A stretch of 64,000 bases of DNA from Arthrobacter sp. 35W (GTDB lineage: Bacteria; Actinomycetota; Actinomycetes; Actinomycetales; Micrococcaceae), in contig NZ_KI519455.1 of assembly GCF_000482545.1 (NCBI RefSeq), positions 806,001-870,000 on the forward strand, given 5' to 3'. The translations under genes were made by a program, and so were the position numbers. The stretch's first letter is position 1; every line of letters begins with the position of its first letter. Shown piece after piece: positions 1-64,000 of the stretch. Below the pieces are notes generated by a model. The model was not told the origin of the DNA, did no database searches, and saw nothing but the letters and a program-made list of their open reading frames with translations.

Positions 1-450
1 GAAGCCAAGGTTGCTGACGCCCTCGCCCAAGGCGCAAGCCTCATGGCTGGAAGCCCTGACCGCACTGTCGTCCAAGGGCTGGAGAGCGGTTCCTACTTCG
101 CCCCGGTCGTTCTGGACCATGTAGACCCTGCATCGCGCATTGGGCGTGAAGAGGTGTTTGGTCCGGTGCTCTCCGTTATCCGGGTCAGTAGTGAAGAGGA
201 AGCCATCGAGGTAGCCAACGGAACCCGGTACGGCCTGGCCGCCGCGGTCTGGAGCAATGATATTTCCACCATCCACCGGGTCACCCGATCCCTACGGGCC
301 GGGGTGATCTGGGTCAACTGCTATGAGGAAGGCGACATGCGCTTCCCCTTCGGCGGAGTCAAGGAGAGCGGGTTTGGCCGCGACAAGGGTGCGGACGCGC
401 TGAAGAAGTACACCGACACGACATCCGTTTGGATGAACCTCGATGTCTAG
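1..450 (+). CDS. Aldehyde dehydrogenase, C-terminal part (PuuC-like); cut by window edge
   Basis: Only the last ~150 residues are present; the reading frame is open from base 1, so the start lies outside the window. The EEVFGPV motif, the NGTRYGLAAAVW stretch and the tail PFGGVKESGFGRDKG are typical of the C-terminal half of NAD(P)-dependent aldehyde dehydrogenases. The catalytic Cys lies upstream and cannot be checked. The tail pattern (WVNCYEEGDMRFPFGG) most resembles gamma-glutamyl-aminobutyraldehyde dehydrogenase (PuuC). The 8-bp overlap with a PuuD-like hydrolase gene and the polyamine-type ABC transporter downstream support a role in amine catabolism. The exact substrate is an inference. 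Confidence 0.88.
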   Translation, partial: EAKVADALAQGASLMAGSPDRTVVQGLESGSYFAPVVLDHVDPASRIGREEVFGPVLSVIRVSSEEEAIEVANGTRYGLAAAVWSNDISTIHRVTRSLRAGVIWVNCYEEGDMRFPFGGVKESGFGRDKGADALKKYTDTTSVWMNLDV

Positions 451-1198
451 CCGGCCCACCGTTGCCATGACGGTATGGCGCAGGGAACTCCCCACCTACT
501 TGGGTGAACATACGGATCTATACACCCTCGGCACGGAGTATGTGCAGTTCATCTCGGACGCTGGGCTGAAGGTGATCCTGATCCCGGAGTGCGACGCGTT
601 GGAGGCAACGGATCTTTTGGCCTCCGTGAGCGGACTGGTGCTCACGGGCGGGGAGGATCTGGGCTCATGGATTGCGGATGGAACGGCGTCCCTGGCGCCG
701 GCCGAAGCCAACCCCCGGGATGCTACAGAGCAAGCTTTGCTGGTGGCAGCGAAGAATGCAGGGCTGCCGGTGTTCGGGATATGCCGTGGAATGCAGCTCT
801 TGGCCGCCCATCATGGCAGCCGGGTGATCGACCTGCCGCACCACCGTGGCGAGCACCCATATGGGCTGATGCCCGAGAACCAGCTGGACCACCGCCATCG
901 CGTCCTGGTCCACCAGCCGCAAGCAACCAGTCCGAAGGAAATGCTGGTGAATTCCATCCACGAGCAAGCCATCTCGCACTGCCCGGAAGGCTTTGTGGTC
1001 ATGGCAACCGCTGAGGACGGCGTCATCGAGGGCATCGAGTCGACTACCCCCTGGTACGCGGCAGGGGTTCAATGGCACCCGGAAAAAATGCGGAACCCCG
1101 AGGAACAGGCCGGCCAGATCGGCCTCATCGCTCCGTTCGTCACCGCCGTACAGACTTACCAATCACACAAAACCCATCAATCCCGTAAGGAAAACTGA
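443..1198 (+). CDS. Gamma-glutamyl-GABA hydrolase family (peptidase C26, PuuD-like)
   Basis: 251 residues, class I glutamine amidotransferase fold of the peptidase C26 family. The nucleophile elbow FGICRGMQLLAAHHG carries the catalytic Cys, and the His of the dyad/triad is in GVQWHPEK near the C-terminus. GLVLTGGEDL is the usual oxyanion-loop region. In the Puu pathway this enzyme frees GABA from gamma-glutamyl-GABA, the product of the PuuC aldehyde dehydrogenase, and such a dehydrogenase is encoded immediately upstream with an 8-bp overlap. The ATG at 443 follows the dehydrogenase reading frame directly, implying translational coupling. Length matches the family. Confidence 0.88.
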   Translation: MSSRPTVAMTVWRRELPTYLGEHTDLYTLGTEYVQFISDAGLKVILIPECDALEATDLLASVSGLVLTGGEDLGSWIADGTASLAPAEANPRDATEQALLVAAKNAGLPVFGICRGMQLLAAHHGSRVIDLPHHRGEHPYGLMPENQLDHRHRVLVHQPQATSPKEMLVNSIHEQAISHCPEGFVVMATAEDGVIEGIESTTPWYAAGVQWHPEKMRNPEEQAGQIGLIAPFVTAVQTYQSHKTHQSRKEN

Positions 1199-1199
1199 C

Positions 1200-1676
1200 A
1201 TGACTGAGAACCGCAAACTGTACTTCGAGTACGAAAATGGCCCGCGCGCCATTGCAACCTTCCACACCGACCTTGCCCCCAAGACCTGCGAGACGCTCTG
1301 GAATGCCTTGGAAAAGCCGGTGACCATGGACGCCATGCACGCCATGTATGCCGGTCCCGAGGTCATGGTCGGACTGCCCGAAGAAGCGCAGACCTTCGAC
1401 CCGGAATCGATTCCCTTTGAAAACCAGCAGGTCATCCCTGGTGTCGGCGACGTCATCTGGTACTACCAGCGTCCGTACCAGATGGGTGGGCTGCCATTCG
1501 AGTGGTGGGAAATCGGTGTTTGCTACGACCGTGGCGTCCGTACGCTCGGCCCGCTCGGCTGGACCCCCGTCAACATCTTCGCCACCATCACCGAGGGCCT
1601 TGCCGAGTTCGCCCAGGAATCGGCAGACATCAGGGTCACCGGCCAGAAAAAACTCACCATCGGCCGTGCCGAATAA
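1200..1676 (+). CDS. DUF3830 family protein (cyclophilin-like fold)
   Basis: 158 residues. The sequence begins with a beta-rich YFEYENGPRAIATF segment followed by LAPKTCETLWNALEKP, matching the DUF3830 family, small cytosolic proteins predicted to have a cyclophilin-like barrel. I chose the ATG at 1200 because it lies just after the stop of the amidohydrolase gene and follows a GTAAGGAAAAC ribosome-binding region; a longer in-frame ORF upstream overlaps the neighbour. No biochemical role is established. DUF3830 genes often sit in catabolic operons with hydrolases and ABC importers, which fits here. It may bind or isomerise a pathway intermediate, but that is a guess. Confidence 0.82.
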   Translation: MTENRKLYFEYENGPRAIATFHTDLAPKTCETLWNALEKPVTMDAMHAMYAGPEVMVGLPEEAQTFDPESIPFENQQVIPGVGDVIWYYQRPYQMGGLPFEWWEIGVCYDRGVRTLGPLGWTPVNIFATITEGLAEFAQESADIRVTGQKKLTIGRAE

Positions 1677-1701
1677 CTTCCCGAACAAGAAGGATCTTCC
1701 G

Positions 1702-2766
1702 ATGAAACGTCGTACAGCACTGATTGCTTTCACCTCCACAGCCGTCCTGGCATCGCTCACGGCCTGCATGCCAGGCACCGGGTCGGGTTCGGCTGCGGGC
1801 GCCCCGACCGAGCTGGTCATTACCACCTTCGGTGGGGACTGGCAGAAGAACTTCACCGACGCCGTCGTGAAGCCCTTCGAAAAGGCCAACAACGTGACCA
1901 TCAAGCAGGTCACCTTGTACAGTGCGGACGCACTGGCGCAACTGCAGGCGCAGAAGTCCAGCCCCCAGATCGACGTCGTCTTTTTCTCCGGCGGCCAGGA
2001 AGCCACCGCGGCCAGGGACAAGCTGATCGCACCGATCAGTGCATCCTCGCTCAGCAATGGCGCTGATCTGATCGACTCGGCGAAGTCCGGATTGGAGCAG
2101 GGTGAAGGGCCGGTCATCCAGATCAGCCCCGTTGGCCTGACCTACCGGACGGACAAGATCGACAAGCCAACGTCCTGGAACGATGTCTTTGACCCGAAGT
2201 ACAAGAAGCACGTCGCCTTCACGGACCTTTCCAACAGCTATGGCACGCTCGGCATGCTCTCCATCAACCAGGCCAAAGGGGGTACGGCGGATGATGTAAC
2301 CCCGGGAATCAGCGCCATGGGCCAGGCAGCCAAGGCCGGCGATGCGGTGGTTATCAAGACATCCTCCGATCTCCAGCAGGCCTTCAGCTCCCGGGACATC
2401 TGGCTGGCACCGTACGCCCAGGACTACGCCGAGACCCTCCGCAAGGCCGGGCAACCGGTCGAGTTTGTCCTCCCTGCGGAAGGATCCATGGCATCGTTCA
2501 TCACCGCAAACGCCGTTGCCGGCAGGGCCAATATTCCCCTGGCAACGAAATTCATCGACTTTGCCCTGAGCTCCGATGTCCAGGCGAAGTTTGTGAGCGG
2601 CATGACGTACTCGTCGGTAAACCAGAAGACGGAAATTCCGGAGGATCTGAAGTCGAAGGTCGTCTGGGGAAGCAGCCTCGACAAGCTGCAACGCCTCAGC
2701 GGAGCCACCTTTGGCGAAAAGTCGGCAACCTGGCTCAAACAATGGAATGAAGCCATCGCCCAATGA
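1702..2766 (+). CDS. ABC transporter substrate-binding lipoprotein (PotD-like)
   Basis: 354 residues from the ATG at 1702, preceded by an AAGGATC ribosome-binding site. A lipoprotein signal peptide (MKRRTALIAF start, lipobox LTAC with Cys22) indicates membrane anchoring. The mature region starts ELVITTFGGDWQKNF, a pattern typical of spermidine/putrescine- and iron-type periplasmic binding proteins (SBP family 8 relatives). It overlaps the permease gene by 4 bp and completes a full importer with the next three genes. The Puu-like enzymes upstream suggest a polyamine or amino-acid-like amine as ligand; the sequence alone does not fix it. Confidence 0.9.
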   Translation: MKRRTALIAFTSTAVLASLTACMPGTGSGSAAGAPTELVITTFGGDWQKNFTDAVVKPFEKANNVTIKQVTLYSADALAQLQAQKSSPQIDVVFFSGGQEATAARDKLIAPISASSLSNGADLIDSAKSGLEQGEGPVIQISPVGLTYRTDKIDKPTSWNDVFDPKYKKHVAFTDLSNSYGTLGMLSINQAKGGTADDVTPGISAMGQAAKAGDAVVIKTSSDLQQAFSSRDIWLAPYAQDYAETLRKAGQPVEFVLPAEGSMASFITANAVAGRANIPLATKFIDFALSSDVQAKFVSGMTYSSVNQKTEIPEDLKSKVVWGSSLDKLQRLSGATFGEKSATWLKQWNEAIAQ

Positions 2767-3593
2767 ACAAGTCACGCACTGAACCCTGGCTCCTGGTGCT
2801 GCCGGTCATGGCACTGCTCGTCATAGCATTCGTCATACCGGTTGCCAGCTCCCTGATAGCCAGCTTCACCAGCACCGGGAGCCCGGGGTTCACCCTTGCC
2901 AACTTCTCGGACTTCTTTGAGTCCAGCGTCCACCTCACCGCCTCGGCGCGCACGCTGCGGATGGCGTTCATCCAAACGATCGCGTCCATCCTGATTGCCG
3001 TTCCGCTGGCCTACATCATGTCCCGGCTGTCGGCCCGGGCCCGGGTGGTCATGATGATCGCGACGATCCTCCCTCTGATGACCAGTGTGGTCATCAGGAC
3101 CTTCGGCTGGGTGATCCTGATGGGCCCCAGCGGACCCCTCGCCCGGATTCCAGGCTTTTTGGAGCTCAGCAATTCCCACCAGGGATTGTTGGGAACTGAA
3201 CTCGGCGTCAACATCGCCATGGTCCAGGTCCTGGTGCCGTTCGCCGTGCTTTCGGTGCTGGGCGTGATCAACGGAATCGACGTCCGGCTCCAGGAAGCAT
3301 CCCGCACCATGGGGGCGAGCTTTCTTCGCAACTTCTGGCATGTGGTGCTTCCACTCGCTCTTCCCGGCATCGTTTCCGGTGCAACGCTCTGCTTCGCACT
3401 CTCGATCAGTTCGTTTATCACCCCGAACCTCATTGGCGGCGCCCAACTGCCGGTCATCGGTGCGTTCATCTACCAGGACGCCACAGTCAACGGCGATCTT
3501 CCCTTCGCCGCTGCCCAGGCGATGCTCATGCTGATGGCCGTCCTGATTACCATCGCCGCAACCAACCGTCTTGCAAGTTCAAGGATGAAGTAA
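2763..3593 (+). CDS. ABC transporter permease (PotB-like)
   Basis: 276 residues, six predicted membrane segments, beginning with a hydrophobic helix LLVLPVMALLVIAFVIP. The EAA-type cytoplasmic loop that docks the ATPase is visible as EASRTMGASFLRNFWHVVLP. ATG overlaps the binding-protein stop by 4 bp (ATGA), and its own stop overlaps the next ATG (TAATG), so the transporter genes are translationally coupled. It is the first of the two membrane subunits of a polyamine/Fe-type importer. Confidence 0.92.
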   Translation: MNKSRTEPWLLVLPVMALLVIAFVIPVASSLIASFTSTGSPGFTLANFSDFFESSVHLTASARTLRMAFIQTIASILIAVPLAYIMSRLSARARVVMMIATILPLMTSVVIRTFGWVILMGPSGPLARIPGFLELSNSHQGLLGTELGVNIAMVQVLVPFAVLSVLGVINGIDVRLQEASRTMGASFLRNFWHVVLPLALPGIVSGATLCFALSISSFITPNLIGGAQLPVIGAFIYQDATVNGDLPFAAAQAMLMLMAVLITIAATNRLASSRMK

Positions 3594-4393
3594 TGGTCCG
3601 CTCAACTCCCCTGCCCCTGAGGATCGCTTCACGCGTTTTCCTCGTCGCCGTTGCCGTCTTCATGCTTGGCCCGCTTGCCGTGGTGGTCGGGGCCGCTTTC
3701 ACGACCAGCAGGTTCCTTTCCTTCCCCCCGACCGGTTTCAGCCTGCAATGGTTTGCCGAGGCACTCTCCGATGCCACCTACATCGCACCGTTCCTCTTCA
3801 GCCTTCAAGTTGCCGTGGCCACTGCGGCAGCAACGGCAGTTCTCGGAACGCTGTTCGCCCTCGGAATCGCCCGCCACAGCATCCCTGGATCCGGCGTCCT
3901 CCAAGCAATCGCGATGTCCCCGCTGACCATGCCCAGCATCATTTTCGCCATTGCGATGCTGCAGACGGTCTCGCAAGTGCTGGGCGGCTCCGCGTCCTGG
4001 ATTCTGGTCCTCGCGCATGTCATTGTCACCGTCCCGTACGTGATCCGGACGGTACTGGGCGTTATCGCCAGATCGGATTCCTTCACCGAGGAAGCGGCCC
4101 GCACCATGGGCGCGCGTTGGTGGCAAAGGTACTGGCATGTGCTTCTGCCCATCTGCCGTCCGGGCATCGTGGCCGGCGCCTTCCTGGCATTCATCGTTTC
4201 CTTCGACGACGCGGTGCTTGCCCTTTTCCTCCGCACACCCCAGTTCGAGACCTTGCCCCTGGCGATCTACGGGCAGCTCGAATTCAGTGCATCCCCCACC
4301 GTCGCGGCGGTCTCGACCATGTCGATGGCCCTCACGGCTATCTCTATCCTGGCGATCGAAAAGATCGTCGGCCTTGGAAAGGTCTTTAGTTAA
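3593..4393 (+). CDS. ABC transporter permease (PotC-like)
   Basis: 266 residues with six predicted membrane helices. The EAA loop reads EEAARTMGARWWQRYWHVLLP, a good match for permeases of the spermidine/putrescine class. It is the second membrane subunit, paired with the preceding permease. It begins within the stop of that gene and ends 1 bp before the ATPase start, so the four transporter genes form one unit. Confidence 0.92.
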   Translation: MVRSTPLPLRIASRVFLVAVAVFMLGPLAVVVGAAFTTSRFLSFPPTGFSLQWFAEALSDATYIAPFLFSLQVAVATAAATAVLGTLFALGIARHSIPGSGVLQAIAMSPLTMPSIIFAIAMLQTVSQVLGGSASWILVLAHVIVTVPYVIRTVLGVIARSDSFTEEAARTMGARWWQRYWHVLLPICRPGIVAGAFLAFIVSFDDAVLALFLRTPQFETLPLAIYGQLEFSASPTVAAVSTMSMALTAISILAIEKIVGLGKVFS

Positions 4394-4394
4394 C

Positions 4395-5435
4395 ATGGCT
4401 GATCTCGAAATCCTCGATGTCCGCAAAACCTTCGGAGACATCGAAGTGCTCAAAGGCATCGATGTCCACGCCCCGTCCGGCAGTTTTGTTTCCCTTCTCG
4501 GGGCCAGCGGATGCGGCAAGTCCACACTCCTGCGCTGCATCGCAGGACTGGAAGCCGTGAATTCAGGAACAATCTCCGTAGGAGGCGAGGACGTCACAGG
4601 CCTCGCTCCGGAGAAGCGCCGGCTGAGCATGATGTTCCAAAGCTATGCCCTGCTGCCCCACATGAACGTCCTGGAGAACGTCCGCTTCCCGCTGCGCATG
4701 CGCGGAAAGCAGCATGGAACCAAAACCGCCCAAAGGGAGCTGGCGGTTCATGCGCTGGAACAGGTCCAGATGGATCACTTGGCCTCGCGGATGCCCCGGC
4801 AACTCTCGGGAGGGCAGCAGCAACGCGTCGCGCTGGCCCGCGCGATCGTCGGGGACCCGCGCCTGCTCCTTTTGGATGAGCCCCTTTCCAACCTCGATGC
4901 CCGGTTGAGGGAGGACATGCAGGTTGAACTCGTCTCGCTTCAAAAACGGCTTGGCCTGACCACGATCTTCGTCACCCACGACCAGGACGAAGCACTCAGC
5001 ATGTCTGACCAAGTCATCCTCATGCGCGGCGGCGTCGTGGAACAAGCCGGTACGCCGGAAGAGCTTTACGCCAGACCAGCCACAAGTTTCGCGGCCGACT
5101 TCCTTGGTGCCGCGAACCTCCTGAGCGTGACATCTGACGGTGTCCGCCGGGCCCGCCTGGGATCGGCTGTTGTTCCCACTCCCACGGAATTTAGCGGTGA
5201 TGTAAACCTCATGATCCGCCAGGAGGATTTGAAAGTGAACAATGCCGAAGGCCTTGACTCGACAGTCCCGGCAGTCGTGACGGCGCGCGTGTTCCGGGGA
5301 AGTGAGCTCCTTCTGGTGCTCGATGCCGCCGGCCAGGAAATCCGTGCAGTTGCCCCTGTATCCACGGCCGCCGAACCAGGAACGGAAGTCACTCTTTCCT
5401 GGAATAGCCGCCAAAGCAGGGTGCTGGCGAAGTAA
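4395..5435 (+). CDS. ABC transporter ATP-binding protein (PotA-like)
   Basis: 346 residues from ATG 4395. Walker [11 protein letters not shown]-loop in [12 protein letters not shown], signature [15 protein letters not shown], Walker [13 protein letters not shown] and switch His in [10 protein letters not shown] are all intact. The C-terminal ~110 residues form a TOBE-like domain (MIRQEDLKV region), as in PotA/FbpC ATPases. The ORF is open further upstream, but that part overlaps the permease and is not family-like. It powers the importer encoded by the three preceding genes. Confidence 0.94.
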
Positions 5436-5490
5436 TGGTAGCGTTTGAACCGTCAAGCGCCGGTCGAATCATATGCTGAGGTCAGCCACC

Positions 5491-6486
5491 ATGGAATCCC
5501 GCAACCACGACGGCCCCGACCTCGACCACATCATCGCCAATGCCTTGCAGGTGAACGGGCGGGCCTCTTGGGAAGCGATCAGCCGTGCAATCGACGTCCC
5601 GTCCCGGACCGTCATGCGGCGCGGGCAGAGCCTACTTGAGACCGGTCGAGTGCGTGTGTCCACCTATGTCGATGCGAGCAAGCTGCTGCATGCTCGGGGC
5701 GTGCTGCTTCGCGTCCGCGCTGAAATCAGCAAAGTTGCTTCGGTCGCACGGAGCATAGCTGCGCTGCCCGACGCCTCCTCCGTTTCAATTCTGGAAGGCG
5801 CCGGAGACATCGCGGCACTGGTTCTCGTCAGGAACACCGGAACCCACCGGACGTTGCTTTTGGAAACCCTTCCTGACATCGCCGGAATCGAATCCTTCGA
5901 AGTCAGCACCGTGCTGCGTCCCTATCGGATCGGCTTGGACTGGCAGGCAGGCCTCCTTTCAGATGACCAGATCCGGATCCTGAGCAAGGGCCTGCCCGAC
6001 CAGGGAAACATGTCCGGCCCGGGACCGGTTGTCCTCGACGAACTCGACCAAACCCTCATCCAGCAATTGAGCGAGGATGGCCGGGCCACGATTTCCATGC
6101 TCGCCTCACACGCCAATATCAACTCCCAGACCGTCCGCCGGAGGCTGGATGCTCTCTTGGGTGTTGGCGTTCTCCGGGTCAGGACCGAAGTGGATCCTGA
6201 ATTCTTCGACTACAAGGTCGAAGCACTGATATGGCTGCACATTAACAGCGGAGACGTCGAAACCATCGGCTCCGGCCTTGCCACGCATCCACTCGTCCGA
6301 TACTGCGCCGCCACCACCGGCCACGCCGGGCTCCTCGTCGATGCCCTGTTCAAGGACGAAGAAGCGCTTTTCCACTTCCAGAATGACACCATCGGTGCAC
6401 TCAGCACCGTCGAAATAGCCGAATCACGGGTCGTCCTCGAAGCAGTCAAACGGGGTCCACTGCTCATCGGTGAGCATGCAGCCTGA
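5491..6486 (+). CDS. Lrp/AsnC-family regulator, double-domain type
   Basis: 331 residues from ATG 5491, chosen because GAGGT sits 9 bp upstream; an earlier in-frame ATG at 5473 has no good ribosome-binding site. The protein carries two copies of the Lrp/AsnC layout. The first has an HTH at roughly residues 5-55 (ISRAIDVPSRTVMRRGQSL) and a ligand domain. The second HTH (ELDQTLIQQLSEDGRATISM, with SQTVRRRLDALL) and a second RAM-like region follow. Fused double-Lrp regulators are common in actinobacteria. Its place 55 bp after the importer operon suggests local control by an amine or amino-acid effector. Confidence 0.86.
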   Translation: MESRNHDGPDLDHIIANALQVNGRASWEAISRAIDVPSRTVMRRGQSLLETGRVRVSTYVDASKLLHARGVLLRVRAEISKVASVARSIAALPDASSVSILEGAGDIAALVLVRNTGTHRTLLLETLPDIAGIESFEVSTVLRPYRIGLDWQAGLLSDDQIRILSKGLPDQGNMSGPGPVVLDELDQTLIQQLSEDGRATISMLASHANINSQTVRRRLDALLGVGVLRVRTEVDPEFFDYKVEALIWLHINSGDVETIGSGLATHPLVRYCAATTGHAGLLVDALFKDEEALFHFQNDTIGALSTVEIAESRVVLEAVKRGPLLIGEHAA

Positions 6487-6499
6487 ACTGAGGCTGTTG

Positions 6500-6550
6500 G
6501 GGTCTGCCCCGGCTTTTGTTGACTCGGTCAACAAAACCGGTGGCAGACCC
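6500..6550 (+). terminator. Hairpin after the Lrp gene
   Basis: GGGTCTGCC (6500-6508) pairs with GGCAGACCC (6542-6550), and an inner stem TTTTGTTGAC/GTCAACAAAA closes on a TCG loop. The result is a long, nearly continuous stem starting 13 bp past the regulator stop. There is no clear U-run, so termination strength is uncertain. It probably ends the transporter/regulator transcription unit and insulates the toxin-antitoxin genes. Confidence 0.6.
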
Positions 6551-6669
6551 TCTCGTCGCGTCGGAGACAGGCGGTTAGCTGGCGGAGGATGGATCGTCCA
6601 CCTGGTGAAGCTGCCTACCGGCCCTCCTCCGTCGGCCTCGCACGCCAGGCCCCAATCTCAGCACCCGCT

Positions 6670-6722
6670 TGTTCATTTTTTATGAATATTCAATTAGAGT
6701 GAATGTTCAGTCCAAATGAACA
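6670..6722 (+). promoter_or_regulatory. AT-rich promoter/operator region of the AbiE pair
   Basis: A sharply AT-rich island in GC-rich DNA directly upstream of the antitoxin gene. TGTTCATTT (6670-6678) and AAATGAACA (6714-6722) form a perfect 9-bp inverted repeat, with further ATGAAT and GTGAAT half-sites between them. AbiEi antitoxins are known to repress their own operon by binding inverted repeats, so this is a plausible operator. TAGAGT (6695-6700) could be the -10 box. The assignment is inferred from position and symmetry. Confidence 0.5.
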
Positions 6723-6733
6723 GAGGAGGCGAC

Positions 6734-7756
6734 GTGCTGGAAAGCAGCATCGCCATTGTTGTTCAACATCTGACCCGCTACGGCATCGACGCACGCGCGG
6801 AAGAGTCCGATTGGTCCCGCCCCGCGTTCGAGCACCCGCTTCTCACACTGCAGCGCGGAGCCGAACGCCAGACCTTCATGATCCTGGATCATGCCCTGAC
6901 ACAACGACCCCTTCCCTCCGGAGAGCAGGCCAAGCCCCTGATCATCCAGGACTACATCGACGAACGGCAGGCCCGAGACTACCGGGAACGGCACCTGAAT
7001 TTCGTCGATGAGGCCGGCAACGCCTTCATCGCCTTCGGGAACGTCTATGTCGACGTCAGAGGCCGCCGCCTCAGCCGCCGGATACCCGGGCGGAAGGACG
7101 CCCGGACCGGCGCTTCCGCCCCGGGTGTGAATCTGTTCAGCGCAGGCAGATCCCGTCTGCTGTTCGTCCTGCTGACCTGGCCCTACGTCCCGCGCCTGAC
7201 GATCAGGGAGATCAGCACACTCTCCGGGGTATCGGTCGGCCTTGCCCAGGAAACCCTGAAAGTGCTCCAACGGGAGGAATACCTCTCCCTCGGGCCCGGC
7301 CCGCAACTGCTGAGGCAACGCGAGCTCTTCGAACAATGGGTCATCACCTATCCCCACCAGCTGGCCCCCAAGCTGGCCCTGGAATCCTTCAGATCATCAA
7401 CTCCGGGCCTTCACGGGCCCTTGGCGTCGGGGATGGAAGTCAGCGGAGAAAGCGCCCTCCCCGATCTGCTCAAACCATCGACACTGACCATCTACGTCGA
7501 CGAGTTCACCCCCCGCATGGCAGTGGAGAACAAGTGGCGCAGGGATGAGCACCCCAATGTCTTCCTCAGGCACAAATTCTGGACGGACCCGGGCAGTCTC
7601 GACATCGAAGCCCCGACACCGGCCGGGACCCTGCCCGCTGTTCCCAGCACCCTCGTGTACGCCGATCTGCTCGCCAGCGGCGAACCCCGACAGCGCGAAG
7701 CCGCCTCGATCCTGAAGGAGCACGATGACCGACTTCTCCGCATCTTCCGCTCATGA
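6734..7756 (+). CDS. AbiEi-type antitoxin / autorepressor of a type IV toxin-antitoxin system
   Basis: 340 residues. I chose GTG 6734 because GAGGAGG lies 4 bp upstream; the earlier ATG at 6716 precedes that site. A winged-helix-like segment in the middle (LTIREISTLSGVSVGLAQET) resembles AbiEi_2-family antitoxins, with long N- and C-terminal parts that I do not recognise in detail. The C-terminal part ends in PSTLVYADLLASGEPR, typical of this family. The gene overlaps the AbiEii toxin gene by 32 bp. The expected role is repressing the operon and, without touching the toxin, countering its effect. Assignment rests on the HTH and on the neighbour. Confidence 0.75.
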   Translation: MLESSIAIVVQHLTRYGIDARAEESDWSRPAFEHPLLTLQRGAERQTFMILDHALTQRPLPSGEQAKPLIIQDYIDERQARDYRERHLNFVDEAGNAFIAFGNVYVDVRGRRLSRRIPGRKDARTGASAPGVNLFSAGRSRLLFVLLTWPYVPRLTIREISTLSGVSVGLAQETLKVLQREEYLSLGPGPQLLRQRELFEQWVITYPHQLAPKLALESFRSSTPGLHGPLASGMEVSGESALPDLLKPSTLTIYVDEFTPRMAVENKWRRDEHPNVFLRHKFWTDPGSLDIEAPTPAGTLPAVPSTLVYADLLASGEPRQREAASILKEHDDRLLRIFRS

Positions 7757-8585
7757 GTTCGGCCCCCTGTGCACCGTCCTGCGCAGCATCATGGGCATCG
7801 CCGCCGGACCGGATGAGCAGATCATGCTCGTAGGCGCGCCGGCACGCGACCTGATCCACAAGGGCCTGGGGTTTGATTCGGAGCTGGCCAGCACCACCGA
7901 CATCGACATTGCCGTCGCCGTTGCCGACCGTTCCGCCTACCAATCCCTCACCACCGATCTCGAACCCGAGGGAGACACCCGGATCCGTTTCCGCATCGAC
8001 AACCGGTCCGTGGACCTCATACCCTTTGGCGGCATCGAGCACCCCACAGGAACAGCCATCCCCCACATGGACGGACACACGGTGGACGTCTTCGCCTTCC
8101 AGGAAGTCTTCGACGGAGCCGACCTGTACCGGCTGCCCGAGGGCATCGAGGTTCGGGTGCCCACGGCCGCCGGCTATGCCGCCTTGAAAATCAAGGCATG
8201 GGTGGACACGGGAGCCCTGGGCTGGACAAAGCATGCCCGGGACCTCAGCTACGTCTGCATGTGGTACCAAAACAGCCCGTCCCTCCACGACTCCCTCTAC
8301 GACTATGAGAAGGACGCCGACCTGTTCGAGCGTGCCGACTTCGACCAGGACCTGGCCTCCACCCATCTGTTGGGCAGGCACATCCGCACCGCCATCGGGG
8401 ACGACCTTGCCGACCAGCTGGGGACTCTATGGAACCTCGAAAGCCGGAAACTCATGGCATCAGCTGAACGAAACGACAGGTTCCTCACCATGGCAAAGGC
8501 CCGGGACTACGACACCAGACTTCAGTATTTCCACGCGATCCATACCGCCCTCTCAACTACCCGAAGCCAGGGACACGCGGATTGA
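7725..8585 (+). CDS. AbiEii/AbiGii-type nucleotidyltransferase toxin
   Basis: 286 residues; ATG 7725 has AAGGAG 6 bp upstream. The DNA-polymerase-beta-like nucleotidyltransferase signature is clear: LVGAPARDLI (hG..aR), the metal-binding TDIDIA about 18 residues later, and a third acidic strand SVDLIPFG. A later KIKAW...KHARDLSYVCMWY segment matches the conserved K..R..KD..D helix of the AbiEii family. AbiEii toxins transfer nucleotides to a cellular target (tRNA in the characterised cases) and cause abortive infection or growth arrest. It is translated with the overlapping AbiEi gene. Confidence 0.82.
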   Translation: MTDFSASSAHEFGPLCTVLRSIMGIAAGPDEQIMLVGAPARDLIHKGLGFDSELASTTDIDIAVAVADRSAYQSLTTDLEPEGDTRIRFRIDNRSVDLIPFGGIEHPTGTAIPHMDGHTVDVFAFQEVFDGADLYRLPEGIEVRVPTAAGYAALKIKAWVDTGALGWTKHARDLSYVCMWYQNSPSLHDSLYDYEKDADLFERADFDQDLASTHLLGRHIRTAIGDDLADQLGTLWNLESRKLMASAERNDRFLTMAKARDYDTRLQYFHAIHTALSTTRSQGHAD

Positions 8586-8861
8586 TTCGACGGCCGCCAC
8601 TCCCGTTACATTTGTTGGCACCCCGGTAACCGGGGTTTGGTCGCCAGGTCCGGTATGACTGTCCTGCCCCGTTAGTCGATGACCTGGGGGTGTTGTCGCC
8701 GGGCCATGACCATCTGGCTGGCCGCTTTGGGAGATGCGCTCTAGTGGTCTTGAGCATCGGGGCCGCGTACTTTTCGTTGGTCCGGGGAAGCAGCTACAGG
8801 TCCAAAGCGCGGACACGTGCCCCACGACGTCGGGCCGAGGTGCCGGCAAACAGTACGCACA
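8586..8861. other. Intergenic stretch downstream of AbiE, no gene seen
   Basis: No credible coding region on either strand. A small hairpin (ACCCCGG/CCGGGGT, 8620-8636) lies 35 bp past the toxin stop and may help end the transcript. The segment around 8655-8735 reads like worn mobile-element DNA but gives no recognisable protein in any frame. Confidence 0.4.
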
Positions 8862-8913
8862 GCATCGGCCGCGGGCCGGTGAACCCCGGGGTTCACCGGC
8901 CCGCGGCCGATGC
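8862..8913. repeat. Perfect 52-bp palindrome
   Basis: The 26 bases 8862-8887 (starting GCATCGGCCGCGGG) are exactly the reverse complement of 8888-8913, with no spacer. Symmetry stops abruptly on both sides (A at 8861, C at 8914). It lies between two convergent genes. Spacer-free palindromes of this length are rare because they can extrude cruciforms and are unstable, so it is either recent, selected, or the fold-back end of a mobile element. Confidence 0.85.
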
Positions 8914-8989
8914 CGTCGCCAGGCACGACTATGCTCCGCACATCGTGGAGCTGCGTGCAGATCGGAATCAGGGGCCACGACCGGAGGCG

Positions 8990-9026
8990 CACCGAGGGGC
9001 AGCCAGATGTTGGCTGCCCCTCGGTG
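8990..9026. terminator. 16-bp perfect hairpin between convergent genes
   Basis: CACCGAGGGGCAGCCA (8990-9005) and TGGCTGCCCCTCGGTG (9011-9026) form a perfect 16-bp stem with a GATGT loop. It lies 104 bp beyond the stop of the minus-strand 489-residue gene and downstream of the AbiE pair, so it could end transcription from both sides. No U-tract is present. Confidence 0.55.
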
Positions 9027-9129
9027 ATGCCTGTCAGCAGTTCCGGCGGGTTCTGCCGGCCTGTCTGCCCACGGAGGGTTGACGTGGGTACGCGGCGTAC
9101 CTTCGAGTAGTCAATGCGCCGCTGTCAGA

Positions 9130-10599
9130 TCAGCGGGCCGGGCCGAAGTCAGGGAACACGAACGCACTGAACAGCGCGGTTTCGCCCGCGGAGGCACCGC
9201 GCAGGCGCAGGGCGTAGCTGAGCAGGGCGTGATCGATCATGGAGACCCGGTCGCCTTCCACCAGGGCGTCGTCGGAGAGGTTGTCGATGGCCCAGGTGAT
9301 GGCGGAACGGCCTTCGTAACGTTCCCGCGGGGTGAAGAGCAGCTCTGGTTTGCCGATCTCTCCGAGAATATTGAGCACGTAGCTGACCGGGAAAGGACGG
9401 TTTTCCCGGTCGAGGGGGCTGTCCAGGTCAGGGAACGAATCGGCCATGCGTTCCAGCGCCTCGTCCGGGATCAGGTCCATCCGGCCGGTCATCATCGCCA
9501 GTTCGATGATGTACGGGTAGGCGTTGCCCCGTGGCGAGTAGTTCTCCCCAGGGTCCACGATGTCCAAAACAGCGGCGACGTCCTCCATGAAGGAGTCAAG
9601 GTCCGGGATTTCCTCGGCCAGGCGGCCCAGGTTGTGCAGGGCAATGACGTAGTACTGGGCCATGTGGACCCGGATGTTCCAGGGGATCTGGCCCATCAGC
9701 TCCTTGGCCACGGCCAAGGCGTCCACCGGCCGGGTCAGGTACTCGGGCCTGCCGCACATGGCGACCGCGTTGAGCATGGTCAGGAGGGGGTAGACCTTTT
9801 TCCAGGGGATCGTGAGGTGGTTGTCGAAGGCTGGCCAGTTTTGGATCTCGTCGGCCCTCGTCAGGTATTCGAGGACTTCCTGCATGTAGTCGCGATCGCC
9901 GTCAAAGATATGCTCCGTGTAGCCGAGCAGTGCGATCACGGACATCAGCATCCCGCCGGCCCTGCCGCAGAAGTAGGGAATGGGGATCCGGTCCAACAGG
10001 TCCAGCGCCTCGATGATGTGGTTCCGTTCGGCGGCAACCAGGCGGTCGCCCAGGCCCAGCTGGCCGAGGGCGAGGAAGACAGCGCTGCTGGCACAGACAC
10101 GTTCGTATTCTCCGTGGCGGCCCTGGTTGTCGTCCGCGATCTGGTCCGGGGCGATCTCGTCGAGCATGCCAAGCACCTCCGCGGGGAAGTCACGGTCCGC
10201 TGTAAGGAGCGGTCCCAGCCCAAGTTTGGCGAAGGCGTCCATGAGGATGCTTCCGGCCATGGCACGGTAGTACGCGTTGGGCACCGAGCGGACGGATTCC
10301 AGCAGCGGATCCACCGCGGATTCCACCCAGCTATGGTCGCTGCCCGGTTCGGCAGTCTTGAGCGTGAAGTCCGCCAGCTCGCGGCAGGACCGCGTGTAGG
10401 TGTCCAGCGGGGACACTTTCGCGACCAACTGATCGAAGGTGTCCCGGATGTAACCGGCGACGGTCTGGTCATAGTCGATCGGGTACTGACCCAGGCCGAT
10501 GCCTCGGAGCATCCGGCTCCACGGGGTCGCGATCATCCGGGATTCGATAGGCATGTCGGCCAGCCCGGAGATGGGAAGGGAACGCAGGACAGGGTTCAT
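9130..10599 (-). CDS. Unrecognised 489-residue, probably all-helical protein
   Basis: I do not recognise a family. No signal peptide or membrane span is seen, so it should be cytosolic. The composition and spacing (many short Leu/Ala/Met helices, repeated motifs such as PYFCGRAGGMLMSVIALLG, WKKVYPLLTMLNAVAMCGR and FPVSYVLNILGEIGKPELL) suggest stacked helix pairs, as in an alpha/alpha toroid or helical-repeat barrel. It starts with GAGGAC 6 bp before ATG and lies 52 bp after the 1245-residue acyltransferase/kinase gene, so the two are very likely co-transcribed. It could be an enzyme of the toroid type or a partner of the large protein; neither can be shown from sequence. Confidence 0.75.
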   Translation of the reverse strand: MNPVLRSLPISGLADMPIESRMIATPWSRMLRGIGLGQYPIDYDQTVAGYIRDTFDQLVAKVSPLDTYTRSCRELADFTLKTAEPGSDHSWVESAVDPLLESVRSVPNAYYRAMAGSILMDAFAKLGLGPLLTADRDFPAEVLGMLDEIAPDQIADDNQGRHGEYERVCASSAVFLALGQLGLGDRLVAAERNHIIEALDLLDRIPIPYFCGRAGGMLMSVIALLGYTEHIFDGDRDYMQEVLEYLTRADEIQNWPAFDNHLTIPWKKVYPLLTMLNAVAMCGRPEYLTRPVDALAVAKELMGQIPWNIRVHMAQYYVIALHNLGRLAEEIPDLDSFMEDVAAVLDIVDPGENYSPRGNAYPYIIELAMMTGRMDLIPDEALERMADSFPDLDSPLDRENRPFPVSYVLNILGEIGKPELLFTPRERYEGRSAITWAIDNLSDDALVEGDRVSMIDHALLSYALRLRGASAGETALFSAFVFPDFGPAR

Positions 10600-10651
10600 T
10601 TGTCAGTCCTCAGATAGGAATGGTGTTCAAGGAGTTTTGGGTTCGGCGGTG

Positions 10652-13600
10652 CTACGTAGTGGCCGCGTTTCCGGTCGCCGGGACCGGAATTCCGAGGAAC
10701 TCGGTGCGGGTGCCTTCGAGCATTTCAAGAGCCCAGTTCAGCCACTTGATGCCTTCGGCGTAGATCGCGACCGGTCGGCGTTGCGCCAGCGGAGTGTCTG
10801 TCAGGGACCCGTCTACTTCGGAGAGGAAGTGGAACGGCGGCATCGCGGTGAAGTGCGTGCCCATGGTGAACACAAAGCGGGTCAGCCAGTGCGGGTCGTC
10901 CCGGTGCTGGGCGGAGTCGGGATCGTCGAGCTGGTAAACCGATCGCATTACCCGGGCGAAGTGTGCCTCCATCCCGGACTGGTCGGTGATTGGTTCACCC
11001 TGCTCGACGACGTCGCGGACGTTGTACGCGCGTTGGTAGGGATTGCCGGTGCGGAACCGGACGTCGATGGTGGGCACCCCGTCGACGGTGCGGGTGTCGA
11101 GCTCGAACTGTTCGTAGTGCATCTCGTCGTAGTGTCCGAGGGAGTTGTGCCACGGCTTGTTGTCGTACATCGGGTCATCGCTGGTGTCCGCGCCGTCGCT
11201 GCGGTAGCCGATGGCGCGCGGGTCGAGGAACATCACCCCGATCGAATCGGCGGTGATTGCTTGAAGTGCCGAGTCGACCTCGGCGGGGGCGGCGCCGGAT
11301 TCGATGACCCGCTGGGCGGTGAGCAAGGGTTCGACGTTGATGATCTTGACGTTTTCCGTGTTCGTGTCACCCATGACCAGGGCGTGGAAACAGGGTTCCA
11401 GGGTGTCCTGGAATTCCTTGCTGGCCCGCAATGCCACCAGGAGGGGCCCCACGTTGCGCAGGGTCCGCCCGTTGATCACGATCTGTTCCGGGTCAAGGAG
11501 CCATGACCCGAAGGTTTCCGGTGCGGTGCGTCGGCAGAGTTCCAGGCGGTGCTCGATCTTGGTGAGGTACTGCTCTTCGAGCGTTTCCCCGGGAGCCGGC
11601 TGGCGCCGTACCGTGTGTACGTCCCGGTGCAGCACGCCGAGGATCACTTCGTACACGCGGGCAACGACCGCAGACGGCGGGCTGGTCCTTTCGACCCATC
11701 TGCTGACTTCTTCGCCGGGAACATAGGACATTTCGTAGATGAGTTCCCGGAACTCTTCGGAGCGGTCCGCGGCGAGGTGCAACGGCACGGGGAGGCCACG
11801 GGCGGTGATTTTCCCGACCTGGGGGAACACCCGGCCGAGTGAGGGAGGTAATGCCCGGAGGTATTCTGCCTGACGTTGTGCCTTCGCGAACGGCGGCAGC
11901 ATCACTCCCGTCCCCTCCGGGTCCCAGTTCACGGTGGTAAGGGCATCGCTGAGGACCTTGCGCACCCGGACTCCCGGGACGTCGTCGTGTTCGAAGAACA
12001 TCGTCATCGATTCGCTGCCCCCGGCGCCGAAACCGATCACGGTCTCGCCCGGCTCAATGTACGCGTTCACGGTGCTGCTGAGGATCTTCCGACCCTGGGC
12101 ATACCGGAGGACCCGTTCACCTTCGTGGGAGCGGACGAGGGACGAACCTTCGTCCGCCGCATCGAGTGCACGGTTGATCCCTTTCCGCCACAGTTCCGCA
12201 GGTACCCGGACGGAGACGACCCGGGCCTGGTGCGGGGTCGACCGGACCCGGTACGATGCCAGCACGGAGCCGAGCGAGACGACCAGGCAGGCACCGTTGA
12301 GCTGGACGAGCCGTTCGGGGCGGTCCAGGGCGGCGTTGTGGAACACCCGGGCGGTGGCGTCCTGCAGCTCGCGCCGTGTATGCAGTGGCACCCCGTCGGG
12401 CGACAGCACGGGAATCGTGGAATCACCGATCTCGGGCAGGAGCCTTTCCAGCTCCGCGTTCACACGGTCCGGCCAGGGCTCAGGGTCGAACGTCAATGCC
12501 ACCAGGGGGATGATGCTCGCCGGTGTCACCGAGTGGGCCACGGCGAGGGCTAGCAGCCAGCCGGACCGGTCGCTGCCGGCGAGGTTGTGGTCTGTTTGGG
12601 CTATCAGCGACGGGCGGTAGATCCGCAGCAGTTCAAACAGGGCAAGCCGGTGCGCCACGAAGGCGACAGCGGCCTGGATGCTCACCAATCCGTGACCGGC
12701 CTGCCGCAGGCGCGGGGTCACGGAGGCGATGTCGGTGTAGATCCGGTCTGCTGGCGGTTGGGCCCGGGCCAGGGCCCGCGCGGCCCGGACAATCTCATCC
12801 GCGCTGGTGTCGGGGGACTTTTCGAAGTGGAACACTATTGATTCGGCGTGGCTGGCCCGGTCCAACAAGACCACCTCGACTTTGCCGTCCGGGTGCAGCG
12901 CCTCCAACTCGGTCGCGGCGTGGCCGAGCGTCGAGGCCTCCCCGTTCAGCCGCTTCTTCACCCTGGATCGTGCGACAAGCAGGCCTTCGGCAATGTCTTC
13001 CCGGTGTGCCAGGGTGTGTCGGAATAGATCGAGGAAGCGGCGCAGCCCGTCAAGATCATCACGGCGGGGCCGGCTGACTACGTCGGTGATCGCTTCCCCG
13101 ATCACGCGCCGCACCCAGAGCAGCGGCAGCGGCGAGGCGGACGGACCGAAGACGTCACGCAACAGTTCCAGATGTGCCGGACTAATGGAGGCGCCCGGTG
13201 ACCGCAGTTCACGCAGCGCGGAGCGGAAGCGGTCGGCGACGCTCATCGCGTCCAGGACGCCGGTGTCATCGGCCGTCCATGACGTGGCGGGCACGTCGAC
13301 CCCGTTCGCCGTCAGCAACTCCACGGAGCGGTTCCCCAAACCGATTTCCAGGATCACATCGGGATCGATGTGCTTGATCTCCTCGGCGGTGCCCTCGGAG
13401 TCCATGATCCGGTCGGCCATGGCGAGCACGGCGTCGCGGATCTCCTCGGCGGACGTCAGCACCGCCTTCCGGTGGTTCGCGATGACTGGTGTGTGCGGTG
13501 TGCGGAACTCGATCCGCTGCGAGGCCATCCAACTCGATAGAGCATCCCGGACAACGCTCATCCGTGCGGAATGGGCCAGGAATGTCGTGGGCGTTTTGAG

Positions 13601-14389
13601 CTCGGTCGCTTCGATGAGCGGGTAACGCTCAAGCCTCTTCATGAAGCGAGGCAGATAGCCGCCGCGGACGTACACATTGGCCTGGCGCCACGAGTACCGC
13701 TTATGCACCTCCACGTCCGTCGACAGAACAGACGAGGCGAGGTCCTTCAGTAGTTCCTCCAAATGCTCCGGGTCGCCGACAAGCCCCAGGACGTGTGCCG
13801 GTTCCTCGACCGGGAATTCCCCGGGCGTGAACGGGGGCAAATGTCCGCGCAGTTCCTGCAAAAACTCGTCCCCGGTGTCGGCTGCCCCGGCGTCGGGGGC
13901 GGAAGCGAGGAGCATGAGAGGTGTGAACGCCTCCGCAATGCGGACGCCCTCTCCCACCGTCAGCGCTCCCGAGGCGACTGCAGCGCTCAGAACCCCGAAA
14001 CTCTCCCCCGTGAATGCGGCGAAGGAGTACCCCACCCCGCGGATTGCGGCCAGATGTTCGAATCGGTCGGCCAGGGCCAGGTTTGCGGCAAGTACGCCTG
14101 CGCCGATCCTGCCCTGCCTGCGCAGTCGGTCCGGCGGCAGGCTGCCCTCAAGCAGCAGCTCTGCTTTTGTCGCCGGGTCCCGCAGGGCCGCTGCCGCTTC
14201 GTCCAGAAGCGTCAACGTGCGCAGCGGCGCGTCGTTCAGAATCGCGGCCGCCGCCCCACGGTATGCGGCCCGGCTTCCCAGGCCGGGAAAGAATCCGACC
14301 AGCCGGGCCTGCGCCGGGGCTGGGTCTTGGATTGGGATGCCGGGTGTTCCCTTTGGAACGGCCGGCAGAACGGAAGTTGCCATGAACAT
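10652..14389 (-). CDS. 1245-residue acyltransferase / phosphotransferase-like fusion protein
   Basis: Residues ~30-365 form an FabD/polyketide-type acyltransferase domain. FPGLGSR (34-40) stands for the FPGQGSQ motif, GESFG carries the nucleophile Ser130, AHSARM the His273, and DPDVILEIGLGNRS the final conserved strand. Residues ~500-640 contain a second stretch that looks AT-like (SIQAAVAFVAHRLALFELLR) but has no GxSxG. Residues ~760-1130 resemble an aminoglycoside-phosphotransferase/protein-kinase fold. A Gly-rich loop GFGAGGSE and VRVRKVL (Lys811) are followed by MGDTNTEN (1006-1013) in the catalytic-loop position. The metal-binding equivalent is FLDPRAIGY (Asp1056), and MYDNKPWHNSLGHYDEM then recalls sugar/capsule kinases. 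ATG 14389 follows AAAGGGG. An enzyme that both acylates and phosphorylates a small molecule is inferred. Confidence 0.85.
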   Translation of the reverse strand: MFMATSVLPAVPKGTPGIPIQDPAPAQARLVGFFPGLGSRAAYRGAAAAILNDAPLRTLTLLDEAAAALRDPATKAELLLEGSLPPDRLRRQGRIGAGVLAANLALADRFEHLAAIRGVGYSFAAFTGESFGVLSAAVASGALTVGEGVRIAEAFTPLMLLASAPDAGAADTGDEFLQELRGHLPPFTPGEFPVEEPAHVLGLVGDPEHLEELLKDLASSVLSTDVEVHKRYSWRQANVYVRGGYLPRFMKRLERYPLIEATELKTPTTFLAHSARMSVVRDALSSWMASQRIEFRTPHTPVIANHRKAVLTSAEEIRDAVLAMADRIMDSEGTAEEIKHIDPDVILEIGLGNRSVELLTANGVDVPATSWTADDTGVLDAMSVADRFRSALRELRSPGASISPAHLELLRDVFGPSASPLPLLWVRRVIGEAITDVVSRPRRDDLDGLRRFLDLFRHTLAHREDIAEGLLVARSRVKKRLNGEASTLGHAATELEALHPDGKVEVVLLDRASHAESIVFHFEKSPDTSADEIVRAARALARAQPPADRIYTDIASVTPRLRQAGHGLVSIQAAVAFVAHRLALFELLRIYRPSLIAQTDHNLAGSDRSGWLLALAVAHSVTPASIIPLVALTFDPEPWPDRVNAELERLLPEIGDSTIPVLSPDGVPLHTRRELQDATARVFHNAALDRPERLVQLNGACLVVSLGSVLASYRVRSTPHQARVVSVRVPAELWRKGINRALDAADEGSSLVRSHEGERVLRYAQGRKILSSTVNAYIEPGETVIGFGAGGSESMTMFFEHDDVPGVRVRKVLSDALTTVNWDPEGTGVMLPPFAKAQRQAEYLRALPPSLGRVFPQVGKITARGLPVPLHLAADRSEEFRELIYEMSYVPGEEVSRWVERTSPPSAVVARVYEVILGVLHRDVHTVRRQPAPGETLEEQYLTKIEHRLELCRRTAPETFGSWLLDPEQIVINGRTLRNVGPLLVALRASKEFQDTLEPCFHALVMGDTNTENVKIINVEPLLTAQRVIESGAAPAEVDSALQAITADSIGVMFLDPRAIGYRSDGADTSDDPMYDNKPWHNSLGHYDEMHYEQFELDTRTVDGVPTIDVRFRTGNPYQRAYNVRDVVEQGEPITDQSGMEAHFARVMRSVYQLDDPDSAQHRDDPHWLTRFVFTMGTHFTAMPPFHFLSEVDGSLTDTPLAQRRPVAIYAEGIKWLNWALEMLEGTRTEFLGIPVPATGNAATT

Positions 14390-14538
14390 GCCTTACCCCT
14401 TTACTTCAACACGAAGACGATTCCTGGTTTACTTCGGCACGGTCCAATTCTGTGCCTTTCTGACCGCCAAGGTTTCCGTGGGGGACGGCCGCATCATTCG
14501 CGGCGGGTCCCCGCGTCAATCTGGCGGCGGTGGTGTCC

Positions 14539-15954
14539 TCAGGCCGTGGTTTTGCTGCTGGCAGGCAGTCGCAGGAAGAGCGCGACCACGACGGCGGAGA
14601 CCAGGCAGATGGCCGCGTTGATGCCGATTGCGGCCTGGAGTCCGGGGAGGAGCGTTGAGGCAGCGAAGGCAGTGACGATTGCTGACATGACGGGGGTGCC
14701 GAGGGTGATGCCGACCTGCTGGCTCATGGTGATCAGGCCGGTGGCGAGGCCCTGCTGTTCGGCCGGCACTCCAGTGGTGGAGGCGACGGTGTAGCCGACG
14801 ATCGCGACCAGGTTGGCGACGCCGCCGATGAAGGTGACGGCCAGCAGCGGAATGACCCAGGCCTGGTTGTCGGAGACGAAGGCGAGTGGGAGGGTCGCGG
14901 CGCCCTGGATGATGAAGCCGATGACGATTGCGTTCTTGGAGTTGATCTTTCCGATGACTTTCGGAGCGATGAGTCCGCCCAGGACGGTCCCGATGCCGAG
15001 CCAGGCGAAGATCAGGCCGGCGGTGACGGCGTTGAATCCGAGGGTTTCCTGCAGGTAGAGGGTGAGCGGGAACACCAGCGACGTCTCGGTCGCGAACGCA
15101 AGGAGCCCGGCGAAGTTGCCCCAGGCGATGTTGCGGCGCTTCAGCAGCGCCGGGTCGAGAAGGGGTTCGGCGACGCTGGATTCGATCCACAGGAAGACCG
15201 CGAACAGGATCGCAGCTGCGAGGATCGGGCCCCAGGCGAGCGGGTCGGCCCATCCGGCCGCGCCGGCGGTGGTAATGCCGTAGACGAGGGAGACCAGGGC
15301 AAGAGTGACGGTGATCGCGCCGGGAGTGTCCAGGCGGGGTCGGCGTTCGGTGGGCTTGTCGGTCAGCGCGAACGGGGCCGTGGCCAGGACGAACAGGGCG
15401 ATGACGACGTTGATGAAGAAGGCCCAACGCCAGCTCACCAAGCCGGCGAGCACACCGCCGAGGGCGGCACCGGTGGTGAACCCTGCGGCCATGAGGGCGC
15501 CGCTGAGGCCGAGGATGCGGGCGCGGGCCGGCCCTTCGGTGAACATGGTGGTGAGTAGTGACAGGGCCGCCGGGGTGACCATGGCGGTGGCGAGGCCCTG
15601 CCCGACGCGGGCAGTCAGCAGCAGCACGGGTTCGGCGGCGAGGCCGGCGACAAGGGAGGAGGCACCGAGAAGGACGATGCCGAGGATGAATAGGCGTTTG
15701 CGGCCGAACAGGTCGGCGACGCGGCCGAAGAACAGGGTGAAGCCGGCCGCGCATAGGGCGAACGCGGTGACGATCCATTGCAGGTTCGCGGTGGTGAAAC
15801 CGAGGTCGCGGCCGATGTGCGGCAGGGCGACATTGAGGACGGAGAAGTCCACGGCGAGGGTAAAATTCGCCGTGAGCAGCACGGCGACGGCCAGACGCTG
15901 GCGGCCGGTAAGCCGTTCCGCCGCCCTGGTCGCGAGCAAAGTATTCGCGGTCAT
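14539..15954 (-). CDS. MFS drug-efflux transporter (DHA2/EmrB-QacA type)
   Basis: 471 residues with about 14 predicted membrane helices. Helix 1 contains the family pattern LDxxIVNVALP as VDFSVLNVALPHIGRDLG. The loop 2-3 motif A is GRVADLFGRKRLFILG, and motif C is in the GLSGALMAAGFTTGAALGG region. It is a proton-coupled exporter of the EmrB/QacA type. It sits 102 bp downstream of the flavodoxin-like oxidoreductase and 149 bp upstream of the acyltransferase/kinase gene on the same strand. Export of the product of that cluster, or resistance to a toxic compound sensed by the ArsR protein, are both reasonable. Confidence 0.9.
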   Translation of the reverse strand: MTANTLLATRAAERLTGRQRLAVAVLLTANFTLAVDFSVLNVALPHIGRDLGFTTANLQWIVTAFALCAAGFTLFFGRVADLFGRKRLFILGIVLLGASSLVAGLAAEPVLLLTARVGQGLATAMVTPAALSLLTTMFTEGPARARILGLSGALMAAGFTTGAALGGVLAGLVSWRWAFFINVVIALFVLATAPFALTDKPTERRPRLDTPGAITVTLALVSLVYGITTAGAAGWADPLAWGPILAAAILFAVFLWIESSVAEPLLDPALLKRRNIAWGNFAGLLAFATETSLVFPLTLYLQETLGFNAVTAGLIFAWLGIGTVLGGLIAPKVIGKINSKNAIVIGFIIQGAATLPLAFVSDNQAWVIPLLAVTFIGGVANLVAIVGYTVASTTGVPAEQQGLATGLITMSQQVGITLGTPVMSAIVTAFAASTLLPGLQAAIGINAAICLVSAVVVALFLRLPASSKTTA

Positions 15955-16056
15955 GGTGGTCTATCCCTTTCTGGTGCGGTATCCGGAAGTCCGGATGGGC
16001 GCAGTTGAGCTGCGGACGGGCATGATGCACTGTCCGCTGTCGTGATGGTGAGGTAG

Positions 16057-16767
16057 TTAGGAAGTGGCGGCCAGGGCGCGGTAGCGCGTGGAAGCCGCCA
16101 GGGGCCTGTGGTGAAGATTGCTGAAAGCGTCCCGCACCCGGTGGAGCGCTTCTGCCCGCAGGGCATCGTCCAGGTGGGCCGGGCCGTAAGTGATGATTGG
16201 TTCGAGGGCGGCGTAGCCGACGAACTCGAACATTCCGCGGTTGATGTGGAAGAGGAAATCATTGATGTCCCCGAACGCCCCGTCGGGGGCGAAGGCAGCG
16301 GCCGAACCGCCGGTCGTGGCCAGGACCACGGCTCGCCGCCCGGTCAAAGCGGCCTGCTCGAAGGCGCCGAGGTCGCCGCCGCTGACGCCGCCCATGACGA
16401 AGACCCGGTCCAGCCAGCCTTTGAGGATCGCCGGCAGGGAGAACCACCACAGCGGGAACGACAGCACCAGTAGATCGGCGTGGAACACCGCGTCCAGATC
16501 GGCGCGGACGTCCGCCGGCAGGGTCCCGTCCTTCACGGCATTCCATTGCTCGCGCTGCGGTTTGAACGGCCCCTCGAACGGCTCGAACTCGTCCCGGCCC
16601 AGGACAGGCTCCCATTTTTTTGCGTACAGGTCGATGAACTTGACGGCGTAACCCTGCGCCCGCAGGGACTCGGCGGCGGCGTGCGCCTGAGAGGTGGAAA
16701 ACGAGTCGGTCTCGGGATGGGCGTGGATGATGAGCGCCGAGGCGCGGGTGTCTGGTTGCGTGCTCAC
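16057..16767 (-). CDS. NAD(P)H dehydrogenase (quinone)-type flavoprotein
   Basis: 236 residues from GTG 16767; the ORF is open upstream but that part overlaps an operator-like sequence and the neighbouring gene. The flavodoxin-like fold of NQO1/MdaB/KefF relatives is shown by ALIIHAHPETDSFS, which binds the flavin phosphate. FPLWWFSLPAILKGWLDRVF and VVLATTGGSAAAFAPDG are the other conserved segments of the family. Such enzymes carry out two-electron reduction of quinones or nitro-compounds in the cytosol. Co-orientation with an ArsR regulator and a drug exporter suggests a detoxification module. Confidence 0.87.
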   Translation of the reverse strand: MSTQPDTRASALIIHAHPETDSFSTSQAHAAAESLRAQGYAVKFIDLYAKKWEPVLGRDEFEPFEGPFKPQREQWNAVKDGTLPADVRADLDAVFHADLLVLSFPLWWFSLPAILKGWLDRVFVMGGVSGGDLGAFEQAALTGRRAVVLATTGGSAAAFAPDGAFGDINDFLFHINRGMFEFVGYAALEPIITYGPAHLDDALRAEALHRVRDAFSNLHHRPLAASTRYRALAATS

Positions 16768-16786
16768 CCGCCCAGCATATCTACAG

Positions 16787-16806
16787 ATCGCGATATGTCG
16801 ATATGT
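16787..16806. promoter_or_regulatory. Candidate operator: tandem CGATATGT repeats
   Basis: CGATATGT occurs twice back to back (16791-16798 and 16799-16806), adjoining the palindrome ATCGCGAT (16787-16794). The block lies 20-39 bp upstream of the oxidoreductase GTG and immediately after the ArsR gene. It is AT-richer than its surroundings. A binding site for the ArsR protein controlling the oxidoreductase and exporter is inferred from symmetry and position only. Confidence 0.4.
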
Positions 16807-16808
16807 TG

Positions 16809-17141
16809 CTAAGTGTTGCCCGCAATCTTGTCCCCCACTTGGCGCAGGAGAGTCTCGTTGCGCCTGTAGTGGGTCCACTTGCCCACACGAGTGGATTGGA
16901 CCAACCCGGCACGTTCCAGGGTGGTCATGTACGAGGAGACCGTCGATTGGGCGAGGCCGCTTTTGGCTTTGATGTGGCTGCCACAGACCCCGACTTCGAT
17001 CCGGTCGGCGATGGGATCATACTCGGCGAATTCAGCGACCGGGTCACGGAGCCAATCCATGATCTGCAGGCGCACAGGATTGGCCAGTGCCTTGAGCGCA
17101 TCAAGCAGCTCATTGGCAGAGAGACCGTCTTTGTCACTCAT
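16809..17141 (-). CDS. ArsR-family transcriptional regulator
   Basis: 110 residues from ATG 17141, which has GAGGAGGT 8 bp upstream; a longer in-frame start at 17189 lacks such a site. The winged-helix domain reads LDALKALANPVRLQIMDWLR and AQSTVSSYMTTLERAGLV, typical of ArsR/SmtB repressors. No CxC metal-binding motif in helix 3 is seen (a lone Cys in GVCGSH), so it is probably not a metal sensor; redox or small-molecule sensing is more likely. It is the first gene of the minus-strand set with the oxidoreductase and the MFS exporter. Confidence 0.88.
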   Translation of the reverse strand: MSDKDGLSANELLDALKALANPVRLQIMDWLRDPVAEFAEYDPIADRIEVGVCGSHIKAKSGLAQSTVSSYMTTLERAGLVQSTRVGKWTHYRRNETLLRQVGDKIAGNT

Positions 17142-17223
17142 GGCACACACCTCCTCGGCAAACAGTCTATCCACCCGGTTCGCACCCAAAACAACCGATA
17201 CACACCGGAGATCCGGAATTCAG

Positions 17224-17451
17224 GTGAACCGTCTGTAAGTGTTGGTGGTGGCTGGCCTGGGGCTAGCTGGCAGGGTAGTACTGGTTCCTCCGACCAGGTG
17301 TGACTCATGAACCGTCTGACCCCGGTGGGGTGTCATTCCCGGGATCTGTCCGCCTGGTCGCAAGGGCCGGCGCCGTCCCGGCCCACCACGATGGCTTGAC
17401 TAGAAGCCTGCCCAACCCCTTTGGGGTTGTGGCCCCTTACAGACGGTTCAC
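17224..17451. mobile_element. 228-bp element with 16-bp terminal inverted repeats (MITE-like or IS remnant)
   Basis: GTGAACCGTCTGTAAG (17224-17239) is exactly inverted as CTTACAGACGGTTCAC (17436-17451). A shortened internal copy of the end (GAACCGTCTG) occurs near 17310. No transposase ORF is present in the 196 bp between the ends, and no target duplication is obvious. This layout fits a miniature inverted-repeat element or an internally deleted IS. The right end directly abuts the duplicated nuclease-gene fragment. Confidence 0.6.
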
Positions 17452-17453
17452 GT

Positions 17454-17606
17454 TGGCAACGCCGATCGTCCGTTGCAATCTGCGCCTTTCCTTTACGTGG
17501 CGACAGCCATCGAGGCGGTCGACCGCCCCAGGGCGTACTGGGCCGTGGGGTCGTTCTTGTCGCCGCTGATCAGGACGCCCACCGCCGGGGCATGCGCGGG
17601 GCGCCG
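17454..17606 (-). pseudogene. Fragment of a DUF1016/YhcG-type PDDEXK nuclease gene, copy 1 of a 153-bp repeat
   Basis: Read on the minus strand the segment encodes PAVGVLISGDKNDPTAQYAL followed by GRSTASMAVAT and a stop. This resembles the C-terminal core of YhcG-like PDDEXK nucleases (consensus like pTIGLILC.ekn..veyAL). No upstream part of the gene is present. The same 153 bases recur without change at 33408-33560. Both copies are relics, probably moved by neighbouring mobile elements. The family call rests on about 35 residues. Confidence 0.45.
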
Positions 17607-17864
17607 AAGCTTGTCATCAACTAGGCCACATCGAAGCCTAGCTTCCCGGCCTGCACGGGCTGGAAATCCCCTGTCTCTATTTCAATCACGAAGCAGCCCG
17701 TTGACCGCACTAATCGTAGGCACGCCCATTCACTGTCGATGGTCCTCTTCAGGCTGGCGTATACCCCAAGATGACATCAGGGGCCAGATCCAGGCAGATA
17801 CCGTGACGGGCAAATGTCCATGGGAACCGGTGCAGAGCTGCCGGTGCCGTGGGTGCGGTGTGGC
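17607..17864. other. Non-coding stretch before the sugar kinase gene
   Basis: No supported gene. It follows the nuclease-gene relic and ends at the stop of the minus-strand PfkB gene. I see no strong hairpin or promoter in it. Confidence 0.4.
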
Positions 17865-18821
17865 CTATACGGTGGCGTAGGGCTGTTGTTGGGGTTCGAG
17901 CAGTCGTGTCTGGAGTTCTGCGGAGGTTGGGGGGTTGGCTCCGGGGCGGCTTACGGTGATGGCGGCAGCCAGGGAGGCGGTTTGTCCGATGGTTTCGAGC
18001 GCGGCGGGTGTGAATCCTTCTTCGTTCCGGGACAGGAGTCCGAAGATGAGCGCGGCCATGTAGGCGTCGCCGGCGCCGATGGTGTCGGCGACAGCTGTTT
18101 TCACGGACGGGATGCTGAAGCGGGCCCCGGGTGTAGCCAGCAGCGATCCCTGGCTGCCTTGGGTGATGACGGCCAGGCGCGCGCCCAGGCCCAGCAGGTG
18201 CGTGGCGGTGTCCTCCAGATCTTGTCCGGGGTAGAGCCAGCGGGCGTCCTCGTCGCTGAGTTTGAGGACGTCGGTCAGTGGGAGCAGGTCTTCGAAGATG
18301 GTCTTTGCCTCGGCGTGGCTGCCGAGCAGGGCGGGGCGGATGTTGGGGTCATAGGTGACCAGGCAGGAGCGGTGGGAATGCTCCAGAAGGGAGCGGACTG
18401 CGGCAGCACCGGGGGCCAGGAACGTGGCTATCGAACCGGTGTGAAGGATCTTCGGGATCACTGCCGGTGCGATCTGTCCCAGTTCCCAGGTGATGTCGAA
18501 GTCATAGCTGGCGGAGCCATCTGCAGCTAAGGTGGCCGTGGCGGTCGCTGTCCGTTCCAGGGACGTGGATCCAGGCAGCAGCCTGACCTCGGCGCTGTGG
18601 AGGTGGTCGGTGATGGCGGCGCCGTGTTCGTCGTTGCCGATCGCCGTGAGCAGCCCGGTGCGGACGCCGAGGCGGCCCAGTCCGTAGGCGACGTTCGCCG
18701 GGGACCCGCCGGGGTACCCGATGGATCCGTCGGGGGCATTGACGATGTCGATCAGGGCTTCGCCGATGACGATGACGTCGAGCAGGTCGTGGGCGTAGCC
18801 GCCCGTTTGAGGCTTGTGCAT
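17865..18821 (-). CDS. PfkB-family carbohydrate kinase (fructokinase-like)
   Basis: 318 residues from ATG 18821; the ORF continues upstream but the extension is Arg/His-rich and not family-like. The PfkB signature 1 region appears as GYPGGSPANVAYGLGRLG, and signature 2 as DTIGAGDAYMAAL with the catalytic Asp of GAGD. Size and GEALIDIV start match fructokinases, which phosphorylate sugars such as fructose with ATP in the cytosol. It is the last gene of the minus-strand sugar-import group, 163 bp after the small membrane-protein gene, so it may use a sugar released by the GH13 enzyme. The substrate is not proven. Confidence 0.88.
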   Translation of the reverse strand: MHKPQTGGYAHDLLDVIVIGEALIDIVNAPDGSIGYPGGSPANVAYGLGRLGVRTGLLTAIGNDEHGAAITDHLHSAEVRLLPGSTSLERTATATATLAADGSASYDFDITWELGQIAPAVIPKILHTGSIATFLAPGAAAVRSLLEHSHRSCLVTYDPNIRPALLGSHAEAKTIFEDLLPLTDVLKLSDEDARWLYPGQDLEDTATHLLGLGARLAVITQGSQGSLLATPGARFSIPSVKTAVADTIGAGDAYMAALIFGLLSRNEEGFTPAALETIGQTASLAAAITVSRPGANPPTSAELQTRLLEPQQQPYATV

Positions 18822-18984
18822 CTGGATTCTTTCGTCGGGGTGTACCGGTGGCCGGTCCTGGGATGGATCCGTCCGCGGACCGGTGAGCAGGTCCGCGGAC
18901 GGAGAAGGACTGCCCTGGTGGGAGCAGGAGATGGCCGGGCCGGTCAGGCCGTGGCGGCGCCGGTCATGATGGCGACGGCGCCGC

Positions 18985-19227
18985 TCATGGTGTGGGATTG
19001 CGGGGTGGGCGCGGCCGGATTCTACTCCTGATCTTCCACAGCGTTCCACAGCAAAGAGACCAGGCAAGCAGCGCGAGTGACCACATCCAGGCGGGCTGTC
19101 CACTCATCTGGACCACCACGGTGACAATGACCAGGACGAGGCCGGCGAAGGCGAGGAGCCCGAGCAGAACGTCGAGGTTTTCGCCGATGCGTTGGGCCTT
19201 CCTGTCCCGGTAGCCGCCGTTGGCCAT
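18985..19227 (-). CDS. Small two-helix membrane protein in the sugar ABC operon
   Basis: 80 residues. Two hydrophobic segments (LLGLLAFAGLVLVIVTVVV and MWSLALLAWSLCCG) are flanked by a charged N-terminus and an Arg/Pro-rich tail. Its ATG overlaps the stop of the preceding permease, so it is translationally coupled to the transporter. I do not recognise a family. It could be an accessory subunit or stabiliser of the importer. Confidence 0.72.
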   Translation of the reverse strand: MANGGYRDRKAQRIGENLDVLLGLLAFAGLVLVIVTVVVQMSGQPAWMWSLALLAWSLCCGTLWKIRSRIRPRPPRNPTP

Positions 19228-20120
19228 TACTTGACGGCTCCGGCGGTCAGGCCGGCGACGATCTTGCGCTGGAACACCAGCACCAGGATCACCAGCGGGA
19301 TGGTCACCACTGTGCCGGCCGCCATGACGGCGGTGTACGGCTCCTGGTGCGGCTGCGCCCCGGCGAAGTAGGCAATGGCCACTGTGACGGTCTTGGTCGA
19401 TTCGTTGGAGAGCTGGCTGGCAATCAGGAACTCATTCCAGGCCGCGATGAACGCCAGGATGGCCGTGGTGAACACCGCCGGTGCGGCCAGCGGCATGATC
19501 ACCTTGCGGAAGGCCTGGCCCTGCGTGCAGCCATCGATGCGTGCCGATTCCTCAAGCTCCCACGGCATCTCGCGGAAGAACGAGGTCAGCGTGTACACGG
19601 TCAGCGGGAGCACAAAGGAGATGTTCGGAATGATCAGCGCCTGGTAGGTGCCGTACCAGCCAATGTTGGTGAACAGCTGGAACAGCGGGGTCACCAGTGC
19701 CACACCGGGGAACATCGAAGCCCCAAGGACAAACCCCAGCACCAGGAACTTGAAGCGGAACTCCAGCCGGGCCAGGGCGTAGGCGGCAAAGACGCCGAAC
19801 AGCAGGGCGACGATGGTGGTCACGCCGGCCACGAGGAGCGAGTTGAGCAGGTTCCGGGCAAAGTGGTTGCCCAGATCCTCGGAGAACACCGTGGTGAAGT
19901 TGTCCCAGGTGACGTGGGTGAAGAACGGCGTGGGGTCGAAGGTGTAGCCGACATCCCGAAACGCCGTGACGATCATCCAATAGAACGGCAGCAGGCACCA
20001 AATGAAGATCAGTGCGGCGCTGATGTAGGTGCGGCCGTTCGCCCAGCGTTCACGACGCTTGGCGGCCAGATGCGGCGCCGCGGCGGCGGCACTGGCGGCT
20101 TTGGCTGTTGAGATGCTCAT
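19227..20120 (-). CDS. Carbohydrate ABC transporter permease (MalG-like)
   Basis: 297 residues, six predicted membrane helices. The ATPase-docking EAA loop reads EESARIDGCTQGQAFRKVIM, typical of MalG-class (CUT1) permeases. The start overlaps the stop of the MalF-like gene by 4 bp. With that permease and the binding protein it forms a maltose/alpha-glucoside-type importer. No ATPase gene is in the cluster, so a shared MsmK/MsiK-type ATPase encoded elsewhere probably energises it. Confidence 0.93.
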   Translation of the reverse strand: MSISTAKAASAAAAAPHLAAKRRERWANGRTYISAALIFIWCLLPFYWMIVTAFRDVGYTFDPTPFFTHVTWDNFTTVFSEDLGNHFARNLLNSLLVAGVTTIVALLFGVFAAYALARLEFRFKFLVLGFVLGASMFPGVALVTPLFQLFTNIGWYGTYQALIIPNISFVLPLTVYTLTSFFREMPWELEESARIDGCTQGQAFRKVIMPLAAPAVFTTAILAFIAAWNEFLIASQLSNESTKTVTVAIAYFAGAQPHQEPYTAVMAAGTVVTIPLVILVLVFQRKIVAGLTAGAVK

Positions 20121-21151
20121 TTGCCCTTCCCCTTTCCGGGGCCGGTGGCGGATTGGACGGCATTGGCCCCCAGGAAGCGGACAAAGATGAACGCCACGAG
20201 GAAGATGACAAGGAACGTGATGGTGGACAGGGCCGCGGCGGAGTTGAAGCCCTGCCTGATCTGGTCCACCACGAGGATGGACAGCGTGGTGGTGCCGTTG
20301 GCTCCTCCGGTCATGATGGCCGGAAGGTCGTACATGCGCAGGGCGTCAAGCACACGGAACAGGATGGCCACCATCAGCGCCGGCTTCACCAGCGGCAGCG
20401 TGATCTGGGTGAAGCGCTGCCAGGCGGAGGCGCCGTCCACCTTGGCGGCTTCGTAGACCTCGGCCGGGATCATCTGCAGACCGGCCAGGATCAGCAGCGC
20501 CATGAACGGGGTGGTCTTCCAAACATCGGCAATGATGATCGCCGTCCGGGCGGGTCCCTCGGAGCCGGTCCAGAGGATGGCGGTGCCGAAGAGCTTGTTG
20601 GCGATGCCGTCAAAGGCAAAGATGAAGAACCACAGCTTGGCCGTGACGGCCGTGGGGATGGCCCACGGAACCAGCACCGCGGCCCGCAGGGCGCTGCGGC
20701 CCTTGAAGGTCCGGGCCATGATGATGGCCATCCAGAAGCCCAGCACCGTTTCCAAGACCACCGTGACAACGGTGAAGAAAAACGTGGTGCCCATGGCGGA
20801 CCAGAACTGCGCGCCAAGGCTGCCGGGCGAGCAGGCGGTGGTTCCGCCGTCGGGGGCGGGGCACTGTTGGAACAGCCAGTGCACGTAGTTGGCCACCCCG
20901 GCGAAGCCGCCGGCCACAAAACTGCCGGTCACCGGGTCCAGGCCCTCATCCTGTTGGAAGGACATGATGATCGCATTGACCACCGGATAGACGATGACGA
21001 TGCCCAGCACGATCACGGTGGGAAGGATGAGTGTCGCCGCCCACCGCCCCTGGGTTTTGGCCTTGCGGTCCTGGCCTACTTCTTTGTTTTCGTGTCCTGC
21101 GTTGGGGCCGGCGGTCCCGCGAACCGTCGTTGGCTGCGCGTGGGTGGACAT
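20117..21151 (-). CDS. Carbohydrate ABC transporter permease (MalF-like)
   Basis: 344 residues from ATG 21151 (AAAGGAGAGG upstream). A charged cytoplasmic N-terminus is followed by a first helix TLILPTVIVLGIVIVYPVV and five more. The EAA loop EAAKVDGASAWQRFTQITLP identifies a CUT1 family MalF/UgpA-type permease. An upstream in-frame extension to 21238 is not family-like and runs into the intercistronic hairpin region. Confidence 0.92.
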   Translation of the reverse strand: MSTHAQPTTVRGTAGPNAGHENKEVGQDRKAKTQGRWAATLILPTVIVLGIVIVYPVVNAIIMSFQQDEGLDPVTGSFVAGGFAGVANYVHWLFQQCPAPDGGTTACSPGSLGAQFWSAMGTTFFFTVVTVVLETVLGFWMAIIMARTFKGRSALRAAVLVPWAIPTAVTAKLWFFIFAFDGIANKLFGTAILWTGSEGPARTAIIIADVWKTTPFMALLILAGLQMIPAEVYEAAKVDGASAWQRFTQITLPLVKPALMVAILFRVLDALRMYDLPAIMTGGANGTTTLSILVVDQIRQGFNSAAALSTITFLVIFLVAFIFVRFLGANAVQSATGPGKGKGK

Positions 21152-21278
21152 GGCCTCTCCTTTCACCGTATGGATGGCAGCTGTGCGCCCGCTGCCGGGA
21201 CATGGCGCCGGATGGCGCCGTTGGTGGTGCCGCAGCACCCACCTCTTGCCTGGCCGCTGGCGGCACGGTGCTCAAGAG

Positions 21279-21320
21279 CCGTGTGCTGCGGGAGGCGGGG
21301 AGGCCACCCGCAGCACACGG
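21279..21320 (-). promoter_or_regulatory. Intercistronic hairpin between binding-protein and permease genes
   Basis: CCGTGTGCTGCGGG (21279-21292) pairs perfectly with CCCGCAGCACACGG (21307-21320), loop of 14 bases. It starts 10 bp past the stop of the binding-protein gene. By analogy with the malE-malF interval of enteric bacteria, such a structure protects the upstream message from 3' decay or partly terminates transcription, giving more binding protein than permease. The role is inferred. Confidence 0.6.
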
Positions 21321-21330
21321 ACGTCGGCGG

Positions 21331-22611
21331 CTACTGCGAGCCGGCGGAGGCGATGGCGTTCTGCATGTCCGCCAGGGCCGCGTCAACGCTCTTCTCACCC
21401 TTGATGGCGGAATAGGCATTGTCCTGGATGGCCTTGGTGACCGCCGGGTAGAACGGGGTGACCGGACGAGCCACGGCGTTCTCGATGGAGGTCTTCAGCA
21501 CGGGGAGGTACGGCAGCTGGGCCACCAGGGCCGGGTCGTCGTACAGCGAGGTGAGGACAGGGGCCAGCGAGCCCTGGGTGGCGTAGAACTTCTCTGTTTC
21601 CTCGCTCGTCATGAAGGCCAGGAAGTCCTTGGCGGTGGCCTTGTTCTTGGAGTAGACACTCACGGCCAGGTTGTGCCCGCCCAGGGAGGAGGCGCCGGGG
21701 CCGTCCTTGCCCGGCAGCGGGGCGATGCCGAAGGTGTCCTTCACCGTGGAGGCGCCGTCGGCCTTGGCCAGGTTGTAGACGTAGGGCCAGTTGCGCAGGA
21801 ACAGCAGCTTGCCGTCCTCAAAGGCCTGCCGGCCCTGCTCCTCCTGGTAGGTGATGCCTTCGGTGGGGATGTTGCCGTCCTTGTAGGCGGCGGCCAGGTT
21901 GTTCAGGCCTGTCTTGGCGTCGGCCGTGTCGAGGGTGGGCTTGCCGTCCTCGCCCACGATGGTGCCGCCGGCGGTGTTGATGGCCTCGGCCACGTTCACC
22001 GTCAGGCCCTCATACTTGGCAAACTGTCCGGCATAGCAGCCGATGTTGTTGGCCTTGGCGATGGAGCACATGCCCATCATCTCGTCCCAGGTCTTGGGCG
22101 GGGTGGGGACCAGATCCTTGCGGTAGTAGAGGATGCCGCCGTCGGAGGTCTGCGGTGCGGCGTAGAGCGTGCCCTTGTACGTGGCGGTCTTCACCGTGGC
22201 CGGCAGCATCTTGGAAGTGTCGACGGCCATGGTGTCCTTCAGCGGCTGGAGCCAGCCCTTGGCGGCGAACTCCGCCGTCCAGACCACGTCGACATCGACG
22301 ACGTCGTAGTCGGTGGCCTTGGCCTGGAACCGCTGGACCAGGTCATCGTGCTGCTGGTCCGCGTTGTCGGACTGCTCCTTGAACGTGACGATCTGGTCCG
22401 GGTGCAGGGCGTTCCACTTGTCCAGCAGCGGGCGGACAACATTGGAGTTGTCCTTGCCCTGCACATAGGTGATGGGGCCGCGGTCGTTGAGGCCGTTCGC
22501 GGCATCGCCGCCACCGGCGCTACTGGCGGCAGGGGTGCCTCCGGCGCATCCGGAGAGGGCAATGGCCCCGACGATCAATGCCGCTGCCGCGATGTTCAGA
22601 CGTGCTTTCAT
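21331..22611 (-). CDS. Sugar ABC transporter substrate-binding lipoprotein (MalE-like)
   Basis: 426 residues from ATG 22611 (GAGGAGTACCC upstream). Lipoprotein signal peptide with lipobox LSGC, Cys22. The mature part matches family 1 sugar-binding proteins: VRPLLDKWNALHPDQIVTF near the N-terminus, AFEDGKLLFLRNWPYVYNLA and the DFLAFMTSEE region late. A trehalose/maltose or other alpha-glucoside ligand is suggested by the adjacent GH13 alpha-glucosidase gene. A hairpin after its stop separates it from the permease genes. Confidence 0.92.
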   Translation of the reverse strand: MKARLNIAAAALIVGAIALSGCAGGTPAASSAGGGDAANGLNDRGPITYVQGKDNSNVVRPLLDKWNALHPDQIVTFKEQSDNADQQHDDLVQRFQAKATDYDVVDVDVVWTAEFAAKGWLQPLKDTMAVDTSKMLPATVKTATYKGTLYAAPQTSDGGILYYRKDLVPTPPKTWDEMMGMCSIAKANNIGCYAGQFAKYEGLTVNVAEAINTAGGTIVGEDGKPTLDTADAKTGLNNLAAAYKDGNIPTEGITYQEEQGRQAFEDGKLLFLRNWPYVYNLAKADGASTVKDTFGIAPLPGKDGPGASSLGGHNLAVSVYSKNKATAKDFLAFMTSEETEKFYATQGSLAPVLTSLYDDPALVAQLPYLPVLKTSIENAVARPVTPFYPAVTKAIQDNAYSAIKGEKSVDAALADMQNAIASAGSQ

Positions 22612-22669
22612 GGGTACTCCTCGTTGAGTTGCAACTGTTGGGGATTGGGTGTGGGGATGGAGGCGCGGA

Positions 22670-24385
22670 TTAGACGATCCAGGCCGTGGTGTTCCTCGGG
22701 AGCTTGCCGCCCTCCAGCGGACCGCTGCTGAGGATGACGGTGCCAGCGGGCAGTTCCACGAGCCCACTGCCGAAGTTGGTCACCGACTGCCAGCCGTTGG
22801 GGCGGCTGAAGTGCAGGACCGATGCATCCGCACGCACCCATTTGAGCTGCTCGGCGCTCTGCAGGTGGCGGCGGTACAGCAATGCTTCACGGTAGAACTC
22901 CAGGGTGGAATCCTCGACGTTTTCCTGCGCGTCCACCGCGTAGCCGGCGAACCATTCCGGCTGCGGCAGGTGTGCCCCGCCGTCGCCGAATCCGAAGGAG
23001 GTGCCCTCGGACGTCCACGGCAGCGGCACGCGGCAGCCGTCACGGCCGATGTCCACGCCCGGGTTGCGGAAGAACGCCGGGTCCTGGCGTGCGGAGTCGG
23101 CAATGCAGCCCACTTCCTGCAGGCCCAGTTCCTCACCCTGGTACAGGTAGGCGGAACCGGGCAGGGCGAACATCAGCAAGGAGGCGGCGCGCGCACGGGC
23201 CAGGCCCAGTTCGGTGTCGACGGCGGATGCCGAACCGCCCTGGCGCAGCCAATCCTGGCCGTGGCGCCCGCTGCCGGCTGGCAGTCCGTAGCGAGTGGCG
23301 TGGCGGACGACGTCGTGGTTGGAGAACACCCACGTTGACGACGCGCCCGTCGCCTCGGCCTCGGCCAGGTTCTTGGTGATGATGCTACGGAAGGCGTCGG
23401 CGTCGAAATCGGCCTGCAGCAGGTCGAAGTTGAACGCCTGGCCCAAGCCCTCGGGGCTGGCGTAGCGGGCGCGGCGGGAGGCGTGCACCCAGGCCTCGGC
23501 GACGGCGGTGCGCGGCGGGGTGTACTGGTTGAACAGCTTGCGCCACTCGGCGTAGATGCCGTGGACGTCGTCGCGGTCCCAGAACGGGTGGGATCCGTCG
23601 GCCAGACCATCCGCACCGGTTCCTTCCACGGGCAACTCTGCTTTGGAGGGCAGCGGCTCGGAGAGGTCCTTGACCAGGGCGTGGGCGACGTCGATGCGGA
23701 AGCCGTCCACGCCGCGGTCCGACCAGAACTTCAGCGTCGTCAGGAAGTCCTCGCGGACCTCGGGGTTGTCCCAGTTGAAGTCCGGCTGCTCCTTGGCGAA
23801 GATGTGCATGTACCACTGGCCCGGGGTGCCGTCGGCCTCGATGATGCGTTCCCAGGCCGGGCCGCCAAATTTGGAATCCCAGTCCGAGGGAGGGACTTCC
23901 CCGTCCTTGCCCAGCCCATCCCTGAAGATGTAGCGCGCACGGGCAGCGGAGCCCTTCGGTGCGGCCAGTGCCTCCTTGAACCACTCGTGCCGGTTGGAGG
24001 AGTGGTTGGGGACGATGTCGGCGATCAGCTTGATGCCGGCGGCGTGCAGCGCGGCGGTCATCTCGTCGAAGTCGGCCAGCGTGCCCAGCTTCGGATCCAC
24101 GTTGCGGTAGTCGTCCACGTCGTAGCCGCCATCGGCCAGCGCCGAGGGGTAGAACGGGCTCAGCCACACGGCGTCGATGCCCAGGGCCTGCAGGTAGGGC
24201 ACCTTGGCGGTGATGCCCTTGAGGTCGCCGATGCCGTCGCCGTTGGAATCGGAGAAGCTGCGCGGATAGATCTGGTAGACCGCCGCCTGGCGCCACCAAT
24301 CCGGGCCGGTTGTTGCGCCGGCGGCGGATACAAGGTTCAAAGAGCTGGAACTGGGCAAAGAAGCATTTCCTTCACTTGTGCGCAC
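22670..24385 (-). CDS. GH13 alpha-glucosidase (oligo-1,6-/maltase type)
   Basis: 571 residues from GTG 24385; a TTG at 24358 with GAAGGA 9 bp upstream is an alternative start. The glycoside hydrolase 13 barrel is complete: VYQIYPRSFSDSNGDGIGDL, DIVPNHSS, GFRIDVAHAL with the nucleophile Asp232, AVAEAW with the acid/base Glu297, and FSNHDVV with Asp358. The QIYPRSF start and the length match GH13 subfamilies of alpha-glucosidase/oligo-1,6-glucosidase. There is no signal peptide, so it hydrolyses imported alpha-glucosides in the cytosol. It is the first gene after the operator, 58 bp before the binding-protein gene. Confidence 0.92.
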   Translation of the reverse strand: MRTSEGNASLPSSSSLNLVSAAGATTGPDWWRQAAVYQIYPRSFSDSNGDGIGDLKGITAKVPYLQALGIDAVWLSPFYPSALADGGYDVDDYRNVDPKLGTLADFDEMTAALHAAGIKLIADIVPNHSSNRHEWFKEALAAPKGSAARARYIFRDGLGKDGEVPPSDWDSKFGGPAWERIIEADGTPGQWYMHIFAKEQPDFNWDNPEVREDFLTTLKFWSDRGVDGFRIDVAHALVKDLSEPLPSKAELPVEGTGADGLADGSHPFWDRDDVHGIYAEWRKLFNQYTPPRTAVAEAWVHASRRARYASPEGLGQAFNFDLLQADFDADAFRSIITKNLAEAEATGASSTWVFSNHDVVRHATRYGLPAGSGRHGQDWLRQGGSASAVDTELGLARARAASLLMFALPGSAYLYQGEELGLQEVGCIADSARQDPAFFRNPGVDIGRDGCRVPLPWTSEGTSFGFGDGGAHLPQPEWFAGYAVDAQENVEDSTLEFYREALLYRRHLQSAEQLKWVRADASVLHFSRPNGWQSVTNFGSGLVELPAGTVILSSGPLEGGKLPRNTTAWIV

Positions 24386-24428
24386 GGATGGAGCTCATTC
24401 TCCGGTCCGGGAAGTGGTGTTTGAAATC

Positions 24429-24479
24429 TATCGACGCGCGTCGATAACGAGCATAAGGGAGTGCCTCAAAGCGTGTCAA
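24429..24479 (-). promoter_or_regulatory. Promoter with LacI-type operator for the alpha-glucoside operon
   Basis: On the minus strand TTGACA (24479-24474) and TATGCT (24455-24450) are separated by 18 bp. TATCGACGCGCGTCGATA, a perfect 18-bp palindrome at 24429-24446, covers the expected transcription start. The central CGCG and TCGA half-sites are typical of LacI/GalR operators. The LacI gene upstream on the same strand or its paralogue is the natural repressor. The near-identical arrangement before the glycogen phosphorylase leader supports the call. Confidence 0.75.
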
Positions 24480-24590
24480 GGGTCACGTCGTGTATTTCGC
24501 CGGCGCCCGGCCGTGGAGGCAGGGCCGCAAGGCTGCAATGCCAATTGCCCAGCCGGGAAGGCTTGAGCGCGGCCGCAATGTCCCGAAAGG

Positions 24591-25610
24591 TCAGTGGGAG
24601 CGGGCGGGGGCCGTGCTTTCACGCACCGTCAGGAATGGCTGGACCAGGGTTTGGAACGAGGAGCTGTCTTCGCCGCGAAGGGACCGCAGCAAGTAGCTGG
24701 TCGCGAGTCGGGCTATTTCCCGGTGGTTGGGAGAGACGCTGGTGAGTGCGGGGCGGCCTAGCCGCGCTGCCGCCTCGCTCGTGTTGAGCGCAACGATGGC
24801 AAGGTCCCGGGGCAGGCTGAGGCCATGTTCGATGGCCACCCCCATCAGACCCAGCGTCGCGGGCCTGTTGATTTCGATGAGCGCCGTGACCGGCGGCGCG
24901 GCCGCCAAGATCCGGTCAAGGACGTCCCGGCCGGGCGGATGCGTCGGTGGCGCAGCGAGGACGGTGACGTTCATTCCCCGGATTTTTGCCGCAGCCACCA
25001 CCGCGTCGCGCGATCTGACGAAGGGGCCAACCCCGGCGTCCAGGTACTCCTGGGACTGGGAAAGGAACACTATTTCTGTGTGTCCGAGATCGGCAAGATG
25101 TTCCACCGCCAAGGCGCCCGTGGCCTCAAAATCTGTGTCGACATAGGACAGGCCGCCGGGATCGGCCGTCCGGCCGATCATCGTGAAGGGAATGTCCGCC
25201 TCACTGAGGACGGCGACACGTTCGTCGACGGTCCGGACCTCCATCAGGAGCACGCCATCGACCAGGCCCTGGCTGACGACCTTGCGGATTTCGTCGAGGT
25301 CATCGTAGCCAATGGGCCACAACAGCAAGTGGTAGCCGTCCTCGCGCGCTCGTTCCGCCGCCGCATTGATGTATTCAAACTCGGTGAGGTTCAGTCCACG
25401 CTCACCGGCCGGAAACAGCAAGGCGATCAAGCCGGTGCGTCGTCCCGCCAAGCCCTGGGCCAAGGCATTGGGGGTGTAGGCGAGCTCCTTCATGGCACTC
25501 AGGATCCGCTCACGGGTCGGGTCGGAGATGGGCCGTGCCCCGCTGAGCACGTACGAGACGGTGCTCCTGGACACGCCCGCCATGCGCGCAACATCGGCCA
25601 TCGTAGCCAC
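24591..25610 (-). CDS. LacI-family transcriptional regulator
   Basis: 339 residues. The HTH and hinge read MADVARMAGVSRSTVSYVLS, then RERILSAMKELAYTPNALAQ, followed by a periplasmic-binding-protein-like effector domain (LIALLFP, SQEYLDAGVGPFVRSRDAVV). Its paralogue is encoded divergently 436 bp away and shares almost the whole HTH. It lies upstream of, and in line with, the alpha-glucoside import operon, whose promoter carries a matching palindrome. It probably represses that operon until a glucoside or its breakdown product binds. Confidence 0.92.
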   Translation of the reverse strand: MATMADVARMAGVSRSTVSYVLSGARPISDPTRERILSAMKELAYTPNALAQGLAGRRTGLIALLFPAGERGLNLTEFEYINAAAERAREDGYHLLLWPIGYDDLDEIRKVVSQGLVDGVLLMEVRTVDERVAVLSEADIPFTMIGRTADPGGLSYVDTDFEATGALAVEHLADLGHTEIVFLSQSQEYLDAGVGPFVRSRDAVVAAAKIRGMNVTVLAAPPTHPPGRDVLDRILAAAPPVTALIEINRPATLGLMGVAIEHGLSLPRDLAIVALNTSEAAARLGRPALTSVSPNHREIARLATSYLLRSLRGEDSSSFQTLVQPFLTVRESTAPARSH

Positions 25611-26046
25611 TGGACAATCTCCTCCTTCACCGAATTCATACCGACGCCGGGCATCTTGGCGTCAACAGGACCACCGCGGCCATTGAGGCACTCGATCCCG
25701 AAACCAGACGTTCATCCCACCTAGGACCACCGTGATGGGCCCACGAGGATCCTCCCATGGTAATTGGACAGGAGAATGTCCGCGTCCTGGCAGCAACCGG
25801 CCGCAAAGTCACCGAAGGCAGTTCTTCCACCTACCAATACGGGCCCGGAGGCTCACCTCTGGGCACAGACCCTAGGCAGGGGGCACGCGATGGCGACGTG
25901 CAGCGCTGTTGTCTCGGTGCGGCTGTAGGCTGAAATTGACGTAGAACTTGTTTGCCTTTCATGGCGGGTTTGCCGCTCCGGCCGGCGGCCTGTCGTCATT
26001 CACTGGCCCGTCAATGATGGACCGCCGACTCCGAGGGGATCATTTT
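25611..26046. other. Divergent intergenic region between the two LacI genes
   Basis: 436 bp with no supported gene. It must hold the divergent promoters of the two regulators. TTGACG near 25937 could be the -35 box for the plus-strand regulator. No palindrome as strong as the operators at 24429 or 27187 is visible here, so autoregulation through the same site is not evident. Confidence 0.4.
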
Positions 26047-27072
26047 TTGGTAACTATGGCCGATGTTGCACGGATCGCTGGCGTGTCCAGGAGCACCGTC
26101 TCGTACGTGCTCAGCGGGGCACGGCCCATCTCCCCCGAGACGCGTGAGCGCATCCTGCACGCCATGGCAGACCTGGGCTACACCCCGAATCTTCTGGCCC
26201 AGGGCCTGGCGGGAAAGCGGACGGGCATCGTCTCGTTGATATTCCCGGTCGGGGAACACGGAATGAACACCACAGAGTTTGAATATGTGCAGGGCGCCGC
26301 CGAACAGGCCCGTGCCGACGGCTACCATCTCCTGTTGTGGCCCATCAATGCCGAGGACGTCGGCGAGATCCAACGGGTGGTGGCCCAGGGCCTGGTGGAT
26401 GGGATCGTCTTGATGGAAGTCCGGTCGGTCGACAAGCGGATTCCCATCTTGGCGGAGACGGGTGTTCCGTTCACGATGATCGGACGGCCGACGGCGGCGG
26501 AGGGACTCGCGTTTGTGGACGCGGACTTCGAAGCCATGGGTGAGCTGGCCGTGGCGCACCTGGCAGCCCTGGGCCACACGAAGATCGGCCTCGTGACGCA
26601 TTCACAGGAATCCCTGGACGCCGGGTACGGCCCCATGGTCCGATCGCGGGACGCGGTTGCGGCCTCGGCGGCCCGGCACGGCATCGGCGTGCGGTTGTTT
26701 CCTGCCCTGAGCACGCTCGCCGGTGGGCGCGAGGTCTTCGATCAGATCCTGGCAACGGCTCCGACAACCACGGGCATCGTGGCCGTCAATGAGGCCGCCA
26801 CGGTCGGTCTTCTGGGTGCGGCGGACAACCACGGCTGGAAGGTCCCCCGGGACCTTTCCATCGTCGCCATCAACACCAGTGCAGGCGCCGCGGAGCGTAC
26901 CATGCCCGCCCTCACGACGGCCACCGCCGACCCTCGGGCAATGGGCCGCCAGGCAGCACAATTTCTGTCCCGGCGACTCAAGGGCGAGGATGCGGCGGGC
27001 CTGCAGGCCCTGGCCGCACCCGTGCTGACCGTGCGCAACAGTACGGCGGCGCCACGCACAAACCTACCCTAG
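26047..27072 (+). CDS. LacI-family transcriptional regulator, paralogue of the divergent one
   Basis: 341 residues from TTG 26047, preferred because GAGGGG lies 8 bp upstream and the resulting N-terminus (xVTMADVARIAG) aligns with the MATMADVARMAG of the paralogue; ATG 26056 is an alternative. HTH VSRSTVSYVLSGARPIS is identical over this stretch to the neighbour, and the effector domain is clearly related (EFEYVQGAAEQARADGYHLL against the same region). Both proteins should therefore bind the same operator sequence. The glycogen phosphorylase and glgC genes follow downstream. Confidence 0.9.
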   Translation: MVTMADVARIAGVSRSTVSYVLSGARPISPETRERILHAMADLGYTPNLLAQGLAGKRTGIVSLIFPVGEHGMNTTEFEYVQGAAEQARADGYHLLLWPINAEDVGEIQRVVAQGLVDGIVLMEVRSVDKRIPILAETGVPFTMIGRPTAAEGLAFVDADFEAMGELAVAHLAALGHTKIGLVTHSQESLDAGYGPMVRSRDAVAASAARHGIGVRLFPALSTLAGGREVFDQILATAPTTTGIVAVNEAATVGLLGAADNHGWKVPRDLSIVAINTSAGAAERTMPALTTATADPRAMGRQAAQFLSRRLKGEDAAGLQALAAPVLTVRNSTAAPRTNLP

Positions 27073-27150
27073 CTCCCTGCTCAGGCCCGGGCGGAGCCGG
27101 CAGCCACCACGCATGCCCCTTCCCGGGCACACCCGCCCTGATTGTGACAT

Positions 27151-27204
27151 TTGACACAGTCCCCCGCATGGCTCTAATGTCACGGATATCGAAGCGCGTC
27201 GACA
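27151..27204 (+). promoter_or_regulatory. Promoter with LacI-type operator before the glgP leader
   Basis: TTGACA (27151-27156) and TAATGT (27175-27180) are 18 bp apart. TATCGAAGCGCGTCGACA (27187-27204) sits at the expected start site and matches the operator at 24429 in 15 of 18 positions. Same spacing, same placement of operator. A repeated half GCGCGTCGAC follows at about 27208. Co-regulation with the alpha-glucoside import operon by one or both LacI proteins is inferred. Confidence 0.7.
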
Positions 27205-27806
27205 AGGCGCGTCGACGATGCAGCGATGAGATTCCTCCCGGTACAACCTCGGTGGACGGTCTTCGTTCGACATTTGTCAGAGGCTTAGGAATCACGACGT
27301 GTTCGAAACCATTCGTTTTCCATCCAGGTTGCCTGCGCCGCAGACCGCCGGCCATGACCGGCAGGGCCGGGCGGCCGCTCCCGGGCACCGCATCACTGGC
27401 TACCGCATCGGCGCGAACCTGCGGCACGCGCGCCACAGCGCGGAACATCACGGCCCAGGCCGGCCCGGTCCGCGGTGCACTGGCCCGGGCTTTACGACCT
27501 GGGCCGCATCACACCCGGATCCGATCATGAGCGGCAAACCCCCGTCGTCGTCGCCCGGCAGCTGAATCCCCGCCGGCAACGCACAACGCACACTGTTGCG
27601 GCATAACACCGTCGCCTGTCCCGTCGCCACCCCAAACACCGGTCTCGCACCTGGTCCGGCAGCAAGCCCGCGCACAGCCCCTGCCACCAACCGGACCAAC
27701 AACAGGCTCTTCCCGTGGCCGTACAGACGGAAACATTCCGTCTCCAGCCAACGGCTGGCATCAACGTCCCACCCATGAATATGACAACTTCCCGGAGGTA
27801 TACAGC
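27205..27806 (+). other. Long untranslated leader upstream of the glycogen phosphorylase genes
   Basis: About 600 bp lie between the predicted start site and the first credible ribosome-binding site. No protein gene is supported on either strand. The sequence is rich in GC-rich inverted repeats (for example GCCGGCCATGACCGGC around 27347). It may act as a structured 5' leader, or a second promoter may lie inside it. Confidence 0.45.
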
Positions 27807-27941
27807 ATGGAAATCATGACCGCACCGGCCATGGCCCGCCAGCACAGGACCACGCCCGCCGGCTGTGAAGGCCCGACCTTCAGCAGCCTGGCCAAGACGA
27901 CCTTCCCACTCGGCACCCCTGACGCAGGAGACACCAAGTGA
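27807..27941 (+). CDS. 44-residue leader peptide coupled to glycogen phosphorylase
   Basis: ATG 27807 has a strong CGGAGGT site 7 bp upstream, the best in this stretch, and the frame ends at 27941 overlapping the GTG of the phosphorylase gene by 4 bp (GTGA). The peptide (start MEIMTAPAMARQHR) has no recognisable domain or membrane span. Overlap indicates translational coupling. Whether the peptide itself works or only its translation matters is unknown. Confidence 0.55.
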   Translation: MEIMTAPAMARQHRTTPAGCEGPTFSSLAKTTFPLGTPDAGDTK

Positions 27942-30553
27942 AGGCCATCCGCAGGTTCACCGTCCGCACCGTTCTGCCCGAGCCCATCGCGCCGTTGTCC
28001 CGTCTGGCAACCAACCTGCGCTGGTCCTGGCACCTGCCCACCCGCGAGCTCTTCGCTTCCCTGAACCCGGCCATCTGGGCCGAAAGCGGCGAGGACCCGG
28101 TCACCTTCCTGGGCACCGTGAGCCGCGAGCAGCTCCAGCAGCTGGCCGCCGACCCCGCCGTCGTCGAACGAGTCCGGGCCGCCGACGAGAATCTGAACCA
28201 CTACATCCAGTCCCCGCGCTGGTACCAGACGCTGGGCGAGGAAGCGCCGGAGTGCGTTGCGTACTTCTCCCCCGAGTTCGGCATCACGGAGGTGCTGCCG
28301 CAGTACTCCGGCGGTCTGGGCATCCTGGCCGGCGACCACCTCAAGGCCGCCTCCGACCTCGGCGTGCCGCTCATCGGCGTCGGGCTGCTGTACCAGGCCG
28401 GGTATTTCAAGCAGTCCCTCTCCCGCGACGCCTGGCAGCAGGAGACCTACCCGCTGCTGGACCCGGACGGACTGCCGCTGACGCTGCTGCGCGAGGCCGA
28501 CGATTCCCCGGCCCAGGTGTCCCTGCCGCTGCCGGACGGGCGCCGGCTGCTGGCCCACATCTGGCGCGCCGACGTCGGCCGCGTTCCGCTGCTGCTGCTG
28601 GATTCCAATGTGCCCGGCAACGACGACGCCGCCCGCGCCATCACCGACAGGCTCTATGGCGGCGGTGGCGAGCACCGCCTGCTCCAGGAACTGCTGCTGG
28701 GCATGGGCGGGGTCAAGGCGCTGCGCGTCTACGCCCGCCTCACCGGCGCTCCGGCACCGGAGGTGTTCCACACCAACGAGGGCCATGCCGGCTTCCTGGG
28801 CATCGAACGCATCCGCGAGCTCATGGACCCGGCCGTCACGGCCTACCCGCTGGACTGGGACCAGGCGCTGACGGCGGGCCGGGCCTCGACGGTGTTCACC
28901 ACCCACACCCCCGTGCCCGCGGGCATCGACCGCTTCCCGCGCGCCCTGGTCAAGCACTTCTTCGATGCCGGTCTGGCCCCGGGCGTACCGCTGGAGAAGG
29001 TGCTGGCGCTGGGCGGCGAGAACTACGACGGCGGGGATCCGGCCATGTTCAACATGGCCGTGATGGGGCTGCGGCTGGCCCAGCGGGCCAACGGCGTCGC
29101 CAAGCTGCACGGCGTGGTGTCCCGCGAGATGTTCTCCGGGCTGTGGCCGGGCTTCGACCACGAAGACGTGCCCATCGGCTCCGTGACCAACGGCGTGCAC
29201 GTGCCCACCTGGGTGGACCCGCGGATGAGTGCGCTGGCGGCAAAATACTCTGGCGGCTCCGATGTGGACGCCACGGGCTGGGAAAACGTCTACGACGTCA
29301 GCGACGCCGAGCTCTGGTCCCTTCGCAAGGAACTCCGTGGGTCCCTCGTGGAAGACGTGCGCCGACGCCTGCGCGCGTCCTGGAAGAAGCGCGGCGCCTC
29401 CGACGCGGAGCTGGCCTGGACGGACAATGTGCTGGACCCCGACGTGCTCACCATCGGCTTTGCCCGCCGCGTGCCCACCTACAAGCGGCTGACCCTGATG
29501 CTGCGCGATCCCGCCCGGCTCAAGCGCCTGCTGCTGGATGAGGAGCACCCGATCCAGCTGGTCATCGCCGGAAAATCCCACCCCGCCGATGACGCGGGCA
29601 AGAAGATGATCCAGGACCTGGTCCGGTTCACCGACGACCCCGAGGTCCGGCACCGGATCGTGTTCCTGCCCAACTACGACATCGCCATGGCCCGCACGCT
29701 GTTCCCGGGCTGCGATGTCTGGCTGAACAACCCGCTGCGCCCCCTGGAGGCCTGCGGCACCTCCGGCATGAAGGCTGCCATCAACGGCTCGCTCAACCTG
29801 TCCGTGATGGACGGTTGGTGGGACGAGCTCTACGACGGCGAGAATGGCTGGGCGATCCCCACGGCCAACAACGGCGCCGACCCGGAAGAACGTGACGACA
29901 TCGAGTCGGCGGCGCTCTACGAGCTGCTGGAGACCCAGGTGGCGCCGCGCTTCTACGGCGACACCGTGGCCGACAGCGCCGGTGCTGCCGGACCGTCCCT
30001 GCCCGCCCCGGGCGGTGTGCCCACGCACTGGATCTCGATGATCAAGCACACGCTGGCCCATCTGGGCCCGGCGGTCTCCGCCGAACGCATGGTGCAGGAC
30101 TACGTCAACCGGCTGTACCGCCCGGCAGCGGAGTCCGGCCGCAGTGCCCGTGCGGACGGCTACGCCGAGGCCAAATCGCTGGCGGCCTGGATCGGCAGCG
30201 TGCGCACCGGCTGGCCGCGGGTGGCCGTGGACCATGTCGACTCGGTCGGGGTCACGGACGATCCCCAGATTGGCGATGCGATCCAGGTGCAGGCCTATGT
30301 GGCCCTGGGCTCCCTGAGCCCAGACGACGTCAGCGTGGAGGTGGCCTACGGCCGCGCGCTGGACAACGACGAGCTCAGCGAGACCACCCTGGCGCCGCTG
30401 GCACCGGTGCGCGATCTGGGCAACGGCCGCCACCTGTTCGAAGCCGGCGCCGTCATCGACCGCTCGGGCAGCTTCGGCTACACCGTGCGCGTGCTGCCGG
30501 CCCACTCCGCATTGGCCTCCCCGGCCGAGCTGGGATTGATAGCCAACGCCTAA
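27938..30553 (+). CDS. glgP: Alpha-glucan (glycogen) phosphorylase
   Basis: 871 residues from GTG 27938 (GCAGGAG upstream). The protein is of the long alpha-glucan phosphorylase type with an N-terminal DUF3417 region (NLRWSWHLPTRELF). The catalytic core shows AYFSPEFGITEVLPQYSGGL, FHTNEGHAGFLGIERI and the pyridoxal-phosphate lysine in EACGTSGMKAAINGSLN. It releases glucose-1-phosphate from glycogen or maltodextrins in the cytosol. The gene overlaps the leader peptide by 4 bp and is followed after 117 bp by glgC, which consumes glucose-1-phosphate. Control by the LacI operator upstream is inferred. Confidence 0.94.
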   Translation: MKAIRRFTVRTVLPEPIAPLSRLATNLRWSWHLPTRELFASLNPAIWAESGEDPVTFLGTVSREQLQQLAADPAVVERVRAADENLNHYIQSPRWYQTLGEEAPECVAYFSPEFGITEVLPQYSGGLGILAGDHLKAASDLGVPLIGVGLLYQAGYFKQSLSRDAWQQETYPLLDPDGLPLTLLREADDSPAQVSLPLPDGRRLLAHIWRADVGRVPLLLLDSNVPGNDDAARAITDRLYGGGGEHRLLQELLLGMGGVKALRVYARLTGAPAPEVFHTNEGHAGFLGIERIRELMDPAVTAYPLDWDQALTAGRASTVFTTHTPVPAGIDRFPRALVKHFFDAGLAPGVPLEKVLALGGENYDGGDPAMFNMAVMGLRLAQRANGVAKLHGVVSREMFSGLWPGFDHEDVPIGSVTNGVHVPTWVDPRMSALAAKYSGGSDVDATGWENVYDVSDAELWSLRKELRGSLVEDVRRRLRASWKKRGASDAELAWTDNVLDPDVLTIGFARRVPTYKRLTLMLRDPARLKRLLLDEEHPIQLVIAGKSHPADDAGKKMIQDLVRFTDDPEVRHRIVFLPNYDIAMARTLFPGCDVWLNNPLRPLEACGTSGMKAAINGSLNLSVMDGWWDELYDGENGWAIPTANNGADPEERDDIESAALYELLETQVAPRFYGDTVADSAGAAGPSLPAPGGVPTHWISMIKHTLAHLGPAVSAERMVQDYVNRLYRPAAESGRSARADGYAEAKSLAAWIGSVRTGWPRVAVDHVDSVGVTDDPQIGDAIQVQAYVALGSLSPDDVSVEVAYGRALDNDELSETTLAPLAPVRDLGNGRHLFEAGAVIDRSGSFGYTVRVLPAHSALASPAELGLIANA

Positions 30554-30555
30554 AA

Positions 30556-30602
30556 AGGCATGCCACCCCCGCAGGCGGTCGAGCCGCAGGGGTGGCATGC
30601 CT
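30556..30602 (+). terminator. Hairpin between glgP and glgC
   Basis: A 17-bp stem with one mismatch (30556-30572 with 30586-30602; arm begins AGGCATGCCACCCC) and an inner GGC/GCC pair in the loop. It starts 3 bp past the phosphorylase stop. No U-run follows, so it may attenuate read-through or stabilise the upstream message instead of ending transcription fully. Confidence 0.6.
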
Positions 30603-30670
30603 CCACCCATCCTGGCCACATGCACCGCCTGGGCCAGGTCAACAGCAACATCAAACACCAGGGAGTGAAG

Positions 30671-31996
30671 ATGGCTTCGAAGAAGGTTCTGGCAATTGTT
30701 CTCGCCGGCGGTGAAGGCAAACGGCTCATGCCGTTCACGGCGGACCGGGCCAAACCGGCGGTCCCGTTTGCCGGCGGCTACCGGCTGATAGATTTTGCCT
30801 TATCCAATCTCATCAACTCGGGCTACCTGCAGGCCGTCGTCCTGACCCAATACAAGTCACACAGCCTGGACCGCCACATCTCCGAAACATGGCGGATGTC
30901 CACGCAACTGGGCAACTACATCGCCTCGGTCCCGGCCCAGCAGCGCATGGGCAAAAGCTGGTTTCTGGGCAGCGCCAACGCGATCTACCAGTCCCTGAAC
31001 CTCATCCATGACGCCCGGCCGGACATTGTGGTGGTGGTCGGCGCAGACCATGTCTACCGCATGGACTTTGAGCAGATGGTACGCAGCCACATCAATTCCG
31101 GGGCGAAGGCTACGGTCGCCGCCGTACGCCAGCCGTTGTCGATGGCCAACCAATTCGGTGTAATCGAAGTCGATGAATCCGCCGAATCAGATGCAGGCAC
31201 GGCCCACAGGATTTCCGCCTTCATCGAAAAGCCGGACTCGACACCGGGACTCACCGATGACCCGTCCCAGTTCCTGGCCTCGATGGGCAACTACGTCTTC
31301 GATGCGGACGCACTGGAGGCCGCGCTGGAACACGACTCCCTGCGTGAGGACACCGAACACGACATGGGTGGGGACATTGTCCCGTATTTCGTGGGCCGCG
31401 GCGAAGCCTTCGTCTACGACTTCACCACCAACGACGTCCCCGGCGCCACTGACCGCGACCGCAACTACTGGCGTGATGTGGGCACCATCGATTCCTACTT
31501 CGATGCCCACCTGGACCTGGTCTCCCCCCTGCCCGTGTTCAACCTGTACAACTCCAGCTGGCCCATCTACACCAGGCAGAGCATCTCGCCACCGGCAAAG
31601 ATGGTCCGCGGCAACACTGACACCGCCGGAACCGCCCTTGACTCCATCCTTTCCAGCGGTGTCGTCGTCTCCGGCGGGGCCGTGGAGAACTCCGTGCTCT
31701 CCCATGACGTATACGTCTCCAGCGGGGCGCGGGTAATGGACTCGGTGCTCATGGACAAAGTCTCCATCGGCGAAGGGGCCGTCGTCAGACGGGCGATCCT
31801 GGACAAGAACATCAACGTCCCGGCCGGGGCAACCATCGGCCTGGACCCAGACCATGATCGCCGACGCGGCTACAAGGTCACCGAGTCCGGGATCACCGTT
31901 CTTGGCAAAGACCAACATGTCCCCGCCCCCGACGAACGCGACAAGGAACTGGCACGGGCGGCATTGGCAGACCCCCTCCCGGCCGGAACCCGCTGA
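30671..31996 (+). CDS. glgC: Glucose-1-phosphate adenylyltransferase
   Basis: 441 residues from ATG 30671 (AGGGAGTG upstream); the longer ORF includes the hairpin region. N-terminal nucleotidyltransferase motif [20 protein letters not shown], product-binding [10 protein letters not shown], catalytic YRMDFEQM region, and a C-terminal left-handed beta-helix ([20 protein letters not shown]). It makes ADP-glucose from ATP and glucose-1-phosphate for glycogen synthesis and is usually allosterically controlled. Sharing a region with the phosphorylase suggests balanced glycogen turnover. Confidence 0.95.
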
Positions 31997-32039
31997 CACA
32001 GCGCATCCGTACGTCCGGCCGGGCTGGGATCCTGAACGG

Positions 32040-32063
32040 CCCCACCGCCACCCTGCGGTGGGG
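32040..32063 (+). terminator. Hairpin downstream of glgC
   Basis: CCCCACCGC (32040-32048) pairs with GCGGTGGGG (32055-32063), loop CACCCT. It lies 43 bp past the glgC stop. No U-run follows, so it is a moderate candidate for a terminator. Confidence 0.5.
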
Positions 32064-32097
32064 GGATTGTCCAAACCAGCCCTGGGGGATGCGGCAT

Positions 32098-32804
32098 ATG
32101 TTGGACCTTGCCACGATGAGTATGGTCTTTGCGGTCCTGACGTTTACCATGCTGGTTCTGTTCTTTGTGGAGACCTACCGGCGCACCTCGGCCCCGTATT
32201 GTGCGTGGTGGTGTGGAACCGTGACGGCGTTCCTGATCAATGCCGTGCTCCAAATGGTGGGAAGCACTGGAGGCCAGGAGTGGCCTCGGCGATCTGTTCC
32301 CTCTATTTCCTGACCCGCGCCGTGGCGCTGGGTGCCCTGGGCCATGATGCCGTGGCCGGCATCATGATCTTCGGTCCGGGAGCGGGGACCTCACTGGCAT
32401 TGTTGCTGCTCATCGTGGTGACCTTCAGCATGGCGTCGCTGAGCAGTGAGCAGCGCCTGCGGATCCTCAAGACCCAGGCCGCCCACGATGGGCTGACAGG
32501 GCTCCTCACCCGCACGGAGTTCCTCAAGCAGGCCCGGATGCGGATGCGGCTGCAGGCCGCCGCCGGGTCCGGGACACCGGCAACACTGGTGATAGCCGAT
32601 CTGGACCGCTTCAAGTCCATCCACGACACCCTCGGGCACGGGGCCGGGGACAAGGTGATCGAGGCCTTTGCCGCGGCCTGCCGGGAATCCGTGCGCTCCA
32701 CCGACCTCATCGGACGCCACGGCGGGGAGGAATTCCGGTTGCTGGTGACCGGTGCGGATGCGGACGGTGCGGCGCGCATTGCCTCCGGCATCAACCAGAG
32801 GCTG
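32098..32804 (+). pseudogene. Broken GGDEF (diguanylate cyclase) gene
   Basis: Starts at ATG 32098 (GGGGGATG upstream) with a membrane helix MVFAVLTFTMLVLFFVETY. After ~55 codons the frame hits a stop; the sequence continues in another frame from about 32275 with membrane helices (ASAICSLYFLTRAVALGALG). The GGDEF domain then follows: AAHDGLTGLLTRTEFL, IADLDRFKSIHDTLGHGAGD and the active-site RHGGEEF. It is cut off after ~130 residues of the domain by IS-type sequence at 32805. The active-site motif is intact, but the frameshift and missing end make a working cyclase unlikely. Confidence 0.8.
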
Positions 32805-33095
32805 TGTCAAGCTCCGTTTGATGGAGGCTCGGTTACACCCGTCTCACCGATGTGGTGGCGGGCTGGTTTGAATAGAAGTTGGATTCGGCCTCCACCGGCG
32901 GAATGTGGCCGATCTCCCCGTGGAGGAGGCGGTGTACCAATCGATGTATTCAGCGATGGCAACTTCGAGGTCGTTGATGCCCATCCACGGCCCCTTGTTG
33001 CGGACCAGTTCAGCCTTGAACAGCGAGTTCTGCGCCTCGGCCAGCCGCTCGGTCTGGCGGATGGTCCAGTACACTTCGATCCGGTACACCGACAC
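32805..33095 (-). mobile_element. Remnant of an IS3-family insertion sequence (transposase C-terminus)
   Basis: The GGDEF reading frame ends where TGTCAAGC begins (32805), an IS3-type terminus. On the minus strand the transposase tail reads RLAEAQNSLFKAELVRNKGP, then EYIDWY, and after a one-base frameshift RLLHGEIGHIPPVEAESNFY to a stop at 32834-32836. Only the last ~85 residues of an integrase-core transposase are left, so the element is dead. Confidence 0.75.
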
Positions 33096-33104
33096 GCTGG
33101 AGGG

Positions 33105-33345
33105 CCTTAAGCCCTCGATTGGGTCTGTCGGGGACTATGACAACGCCACCGCGGAGACCGTGATGGGCTTGGTCAAGAACGAAGGGGTGGCCATGGGATC
33201 CCCGTTCCGGACCGGGCGTTGAAGGCCGAAGCGGACGTGATCGAGGTCGTGTTCGAGTGGGTGCACTGGTACAACAACCACCGCCTGCACTCCGCTCTGG
33301 GACACCGGACCCCGAGGAATATGAGCAGGCATACTATGCTCGATA
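33105..33345 (+). mobile_element. Second IS3-family transposase remnant, opposite strand
   Basis: Plus-strand fragments in two frames: GLKPSIGSVGDYDNATAETV followed by MGLVKN (to ~33224), then EWVHWYNNHRLHSALGHRTP (33219 onward). These are the last third of an IS3-type integrase core, including the DDE glutamate region and the HRLHSALG motif, with an internal deletion/frameshift. It differs from the minus-strand relic, and the two tails meet head to head near 33100. Confidence 0.72.
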
Positions 33346-33407
33346 AATCGGCTCGTTTCCCGACGCCGCCAACAAGCAGGCGGCATGATTCCCGGGATGC
33401 TTCACGC

Positions 33408-33560
33408 TGGCAACGCCGATCGTCCGTTGCAATCTGCGCCTTTCCTTTACGTGGCGACAGCCATCGAGGCGGTCGACCGCCCCAGGGCGTACTGGGCCGT
33501 GGGGTCGTTCTTGTCGCCGCTGATCAGGACGCCCACCGCCGGGGCATGCGCGGGGCGCCG
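33408..33560 (-). pseudogene. Copy 2 of the 153-bp DUF1016/YhcG-like nuclease fragment
   Basis: Identical base for base to 17454-17606 (offset 15954); similarity extends six bases further upstream after one mismatch at 33407/17453. On the minus strand it reads AVGVLISGDKNDPTAQYAL and ends at the same stop. Here it is joined at 33560/33561 to a different gene fragment. Confidence 0.5.
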
Positions 33561-33651
33561 GGTATCCATTCTTATCGCGAATCGTCCAGACTGTCCGGTG
33601 GGCCAGGACTTCGTCGTAAAACGCGCTTGCTTGTGCGGCACTGATTCCCAT
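33561..33651 (-). pseudogene. N-terminal fragment of a DUF2750-like gene
   Basis: From ATG 33651 the minus strand encodes MGISAAQASAFYDEVLAHR and then TVWTIRDKNGYP, matching the start of DUF2750 proteins (small, uncharacterised; normally continuing with a PFWSS-type motif). The frame breaks into the duplicated nuclease fragment at 33560, so only about 30 residues remain. Confidence 0.5.
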
Positions 33652-33766
33652 TCAAACACCATGCCATGCCGGAGATGAATTGCTTCGGCCCGCGTTGGTA
33701 ATGGTCGGGCAGGTGCACGCATATGATCAATTGTGAATGCTGCACCGCAGCCGAATTGGGGGAGAA

Positions 33767-34210
33767 ATGACAGTGGACGAGGTCCATAGCCGGAACCTGC
33801 TCAAGGGACCCTCGGCTTTCCTACTCCTGCGCTGGCGATACGCAGCTACGACCCTGTTCCTCATCATCACCCTCGTGATGTTGGCTTTTATGCACCTACT
33901 GCACATACCGCAGTCATGGTTCACCAACACCCTCGTTGCCATCTGGTTTGCTTCTACGATCCCGGTCCAGATCCTGGTTGCACGGTCCAACCGCAAGATC
34001 CTCGCTGAACGGAAGGCCGGCTACACCACGCGGCAAGGCAAGAATGGAGATTTGGAACAGCGCGACCCCTACGTCGGACGGGTCATCCGCGAAGTAGGCG
34101 GCGAGTACCTGACTGGAACAACATTCCGCGCCCTCATCCAGGCCGCCAAACGAACCCAACGGTCGCATGCCGCGGCGCCCGCACACGACAGGCAAACAAC
34201 CGCCGGGTAG
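33767..34210 (+). CDS. Uncharacterised membrane protein with two helices
   Basis: 147 residues from ATG 33767, preceded by GGGGGAG. Two hydrophobic helices (ATTLFLIITLVMLAFMHLL and TNTLVAIWFASTIPVQILVA) are followed by a basic cytoplasmic tail of about 75 residues (SNRKILAERKAGYTTRQGK). I do not recognise a family. It stands alone, 39 bp before the RraA-like gene. Confidence 0.65.
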   Translation: MTVDEVHSRNLLKGPSAFLLLRWRYAATTLFLIITLVMLAFMHLLHIPQSWFTNTLVAIWFASTIPVQILVARSNRKILAERKAGYTTRQGKNGDLEQRDPYVGRVIREVGGEYLTGTTFRALIQAAKRTQRSHAAAPAHDRQTTAG

Positions 34211-34249
34211 GCTGGCCGCAGCAACCGCAGCCCCACAAGAGGAGCCCGA

Positions 34250-34717
34250 ATGAGCATCGCCACCGCCGACCTTTACGACGAACGCGGCCATGAATTGGCC
34301 TCCGTCTCGCTGCAGCTGCGCAACTACGGCGGCGTCACGGAGTTCAACGGCCCGGTCCGCACGGTGGTCTGCTTCCAGGACAACGCACTGGCCAAATCCA
34401 TCCTCTCCTCCCCCGGCGGTGGCGCGGTGCTGGTCATCGACGGCGGCGGCTCGCTGGAGACGGCGTTGATGGGCGACATGATCGCCCAACTGGCGCTGGA
34501 CAATGGGTGGGCCGGCGTCGTCATCAATGGCGCCATCCGCGACTCCGTGGCCATCGCTGCACTCCCCCTCGGCGTGAAGGCGCTGGGCACCAACCCGGCC
34601 AAGAGCTCCAAGACCGGCGCCGGCGAGGCCGACGTCGTCGTACTGCTGGGCAGCGTGGCCATCCGCCCGGGCGCCCACCTCTGGGCCGATGCCGACGGCA
34701 TCCTGGTGGAACCCTAA
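34250..34717 (+). CDS. RraA-like protein (RNase E regulator / HMG aldolase fold)
   Basis: 155 residues; ATG 34250 with AAGAGGAG upstream. The RraA fold is clear: VRTVVCFQDNALAKSILSSP, GAVLVIDGGGSLETALMGDM, GWAGVVINGAIRDSVAIAAL, LGVKALGTNPAKSSKTG. The G-x-R-D (GAIRD) motif that binds metal and substrate in 4-hydroxy-4-methyl-2-oxoglutarate/oxaloacetate-cleaving members is present. Whether it inhibits an RNase E/G-type enzyme or acts as an aldolase cannot be told from sequence. Confidence 0.9.
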   Translation: MSIATADLYDERGHELASVSLQLRNYGGVTEFNGPVRTVVCFQDNALAKSILSSPGGGAVLVIDGGGSLETALMGDMIAQLALDNGWAGVVINGAIRDSVAIAALPLGVKALGTNPAKSSKTGAGEADVVVLLGSVAIRPGAHLWADADGILVEP

Positions 34718-34734
34718 CCGGACCGCCCACGGCG

Positions 34735-35022
34735 ATGGACCTGGACTTCAGCGGCACCATCTTCTACTGGCGCGGCCCCGCGCCGTTCCACTTTGTGTCG
34801 GTCCCCGAGGAGGAATGCCGCGAATTGGCGGCGGTCTCCGCCCTGGTCACCTACGGCTGGGGCATGATTCCCGTGACGGCACGCATCGGGGGCACGACGT
34901 GGACTACATCCCTGTGGCCCAAGGACGGCGGCTACATCGTGCCCCTGAAAGGGCGGATCCGGGACGCCGAGCGGATCGATGTCGGCGACACCGTCGAGGT
35001 CCGGCTGACCGTCGGCGGCTGA
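34735..35022 (+). CDS. DUF1905 domain protein
   Basis: 95 residues from ATG 34735, 17 bp after the RraA-like gene. The sequence is that of the DUF1905 beta-barrel: FSGTIFYWRGPAPFHFVSVP, WGMIPVTARIGGTTWTTSLW, GYIVPLKGRIRDAERIDVGD, VEVRLTV. Function of the family is unknown. Length is typical of the stand-alone form. Confidence 0.85.
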   Translation: MDLDFSGTIFYWRGPAPFHFVSVPEEECRELAAVSALVTYGWGMIPVTARIGGTTWTTSLWPKDGGYIVPLKGRIRDAERIDVGDTVEVRLTVGG

Positions 35023-35039
35023 GGACCGAATACTGGGCC

Positions 35040-35681
35040 CTAGATGGTGCGCGGCGCCCGGGCCAGGTTTTCCGCCAGTTCGACGGCGTTCTGCCGCACC
35101 ACGTAGGCGGGACGGTCCCGCTCCACGCGCCAGCTCTCATCCAACGGCCCGATGTTCACGGTGTCGAAGCCGAAGTCGTCGTACAGCCGCACCACGAAGT
35201 CCGCGGCGTCGGCGAAGTCGCTGGCCGTGGCCAGGGCGCGGCGGTTGGCCGTGCCCGCCGGCGTGCCGTCGGTGGTGATCTGCGCGGCGGCGATGTGGTT
35301 GAAGCCCTTGGCCACCTTGGACTGCGGCAGGTGCTCCTGGAGCAGCCCGGAGGTGGTGGCCTCGCCCTCGTCCAGTGCGGGGATGCGGCCGTCGCGCTCC
35401 CAGTAGTAGTTGTTGGTGTCGATGACCACCTTGCCCGCCAGCGGCTCCACGGGGATGTCCCGGTAGCTCTTCAGCGGGACCGTCACGACGGCGACGTCGC
35501 CCGACGCTGCCGCCTCGGCCGGGGTCGCGGCCCGGGCCTTGGGCCCCAGCTCCGCCACCAGATCCGCCAGGGTTTCGGGGCCCCGCGAGTTGGAGATGAC
35601 GACGTCGTAGCCCGCTTCCACGGCCTTGCGCGCCACCTGGCTGCCAATATGTCCTGCACCGATGATTCCAATGGTTGTCAT
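35040..35681 (-). CDS. NADP/F420-type Rossmann oxidoreductase
   Basis: 213 residues. N-terminal GIIGAGHIGSQVARKAVEAG is the dinucleotide-binding loop, followed by ISNSRGPETL, the NADP-specific SxSR turn seen in F420H2:NADP oxidoreductase-like proteins. VVTVPLKSYRDIP and VIDTNNYYWERDGRIP are also family-like. Members reduce NADP or small carbonyl substrates in the cytosol. It converges with the DUF1905 gene (17-bp gap). The true electron partner is unknown. Confidence 0.85.
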   Translation of the reverse strand: MTTIGIIGAGHIGSQVARKAVEAGYDVVISNSRGPETLADLVAELGPKARAATPAEAAASGDVAVVTVPLKSYRDIPVEPLAGKVVIDTNNYYWERDGRIPALDEGEATTSGLLQEHLPQSKVAKGFNHIAAAQITTDGTPAGTANRRALATASDFADAADFVVRLYDDFGFDTVNIGPLDESWRVERDRPAYVVRQNAVELAENLARAPRTI

Positions 35682-35777
35682 GCCCTGTGCAACCCGGTGC
35701 CTGGGCGCCCTATTTCCCTGTGACGAACTGTTGCGGGCATCGGCGGCGGGTGGAATGCACGGCGGGTGGAATGCGCA

Positions 35778-35812
35778 AAGGGGCGCCCTCTCCGTGGGAG
35801 AGGACGCCCCTT
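35778..35812 (-). terminator. Terminator of the adhesin gene
   Basis: AAGGGGCGCCCTCTCC (35778-35793) pairs with GGAGAGGACGCCCCTT (35797-35812) with one mismatch and a 3-base GTG loop. On the minus strand it begins 21 bp after the adhesin stop and the stem runs into a short TTT. It is the best intrinsic-terminator candidate in this part of the window. Confidence 0.7.
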
Positions 35813-35832
35813 CCAGCGTCAGCGAGTGGCCG

Positions 35833-38800
35833 CTACGGCTGGCGGCCGGCCGTTGCGCGGCGGCGGACCATCACTGCCCCGCCGGCGGCGAGCAACAGGA
35901 CACCTGCCAGGGCAAGCCCGAGCGAAGTGAATCCGGTGCTGCCCAGGGCCTCGGCACCACTCCCGGCGGGCGGAACCGGGAGAGCCGGCTTCAGGACGAA
36001 CCCGAAGTCCAGCGTGGCATCCTGGTCGCCATTGTTGGTCAACCCCTGGGAGGCGGACGTCCACGTCGAGGAATCGTCCCCACGGCTGCCCTCCGTCTCC
36101 TTGGTCGGCACATAGGGGGCCAGAGCCTCTGCGGAGGCGGTCCTGTCGATCGAGACCGTGTAGGACTGGCCCTCCTTCAGCACGGGCAGTCGGGCGAAGA
36201 GGTACCCGCCGTTGCCGTCCGTGGACACCGGGTGGACGGCGTTGCCGTCAATGTCCGTGACGGGCTTGCCGTCGGGGCCCGCCAGCGTCAGGACGACGCC
36301 CGGGATGCCCTTCTCGCCGGCACCCTGGCGGCCGTCATTGTTGGCATCGACCCAGACGTAGTCGCCCACGGAGACCATCGGCACCACAAACCCGAAGTCC
36401 AGGGACGGATCATGGTCGCCGTCCTTGGCCAGCCCCGTGGAAACCGCCTGCCAGGTTGACGAGTCGGTGCCGCGGCTGCCGTCCGTTTCCTTGGTCGGAA
36501 CGTAGGGTGCCAGCACCTCGTGTGAGGCCTTGCGGTCGATCAGCACCGTGTAGGACTCGCCGCCGGCCAGGGCCGGCAGGTTCTCAAAGATGTAGGCACC
36601 GTTGGCGTCCGTGGCGGTTGGCAGCACCGGGTCGCCGAAAACATCTGTGACCGCCTTGCCGTCGGGGCCGGCCAGTATCAGCACGACGCCGGGGAGGCCC
36701 TTCTCGCCCGCGCCCTGCAGGCCATCGCGGTCGCCGTCGATCCAGACGTAGTCGCCCACGGAGACCTTCGGGAGGACAAACCCGAAGTCCAGTGACGAAT
36801 CGTGGTCGCCATTGCTGGACAACCCTTCCGAGGAGGACTTCCAGGTGGAGGAGTCGCCGCCGCGGTTGTCGTCGGTTTCGATGGTCGGGATGTACGGGGC
36901 CAAGGCATCTGCCGAGGCCTTGCGGTCGATCGAAACCGTGTAGGACTCGCCGTCGGCCAGCGTGGGCAGGTTCTCAAAGACGTACCAGCCATCGCCATCA
37001 GTGGTGGTCGGGAGCACCGGGTCGCCGAAGACATCTGTGACGTCCTTGCCATCCGGACCCACCAGTGTCAGGACAACTCCTTCAATGCCGGGTTCGCCCT
37101 TGCCCTGGCTGCCATCGCGGTCAATGTCGTTCCAGACGTAGTCGCCCAGCGAGACCATCGGCACCACAAAACCAAAGTCCAGCGTCGGATCACGATCGCC
37201 GTCGTTGACCAGGTCCTGCGAGGACGCCGTCCACGTTGAAGAATCATCCCCACGGTGCCCGGCGGTTTCCTTGGTCGGGACATAGGGTGCCAAGGCCTCG
37301 GCCGAGGCGGCCTTGACGATCTTGACGGTGTAGGACTGGCCGGCCGTGAGCACCGGAAGATCATTGAACGTGTACTTGCCATGCTCGTCCGTGGCCACGG
37401 CGCCAACGGTCCTGCCGTAGATGTTGGTGACAGGGTTGCCCGTCGGGCCAACCAGTTCCAGCACGACGCCCTCGATGCCGGGCTCGCCCTTGGACTGCAG
37501 GCCGTCACGGTCCTCATCAACCCAGACGTAGTCGCCCACGGAGACCTTGGGCTTGAGCACGAAGCCGAAGTCCAGGGTCGGGTCGTGGGAGCCATTGCTG
37601 AGCAGCGGAACCGTCGACTCCGCCGACCCCGTGGAGGAGTCCTTGCCGCGGTCGCCGCCGGCACCGGCAGTAGTAGGCAGGTACGGGGTGAGCGCCGTCT
37701 TGGAGGCCTCGGCGTCAATGGAGACGGTGTAGTGCTGGCCGTCCGTGAGCACCGGCAGGTTGGCGAAGATGTACTTGCCGTCCACGTCGGTGGCCACCGG
37801 TCCCACGGGATTGCCGTTGATGTCGGTGACGGGCTTGCCATCCGGGCCCGCCAGCGTCAGAACGACGCCGGGGATGCCCTTCTCGCCCGACCCCTGCAGG
37901 CCGTCGCGGTCGGCATCGAACCAGACGTAGTCGCCCACGGAGACCATCGGAACCACAAAGCCGAAGTCCAGCGACGGATCGCGGTCGCCATCGCTGGCCA
38001 GCCCCTGCGAGGAGGCCGTCCAGGTGGACGAGTCCGAGCCACGGTTGCCGGTGGTTTCCTTCGTCGGCACATAGGCCGCCAAGACCTCTTCCGAAGTCTT
38101 GCGGTCGATCGAGACGGTGTAGCTCTGGCCGTCCTTCAGGACGGGCAGCTTCTCAAAGGTGTACAGGCCGGCCGTGGTGGTGGCCACCGGCCCCACGGGA
38201 TTGCCGTTGATGTCGGTGACGGGCTTGCCATCCGGGCCCGCCAGCGTCAGAACGACGCCCGGGATGCCCTTCTCGCCCGACCCCTGCAGGCCGTCGCGGT
38301 CGGCATCGAACCAGACATAGTCGCCCACGGAGACCATCGGAACCACAAAGCCGAAGTCCAGCGTCGGATCGTGGTCGCCATCCTTGGCCAGCCCCTGCGA
38401 GGAGGCCGTCCAGGTGGAAGAGTCGCCCTCGCGTCCACCCTGGTTGGCCAGCGTCGGAATGTACTGTGCCAGCACGACCGCCGAGGCGTCCCTGTCGATC
38501 GAGACCTTGTAGGACTTGCCAGCCGCCGGGACCGGCAGGTTCGCAAAGAGGTAGGCGCCGGCGGCATCTGTCATGGTCTCCAGCACAATGTTGCCGTAGA
38601 CATCCTTGACCTGATTGCCGTCCTGGTCCGTGAGCTTCAGGACAACGTCCTTGATCGCCGGTTCGCCCGCATCCTGGCGGCCGTCACGGTCCACATCCAC
38701 CCAGACGTAGTCGCCCACGGACACCATTTCCTTGGCCTCGGGCCGGAAGGTGATGCCCGTCTTGATGGGCTCCTGCACGCGGCGGTCGACCTTGCCGTCC

Positions 38801-41800
38801 ACCGTGGCCTCGGCGTAGTAGCCGAAGGAGTTCCAGGCGGGGGCCAGGCCAGCCACCCCCGCCGGCATTTCCGTGGCCGATTGGGTGCGGAAGGTCAGCG
38901 ATGCGCCGTCGGTCGGGGCCAGGCCCTGGGGAAAGTCCAGGACCAGCTTGAGTCCGAAAATGTTCTTCGGGTTCGCCGGCTTGTCCTTGACCCAGCCCTG
39001 GCTGCAGCCCGCCCACGGATCGCCGCTGGTCGCGGTGCCAGTGGTCTTGCAGGTGTCCGCAGCAGACGTCAGATACTCGAGAGTGTAGTCGGCCCCCTTC
39101 ACATCGAGGCCGGTGACGCCCAGGAACGTCGGGGTCCACTGGGAACCGCGCGGGGAGTTGGCCAGGGCGGCGACGACGCCGTGGTCTCCGGCCCACGGGA
39201 AGATGTCGACAAGCTCCACGTGGCTACTGTCAACATTTCCGGCGTTGGTGAGCTCAATCTTCCACTCGGCAACGCCGCCGGGCTTGGTTTCCACGACACA
39301 GGGCGCACGGTAGAAACCGCCCTTGAACTCGTGGCACGCTGCGGCAGCGTTGATCGTGTTGTGCACGCCGGTGGCCTTGTCGCCGTCGGCGGGGACTTCA
39401 CGGACCAGCTTGCGGCTGTCGTAGGCCTGGCCGGACATGACGTCGACCTTGGCCGTGGACTGGCCGACCGTCACTTCGCCGGTGGTGATGGCAAGGGTGT
39501 TGACCGGATCAATGGAACCGGGCAGCCCCGCGCGCACGCTCATGGGCACGGTGATGGTGTAGCTCTCACCGGGATAGAGGACTGTGCCGCTGGGGAAGCT
39601 GAAAACCAGCTTCGCCGGATCGTCCGCAGTGGCCACCACCTTCGTGGGGTCAACGGTGATCGACGCGGTGTCGGGTGTCTTGGTGAATACCAGCCGCGAG
39701 GCGAAGTCCTCGGCCAGGACCAGCTGCGGGCCTTTGGCGTCGGTGGGGATGGAGTCAGTGAACACGGGGTCGACAAGAGGTTCGGAGCCCTTGTTCTCGA
39801 TCTGCAGCGTGTACGTCAGCTCCTCACCGGCGGAGGCCTGGACGGAGGCCGCGCCGTTCACCTTCTTGGACACCTTGCCATCCATGACTCCTGGCAGGAA
39901 GTGGCGCTCGGCGGTGGCATCGGCAGGCTTGTGCTCCTTGCCCAGACGCCAGGCATCACCCGAGACGGTATTCGCTACTGTCGAGTTCTTCGCCTCGGAT
40001 GGGTTGGCCGACTTCTGGTCGGTGCTGTTCAGTCCACCGCTGCGAAGCGTGTAGCGCGGGGTCGCGGAGAACACGATCTCGTGCTTGGTGCGGTCCAACT
40101 CGGTGTAGTCGTCCCCGGCAATGGTGATGCGGAAACCCTGGATGTCACCGCTCGGCAGACCGTTCTTGGTGGTCTTCCCGGTATAGGTCTTCCACTCGCC
40201 CCCGGTGGCTGCCAGCGGGCCGCCGGCCGTGGAGAAGGTGGCTCCGGTGAGGTATTCGAGCGTCAACGTGGCCTTGGTGGGACCCGAGTTGATGGCCTTC
40301 CACGCCGTGAAATCGAAGGCATTCCAGAAGGTCGGATCGGTGTCCTCAAAGAGGATCTTGTCCGCCTTGTCGGTGACGGTGTCCAGTCCCAGAGTGACGT
40401 CGATCGGCTTCCGCGCCCCGCCGGTCGGGAACAGCGTAGTGTCCTGGCCCGGGGAGAAGGACTTGGTCAGATTCTTTCCGATGGTCACGGAGTGCTGCGT
40501 GATGACCTGCAGGTTCGCCGTTTTGGGTGTGTCCACGAGTTCGTCGGCACCGCGGGAGATCGACGCGACAGCGGTGTTCGGGATGGTGTACGCCGGGGAC
40601 AGGGCCCGCAGGGCGGTGTCGATGTCAGTCGCGGAGCCACGCAGCGTGCTGCGCAGTTTGGTCTTGACGGAAAGGTCGAATCCCGAGTCGCGCGGAACGG
40701 CAGTATTGCCGGTCTTCTGGAGGGAGAACTCAATCCCCGTGACCTGGGCCCACTGCGCCGCGGTGACCGAGGCGGGAGTGACGGCCGCGGCACCGGAGAG
40801 CTCGATGGTTGTCGTGTCGGCCAGGGTGAGCTTCAGGCGTGCCGTTTCAGGGGTGGCTCCGCCGACCAGATAGACCTCCACATTGGTGGCATCCACATAG
40901 TCGAAGGGCCGGGCGCCGCCCTGCGGGTCGGTGATCGTCAACGAATCCACCGCGTAGGTGGAGGTGTTGGTGGCCGAGAGGTTCACGCTCGTTTTCGGGT
41001 TCAGGTCCGAGGGTTTCTGGGTGATGGCCCGGTCCTGCCAGCTCTTGCCGCTGGAAATGTGGAGCTTCTTGTCTGCTGCGACGGAGGCCGCGGCTGAGGT
41101 GCCGTTGGGAACCACCAGCACGTTCTCGAACGCGCGCAGGTCCGCCACGGTGGCCTTGAGTTCCACACCAAGGTTTGCCTTGACGGCGGCACCAACGGGG
41201 AAGCTGCCGGCGTTGCGGGTGTAGGTGACCCTGATGCCCGCGGCATCAGCCGGCGGGTACGCCTTCCCGGGCAGGGCGCCGGGGACGGGAAGCCAGGCAC
41301 CGCTGGAATTCTTGTATTCAGCGATGACGCTGTCAGCGCCCTGGACCTCGTTGGCCTTCACCTCAAGGAAGGTTGTCCTCCAGGCGGCGGAAAAATCGCT
41401 CGAAAATTCATCGCTCAGGACAATCTTGCGGACATCGACATTGGTGGTGGAATCCACAGCGCCGGACAGCGTGGCAACCGTGGCGTCGCCGGCAATGCCT
41501 TCAACCCTGTTGGGTGAGAAGGACTTTCCACCTGTGGTCTTCTCGATGGGCGCACGGACCTCAAGGGTGGCGCTCTCCTCATCCACCACGGGGGTCCCGC
41601 CGGCACTGCCGGCAGCCTGCACCGTGTTGACATAGTTGCCCTTGGCGTCGCCTGTCACAGTGAACTTGATGCCGACACTGCTCTGCGGAGCGAAGGTTCC
41701 AGTGAACGCGACTTCGAAGCTGGAAATCGTTTCGGGGAGTCCGGCCGGGAAGACGATGTTGCCCCCGGCCTGCACCAGCGGATACTCCGTCTTGCCGATG

Positions 41801-43143
41801 GTCAGCACACCCGACTGGGCGCCCGCCGGCCAGGGAGTGGCGACAAACGATTTGAAGCTGATGCCCTTGCCAAAGGGGTCGGTGCCGGCGGCAGGCTCCT
41901 TCACGCCAAGCGTGGTCAGCGGCTGCTTGGAGGTGTTCTTGGCACCGAGCGTCACGGTGGAGGTGTTCGGGCTGCGGCCCTGCGTTTCGGCCGTCTCTGC
42001 CACCACAGACGGGGGGGTGAATGACTTCGCGGCTTCGACCGAATAGCCCGCGATGGTGAACTTCGCAGTGTCCGTCGCCGGGGCGGAGGTGTCCTTGGGG
42101 GTTTCGGCAGTGATCGACACGGTGTTGTCCACCGTGCCGGTCTTGGCACCGGCACGGACATTGGTGTTCAGCACGATGCTGCCGGCGGTGCCATTGGAGA
42201 CAATGCCGCCCTTGGCGTCGGTTGATGCCGTGGAGGTGAACAGGAACTTGAAGCCCTTCACATCGGCTGCCGCAACGCCGTTGGGGAGCACCGCTGTGGC
42301 CGCGGCGGCGCCGCGGACCTCGCCCGCGCTGGTGATGGCGATGACCTGGATGCGGTCGGCACCCTCGGGGAAGACCAGCTGCCCAAAGCCGGTGAACTGC
42401 ACCGCGGCGAACGGGTCCGTTCCGCCGGACGGCTCGGTGATGGTCAGCGAGCTGGCACCAACGTTTGAGGTGTTGGTGATGCTGTGGAGGGTCAACGCAT
42501 TGCTGGTTGTCGCCCCCTCCTGGATGTTGGGTTCCGCCCACGATTTCTTGATCGAGGCGCCCAAGGTGGGCTTGGCGTTGACCACCACGGCGGGGGCTTC
42601 CGCCGGCACAGAGGTGGCGTTGTCGGCCTTGATGGTGGCCGCGTTGACCAGCTTGGTGCCATCCAGCTGCGGGCTGGTGCCAGCCGGGAGCTGGACCGTC
42701 AGCAGCACGGTGCGGTCGGAACCAGCCGACAGCACCGGGATCCCCGGGTAGTCCTCCGCGGATTCCTTCATGGTGATGGTGATATTGCGGTCGCCCTCCC
42801 CGGCCCGGACAATCACCGGCAGCTGCGCGGGATCGAATCCGACCGCCGCACGCACATCCGTGACCACCAGGGGCGCTGGAACCACATCTTCGAGGACTGC
42901 ATTGAAACACGGCACATCATTGGAGGAGCAGCCGAACTGCAGCGAATAGGTGGCCGATTCGCCCGGCGCCAGGGAGGTCTTGTCAACGGTCTTTGACAGA
43001 GTCAATGACGCATTGGCCAGTGGGGCGGGGTCTGCCAACGCCGGCACCGCACCGCCGATGCCAAGACCCAGTGTCGCCACCAGCAGGGCGGCCAGGGCGC
43101 GCCTCCACCGATGCCGTACGTTTGCCGGATTTCTGCTGTCCAA
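35833..43143 (-). CDS. Giant cell-wall adhesin with SdrD-type B repeats
   Basis: About 2436 residues from TTG 43143, preferred because GGGGGAG sits 6 bp upstream; GTG 43185 is an alternative. A signal peptide (RALAALLVATLGLGIGGAVP, cleavage after ALA) directs export. The next ~1450 residues are beta-rich modules with repeated KSFSP/KSW starts (SLTLSKTVDKTSLAPGESAT), like DUF11/isopeptide-type adhesin domains. Seven ~130-residue SdrD_B repeats follow, each starting VSxGDYVW and carrying DxDxDGxQ calcium-binding-like loops. The end reads EALGSTGF, a hydrophobic helix (LGLALAGVLLLAAGGAVMV) and RRRATAGR: a sortase-type signal with LGSTG instead of LPxTG. It should be a wall-anchored stalk-like adhesin. 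Confidence 0.88.
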   Translation of the reverse strand: MDSRNPANVRHRWRRALAALLVATLGLGIGGAVPALADPAPLANASLTLSKTVDKTSLAPGESATYSLQFGCSSNDVPCFNAVLEDVVPAPLVVTDVRAAVGFDPAQLPVIVRAGEGDRNITITMKESAEDYPGIPVLSAGSDRTVLLTVQLPAGTSPQLDGTKLVNAATIKADNATSVPAEAPAVVVNAKPTLGASIKKSWAEPNIQEGATTSNALTLHSITNTSNVGASSLTITEPSGGTDPFAAVQFTGFGQLVFPEGADRIQVIAITSAGEVRGAAAATAVLPNGVAAADVKGFKFLFTSTASTDAKGGIVSNGTAGSIVLNTNVRAGAKTGTVDNTVSITAETPKDTSAPATDTAKFTIAGYSVEAAKSFTPPSVVAETAETQGRSPNTSTVTLGAKNTSKQPLTTLGVKEPAAGTDPFGKGISFKSFVATPWPAGAQSGVLTIGKTEYPLVQAGGNIVFPAGLPETISSFEVAFTGTFAPQSSVGIKFTVTGDAKGNYVNTVQAAGSAGGTPVVDEESATLEVRAPIEKTTGGKSFSPNRVEGIAGDATVATLSGAVDSTTNVDVRKIVLSDEFSSDFSAAWRTTFLEVKANEVQGADSVIAEYKNSSGAWLPVPGALPGKAYPPADAAGIRVTYTRNAGSFPVGAAVKANLGVELKATVADLRAFENVLVVPNGTSAAASVAADKKLHISSGKSWQDRAITQKPSDLNPKTSVNLSATNTSTYAVDSLTITDPQGGARPFDYVDATNVEVYLVGGATPETARLKLTLADTTTIELSGAAAVTPASVTAAQWAQVTGIEFSLQKTGNTAVPRDSGFDLSVKTKLRSTLRGSATDIDTALRALSPAYTIPNTAVASISRGADELVDTPKTANLQVITQHSVTIGKNLTKSFSPGQDTTLFPTGGARKPIDVTLGLDTVTDKADKILFEDTDPTFWNAFDFTAWKAINSGPTKATLTLEYLTGATFSTAGGPLAATGGEWKTYTGKTTKNGLPSGDIQGFRITIAGDDYTELDRTKHEIVFSATPRYTLRSGGLNSTDQKSANPSEAKNSTVANTVSGDAWRLGKEHKPADATAERHFLPGVMDGKVSKKVNGAASVQASAGEELTYTLQIENKGSEPLVDPVFTDSIPTDAKGPQLVLAEDFASRLVFTKTPDTASITVDPTKVVATADDPAKLVFSFPSGTVLYPGESYTITVPMSVRAGLPGSIDPVNTLAITTGEVTVGQSTAKVDVMSGQAYDSRKLVREVPADGDKATGVHNTINAAAACHEFKGGFYRAPCVVETKPGGVAEWKIELTNAGNVDSSHVELVDIFPWAGDHGVVAALANSPRGSQWTPTFLGVTGLDVKGADYTLEYLTSAADTCKTTGTATSGDPWAGCSQGWVKDKPANPKNIFGLKLVLDFPQGLAPTDGASLTFRTQSATEMPAGVAGLAPAWNSFGYYAEATVDGKVDRRVQEPIKTGITFRPEAKEMVSVGDYVWVDVDRDGRQDAGEPAIKDVVLKLTDQDGNQVKDVYGNIVLETMTDAAGAYLFANLPVPAAGKSYKVSIDRDASAVVLAQYIPTLANQGGREGDSSTWTASSQGLAKDGDHDPTLDFGFVVPMVSVGDYVWFDADRDGLQGSGEKGIPGVVLTLAGPDGKPVTDINGNPVGPVATTTAGLYTFEKLPVLKDGQSYTVSIDRKTSEEVLAAYVPTKETTGNRGSDSSTWTASSQGLASDGDRDPSLDFGFVVPMVSVGDYVWFDADRDGLQGSGEKGIPGVVLTLAGPDGKPVTDINGNPVGPVATDVDGKYIFANLPVLTDGQHYTVSIDAEASKTALTPYLPTTAGAGGDRGKDSSTGSAESTVPLLSNGSHDPTLDFGFVLKPKVSVGDYVWVDEDRDGLQSKGEPGIEGVVLELVGPTGNPVTNIYGRTVGAVATDEHGKYTFNDLPVLTAGQSYTVKIVKAASAEALAPYVPTKETAGHRGDDSSTWTASSQDLVNDGDRDPTLDFGFVVPMVSLGDYVWNDIDRDGSQGKGEPGIEGVVLTLVGPDGKDVTDVFGDPVLPTTTDGDGWYVFENLPTLADGESYTVSIDRKASADALAPYIPTIETDDNRGGDSSTWKSSSEGLSSNGDHDSSLDFGFVLPKVSVGDYVWIDGDRDGLQGAGEKGLPGVVLILAGPDGKAVTDVFGDPVLPTATDANGAYIFENLPALAGGESYTVLIDRKASHEVLAPYVPTKETDGSRGTDSSTWQAVSTGLAKDGDHDPSLDFGFVVPMVSVGDYVWVDANNDGRQGAGEKGIPGVVLTLAGPDGKPVTDIDGNAVHPVSTDGNGGYLFARLPVLKEGQSYTVSIDRTASAEALAPYVPTKETEGSRGDDSSTWTSASQGLTNNGDQDATLDFGFVLKPALPVPPAGSGAEALGSTGFTSLGLALAGVLLLAAGGAVMVRRRATAGRQP
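36000..38724 (-). repeat. Seven tandem ~390-bp SdrD_B modules inside the adhesin gene
   Basis: Each module is about 130 codons and runs from VSVGDYVW to LDFGFV. Modules 2 and 3 in protein order are almost identical at DNA level over ~236 bp (37791-38027 and 38181-38417, offset exactly 390), differing at about ten positions. The others are more diverged. The pattern points to module duplication and gene conversion. Confidence 0.85.
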
Positions 43144-43367
43144 AACGATCTCCCCCAGAATTTTGCTGGCGGAATCGGCGCGCACGAAAGCGGCGCGGAT
43201 TCCACGAATTCGTGCTCAGAGTTGATCATTGCGTATTGAAATACCGGTTTATGGCCTAAAAGTGGCCAAAATCCCCAACTGGCACAGAATGTCCACTACT
43301 GGTGCACAAAAGCGGCGGCCCGGCAAAAATCCGCCGTTTGCTGTCAATTTCTGCCAAGCGACGTCGA

Positions 43368-44363
43368 CTATTGGAACGACGGTGGGGCCGTCGGGGCAGA
43401 AGCCCGGCCCAGCCGGTATTGCGACGGAGTAATTCCGGCCAGCTCCTTGAAGGCCCGGGACATGGCGGCCGGCGTGCTGAACCCGGACAGCCGGGCGATC
43501 CTGGCCAGCGACAGATCCGCAGAGCCGGTGCGCAGCAGGGCCACGGCTTCATCCATGCGGCGCGTCTTGATCAGGGAGGCGACCGACAATCTGCGGCCCT
43601 CGAACAGGCGGTAGACATAGCGGCGGCTGGCCCCCAGCCTCCGGGCCACGGTGTCTACGCTGAAAGCCGGGTCGGCAAAGCCGCCCTCCACCAGGTCCAG
43701 GACGCGGTCGCGGCTGGTCTGGGCGGCGTCGTCGTCCAGCGCGAACCCCGACTGGAAGCCGCCCAGCAGACCGGTGGCCAATTCCAGCACGGCGCGTTCG
43801 ATGAAGGGTGCGTGCCGGGCGCCCTCATGCTCCGGCAGGTCCAGGGTGGATGACACCAGGGCCCGCACGGCGTCGACCATTGGGCCACCGGAGAATGCGG
43901 CGCCCTGCAGTTGGTCCGTGTCGATCCCGCGGTACTCCAAATAGCCCACGGGGATGTGGAGCAGCGTGGCGTCGGTGCCGTCCAGATTGTGGACCGCATA
44001 GGGAGCCCGGGGCAGCACGGTGGCCACATCGCCGGGCCCGGCGCGGAACTCCGCTCCACCCTGGACGGCAATGATGCCGCCGGCGTGCACCAGCACCAGG
44101 TGGACAAAGGCGTCAAAGGGATCGCCCAGATGGTGTTCGCGGCGGAACAGGCTGCTGGCATCGCCCCGGCAGTGCGTAATCATCAGCCAATCGCAGTACC
44201 AGGTGGTCGCGGTGGCTTGATAGCCATCGGGCTGGGCGGGGACCATGTCCCAGGCGGCAGGCGCCGTCCACAGTTCCGCGGCGCTGCTGTGCGCCCCCCG
44301 CCGGCGGAATTCGTCCCCATAGGCGCGCACGGGCGTCTCCACCACATGATCTGCAACTGCCAC
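43368..44363 (-). CDS. AraC-family transcriptional regulator
   Basis: About 331 residues. The start is uncertain: GTG 44363 has GGGGGA 8-9 bp upstream; ATG 44372 and TTG 44387 are in frame further out. The N-terminal part is a cupin-like AraC-binding domain (GGAEFRAGPGDVATVLPRAP). The C-terminal ~100 residues hold two HTHs (TVARRLGASRRYVYRLFEGR and IARLSGFSTPAAMSRAFKEL, ending ITPSQYR). Regulators of this AraC_binding_2 type often control catabolic or stress genes. It is divergent from the DUF308-lipase gene (72 bp apart), its most likely target. Confidence 0.88.
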   Translation of the reverse strand: MAVADHVVETPVRAYGDEFRRRGAHSSAAELWTAPAAWDMVPAQPDGYQATATTWYCDWLMITHCRGDASSLFRREHHLGDPFDAFVHLVLVHAGGIIAVQGGAEFRAGPGDVATVLPRAPYAVHNLDGTDATLLHIPVGYLEYRGIDTDQLQGAAFSGGPMVDAVRALVSSTLDLPEHEGARHAPFIERAVLELATGLLGGFQSGFALDDDAAQTSRDRVLDLVEGGFADPAFSVDTVARRLGASRRYVYRLFEGRRLSVASLIKTRRMDEAVALLRTGSADLSLARIARLSGFSTPAAMSRAFKELAGITPSQYRLGRASAPTAPPSFQ

Positions 44364-44435
44364 GTTCTGCATCCCCCAATGACCCAACCGACACTTGCTA
44401 CGATGCTAGCCGAGGCAAGGAAAGGGGTGCGCCAC

Positions 44436-46262
44436 GTGGCCGGCACCAATTTAAAAGAAGTGTCCGATCGAACCCGCGCCCTGCCGATGCTGCTGCGCGG
44501 CGCCCCCTGGTGGCTGCCCGCCGCCGTCGGTGCCGCCGCCGTCGTGCTGGGGCTCTTCCTGCTCACCCGCCCCCTCAGTGCCCTGTCCACCCTGGCCATC
44601 TACATCGGCCTGAGCTTCATCGTCTCCGGGATTGCGGACCTGCTGTCCCCCGGTGCCACCACGCCGGCGTGGATCAAACCAATGCTGGCCGGGCTGTGGA
44701 TGGCCGGCGGCGTGGCTGTACTGGTGGCCATTGGCACGGCCATTGACCTGTTGGCACCGTTTGTGGCCATCTCGCTGATCGTGTCCGGCGTGCTGCGCGG
44801 GTTTGGCGCCGTCCGTGGCGGCTCCGTACGTGCGACGGGTGATTCCCGGATTGCCACGGGCATCGCCGCGGCCGCGGACCTGCTGCTGGGCGTGGTGGCC
44901 CTGTCCTGGCCGGATGTGACGCTGCTGCTGGTGGCCGTCCTCTTCGGCGCCCGCACCGTGTTCTTTGGCCTGGCCAGCCTTTGGGATGCCGGGGTAGCCC
45001 TGCGGACCGGGCGGCGCCGGGACGATGCCGGCACTCCGGCCGGCCGCATCCAAAGGTTCGTCCGGGTGTCGGGCGCCGTCGTCTCCCTGGTGCTGGCCGT
45101 GGCGGCGGTGGGGATCGGCCTGAAGTTCAGTGCCGGCTCCCCTGTCCTGGACGCCTTCTATGCGGACTCCGCGCCACTGCCGGATCAGCCGGGGCGGTTG
45201 ATCAACGCCGAGCCGTTCAGCAGCGGCATCCCCGAGGGCGCCACCGCCTGGCGCGTGCTCTACAGCACCCGGCTGAACGACGGCGGCATGACCCTGGCCA
45301 GCGGTCTGGTGCTGGTGCCCACAGCGCCGTCGTCCCAGCCGCGTCCAATCATCGCCTGGGCGCACGGCACCACCGGCTACGGGCCCAACTGTGCTCCGTC
45401 AAACCTGCCCGATCCCTTCACCGCGGGCGCCATGCCCGCCTTGGGCGAGGTCGTGGCCAACGGCTGGGTGACGGTGGCCGCCGACTACCCCGGGCTGGGC
45501 ACCGCCGGCGACCAGCCGTATCTGGTGGGCACGGGCGAGGGCCAGGCGGTGTTGGACAGCGTGCGGGCCGCCAAGGAGCTGCTGGATCCCACCACACCCA
45601 CCGGCGCCACCACCATCTGGGGCCATTCCCAGGGCGGCCACGCGGCACTCTGGGCCGGCGGGTTGGCCGCCGGCTACGCCCCCGAACTGGACATCGCCGG
45701 CGTTGCCGCGATGGCCCCGGCCAGCGATCCCATTGGGCTGGTGCGGAACCTGCCCAATGTTCCCGGCGGCAGTGTGTTCGCCTCCTATGTGGCGTCCGCC
45801 TATGCCGGCGCCTACCCGGACGTGAAGATCAACAACTACGTGGATCCGGCCGCGCGCACGGTGTTCCGGGAGATGTCCACCCGCTGCCTCTCCGAGCCGG
45901 GCGTGCTGGTCTCGATCCTGGCAGCCCTGTCCCTGGACAAGGACCGCAGCATCTTCAGGACGGACCCCAGCACCGGGGCGCTGGGTGCCCGGTTGGAGGA
46001 GAACACGCCGACGGCGGCCATCGCGGCCCCGCTGCTGCTGGCCCAGGGCGCCACGGATCCCCTTGTCACGCCGAGCGTGCAGGACGGCTATGTGGCCTCG
46101 CGCTGCGCGGCCGGGCAGGCCGTGGACTACCGCACCTACGCGGGCAGGGACCACATGGGGCTGGTCACCGGCGACTCCCCGCTGCTGGGCGAACTGGTTG
46201 ATTGGACCAAGGACCGCTTCGCCGGCCGCTCCGCCACGCCCACCTGCCAAGGCTCCCAGTAG
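44436..46262 (+). CDS. DUF308/HdeD-like membrane domain fused to a secreted-type lipase domain
   Basis: About 608 residues from GTG 44436, preferred for the AAGGAAAGGGG site upstream; ATG 44403 and 44379 are in-frame alternatives. Residues ~25-210 contain six or more helices in the DUF308/HdeD pattern (LSALSTLAIYIGLSFIVSGI and VLRGFGAVRGGS). A further helix (AVVSLVLAVAAVGIGL) leads into an extracellular alpha/beta-hydrolase of the LIP family: RPIIAWAHGTTGYGPNC, nucleophile in IWGHSQGGHAALWAG, late His in YAGRDHMGL. The arrangement would tether a lipase/esterase to the outer face of the membrane. It lies divergent to an AraC regulator and 19 bp before a lipid phosphatase/kinase gene, so a lipid-related role is plausible. 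Confidence 0.85.
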   Translation: MAGTNLKEVSDRTRALPMLLRGAPWWLPAAVGAAAVVLGLFLLTRPLSALSTLAIYIGLSFIVSGIADLLSPGATTPAWIKPMLAGLWMAGGVAVLVAIGTAIDLLAPFVAISLIVSGVLRGFGAVRGGSVRATGDSRIATGIAAAADLLLGVVALSWPDVTLLLVAVLFGARTVFFGLASLWDAGVALRTGRRRDDAGTPAGRIQRFVRVSGAVVSLVLAVAAVGIGLKFSAGSPVLDAFYADSAPLPDQPGRLINAEPFSSGIPEGATAWRVLYSTRLNDGGMTLASGLVLVPTAPSSQPRPIIAWAHGTTGYGPNCAPSNLPDPFTAGAMPALGEVVANGWVTVAADYPGLGTAGDQPYLVGTGEGQAVLDSVRAAKELLDPTTPTGATTIWGHSQGGHAALWAGGLAAGYAPELDIAGVAAMAPASDPIGLVRNLPNVPGGSVFASYVASAYAGAYPDVKINNYVDPAARTVFREMSTRCLSEPGVLVSILAALSLDKDRSIFRTDPSTGALGARLEENTPTAAIAAPLLLAQGATDPLVTPSVQDGYVASRCAAGQAVDYRTYAGRDHMGLVTGDSPLLGELVDWTKDRFAGRSATPTCQGSQ

Positions 46263-46281
46263 CGGCGCGTAGGGTGGGCTG

Positions 46282-47799
46282 ATGAACCTTCTCCACCGCC
46301 CACTGTCCGGCCCCGGCACGTTGAAGGGGCGCATCACGCAGGTTGACCGTGCCGTGGTGGCCAAGGTGGTGGCCCTTCCTCCGGGCCCCTGGGACGGGGG
46401 TCTGCGCTGGCTGACCAATGCCGCCACCAAGGGCAAGCTGTGGTTTGCCGCCTCGGCCGCCATGGCCGTGGTGCCCGGAACTCCGCGCCGGGCCGCGGCC
46501 CACGGATTAATGGCCCTGGGGGTGGCCTCCGCCGTGACCAATCTGGTGTTCAAGACCGCCCTCCCCCGCCTGCGGCCCCACCCGGGGCTGTGGCCGGCGT
46601 TCCGCTTCAACCACCCCCAGCCCACCAGTTCCTCCCTGCCCTCGGGGCATTCGGCCTCGGCTGCCGCCTTCGCGACGGGCGTTGCCTTCTCCAGCCCGGC
46701 GCTGGGGCTGGCCGTGGCGCCGGTGGCCGCCGCGGTGGCCTATTCGAGGGTCCACACCGGGGCCCACTGGCCCTCGGATGTGGCACTGGGCTCGGCAGTC
46801 GGCGTCGGAGCTGCGTTTCTCACCCGCGGCTGGTTCCCCGCCGCCGGACCCGTGCCGCCGCCGTCGTCCACGGCCGCCGAGGCGCCCGCCTTGGGCAGTG
46901 GCGAGGGCCTGGTGGTGGCCATGAACACCATGGGCGGCTCCTTCTCCCCCGAGGCCGTCCAGTCGGTCAAGGAGGCATTCCCTGAGGCCGACGTTGTGGA
47001 AATCGGTCCGGGTGAGGATGTGGCCCAGGCGTTGGCGGACGCCGCCGGACGGGGGACGACGACGGCGCTGGGCGTCTGGGGCGGCGATGGCACCGTGGGT
47101 GCCGCGGCACAGGCAGCGGTGGATGCCGGGCTCCCCCTGCTGGTGTTCCCCGGCGGAACCCTGAACCACTTTGCCCGCGACATCGGCGTCGACAGCGTGG
47201 AATCCGCCGTCAACGCGGCCGCCCGCGGCCAGGCCGTGGTGTCCGATTTGGGCACAGTGGATCTGGAACGCGGCGACGCCGGCAACCCGGAACACCAGAG
47301 CCGCCCCATGCTCAACACAGCCAGCGTGGGCGTCTACCCCGACCTGGTGCGGCGCCGCGAGCGCCTGCAGGGTGAACTGGGCAAGCCGCTGGCGGCCCTG
47401 ATCGCCGGGCTGCGGACGTTCGCCTCGGCGCAGCCCGTGCTGGTGAAGATCGACGGTGTGCCGCACAAGTTGTGGACCCTGTACATCGGGCGGGGGCGGT
47501 ACTACCCGCACGATCTGGCACCCCTGCTGCGCCCGGTGATGGACGATGGGCTGCTGGACATCCGGATGGTCTCGGCGGACAGGCGCTTGGCCAGGACGCG
47601 GCTGCTGTTCTCCGTCTTCACCGGCACCACCGCCACCTCCCCCGTGACCACGCTGCGCACGGCCCGGACCATCAGCGTGGAATCGGACGGCGCACCGTTG
47701 TCCCTGGCGATCGACGGCGAAGCGCTGGCCGGCGTCCACGCCGCACATTTCGCGGTGGAAGCGGCGGCGCTGCGCATCTACGCGCCGGCCGCGCCCTGA
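46282..47799 (+). CDS. PAP2 phosphatase fused to a diacylglycerol-kinase-type lipid kinase
   Basis: 505 residues. The N-terminal ~190 residues are a PAP2 phosphatase with all three motifs: KTALPRLRP, PSGHSAS and SRVHTGAHWPSD, within membrane helices. The C-terminal ~300 residues form a diacylglycerol/sphingosine kinase catalytic domain: GLVVAMNTMGGSF, VWGGDGTVGAAAQAAVDAGL, VFPGGTLNHFARDIG. The two activities are opposite (dephosphorylation and phosphorylation of lipids), and such fusions are known in actinobacteria. It follows the lipase fusion by 19 bp. Confidence 0.92.
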   Translation: MNLLHRPLSGPGTLKGRITQVDRAVVAKVVALPPGPWDGGLRWLTNAATKGKLWFAASAAMAVVPGTPRRAAAHGLMALGVASAVTNLVFKTALPRLRPHPGLWPAFRFNHPQPTSSSLPSGHSASAAAFATGVAFSSPALGLAVAPVAAAVAYSRVHTGAHWPSDVALGSAVGVGAAFLTRGWFPAAGPVPPPSSTAAEAPALGSGEGLVVAMNTMGGSFSPEAVQSVKEAFPEADVVEIGPGEDVAQALADAAGRGTTTALGVWGGDGTVGAAAQAAVDAGLPLLVFPGGTLNHFARDIGVDSVESAVNAAARGQAVVSDLGTVDLERGDAGNPEHQSRPMLNTASVGVYPDLVRRRERLQGELGKPLAALIAGLRTFASAQPVLVKIDGVPHKLWTLYIGRGRYYPHDLAPLLRPVMDDGLLDIRMVSADRRLARTRLLFSVFTGTTATSPVTTLRTARTISVESDGAPLSLAIDGEALAGVHAAHFAVEAAALRIYAPAAP

Positions 47800-47840
47800 G
47801 CCTCAATCCCTGAAGCGGGGGCCGCCGCGGACAGCGGCAG

Positions 47841-48314
47841 TCAGCGGAAGTTTGCCGCCCCCAGCAGCGGTTCCAGATGCCGCTTCTTCTGCTCCGAAAT
47901 GCGCAGCAGGCGCCCGGACCCGGGGTTGAAAAAGGCCAGCACCGTCTCGGCAATGACGCATTTGGCCCCGTCCACGGGATCGAAAATGGCATACGCCACG
48001 GTGAACGATGCTCCCTTGACGGCGCTGATCCAGACCTCGATCCGAGCCGGGACGTTGCGGTAGTTCAGCGGCGCGAGGTACTTCACCCGGTGCTCCACCA
48101 CCAGTGCCTGGGTGCCCTCGGGCAGGTCGTTGAAGACGGGCAGGTCCACCTCGACGCCGGGCAGCCCGGTGCCGGCCGGCGGGCCGAAGGCGTGGACGCG
48201 CGCCTCCTCCAGAATGCGCAGAACCTCCACATTGTTGATGTGCCCGTAGGCATCCATGTCTCCCCAGCGCATGGGGACGCTGAGCACCAAGCGGGTTCCG
48301 CCGTCGTCGTTCAT
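47841..48314 (-). CDS. Acyl-CoA thioesterase, 4HBT hotdog family
   Basis: 157 residues from ATG 48314 (GGAGG 7 bp upstream). The hotdog-fold motif MRWGDMDAYGHINNVEVLRI with the catalytic Asp of the 4-hydroxybenzoyl-CoA thioesterase type is intact, followed by VVEHRVKYLAPLNYR. It cleaves an acyl-CoA in the cytosol; the chain is not known. It lies 42 bp beyond the convergent PAP2-kinase gene and 111 bp downstream of the catabolic operon on the same strand. Confidence 0.9.
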   Translation of the reverse strand: MNDDGGTRLVLSVPMRWGDMDAYGHINNVEVLRILEEARVHAFGPPAGTGLPGVEVDLPVFNDLPEGTQALVVEHRVKYLAPLNYRNVPARIEVWISAVKGASFTVAYAIFDPVDGAKCVIAETVLAFFNPGSGRLLRISEQKKRHLEPLLGAANFR

Positions 48315-48424
48315 CGATTCCTCCACCGTCCAGCACCTCGGCTCCCAGACTATCGCTGGCCGGTGCCGCCGGGGCGGAGCAGGCACGCACCACGGCAGCG
48401 GACGGCCGCCGTGGTGCGCCGGGA

Positions 48425-49906
48425 TCAGCTGCCGGTGTAGACCGTCTTGCCCCAGGTGTAGAAGTCCACCGCCGTGCGGCCCTGCTCGCGGAAGGTGTTG
48501 GTGGAGGAATCCTTGACGCCGCCAAAGGGGACGTTGAGATCCAACCCGGCCGTGGGCCTGTTGACCTTCACCACGCCGGCCTGCACGCGGGCGGCGAAGT
48601 CGGTGGAGAGCTTGAGGCTGTCCGTGCAGATGCCGGCGGTGAGCCCGTAGCGGGAATCGTTGACGGCGGCGAGCCCGGCCTCGTAGTCGGGCACCTCCAG
48701 CACCGCGACCACCGGGCCGAAGATCTCCTCCGTTACGGCAGGGTCGTCGGCCGCCAGACCGGTGAGCACCGCGGCCGGGAAGAACAACCCGGCCTCCGGA
48801 TCGGCGTCGACGCTGCCATGCAGCAGCGTGGCGCCACGGTCGACGGCGGTGCGGACGGCGTCCAGATCCTGGTCGAACTGCGCCCGGCTCACCACGGCGC
48901 CCAGACGGGTGCCCGGTTCCAGGCCATCGCCCGGCAGGTACCCCGAGGCCTCCGCCACCAGCGCGTCCAGGAACGTCTCCCGGATGCCGGGGGTGACATA
49001 GACCCGCGAGGTGGCTGTGCAGGCCTGGCCGGTCAGCCCAAAGGCACCCGCCGCCACCACCTGCGCGGCGGCCACAGGATCGGCGTCGTCCAGCACCAGG
49101 ACGGCGTTCTTGCCGCCCATTTCCAGCTGGACCCGGGCCCGGCGGGCGTTGAGGACCTCCTGCAGGCCCAGGCCCACGTTGGTGGAGCCGGTGAAGGACA
49201 GTCCGGCGACGCGCGGATCACTGGCCAGGGCGGCCCCCACCACCCGCCCCTTGCCGTGGACCACGTTGAAGACGCCGGCGGGCAGGCCCGCATCGTGCAG
49301 GGCGCGGGCCAGGTGGGTGGCGGAGAGCGGGGTGAGTTCCGCCGGTTTGAGCACGACGGCGTTGCCGGAGACCAGCGCCGGGGCCGCCTTCCAGGCCGGG
49401 ATGGCGATCGGGAAATTCCACGGGGTGATGAGCGCAAAGACGCCCATCGGTTCGCGGCGGGTGGTGATGGTGGTGCCCGGGAGTCCGCTGGGCAGCACCT
49501 CGCCCGTGGCGGCCCAGCCGAGGGAGCCGAAGAAGCGGAGCACATCCACAGCACGCTTGACCTCGCCGCGGGCCTCGGCGAGCGTTTTGCCCTCCTCCCG
49601 GACGAGGTCGGCGGCCACCGTGGATTCACGCTCCTGCAGCAGGCCGGCCGCCGCGATGAGGATGGCGCCGCGGGCCGGGGCCGGCAGTGCCGCCCAGCCG
49701 GGCTGGGCCGCGGCGGCAGCGGTGATGGCTGCGTCAACGTCGGCGGCACTGCCGATGGGCGAATATGCCGCCACCTCCTGGGGGCGGGCCGGGTTCATGC
49801 GCTCGGTGTCTGCCGCACCGAGCCATTGGCCGTTGATGAGATGCTGCGCGGTGGATGCAGCAGCGGACGAGGTTGAGGTGGAGGAGGCAAAGGCTGTGGA
49901 AGTCAT
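48425..49906 (-). CDS. Aldehyde dehydrogenase (semialdehyde dehydrogenase-like)
   Basis: 493 residues. Conserved ALDH parts: ITPWNFPIAIPAWKAAPALV, FTGSTNVGLGLQEVL, the general-base Glu in QLEMGGKNAVLVL, catalytic Cys in GLTGQACTATSRVYV, and EEIFGPVVAVLEV. The tail (PFGGVKDSSTNTFREQGRTA) recalls alpha-ketoglutarate-semialdehyde dehydrogenases of sugar-acid pathways. It is the last gene of an eight-gene minus-strand operon and so likely handles a late aldehyde intermediate. Ser/Ala-rich N-terminus (first ~20 residues) is unusual but ATG 49906 has a ribosome-binding site (AAGGAAT). Confidence 0.9.
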   Translation of the reverse strand: MTSTAFASSTSTSSAAASTAQHLINGQWLGAADTERMNPARPQEVAAYSPIGSAADVDAAITAAAAAQPGWAALPAPARGAILIAAAGLLQERESTVAADLVREEGKTLAEARGEVKRAVDVLRFFGSLGWAATGEVLPSGLPGTTITTRREPMGVFALITPWNFPIAIPAWKAAPALVSGNAVVLKPAELTPLSATHLARALHDAGLPAGVFNVVHGKGRVVGAALASDPRVAGLSFTGSTNVGLGLQEVLNARRARVQLEMGGKNAVLVLDDADPVAAAQVVAAGAFGLTGQACTATSRVYVTPGIRETFLDALVAEASGYLPGDGLEPGTRLGAVVSRAQFDQDLDAVRTAVDRGATLLHGSVDADPEAGLFFPAAVLTGLAADDPAVTEEIFGPVVAVLEVPDYEAGLAAVNDSRYGLTAGICTDSLKLSTDFAARVQAGVVKVNRPTAGLDLNVPFGGVKDSSTNTFREQGRTAVDFYTWGKTVYTGS

Positions 49907-49950
49907 GGGGATTCCTTAATGATGGTGGGCCGCCGGATGTCGGAAGCGGA

Positions 49951-50724
49951 TTAGAGGCTGCGGATCAGGCCGCCGTCGCAGCGCAGTGCAACGCCTGTGA
50001 CGTAGGAGGCCGGCGCGCTGCACAGGAAGGCTGCAGTAGCGCCGAATTCCTCGGGGTTTCCATAGCGGCGCACGGGGATGGTCTTGAGGGATTCGCGTTC
50101 GATGTCAGTCACCGTCACACCGCGCCGTTTGGCGGCGGCATGGTCGAGTTCGGCCACCCGGTCGGTGGCGATGCGGCCCGGCAGGAGCAGGTTGACCGTC
50201 ACGGAATCCAGGGCAACCTCCGCCGCCAGGGTCTTCAGGTAGGCCGCAAGTGCTGCGCGGCCGGTGTTGGAGACTGCGAGGTTGGGCAGCGGTGCCACAA
50301 CACCGGAGGAGCCGATGGCCAGCACCCTCCCCCAGCGGCGCTCGCGCATGCCCGGCAGAACCTTGGAAATCAGGCCGTGGTGCGGGCGCACCAGCAGGTC
50401 CAGGGCGGCGGTGAAGTCGCCGGCATCCATGGAGGCCGCCGCGCCGGGCTTGGGGCCCGGGCCGTTGAGCACCAGGATGTCCACCGGGCCCAGCAGTTCC
50501 TCGGTGCGCTCGACGGCGGACGCCGCCCCGTCCGGTGCCGACAGATCGACCTCGACGGCGACGGCGCCGGGCAGTTGCGCGGCGATCTTCTCGGCGAGTT
50601 CACGCCGTCGTCCGGTGATGGCCACCCTGGCGCCCTCGGCCGCGAGGGCCCGCGCCACAGCAAGTCCAAGCCCTCCCGTGGAGGCGGCCACCAATGCCGT
50701 CTTTCCTGCGATGCCCAGATCCAT
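49951..50724 (-). CDS. Short-chain dehydrogenase/reductase lacking the usual YxxxK
   Basis: 257 residues. The cofactor loop ALVAASTGGLGLAVARALAA and NADP-type ITGRRRE are normal, and VLNGPGPKPG stands for NNAG. The catalytic Ser (GSSGVV) is present, but where Tyr-x-x-x-Lys is expected the protein has SNTGR (NLAVSNTGRAALAAYLKTLA). The same substitution occurs in a known subgroup of SDRs annotated as 3-oxoacyl reductase-like, so it is probably not a simple loss. Its ATG overlaps the DHDPS-like gene stop by 1 bp. Activity may be altered or non-redox. Confidence 0.88.
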   Translation of the reverse strand: MDLGIAGKTALVAASTGGLGLAVARALAAEGARVAITGRRRELAEKIAAQLPGAVAVEVDLSAPDGAASAVERTEELLGPVDILVLNGPGPKPGAAASMDAGDFTAALDLLVRPHHGLISKVLPGMRERRWGRVLAIGSSGVVAPLPNLAVSNTGRAALAAYLKTLAAEVALDSVTVNLLLPGRIATDRVAELDHAAAKRRGVTVTDIERESLKTIPVRRYGNPEEFGATAAFLCSAPASYVTGVALRCDGGLIRSL

Positions 50725-51647
50725 CAGAAACCACCTACGGCAAGAGTGTCCAGCGCGCGAAGCGCCTCGCCGGCTTCCGCCAGATGGGTGTCCAGCCCCG
50801 CCCTGAGCACCTCGGGGAAGGGTGCGGCCGGGGCGCGCACCGAGGCATCCTTGAGCAGGCCCCTGCTCTTAAGCAATTCCTTGCGCACCGCCAGGGCGAT
50901 CCTGGCCTGTTGTTCAAAGTTGATGAGCGGCAGGAACGGCGCCAGGACATCCCGGGCCGGGGTGTAGCCGCCCTGCTGCCAGGCCCGCACGCAGGCAACG
51001 AGCGCCTCGGGGTAGGAGAAGCCCGTCATGGCGCCGGCGGCACCGGCGGCCAGTTCGTCCAGCAGCCCCTGCCCACCCAGGCCGCCAAACACGGGCACGT
51101 CCACCGCGGCGGCGAGTCCGGCGATCGCCACGGAGGTGGGCGGCGCCTCGGCCTTGACGGCCACCACAAAGGCGCACCGCTGCACCACCTCGGCCAGGGC
51201 GGCGCCGCCAATGGCGACGCCGCTGGCCAGCGGGTAGTCCTGCAGCACGATGGTGGCGCCGGTGGCCCGGTTGATGGCCTGCAGGTGCTCCACCACGACG
51301 TCGGCGTTGGCACTGTTGGCCTGGACCATGAACGCCGCGATGCGCTCCCCCGCCACGGCCTGGGCCGCACGGACCTCCTCGATGACCACCCTGGTGCCCA
51401 GCGAACTGGCGCCCACCACCAGCGGCAGGGTGGTGGATTCGACGACCGTCTCCAGCACCAGCGCCCGCTCATCGGCCGTCAGGGACGCGGACTCGCCGAA
51501 GACACCCAGCACCGTCAGGCCAACGGCCCCGATGGATTCGTAGTGCTCGGCCAGCCCGGCCAGGCTGTCGCTGTCGATGTCCAAGGTGCTGCCCTGGAAT
51601 GGCGTGGCGAGGACTCCCCACACGCCCGGTTCTAGTGGATTCCGCAT
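50724..51647 (-). CDS. Dihydrodipicolinate synthase-family aldolase/dehydratase
   Basis: 307 residues from ATG 51647 (AAGGAACAAACA upstream). TIM-barrel of the DapA/NAL family: GVWGVLATPFQG start, VLGVFGESASLTADER for the GTTGE loop, Tyr in LQDYPLASG and the Schiff-base Lys in VVAVKAEAPPTS. It is not the lysine-pathway enzyme by context; it sits in a catabolic operon with a semialdehyde dehydrogenase, as keto-deoxy-sugar-acid aldolases or dehydratases do. The substrate remains open. Confidence 0.88.
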   Translation of the reverse strand: MRNPLEPGVWGVLATPFQGSTLDIDSDSLAGLAEHYESIGAVGLTVLGVFGESASLTADERALVLETVVESTTLPLVVGASSLGTRVVIEEVRAAQAVAGERIAAFMVQANSANADVVVEHLQAINRATGATIVLQDYPLASGVAIGGAALAEVVQRCAFVVAVKAEAPPTSVAIAGLAAAVDVPVFGGLGGQGLLDELAAGAAGAMTGFSYPEALVACVRAWQQGGYTPARDVLAPFLPLINFEQQARIALAVRKELLKSRGLLKDASVRAPAAPFPEVLRAGLDTHLAEAGEALRALDTLAVGGF

Positions 51648-51680
51648 TGTTTGTTCCTTCCTCAAAGTCTGTTCAAGGCC

Positions 51681-52499
51681 CTATTCGCCGGGCCAGACGG
51701 GGGCGCGCTTTTCCTGGAACGCGAGCACTCCTTCGGCGGAGTCCTTGCTGTCCAGCGCGTCCATCAGGGCCGGCAGCCGCAGGCCGCGGGCCTCTGCGGC
51801 GCTCAAATGCGCAGTACGGGTGACCATCTGCTTGACGGCGCGCACGGAGGTGGGGGCGCAGGCCAGGATCTGCTCCAGCCAGCGGTCGACGGCGGCGTCC
51901 AGCTCTGCCGCGTCAACCACCTCGTTGACGAGGCCCATGGCCTGCATTTCCGCCGCATCGGCCTTGCGCCCCGTCACCAGCAGTGACATGGCCTGCGTGT
52001 ACGGGATCCGGCGCACCAGCTGGTGGATGCCGCCGTCCAGGGCGAGGCGCCCGACCCGCGGCTCCGTCAGGCCGAACTTCGCATGGGAGGCCGCGACGAC
52101 GATGTCCGCGCCGAGCACCATTTCCATGCCCCCGCCCAGCGCATAACCGTTGACCTTGGCGATCACCGGAACGTCCAGGGTGGTGCGCAGGCTCAGCCCG
52201 CCGAAACCGTTGGGGTCCAGGCCGGCCCAGTACTGCAGGCCCGTCTCATCGACGGCGGAGGCGCTCATGTCCGCGCCAACGCAGAAGGCCTTGGTGCCGG
52301 CGCCGGTGAGGACCACCGCGCGGATGCTGCGGTCCCCCTCAAGCTGGGCCCAGATGGCGTTCAGCGCGGCGGTGGTGGGACCGTCGACGGCGTTGAGCAC
52401 CTGCGGGCGGTCGATCACCACCGTGGCCACGCCGTTCTCGATCGTCAGCGACACCTCGCTGCCGGCGCTGCCCTGTGCTGCCTCATTCATCGTGTTCAC
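51681..52499 (-). CDS. Enoyl-CoA hydratase/isomerase family protein
   Basis: 272 residues. The crotonase fold shows VLTGAGTKAFCVGADMSASA, the oxyanion loop GYALGGGMEMVLGADIVVA with the first catalytic Glu, and AKFGLTEPRVGRLALDGGIH in place of the usual PE-x-x-x-G-x-x-P segment. The second Glu therefore may be shifted or absent, so hydration is not assured; isomerase or hydrolase activity is possible. It overlaps the CoA-transferase gene by 4 bp, so its substrate is probably the CoA thioester made by that enzyme. Confidence 0.9.
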   Translation of the reverse strand: MNTMNEAAQGSAGSEVSLTIENGVATVVIDRPQVLNAVDGPTTAALNAIWAQLEGDRSIRAVVLTGAGTKAFCVGADMSASAVDETGLQYWAGLDPNGFGGLSLRTTLDVPVIAKVNGYALGGGMEMVLGADIVVAASHAKFGLTEPRVGRLALDGGIHQLVRRIPYTQAMSLLVTGRKADAAEMQAMGLVNEVVDAAELDAAVDRWLEQILACAPTSVRAVKQMVTRTAHLSAAEARGLRLPALMDALDSKDSAEGVLAFQEKRAPVWPGE

Positions 52500-53728
52500 C
52501 GCAGCACCCCCAGCTCCACCAAGCGGGCGATCGCGTCGTCGTCGAACCCGTTCTCCTTCAGGACCTCGGCATTGTGCTCCCCCAGCCGCGGAGCGCTGCG
52601 CCGGATGGAGGCCGGCGTGGCCGAGAGCCGGATGGGGGCGTTGAGCATCTTGACGGTGCCCACGGTGGGGTGGTCCACCTCCACCACCATGTTGTTGGCG
52701 CGGGTCTGCTCATCGGCCAGGGTCTGCTCGAGCGTGTGCACCGGGGCGTTGAGCAGCCCCTCCTCCTCCAGCCGCTGCGTCCAATAGGCGGTGGTGTTGG
52801 TGGCGATGCGTTCGCGGAAGATGGCCTGCAGAGCGGGCTTGTTCTCAAACTGGTGTTCCAGGGTGGAGAACTCCTCCCGCAGAGTGAGGTCCTCGTCCAG
52901 ACCCAGTGCGCGGGAAATGTGCAGCAGCGGATCCGCGGTGAACCCGCCCACCATGCAGACGGCGCCGTCGGTGGTGGTGAACACGCCGCTGAGCGGCATG
53001 GCACCCCAATTGACCTCATAGCCGCGGTTGAGCTGCATGCACGCCTCCTGCATCTGCATGTGAAGCATCGAGTCGTACATGGTCACCTCCACCTTTTGGC
53101 CCACACCCGACAAATCGCGGGTGCGCAGGGCCAGCAGGATCCCCTGCAGCAGATGCATGCCGGTGGTGTAGTCGCACAGGGTGGTGGGGTAGATCGTGGG
53201 CGCCGTCTCGTCCGAGTCCCGGCGCCACATCACCCCCGAGTAGGCCTGGGCAATGGCATCCTGGCCGCCCTTGTGCGAGTAGGGGCCCTCGGGGCCAAAC
53301 CCGGTGCCCGAGGCCCAGATGATGCTCGGATTGTGCTCCTTGAGGTCCTCGTAGCCGAAGCCCATCCGCTCCATGACGCCGGAGCGGAAATTGCTCACCA
53401 CCACATCGGCGTCGCGCATCAACCGGTGCAGCACCGCCCTGCCGTCCTCGGTGCGCGTGTCAACGCTGATGCTGCGCTTGTTGCGGTTGATGGACAGGAA
53501 GATCGGGTTGTCCTGGCCGTCCGGGTCGGGAAAGGAGTTGCGCGAAATGTCCCCGGCGCCCGGGCGCTCCACCTTGATGATGTCAGCACCGTAGTCGCCC
53601 AGCAGCTGGGTGCAGCTGGGGCCCATGAACACCTGGGTGAAGTCCACAACCTTGATGCCGGCCAGCGGCTGCGGCGGGCTCTGGAGCTCCAGGGCCAGTT
53701 CCGCTGCTTCCTCTACAACAGTGCTCAT
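52496..53728 (-). CDS. Class III CoA-transferase (CaiB/BaiF family)
   Basis: 410 residues from ATG 53728; the longer open frame upstream is antisense/overlap of the FAD enzyme gene. Family features: LAGIKVVDFTQVFMGPSCTQ, LGDYGADIIKVERPG, VVVSNFRSGVMERMGFGY, SGTGFGPEGPYSHKGGQDAI with the active-site Asp of GQDAI. It moves CoA from a donor acyl-CoA to an organic acid, activating the pathway substrate. Its start and stop each overlap neighbouring genes by 4 bp, which indicates tight coupling. Confidence 0.93.
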   Translation of the reverse strand: MSTVVEEAAELALELQSPPQPLAGIKVVDFTQVFMGPSCTQLLGDYGADIIKVERPGAGDISRNSFPDPDGQDNPIFLSINRNKRSISVDTRTEDGRAVLHRLMRDADVVVSNFRSGVMERMGFGYEDLKEHNPSIIWASGTGFGPEGPYSHKGGQDAIAQAYSGVMWRRDSDETAPTIYPTTLCDYTTGMHLLQGILLALRTRDLSGVGQKVEVTMYDSMLHMQMQEACMQLNRGYEVNWGAMPLSGVFTTTDGAVCMVGGFTADPLLHISRALGLDEDLTLREEFSTLEHQFENKPALQAIFRERIATNTTAYWTQRLEEEGLLNAPVHTLEQTLADEQTRANNMVVEVDHPTVGTVKMLNAPIRLSATPASIRRSAPRLGEHNAEVLKENGFDDDAIARLVELGVLR

Positions 53729-55089
53729 GCCGACACCGCCGCATCGGCGTCGATGGTGGCATTGGCCGAAGGCACATCGCCCGGATCCGCATTGTGGCGG
53801 CGCATCCCGGTCTGGATGTCCAGGGCCGAGACGTCCCGGACCAGCACGCCGTCCTGGACGGCCAGCGCAGCGGCAACGCCCACTGCCTGGCCCATGGCCA
53901 TGCAGGGCGGGATTTCGCGGGACATCTTCTGCGCCTCCGGGGTGGCGGAGTAGTGGCGCCCGGCAACGAGCAGCTGGTCCACCTCCTTGGGCAGCAGCGA
54001 ACGGTAGGGGTAGTAGTAGTCGCGGCCTCGGGCCACGGAGTCGGCAAAGTGGCGGCGCTGGGTGACGTCGTCCTTGGTCATGACGTACTCGCCCTGGAGC
54101 AGGCGGGTCTGGCGCACACCCATCTGCGGAGCGACGTCGAGCATGTAGCAGTTGCTGAAGCCGGGCAGGTTGGCCTTGACGTAGTCCACGGCTTCGCTGA
54201 TGCGGTCGCGGGCGGCAAACTCCGCCGCCGTCAGGTCGGCCGGATCGGTGCCGTCGAAGCCGCTCATGTGCGGGGCGTTGCACCAGACCACACCCTCGAT
54301 GGGGGTCTTGAGCCACCAGAGTTCCCAGGCCCCGCCCAGCAGCCGCTTGATCTTGCGGTTGATGGCCCGGGCCTCCTTCGGGTTGGCCTGTTCGAAGCGC
54401 TCGGCTTCGGCGGTGTCCACGCCGCCCAGGCGGAAGACCAGGGTGGTGATGTAGCTGTCCTTGATGTGGCTGGCACCGGCGCGGGAGGCAACGTCGATGT
54501 CGCCCGTCGTATCGATCACGACGTCGGCCAGGAAGGCCTGCGGACCGGACTTGGTTTCACAGACCACGCCCTTCATGACGCCGTTGTCGACGATGGGGCG
54601 GGAGAACCAGGAGTGGAGGCGGAGGGTGACGCCGGCCTCGCGGACGAGGTCGTTGGAGACCCGCTTCCAGCCGTCCGGATCGAACGCGGCGGCGTAGCAG
54701 ATGGGCTTGGGGGTGGTGTGGGAGTGGAAGTCGAAGGTTCCGTAGCGGCCCCACTTGTTCCAGAGTTCCTCGGAGGTTTTGCGGTCCTCGACCGGGGGGA
54801 CGACGGCCAGGCCCAGGGCCTGCAGACGCTCAACGTATTCGGACACGATGCCTGTGACGGTGATGTCCTGGCCGTTGATCATGTCATCGAGCACCAGCAC
54901 CATGCCGCCGGAGGCCAGACCGCCCAGGGAGGAATAGCGTTCCAGCAGGGTGACTGTGGCACCGGACCGTGCGGCCGTGACGGCTGCCGCCACACCGGCG
55001 GGTCCACCGCCAACGACAAGCACCTGCGAGCGGTTGATGACGGGGGCTTTGAGGTCGTCGCTGGAAATGCGCAGATCAAGAGTTGTCAT
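53725..55089 (-). CDS. FAD-dependent oxidoreductase (FAD_oxidored family)
   Basis: 454 residues. The FAD-binding loop VLVVGGGPAGVAAAVTAARS, then LLERYSSLGGLASGG, and a second GG-type motif VVIDTTGDIDVASRAGAS are seen, as in the FAD_oxidored (pfam12831) family. The C-terminal CMAMGQAVGVAAALAV is typical. It has no signal peptide and should be cytosolic. The substrate is unknown; in this operon it may oxidise or reduce the entering compound before CoA transfer. It is 12 bp downstream of the MFS importer gene. Confidence 0.9.
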   Translation of the reverse strand: MTTLDLRISSDDLKAPVINRSQVLVVGGGPAGVAAAVTAARSGATVTLLERYSSLGGLASGGMVLVLDDMINGQDITVTGIVSEYVERLQALGLAVVPPVEDRKTSEELWNKWGRYGTFDFHSHTTPKPICYAAAFDPDGWKRVSNDLVREAGVTLRLHSWFSRPIVDNGVMKGVVCETKSGPQAFLADVVIDTTGDIDVASRAGASHIKDSYITTLVFRLGGVDTAEAERFEQANPKEARAINRKIKRLLGGAWELWWLKTPIEGVVWCNAPHMSGFDGTDPADLTAAEFAARDRISEAVDYVKANLPGFSNCYMLDVAPQMGVRQTRLLQGEYVMTKDDVTQRRHFADSVARGRDYYYPYRSLLPKEVDQLLVAGRHYSATPEAQKMSREIPPCMAMGQAVGVAAALAVQDGVLVRDVSALDIQTGMRRHNADPGDVPSANATIDADAAVSA

Positions 55090-55101
55090 GGTGTGTATTC
55101 C

Positions 55102-56397
55102 TTACTTTCCGACGAAAATGCCGTTGGCCCGGCGGGCGAGCAGATAGAAGACGATGCTGAGGATTGACAGCACTGCCACATAGACCGGGAAGACCCAGTC
55201 CAGGTGCAGGGACTGGAGCCAGACCAGCAGGTAGGACGCAGTGCCGCCGAAGACGGCGACGCCGATGCCGTAGCCGAGCGACACCCCGGCTCCGCGGAAG
55301 GTCTTGGGCATCAGGGAGGTGCTGATGACGTTGTAGAGGGTCATGTTCAGCACCAGGACCACCGAGCCGCCCAGCAGCACCGCGGCAAAGCCGCCGATGC
55401 CCGGCTGCGTGTACATCAGCATGAGGAACACCGAGGGGACGGCCAGCCACCGGGTCCACAGGAACCAGCGGGACATGGCCCGACCGTCCGCCAGCTTGCC
55501 GATGATCCAGCTGCCCGCCACCAGGACGACGCCGAGCGCCGTCGTGAGTGCGAAGACGGCCGTGGGGTCTTCCTTGAAGTTGCTGCGGGCGGCGCTGGGC
55601 AGGCCGACGTTCCACGCGTAGTTGTAGGCCTGTGCCGCTCCCACAATGAAGACGATGGCCAGGACGCTGAGCCAGTGCTTGCGGACGCCCGTCCAGACGG
55701 CGCCGGTGGAGTTGTTTGCCAGTTCCTCCGGGTGCATGGTCTCCGGCAGCGAACGGCGCAGGTACAGGACCAGGAAGCCGAAGAGTGCGCCGACGATGAA
55801 CGGCAGGCGCCAGCCCCATTCGCCCATGGCGGCTCCACCGATGGCGAGGCTGCACAGGAAGCTGACCAGGGATGCCAGCAGGATGCCGATGTTGACGTAA
55901 AAGGACATCAGCCCTGCGACCATGCCCTCGCGCCCGTCGGGGACGAGTTCGACGGCGTGGGCTGTGGAGAGCGGTGCCTCCACGCCGGTGGAGACTCCTT
56001 GGACGATGCGGCAGGCCACCAGGATGATGCCGGCCCACGCGCCAATCTGTTCATAGCCCGGGGTGACGGCGATGACCAGCGTTGTCGCGGCCATCATGGA
56101 AATGGAGACCAGCATGACCCGGCGGCGGCCGATCCGATCCGCCACGGTGCCCAACAGGATGCCGCCCAGGGGCCGGAAGGCGAATCCGACGGCGAAGACG
56201 GCCAGCGTGTTCAGCGTTGAGGACAGGGGGTCGGTGGAGGGGAAGAAATTCGGTCCGATGTAGGCCGACAGGAGTCCAAAAATCATCCAGTCGTACCATT
56301 CAAGGGCGTTGCCCAGGCCGAGGCCGAGCAGGCCCTTGCGGACAGCGGGGGTGAGCCGTTGTGGCTTGCTTGGTGCTTTGACGACGGTGTCCAGCAT
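55102..56397 (-). CDS. MFS transporter of the metabolite:H+ symporter type
   Basis: 431 residues from ATG 56397 (AAGGAC upstream). Twelve predicted helices; the first contains GLGNALEWYDWMIFGLLSAY, a hallmark of the MHS subfamily (xxEWYDxxxF). Motif A is LGTVADRIGRRRVMLVSISM. Such proteins import organic acids or similar small metabolites with protons. Its place as the first structural gene of the catabolic operon makes uptake of the substrate likely. Confidence 0.92.
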   Translation of the reverse strand: MLDTVVKAPSKPQRLTPAVRKGLLGLGLGNALEWYDWMIFGLLSAYIGPNFFPSTDPLSSTLNTLAVFAVGFAFRPLGGILLGTVADRIGRRRVMLVSISMMAATTLVIAVTPGYEQIGAWAGIILVACRIVQGVSTGVEAPLSTAHAVELVPDGREGMVAGLMSFYVNIGILLASLVSFLCSLAIGGAAMGEWGWRLPFIVGALFGFLVLYLRRSLPETMHPEELANNSTGAVWTGVRKHWLSVLAIVFIVGAAQAYNYAWNVGLPSAARSNFKEDPTAVFALTTALGVVLVAGSWIIGKLADGRAMSRWFLWTRWLAVPSVFLMLMYTQPGIGGFAAVLLGGSVVLVLNMTLYNVISTSLMPKTFRGAGVSLGYGIGVAVFGGTASYLLVWLQSLHLDWVFPVYVAVLSILSIVFYLLARRANGIFVGK

Positions 56398-56562
56398 TGT
56401 CTTGTCCTTACTGCGGCGCCCATGGTGGGGTGCCAGAGGGTATGACGCATCACGGCATGGGGGTGCACAGAGTGGATGCGAAGGTGGCAAGGATTGTCCT
56501 GGGCCCGATGTGGGCGGAGGACAGCAAGGGTTAGGGAGCAGACGCCGGCAGGGGTGCCGGCA

Positions 56563-57168
56563 TCACCACGCGTGTGGTGCGTTAACCCAGATCGCTACGC
56601 ATACCTCTTCGTAGCTGTTTTTGTACCAGTGCGGGGTGTCGGAGGCGAAGGTGATCGAGTCCCCGGCTTCCAGGGAATGGCATTCGCCATCCAGGTAGAT
56701 GTCCTTGCGCCCGGAGATGATGATGCCGAACTCCTCGCCACTGTGCCGAAACGGTGTGGCGCTGGTGTCGTGTCCGGGCGGGCTGACAATCCACTGGGCC
56801 TCCAGGGCCCCATTCAATCCGGGGGTCAGCAGTTCGTAGACGGCTTCGCCCACTGACTTGCTGGTGATGCCCTTGAGATTGCGACGCTCGGATTTCCGGA
56901 CCACCGGGGACCGGGTTTCCTCCTGGCCGCTGAAGAACCTGCCCACGGGGATGTCGAGTCCATGGGCAAGCTGGGCCAGCGTCGTAAAGGAGGGGTTTGC
57001 CAGACCGCGTTCGATCTGGCTGACAATCGCCTGGCTCAGGCCAGTGGTCTCCGAGAGCATTGCCAGCGTCATACCCTTTTCCTTGCGCATGGAACGGACC
57101 TTGTTGCCGACAGTCATCAGCAGGGCGCTCGTCGCGGGCGGGGTGTGGGTGGTGCTCTCGGTAGTCAT
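56563..57168 (-). CDS. XRE-family regulator with C-terminal cupin (PuuR-like)
   Basis: 201 residues from ATG 57168 (GGAGG 9 bp upstream). N-terminal HTH_3: VRSMRKEKGMTLAMLSETTG, LSQAIVSQIERGLANPSF. C-terminal cupin_2: HSGEEFGIIISGRKDIYLDG, then GDSITFASDTPHWYKNSYEE. The cupin normally senses the pathway substrate. It is upstream of and in line with the MFS/CoA-transferase operon (165 bp gap), its likely target, and has a palindrome inside its own promoter. Confidence 0.92.
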   Translation of the reverse strand: MTTESTTHTPPATSALLMTVGNKVRSMRKEKGMTLAMLSETTGLSQAIVSQIERGLANPSFTTLAQLAHGLDIPVGRFFSGQEETRSPVVRKSERRNLKGITSKSVGEAVYELLTPGLNGALEAQWIVSPPGHDTSATPFRHSGEEFGIIISGRKDIYLDGECHSLEAGDSITFASDTPHWYKNSYEEVCVAIWVNAPHAW

Positions 57169-57203
57169 TGGCCTAGCCTCCATTGAGTGATCCAACTCAC
57201 ACA

Positions 57204-57231
57204 ACTATAGTGAAGATCTTCAGCGAGTCAA
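57204..57231 (-). promoter_or_regulatory. Promoter with internal operator for the XRE-cupin gene
   Basis: On the minus strand TTGACT (57231-57226) and TATAGT (57209-57204) are 16 bp apart, a near-consensus sigma-70 type promoter. The 12-bp perfect palindrome TGAAGATCTTCA (57211-57222) fills the spacer. An XRE dimer bound there would block RNA polymerase, so autoregulation is the simplest reading. The predicted start is about 30 bp before the ATG. Confidence 0.72.
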
Positions 57232-57317
57232 TGATTTTCTTGATTATCGTGAAAAAATTTACGAAAGTACGTGTTTTGGCCGGTTGGTCGACCGCACAGC
57301 CGTACTCGAACCGGGCG

Positions 57318-58028
57318 CTACGCCCGGGCGGCGCGGGGCGCGCGGCGCTCCGGCAGCGGACTGGCGTCAAAGAGTTCGGGGCGCTTGAGGCGCATGGCGT
57401 CCACATCATCCAGGACAAAGCGCAGGTGCATGCGCAGGGAATCCTCCGCCGCGGCAAGGTCCCCGCGCTCAATCGCGTCCACAATGGATCTGTGGTCGTG
57501 CACGTATTCTTCGATGCCGCGGAAGCCGCTCAGCCCCAGATAGCGGGCGCGGTCCAGATGCCCCTTGGCATTGGCGACGGTGGCCCAGGCCGTCTCGTGC
57601 CCGGCGATGGCCAGCAGCATGCGGTGGAACTGCTCGTCCAGCGGATAGAACTCCTCGCGGCTGGTGCACAGCTCCTGCTGCGCCAGTACAGCCCGCAGTG
57701 GCTTGGCATGCTCCGGCTGGAACTGCCTGACGCATTCACGCAGCGACGCAATCTCGATGGCCTCGCGGATGAACTGCGCCTGGGCGACGACGGCGGGGTT
57801 GATGTAGGTGACATAGGTTCCGCGCTGCGGGCGGACCTCCACCAGGCCCTCCTGGGCGATGAGCAGCAGCGCCTCGCGGACGGGCGTGCGGCTGAGTCCC
57901 AGCACCACAGCCAGTTCATTTTCGGACAGCAGCGCCCCCGGCTGCTCCTCGCCGGAAATGATGCGTTCGCGGATCCGGCTGTAGGCCACGTCGCGGGCCG
58001 ATGTCCTGGCAGGGGTGGCTTCTGGCAT
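57318..58028 (-). CDS. GntR-family regulator, FadR/FCD type
   Basis: 236 residues. N-terminal winged HTH: YSRIRERIISGEEQPGALLS, LGLSRTPVREALLLIAQEGL. The C-terminal all-helical FCD domain carries the metal-ligand pattern (DEQFHRMLLAIAGHETAW, then HDHRSIVDAIERGD and HL). FCD members sense small acids. It is divergent from the MFS and L-idonate-dehydrogenase-like pair (254 bp apart) and probably controls them. A repeated ATGGCAGTG (twice around 58195-58219) in that gap may be its site. Confidence 0.92.
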   Translation of the reverse strand: MPEATPARTSARDVAYSRIRERIISGEEQPGALLSENELAVVLGLSRTPVREALLLIAQEGLVEVRPQRGTYVTYINPAVVAQAQFIREAIEIASLRECVRQFQPEHAKPLRAVLAQQELCTSREEFYPLDEQFHRMLLAIAGHETAWATVANAKGHLDRARYLGLSGFRGIEEYVHDHRSIVDAIERGDLAAAEDSLRMHLRFVLDDVDAMRLKRPELFDASPLPERRAPRAARA

Positions 58029-58282
58029 GCTCCCAGCCTATCCCCACCCGCTCCCCCACTCATCCGGTCCCTCCGGCCCACGGCGCGGAGGCAGCCCACC
58101 TTTGGGGAGGAACGGCGTCGAACATCGGCCAAAGATGGGCTGGTTCAGCGCGGCCCGAACCGGCGTCACAATGGGAACGCCCTTGACGGACTTGTATGGC
58201 AGTGCTTGAATGGCAGTGATTTGTTTTGAGACGCAGGCCACACGGCCGCCCAATGATGGGCGGATCGGGAACAGAGGAGTTC

Positions 58283-59608
58283 ATGACGGCAGCAATCCAG
58301 GTCGGGCACACCACCCGGTCAGTAAAAGACCTCACCAAGGCAGCGGTGTCCGGCTGGTTGGGCACCGCCATGGAGTACATGGACTTCCAGCTCTTCTCGC
58401 TGGCCGCTGCCATCATCTTCAATAAGATCTTCTTCCCCACCTTTGATCCGGCCGTTGGCCTGCTCGCCTCCTTCCTGACCTACGCCGTCGGCTTCCTGGC
58501 CCGCCCACTGGGCGCCTGGTTCTTTGGCCGGATGGGCGACCGCCTGGGCCGCAAGAAGGTTCTCGTCATCACCATTTCGCTGATGGGCTGCTCCACCATG
58601 CTGATCGGCCTGCTGCCGACCTATGCCCAGATCGGCTTCCTGGCCCCCGCACTTCTGGTGGCCCTGCGCCTGGTCCAGGGCTTCGGCGCCGGTGCCGAGC
58701 TCTCCGGCGCATCGGTGATGCTGGCCGAGTACGCCCCGCCCGCCAAGCGCGGCCTGGTGGCGTCCTTCGTCTGCCTGGGCACCAACTCCGGAACCCTGCT
58801 GGCCTCCGGCATGTGGGTTCTGCTGACCATGCTCCCCGAGGACGCCCTGTTCAGCTGGGGCTGGCGCATTCCGTTCATCCTGAGCATCCTCATCACCATC
58901 TACGCCCTGTGGATGCGCCGGAACCTGAAGGAAAGCCCCGTCTTCGAAGAGGCCAAGCAGCACGCCGCCGTCCACGCCAAGGCGGGCACCGGCGTGAAGG
59001 CCCGCAAGGGCAAGGCCTTCCTTCTGGCCGTCTGCCTGCGCATCGGCGAGAGCGGCAACTCCGCACTGATCCAGACCTTCCTGGTGGGCTATGTTGTTTC
59101 GGCGCTGAAGATGGACAAGGGCGTGGGCACCATGGCCCTGCTGATTGGATCCATCATCGGCTTTGCCACGGTTCCCCTGGCCGGCTGGCTCTCGGACAAG
59201 ATCGGCCGCCGCACCATGTACCGGGCCCTCTCCGGCTTCCAGCTCGTCTTCGCCATTCCCGCCTTCCTCATGCTGAACTCCAAGGATCCGCTGCTGGTCA
59301 GCCTGGCCCTGATCATCGGCCTCTCGGTGTCCGTACTGGGCATGTTCTCGGTGCAGTCCGCCTATGTCAATGAGCTCTTCGGCTCCCGCAACCGCTACAC
59401 CCAGGTGGCCCTCGCCAAGGAAATCGGCGGCGTCGTCTCCGGCGGTGTTGCACCGCTGATCGCCGGCGGCCTGCTGGTCGCATTCACCAACTCCTGGTGG
59501 CCGATTGCCGCGCTGATGATGTTCTACTCGGCCATTGCCTTTGTGGCCACGTTCTTCGCCCCGGAAACCAAGGGCCGCGACCTGACACTGGTGGAGGATG
59601 CAGCATGA
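58283..59608 (+). CDS. MFS transporter, metabolite:H+ symporter type
   Basis: 441 residues from ATG 58283 (GAGGAG 4 bp upstream). Helix 1 AAVSGWLGTAMEYMDFQLFS (MHS-type ExxDF/Y), motif A FGRMGDRLGRKKVLVITISL, and FGAGAELSGASVMLAEYAPP are typical of MHS permeases. Twelve helices are predicted. Its last codons overlap the dehydrogenase ATG (ATGA), so the two are translated together. A sugar acid such as idonate or gluconate is a reasonable substrate because of the next gene, but this is inference. Confidence 0.92.
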   Translation: MTAAIQVGHTTRSVKDLTKAAVSGWLGTAMEYMDFQLFSLAAAIIFNKIFFPTFDPAVGLLASFLTYAVGFLARPLGAWFFGRMGDRLGRKKVLVITISLMGCSTMLIGLLPTYAQIGFLAPALLVALRLVQGFGAGAELSGASVMLAEYAPPAKRGLVASFVCLGTNSGTLLASGMWVLLTMLPEDALFSWGWRIPFILSILITIYALWMRRNLKESPVFEEAKQHAAVHAKAGTGVKARKGKAFLLAVCLRIGESGNSALIQTFLVGYVVSALKMDKGVGTMALLIGSIIGFATVPLAGWLSDKIGRRTMYRALSGFQLVFAIPAFLMLNSKDPLLVSLALIIGLSVSVLGMFSVQSAYVNELFGSRNRYTQVALAKEIGGVVSGGVAPLIAGGLLVAFTNSWWPIAALMMFYSAIAFVATFFAPETKGRDLTLVEDAA

Positions 59609-60618
59609 AGGCCGTAGTGGTCCACGGGCGCAATGACCTGCGCCTGGATGAGCTCCCCGAGCCCGCCTGCGGACCGGACTCCGTGGTGGTCCAGATCGAA
59701 TTCGGCGGCATCTGCGGCTCCGATCTGCACTATGTCAGCCACGGCGCGTCCGGGCTCAGCGAACTGCACCACCCCATGGTGCTCGGCCATGAGGTGGCCG
59801 GTCGGATCAGCGCCGTCGGCGGCCAGGTCCTGGGGCTGCAGGTGGGCCAGGCCGTAACCATCCACCCCGCGACGCCCTGCGGCAACTGCGAGGCCTGCCG
59901 CGCCGGCCGCACCAACCTCTGCCCCGAGGTCACCTACTTCGGCAGCGCCGCCCACGATCCGCACACCGACGGCGCCTTTGCCAGCGCCAAGGAGGTGCCG
60001 GCGTCGCAGATCAGGGTGGTGCCCGACGGCGTCAGCACCCGCCGCGCGGCCGTGGCGGAACCGCTGGCAGTCGCCATCCACGCCGTCGCCCGGGCGGGGG
60101 ACATCCGCGGCAAGTCGGTGCTGGTCAACGGCTGCGGTCCCATCGGCGCGCTGGTGGTGGCCGCCGCCCGGAAGGCCGGGGCCTCCTACATCTATGCCAG
60201 CGACGTGGCCGAGAACTCGCTGCTGATCGCCAAGGCGATGGGTGCAGACGAGGCCATCAACGTGGGCCAGGGCGCGCCCCTGCCCGAGGTGGACGTGGCC
60301 TTTGAGGCCTCGGGCGTCGCCGCGGCCCTGGGCTCCGTGATCCTCGCCGTGCGCCGGGGCGGCGTGCTGGTCCAGGTGGGCAACCTGCCCGCGGGCCCGG
60401 TCAGCGTGCCGCTCGGCGCCCTGGTGTTCCGTGAAATCGACTACCGCGGAACGTTCCGCTTTGTCGATGAGATCGCCACGGCGCTGGAGTACCTGGCGGA
60501 CGGTCTGGACGTGGAGCCTCTGCTGACCCACACATTCAGCATCGACGACGCCGCCGAGGCCTTCCGGATTGCGGGCGACCGCAGCACCGGATCCTCCAAG
60601 GTCCTCCTGGCGTTCTAA
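59605..60618 (+). CDS. Zinc-dependent alcohol dehydrogenase, L-idonate 5-dehydrogenase-like
   Basis: 337 residues from ATG 59605, overlapping the transporter stop by 4 bp. Catalytic zinc ligands are in GGICGSDLHY and LGHEVAG; the structural-zinc cysteines are in CGNCEACRAGRTNLC. The Rossmann loop reads VNGCGPIGALVVAAARKAGA. Overall pattern (GSDLHYVSHGASGL, HPATPCGNCEAC) is that of L-idonate 5-dehydrogenase, which oxidises L-idonate to 5-ketogluconate. With the transporter it would form a minimal uptake and oxidation unit. Confidence 0.88.
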   Translation: MKAVVVHGRNDLRLDELPEPACGPDSVVVQIEFGGICGSDLHYVSHGASGLSELHHPMVLGHEVAGRISAVGGQVLGLQVGQAVTIHPATPCGNCEACRAGRTNLCPEVTYFGSAAHDPHTDGAFASAKEVPASQIRVVPDGVSTRRAAVAEPLAVAIHAVARAGDIRGKSVLVNGCGPIGALVVAAARKAGASYIYASDVAENSLLIAKAMGADEAINVGQGAPLPEVDVAFEASGVAAALGSVILAVRRGGVLVQVGNLPAGPVSVPLGALVFREIDYRGTFRFVDEIATALEYLADGLDVEPLLTHTFSIDDAAEAFRIAGDRSTGSSKVLLAF

Positions 60619-60709
60619 CCCGGGGTTTCATGATGGTGCCACCCGCCGGGTGTGTTTGGCCGGGAAAGGTACCTCCCCGGCGGGGGCCTGGGCCGTGGCT
60701 GCTGGTTGT

Positions 60710-60740
60710 TTGCCAATCTCCCAGCTTGTGTCGGCATACT
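60710..60740 (+). promoter_or_regulatory. Promoter for a leaderless transcript
   Basis: TTGCCA (60710-60715) and CATACT (60735-60740) are 19 bp apart, and the ATG at 60748 falls about 8 bp after the -10 box with no ribosome-binding site. This fits a leaderless mRNA, which is common in actinobacteria. Spacing is slightly long, so the call is moderate. Confidence 0.45.
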
Positions 60741-60747
60741 TTTGCCC

Positions 60748-61554
60748 ATGACCTCCCCGTACCAGCCCTTTCCAGCGCGCCCAGCTGGCGTGGCCACCCT
60801 TGACCCGGTCCGGACCGCAGCACTCAAGGTTCCCCAAGTCACTGCACTCTTTTGGATCATCAAGGTGTTGACCACCGGCATGGGAGAGACCACCAGTGAT
60901 TTCCTGGTCCGGCAATTCGATCCCGTGGTGGTCATTCCGGCCACGGCCCTGGCACTGGCAGCAGCGCTTCTTCTGCAGCTGAGGCTCACACGCTATGTTG
61001 CCTGGGCCTATTGGCTGGCGGTGGCCCTGGTCAGCGTGTTTGGCACCATGGCAGCCGACGTGCTGCACGCCGGTGCGGGCATCCCGTATCTGGTTTCCAC
61101 GGGATTCTTTGCGGCGGCACTCGCCGCGGTCCTGTACCTGTGGAAGCGGACGGAAAAGACACTCTCGATCCACAGCATCAACACAAGGCGCCGCGAAGTC
61201 TTCTACTGGCTGACCGTCCTGGCCACCTTTGCGCTCGGGACGGCGGCCGGGGACCTCGCCGCCAGCACCTTCCAGCTCGGCTACCTGGGCTCGGGCATCC
61301 TGTTTGCCCTGCTCATTGCCATTCCGGCGGTGGGGTTCCACCGGTTCAAGATCAATGCCACCCTTGCCTTCTGGTCCGCCTACATCCTGACCCGGCCCCT
61401 GGGTGCGTGCTTCGCAGACTGGATGGGCGTCCCCGCCACCCGTGGCGGACTCGACTGGGGTACCGGGCCGGTGAGCCTGGTTCTCGCCGCGGCCATAGCC
61501 GTTCTGGTGGCCTTTCTATCCATCACCCGGGCGGACCTGCAGAAGGAACCCTAG
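60748..61554 (+). CDS. Membrane protein of the COG4705 type
   Basis: 268 residues from ATG 60748; the longer open frame overlaps the promoter. About eight hydrophobic helices. The sequence VTALFWIIKVLTTGMGETTS and the repeated second half FYWLTVLATFALGTAAGDLA match the COG4705 family of uncharacterised membrane proteins with two similar halves (KVLTTGxGE..D and TFALGTAxGD). Function unknown. It is monocistronic as far as can be seen. Confidence 0.85.
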   Translation: MTSPYQPFPARPAGVATLDPVRTAALKVPQVTALFWIIKVLTTGMGETTSDFLVRQFDPVVVIPATALALAAALLLQLRLTRYVAWAYWLAVALVSVFGTMAADVLHAGAGIPYLVSTGFFAAALAAVLYLWKRTEKTLSIHSINTRRREVFYWLTVLATFALGTAAGDLAASTFQLGYLGSGILFALLIAIPAVGFHRFKINATLAFWSAYILTRPLGACFADWMGVPATRGGLDWGTGPVSLVLAAAIAVLVAFLSITRADLQKEP

Positions 61555-61604
61555 AGCGCCGGGCCGCCAAGGCACGAAGCAGGCGTCCGCGCCGCCCTGG
61601 CACT

Positions 61605-61906
61605 ATGCGCCCCCGGCCCGCCGGGGTCGGGTTTGTGGCAGCGCTTGATCTGCCGGAGTCCGTCCGCACCGTGGGCCCCGTGCCGTTCAACGGGGACGAG
61701 GGCTACCGCACCTGCTGTTCTTCCCTTTCGGCCAGGCCCGCCAGATGACAGCCCGCCTACGGACGCTGAAGGCCGCCAACGCCGCCAAGAAGCTGCCCGG
61801 CGTCCAGGTCTGCTGTGATGGGCTGGACGTGCTGCAGGCGCAGTCCCCGGAGGCTCTTTCCGGAGGCGGTTTTTTGGCGGGAACTTCGCTCGCACACCTG
61901 TTCTAA
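61605..61906 (+). pseudogene. Possible decayed gene, two frames
   Basis: One frame encodes GFVAALDLPESVRTVGPVPF up to a stop at 61748. The next frame continues with FFPFGQARQMTARLRTLKAA, then NAAKKLPGVQVCCDGLD and stops at 61906. The two parts read as one protein interrupted by a frameshift near 61715. I do not recognise the family. The part could also be chance ORFs in GC-rich DNA. Confidence 0.3.
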
Positions 61907-61933
61907 TCAACAAACATGGAATAGAATAAGATC

Positions 61934-63469
61934 ATGAGCGTTCCGGTCGGCAGTTCCGGTGGCGCCGCCACCACGGCAGGGCCGACGATGGCGGAGCAAT
62001 TGGCCGCGCTGAGGCTCCCCACCCTGCCACCGGCCGCCCCCGGCACCCGCGGCGAAGCACGTGACGCCCTTGGGGCGGTGCGGGCGGACTACGGCGCCTG
62101 CGTTGACGCCCTCGCCGAGGTCGCAGCCCTGGAAGCCCGGGTAGCGGCCTGCAAGGCCGCCCTGATTGACAGGCTCGCCGCCGCCGGCACCGCCGAAGCA
62201 GCGGCGTTGGGCTTCGACACCCGGCAGCAGGGCATCGGCGACGCCTCCACCACCGCGGAACTGGCCACCGTGTTGTGCATCCCGGAACGGAGCGCCGCGA
62301 ACCTGCGGGCCCAGTGCGTGGCGCTCGTACGCGAGCACCCCCACACCCTTCAGGCCCTGGGGGCGGGCAGGTTCTCCTGGCAGCACGCCCTCGCCATCCT
62401 GGACCAGGCCCTCTCCATCCAGAACGTGCCCGACATGCCCCGGGACGTGGTCGACGCCTTCGAACGCGACCTGGTCGAGGCCGCCTGCGGGGTGACGGTG
62501 ACCCGGTTCACCGCCGCGGCCAACCGCCGCCGTGAACGCCTGCACCCCGAGAGCATCCAGACCCGGGCCACGGCCGCCCGGGCGGGCAGGTGCCTGGACC
62601 TGCAGCCGGGCCGGGACGGCATGTCCTACCTGGGCCTGTACCTGCCCGCCGAAACGGCCCAGGCCGTGTGGAACCACGCCACCGCCGCCGCCCGCGCCCT
62701 GCAGGGCCCCGCCGAGCCGCGCACCCTTACCCAGCTGCGCCTGGACGTCGCCGCGGCCCTGCTGCTGGGCCAGGAGACGGCCGACGCCAAGGCCGGGCAC
62801 CCGGCACCCCGGGCCCAGATCCTTCTCACCGTGCCCATCCTGTCCCTGCTGGGCGTCTCCGACGGGCCGGCCGAGCTGGAGGGGTGCGGGCCCGTCCCGG
62901 CCTCGATCGCCCGCCGGCTGGCCGCGCAGGCCCCCTCGTTCCAACGCCTGCTCACCGACCCGCACACCGGGGAGCCCGTGGCGCTCTCACCGGGCACCTA
63001 CCGGGTGAGCGAGGCCATGCGGGCCTGGCTGCGGGCCAGGGACAGGACCTGCACGTTCCCCGGCTGCAGCACCGTCACCGCCGACACCCAGCTGGACCAC
63101 CTGCTGGCCTGGGAACACGGCGGGAAAACCAGCGAGGACAACCTGGCCAGCGAATGCCCCAAACACCACCTCGTCAAACACCATAAGGACGGGAAGACCC
63201 GCACCGGCCCCACAAAGACAAACCCCACGAAAACAAAACAGCCGGGAGGTGCGCCCGCCGGGCCCGGGATTAGGGGCTGGACACCGCAGATGACCGAGAC
63301 CGGGCGCCCCGGCTGGACCTCACCCGCGGGCCGCTACCACCCGCCCGAACCGCTGGATTCCACCCCGCCCGACTACCCGGACTGGCTTCAGGACAACATC
63401 AACGGGCGGACGGGCACCGCGGACTACAGCATCCTGGAGCACGCCGTCACCGTGCGCCTCGCCGGATGA
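61934..63469 (+). CDS. DUF222 / HNH endonuclease protein (13E12-type repeat family)
   Basis: 511 residues. The helical DUF222 domain fills about residues 50-330 (VALVREHPHTLQALGAGRFS, YLGLYLPAETAQAVWNHATA). The HNH domain follows: RDRTCTFPGCSTVTADTQLD, HLLAWEHGG, NLASECPKHHLVKHHKDG, with the usual CxxPGC, DHxxxW and CxxHHxxKH zinc/catalytic residues. Such proteins are multi-copy in Arthrobacter and mycobacteria, often near mobile DNA, and are probably DNA-nicking or cutting enzymes. The C-terminal ~90 residues are Pro/Thr-rich and unordered. Confidence 0.93.
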   Translation: MSVPVGSSGGAATTAGPTMAEQLAALRLPTLPPAAPGTRGEARDALGAVRADYGACVDALAEVAALEARVAACKAALIDRLAAAGTAEAAALGFDTRQQGIGDASTTAELATVLCIPERSAANLRAQCVALVREHPHTLQALGAGRFSWQHALAILDQALSIQNVPDMPRDVVDAFERDLVEAACGVTVTRFTAAANRRRERLHPESIQTRATAARAGRCLDLQPGRDGMSYLGLYLPAETAQAVWNHATAAARALQGPAEPRTLTQLRLDVAAALLLGQETADAKAGHPAPRAQILLTVPILSLLGVSDGPAELEGCGPVPASIARRLAAQAPSFQRLLTDPHTGEPVALSPGTYRVSEAMRAWLRARDRTCTFPGCSTVTADTQLDHLLAWEHGGKTSEDNLASECPKHHLVKHHKDGKTRTGPTKTNPTKTKQPGGAPAGPGIRGWTPQMTETGRPGWTSPAGRYHPPEPLDSTPPDYPDWLQDNINGRTGTADYSILEHAVTVRLAG

Positions 63470-63541
63470 CGTGCGGCGGGACAGGCAGCCCGATGGGACA
63501 GGCCGCGGCCGAAACAGACTTGCCGGCACGGTGGCACCAAG

Positions 63542-63740
63542 CCGGCACCGAAGTCGGACGACTCCACGAAGGACCAACGCCGAAGCGTCGGGACCAAAGT
63601 GCGTCGACTCATCGAGGAACCTTCCACGACGGACCAACAGGGGAACGCCGGCACCGAAGCGGGTCGGCTCCGCGAGGAACACTCCGTGAAGGACTAACGG
63701 CGGAAACTCGGGGCCAGCGTCGACAAAACTCGAAAGCGGC
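63542..63740. repeat. Degenerate 60-bp tandem repeats after the HNH gene
   Basis: Three units align with 60-bp period: 63542-63587 (14-bp deletion), 63588-63647 and 63648-63707, plus a worn fourth. Common core patterns are GGCACCGAAG, CTCC/CTCATCGAGGAA and GGACCAAC/GGACTAAC. No frame keeps a convincing protein. Identity between units is only moderate, so the array is old. Confidence 0.6.
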
Positions 63741-63824
63741 CCGCCGCCTGTGAATTGGACAGGCAGCGGAGCGCTTTTCGCGTGCCGTCGGTGCTGCCGC
63801 CGTCGCCAGCGCAGGACCGCGGCG

Positions 63825-64000
63825 CTAGTTCGACCGGCGCTGCGCCGGCCGGCGCCAGCGCAGGGCTGCCACGCCCCAGACCGCTAGGAACACGGCCACG
63901 AGGGCCAGGCCGGCGTGGCCCAGGTCCAGCTCGGCCAGCCAGGTAGTGACGGGGTCGTTAAGGTCCAGCACGGTGTGCAGGACGCCGCCAATGGTGATGA
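63825..64000 (-). CDS. C-terminus of a probable nickel/cobalt transporter (NiCoT); cut by window edge
   Basis: Only the last 58 codons are present; the frame is open to the window edge. The sequence VTTWLAELDLGHAGLALVAV, then FLAVWGVAALRWRRP, looks like the final membrane helix of HoxN/HupN/NixA-type Ni/Co permeases, which end with an LDLxxxGxxxVxxFxxxW pattern and a basic tail. The diagnostic HX4DH motif of helix 2 is outside the window, so the assignment is tentative. Confidence 0.55.
   Translation of the reverse strand, partial: ITIGGVLHTVLDLNDPVTTWLAELDLGHAGLALVAVFLAVWGVAALRWRRPAQRRSN

Follow-up and report, generated by a model that had tools for sequence, protein, structure and literature searches.

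What does a gene cassette do in which an acyltransferase-like domain and a kinase-like domain share one chain, and the next gene encodes a protein of no recognised family? Such a cassette lies in the 64,000-nucleotide stretch of Arthrobacter sp. 35W DNA analysed here (the window). On comparison with other genomes, the fusion protein (AT-kinase) and its partner (HEL) seem to be a rare, mobile pair, present in several phyla, that makes or modifies an exported small molecule.

Genes and domains of the cassette

The features are as follows, in window coordinates.

16809..17141, minus strand: ArsR-family regulator, 110 aa (NF033788, E 9.3e-15; 54.2 bits, cut-off 55)
16787..16802, no strand: candidate ArsR operator, palindrome ATCG-N8-CGAT, between the ArsR and flavodoxin genes
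16057..16767, minus strand: NQO-type flavodoxin-fold oxidoreductase (Flavodoxin_2, E 3.5e-41)
14539..15954, minus strand: DHA2-type drug-efflux-like MFS protein, 471 aa (MFS_1, E 6.9e-62)
10652..14389, minus strand: AT-MID-KIN protein (AT-kinase), 1245 aa, one ORF with relatives in 53 loci
13205..14314, minus strand: AT domain, residues 26-395 (hhalign 99.5% against 26 ATs)
12080..13204, minus strand: MID, residues 396-770 approximately (from hhalign, hmmsearch and a PDB profile search)
10655..12109, minus strand: KIN, residues 761-1245, APH-like kinase domain by motif; the KIN/MID boundary is approximate and the two ranges overlap by ten residues
9130..10599, minus strand: HEL, 489 aa, a family without a database model, with internal repeats of about 50 residues

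Much of what the first-pass annotation read from this cassette holds. Its five same-strand genes are all open on the minus strand between 9130 and 17141, and its ArsR, NQO-type flavoprotein and drug MFS are borne out by the three family matches listed, with Lmr(A)/EmrB-type models scoring best for the MFS, yet below their cut-offs. It saw no ketosynthase, carrier protein or NRPS, and our scan of the five genes and two upstream genes found none of these domains. The ArsR gene starts at ATG 17141, with GAGGAG upstream, and stops at 16809; the flavodoxin ORF, which stops at 16057, may begin at GTG 16878, and a start at GTG 16767 avoids overlap with ArsR. HEL begins 52 bp downstream of the AT-kinase gene. 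The single PF00698 match in the window's genome lies outside the cassette, and ketosynthases occur near the cassette in two related loci (L018 and L021). The two genes flanking the window cassette match proteins of other genomes within the genus at no more than 63% and 33% identity, which is paralogue level. An AbiEi-like gene is also found near the cassette.

A FabD/PKS-type AT domain with Ser130 and His273 had been proposed, and the family profile confirms it. The window protein alone scores low (Pfam E 0.019, score 14.9 against the PF00698 gathering score of 32.7; mdcH E 4.5e-5 and fabD E 0.0023, both far below cut-off), whereas the 28-row family profile aligns significantly with a set of 26 ATs encoded by other genes (hhalign 99.5%, E 4.8e-23). 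Ser130 and His273 are each kept in 28 of 28 rows. In malonyl-type ATs (FabD) the Arg at Ser+25 binds the malonyl carboxylate, and all 26 ordinary ATs carry it; the family lacks it, residue 155 being Phe in 26 of 28 rows, including the window protein, and Leu in the other two.

Between the AT and kinase regions, both of which the first reading saw, lies a third that it missed: MID is probably a degenerate second AT-like domain without the nucleophile Ser. Its profile aligns with ATs at hhalign 71.9% (E 3.4e-5) and with three other families at 0.1%, an AT hmmsearch with E allowed up to 10 reaches 25 of 36 MID rows (the best at 1.8e-4, the window's own row giving no match), and its top two PDB matches are FabD chains (E 0.10 and 0.12). 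No Ser stands at the aligned nucleophile position in the 36 rows. Set directly against the AT of its own family, MID reaches just 9.6%; this value and the missing match of the window's own row count against the pseudo-AT reading.

KIN is a putative kinase of the APH type, by motif only. Its motifs are VRK811, YEM-x3-PG, MGD1008TNTEN1013 and LD1056PR, and the residues to which we assign catalytic roles by motif (Lys811, Asp1008, Asn1013 and Asp1056) are each present in 36 of 36 rows, in support of that part of the earlier APH-like assignment. Profile signals, in contrast, are weak: PF01636 aligns at hhalign 2.1%, with the hinge and GD-x4-N in register, and a Pfam APH scan of the 36 members yields a single match (E 0.023). 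An APH hmmsearch at E up to 10 hits 25 of 36 KIN rows (best 0.055), no better than controls (MID, 13/36, best 0.094; AT, 11/28; HEL, 10/47; shuffled KIN, 4/36), and the KIN profile finds nothing credible among PDB sequences. Mean column identity is 63%, the highest among four alignments with differing row sets, and the stretch DDPMYDNKPWHNS-x-GHYD is extremely conserved.

HEL, first described as a 489-residue protein of no known family, indeed matches nothing in Pfam, NCBIfam or the PDB sequences (E up to 1), and a PDB search with its profile, run to E 10, also comes back empty. Aligned with itself off the diagonal, the profile reveals repeats of about 50 residues (97.5% probability, E 7.7e-12), with about one conserved Tyr or Arg per repeat; W27, Y165, R213, Y363 and Y407 are invariant in 50 of 50 rows. 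Three candidate identities were set aside: LanC-like (PF05147) and squalene/hopene cyclase (PF13249), each at hhalign 0.2% against a small set of four sequences, and SidE_PDE, matched by one of 50 rows (E 0.00026) and judged a chance match, with no His among the listed invariant or near-invariant columns.

Distribution and arrangement of the gene pair

AT-kinase relatives (34-77% identity) were found in 53 loci from Actinomycetota, Pseudomonadota, Cyanobacteriota and Omnitrophota. Homologues of the two large proteins that never occur together would, according to the first-pass annotation, have spoken against its reading; a HEL relative lies in the same locus in 50 of the 53. It also proposed to check whether the pair travels with MFS and ArsR genes, and the pair often does. 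One common MFS type, different from the window's, occurs in 26/53 loci and ArsR relatives in 16/53. The complete set of five genes is not typical, though: the window MFS type (at least 56% identity) and the flavodoxin (at least 58%) are confined to the same three loci, L002, L006 and L009 (MFS, 56-81%; flavodoxin, 58-68%), with more distant relatives of the MFS in L013, L025 and L056 (26-30%) and of the flavodoxin in L032 and L034 (36%). The palindrome ATCG-N8-CGAT, a motif picked by eye in these same sequences, is found near ArsR or the exporter/flavodoxin genes in 19 of 19 ArsR-bearing loci and is a candidate ArsR operator.

The domains are also fused in other ways. AT-MID-KIN is one ORF in the window; a Thiotrichaceae locus (L054) has HEL-AT in one ORF with the kinase adjoining, and two Omnitrophota loci (L027 and L041) have AT-MID-KIN-HEL-HEL in one ORF. 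The kinase stands without AT in nine loci (seven cyanobacterial, L043 and L048), there being no AT match in any cyanobacterial locus. Five of these nine have Mo-hydroxylase FeS and Mo subunits, alcohol dehydrogenase, SRPBCC and amidohydrolase genes, three have part of this set and L046 has none; neither main-group MFS type occurs in any of the nine. A LysR gene adjoins the MFS gene in four enterobacterial loci. An AfsA (A-factor synthase) relative, PF03756, is present in 10/53 loci, and in L055 the annotation places ScbA and ScbR close to the pair; the AfsA neighbours might belong to adjacent clusters.

Three plasmid records carry the pair, and the two Streptomyces plasmid records annotate it as 'ACP S-malonyltransferase' and 'hypothetical protein'. 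Within the window organism's order, none of the 57 other genomes searched has the kinase domain. A DNA comparison of E. coli genomes with the Enterobacter gene gives no match, no relative was confirmed in viral contigs, and neither AT-kinase nor HEL matches a PADLOC family (E up to 0.01). Among open-licence papers, a literature search found none related to the gene pair by title.

Exchange of HEL together with the exporter

Lineages have exchanged the HEL gene in its entirety, and the exporter type follows HEL. Three streptomycete loci (L006, L009 and L018) have a Streptomyces-like AT-kinase but a HEL of the window type. With L007 and L021 they share 79-84% of KIN residues and 55-57% of HEL residues, while with the window the figures are 59-60% and 76-78%; the shift in DNA similarity falls between the AT-kinase and HEL genes. 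On the HEL tree a clade of five rows has SH-aLRT support of 100, and the same five rows as one clade are rejected on the KIN data (p-AU 2.8e-7, with a group defined once the HEL tree was known and with trees from quick searches).

Presence of the common MFS type takes 2 changes on the HEL tree against 6 on the KIN tree, and that of the window MFS plus flavodoxin 2 against 3, both counted over 37 of 57 loci (the 53 related, three plasmid loci and the window). The count omits L019 (two HEL copies), L020 (upstream region off the contig), L012, L040 and L046 (no HEL found), L031, L033, L049 and L053 (disrupted or truncated genes), L039 (HEL truncated where the contig ends), L043 and L054 (a HEL or KIN of insufficient length for the alignments used) and the cyanobacterial-type and Omnitrophota rows L027, L041, L042, L044, L045, L047, L048 and L052. 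Contrary cases were kept in it: the Acetobacteraceae loci L032, L034 and L035, and also L037, have the other HEL type and neither MFS type, and L018 has the window HEL type with both the window MFS and flavodoxin absent within the locus.

Since HEL is exchanged whole and together with the exporter, the pattern suggests that HEL determines what the product is. If so, this natural exchange would be a ready-made experiment on product and exporter specificity, and two strains that hold both HEL types, Amycolatopsis pithecellobii RM579 (L025 and L029) and Myceligenerans salitolerans (L019), would make a side-by-side comparison possible.

Proposed function and comparison with known systems

We give about even chances to the following reading: the cassette spreads horizontally and makes or tailors a small molecule for export, with the AT-kinase as its shared front end and the exchangeable HEL determining the product. 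The AT domain would load a non-malonyl acyl group on Ser130 and hand it to a small acceptor, MID might be a structural or docking element, and KIN would phosphorylate the acceptor or the acyl intermediate. HEL, as a putative helical-repeat protein, would perform or template the product-defining last step; the MFS would export the product; and at some loci ArsR may sense it and control exporter and flavodoxin. The AfsA relatives in 10/53 loci, and ScbA/ScbR near the L055 pair, point to secondary-metabolism surroundings. A narrower version, which we put forward tentatively and with some doubt, is a portable two-gene natural-product synthase: AT, pseudo-AT and kinase would make one common acylated, phosphorylated intermediate, with no carrier protein in the cassette, and the exchangeable helical-repeat HEL would turn it into differing exported products.

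It is unlikely that the AT and kinase instead inactivate an antibiotic or a toxic quinone-like compound selected by HEL, with the MFS and flavodoxin protecting under ArsR. The pair, a large protein that has two AT-like domains and a large repeat partner, is far bigger than known APH or acetyltransferase resistance enzymes. The drug-efflux-like MFS, NQO-type flavodoxin and ArsR of the window fit detoxification or self-resistance, but flavodoxin and the window MFS type (at least 56%) recur in only 3/53 relatives; sporadic distribution and plasmid carriage (3 records) also fit, as would an exporter that switches with the drug, while the AfsA relatives in 10/53 loci do not.

The cyanobacterial-type loci, with kinase and HEL, no AT and mostly all or part of the Mo-hydroxylase set alongside, look as much like catabolism as like synthesis. 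A catabolic or assimilatory route, in which the MFS takes up a compound that kinase and HEL then activate, is nonetheless improbable. The Mo-hydroxylase set that favours it (complete in 5/9 AT-less loci, partial in 3/9) stands in loci that miss the AT and both main-group MFS types. The LysR gene beside the MFS in four enterobacterial loci is also in its favour; the window MFS, which the efflux models Lmr(A) and EmrB match best, though below their cut-offs, is not. Highly improbable is a regulatory, signalling or defence device in which AT-kinase, with HEL as its scaffold, modifies a macromolecule of the cell: HEL is a repeat protein without a recognised enzyme family and an AbiEi-like gene is close by, but PADLOC has no match for either protein (E up to 0.01), relatives in viral contigs were not confirmed, and a tie to specific exporters would be unexpected.

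To return to the exported-product model, KIN and HEL are two large families, paired across phyla, without significant Pfam, NCBIfam or PDB sequence matches. If the model holds, the pair would be a minimal biosynthetic unit of a kind that cluster detection by PKS/NRPS domains is expected to miss: modular PKS/NRPS clusters have ketosynthase, carrier protein and NRPS domains, and the five cassette genes have none. A-factor/gamma-butyrolactone loci (AfsA/ScbA, ScbR) are approached by the AfsA relatives beside the pair in 10/53 loci and by the ScbA and ScbR annotated in L055, but these genes are not in the cassette elsewhere, nor among the window genes scanned. Class III/IV lanthipeptide synthetases combine a kinase with a LanC toroid, and AT-kinase with HEL may resemble them by analogy, as a kinase-like domain with a helical partner; the LanC profile match of HEL, against four LanC sequences, is 0.2%, and no lyase or precursor peptide turned up in the general scans. 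With APH/choline-kinase-like phosphotransferases (PF01636) KIN shares, in the same order, a Lys, a hinge (with P-V-P and M-x3-P-G), a GD-x4-N loop and an Asp, but its 36 members have no significant match and it adds a long C-terminal part and the DDPMYDNKPWHNS-x-GHYD stretch. From FabD/PKS-type ATs (PF00698) the AT domain differs in Phe/Leu for Arg, in the fused kinase-like domain and in the serine-less second copy that probably follows it; it has in common with them the G-E-S-F-G elbow, the catalytic His and a nearly full-length profile match.

The cassette in the window

The first-pass annotation had described a compact cluster of five same-strand genes, and all five are borne out, with G+C of 0.63-0.67, inside the window's range of 0.61-0.72. 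The window's features and the regions of its large protein are as follows.

6716-8585: AbiEi-type antitoxin (PF09952, E 3.8e-25) and overlapping nucleotidyltransferase-like gene (PDC-M21B and AbiEii matches weak)
9130-17141, minus strand: ORFs for ArsR, flavodoxin-fold oxidoreductase, DHA2-type MFS, 1245-residue AT-kinase protein (10652-14389) and 489-residue partner HEL (9130-10599)
16787-16802: candidate ArsR operator ATCG-N8-CGAT, by palindrome match
27938-31996: DUF3417/glycogen-phosphorylase-type gene, then nucleotidyl transferase (GlmU/GlgC-like C-terminus), then GGDEF protein
35833-43185: 2450-residue ORF; seven stretches resemble SdrD B, and there is a SpaA-type match
AT-kinase residues 26-395: AT, by profile comparison
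AT-kinase residues 396-770: MID, AT-like by profile
AT-kinase residues 761-1245: KIN, APH-type by motif

Pfam and NCBIfam recognise the ArsR, flavodoxin and MFS; as a single protein the AT-kinase gives weak AT matches in both, and HEL, whose gene lies 52 bp downstream of that of the AT-kinase, matches nothing in either. For the flavodoxin, a GTG start at 16767 is more likely than one at 16878. The pair at 6716-8585, adjoining the cassette, is likely type IV toxin-antitoxin-like, and the 2450-residue ORF probably encodes a large surface protein.

Domains of the AT-kinase and HEL proteins

The family's AT profile matches a profile of 26 other ATs (99.5%, E 4.8e-23), and Ser130 and His273 are present in 28 of 28 AT rows. 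At the Ser+25 position all 26 other ATs have Arg, which binds the malonyl carboxylate. In the family Phe (26 rows) or Leu (2) stands there, which makes malonyl improbable as the substrate. At three loci (L026, L029, L051) the AT protein is extended at its N-terminus by a conserved region of ~330 residues, and a separate ORF encodes the kinase.

MID also matches the 26 ATs (71.9%, E 3.4e-5), as against 0.1% for APH, LanC and squalene-cyclase profiles. An hmmsearch with the AT profile reached 25/36 MID rows (best E 1.8e-4; controls: KIN 1/36, HEL 2/47, shuffled rows 1/36), the window's own MID row having no match, and the top two PDB matches of the MID profile are FabD chains (E 0.10 and 0.12). 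Set directly against the AT of its own family, MID scores low (9.6%), and in none of 36 rows is the residue aligned with the nucleophile a Ser. MID is likely, though not proven to be, a catalytically dead second AT-like domain.

KIN has the highest mean column identity (63%, versus AT 52%, HEL 49% and MID 39%, the row sets differing between alignments), and K811, D1008, N1013 and D1056 are kept in 36/36 rows. These motifs would tie it to APH kinases: hhalign against APH gives 2.1%, with the hinge and GD-x4-N in register, and Pfam APH matches 1/36 members (E 0.023). An APH hmmsearch at E up to 10 reached 25/36 KIN rows (best 0.055) and adds little to the kinase reading, because controls score close behind (MID 13/36, best 0.094; AT 11/28; HEL 10/47; shuffled KIN 4/36).

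Off the diagonal, the HEL profile aligns with itself (97.5%, E 7.7e-12), residues 52-422 falling on 99-477, a shift of roughly one 50-residue repeat. Y165, R213, Y270, Y316, Y363, Y407 and R465, spaced 44-58 residues apart, are kept in 43 to 50 of 50 rows. We infer that HEL may form a ring of helices whose inner wall is polar.

Relatives of the cassette

A scan of 84,980 species genomes yielded 53 loci encoding a relative of the large protein, a lower bound since the scan was seeded with exact patterns; three plasmid records (two Streptomyces, one Acinetobacter larvae) also carry relatives. Whole-genome searches found the kinase domain in none of 57 other genomes of the window's genus, family and order, nor in any of 295 others sampled from the phylum, the window's own genome being the sole match. 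The 53 loci fall in Actinomycetota, Enterobacteriaceae, Halomonas, Chromobacterium, Acetobacteraceae, Cyanobacteriota, Omnitrophota and Thiotrichaceae, and in the kinase tree Halomonas clusters with Cellulomonas (support 99), as does Chromobacterium with an Amycolatopsis (support 82). This scatter and these groupings suggest horizontal transfer. One strain, Amycolatopsis pithecellobii RM579, has two cassettes (L025, L029) with different HEL types.

A HEL relative was found at 50/53 loci, the others being L012 (contig end just past the kinase), L040 and L046. It is mostly the next gene after the kinase, with one gene intervening in L047 and HEL first in L037; it is broken in L031 and L053. A fusion of HEL and AT, with HEL in front, occurs in Thiotrichaceae L054. 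Two Omnitrophota loci, L027 and L041, each hold AT, MID, KIN and at least two HEL copies in a single ORF, and a third, L039, has one HEL, cut off at the contig end. The giant ORFs of L027 and L041 (3130 and 3224 aa) carry these copies in tandem, and no credible Pfam match was found for their N-terminal regions (830 and 945 residues). L019 (11631-15439) has a single AT-kinase gene followed by two HEL genes, which differ in type and in strand.

Among neighbouring genes, the common MFS type of the relatives (c1) occurs at 26/53 loci; the window's MFS type (at least 56%) and flavodoxin (at least 58%) occur at the same three (L002, L006, L009). AfsA relatives are found at 10/53, one at 36%, and ScbA and ScbR are annotated close to the gene pair of plasmid record L055. 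At nine loci (seven cyanobacterial, plus L043 and L048) a kinase occurs without an AT match; five hold Mo-hydroxylase FeS and Mo subunits, alcohol dehydrogenase, SRPBCC and amidohydrolase together, three hold part of this set, and L046 none. Ketosynthase-type genes lie a few kb from the cassette at two Streptomyces loci (L018 14550-17955, L021 15979-16983; the scan covered two ORFs in the former and one in the latter).

All 19 loci with ArsR (16 of the 53, the window and two plasmid loci) have the palindrome ATCG-N8-CGAT close to that gene or to the exporter/flavodoxin. In L050 the palindrome is near the MFS and distant from ArsR; in L006 and L009 it stands at ArsR and again at the flavodoxin, ~9 kb away. 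Across 998 kb of locus sequence it has 50 matches, whereas 20 order-1 Markov controls average 20.35 (range 11-29); as the motif was spotted by eye in the sequences later counted, we treat it as a lead to a candidate ArsR site. L040 keeps, around 11633, the AT-kinase and ArsR with palindromes, and neither HEL nor the usual MFS was found there.

Exchange of HEL and the exporter

Pairwise KIN and HEL identities correlate overall (Pearson 0.88, 47 loci), which fits co-inheritance. Three loci depart from this. Against the other Streptomyces loci L007 and L021, L006, L009 and L018 show 67-78% identity in AT, 61-72% in MID, 79-84% in KIN and 55-57% in HEL; against the window, 59-60% in KIN and 76-78% in HEL. 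In DNA, identity between L006 and L021 is 79% until the AT-kinase gene ends and 68% across HEL. Between L006 and the window it is 67% for KIN and 78% for HEL, and the higher level starts at the HEL gene. Five HELs form one clade (SH-aLRT support 100) that the kinase data reject (p-AU 2.8e-7, for a group named only after the HEL tree was seen, on trees from quick searches).

Exporter type goes with HEL type. Counted over 37 of the 57 loci, presence of the c1 MFS takes 2 changes on the HEL tree versus 6 on the KIN tree, and the window's MFS and flavodoxin take 2 versus 3. The c1 MFS is absent from all eight loci whose HELs belong solely to the window's wider HEL clade (window, L002, L006, L009, L018, L028, L029, L051) and present, among the scan loci, in 23/24 actinobacterial, enterobacterial and Halomonas loci that have a different HEL placed in the tree (L037 excepted, L020 not assessable). 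L019 has both HEL kinds and the c1 MFS; L040 lacks HEL and c1 MFS together. The rule fails in Acetobacteraceae, since all three loci there with HEL in the tree (L032, L034, L035) also lack the c1 MFS.

This tracking of exporter type with HEL type points to HEL as the part that would decide the exported compound. The first-pass annotation had proposed acylation and phosphorylation of a small molecule with export by the MFS; its observation was sound, and its interpretation is supported in part. The best-supported reading, from sequence comparison, is a putative exported small-molecule cassette in which a common AT-kinase front end would serve an exchangeable HEL.
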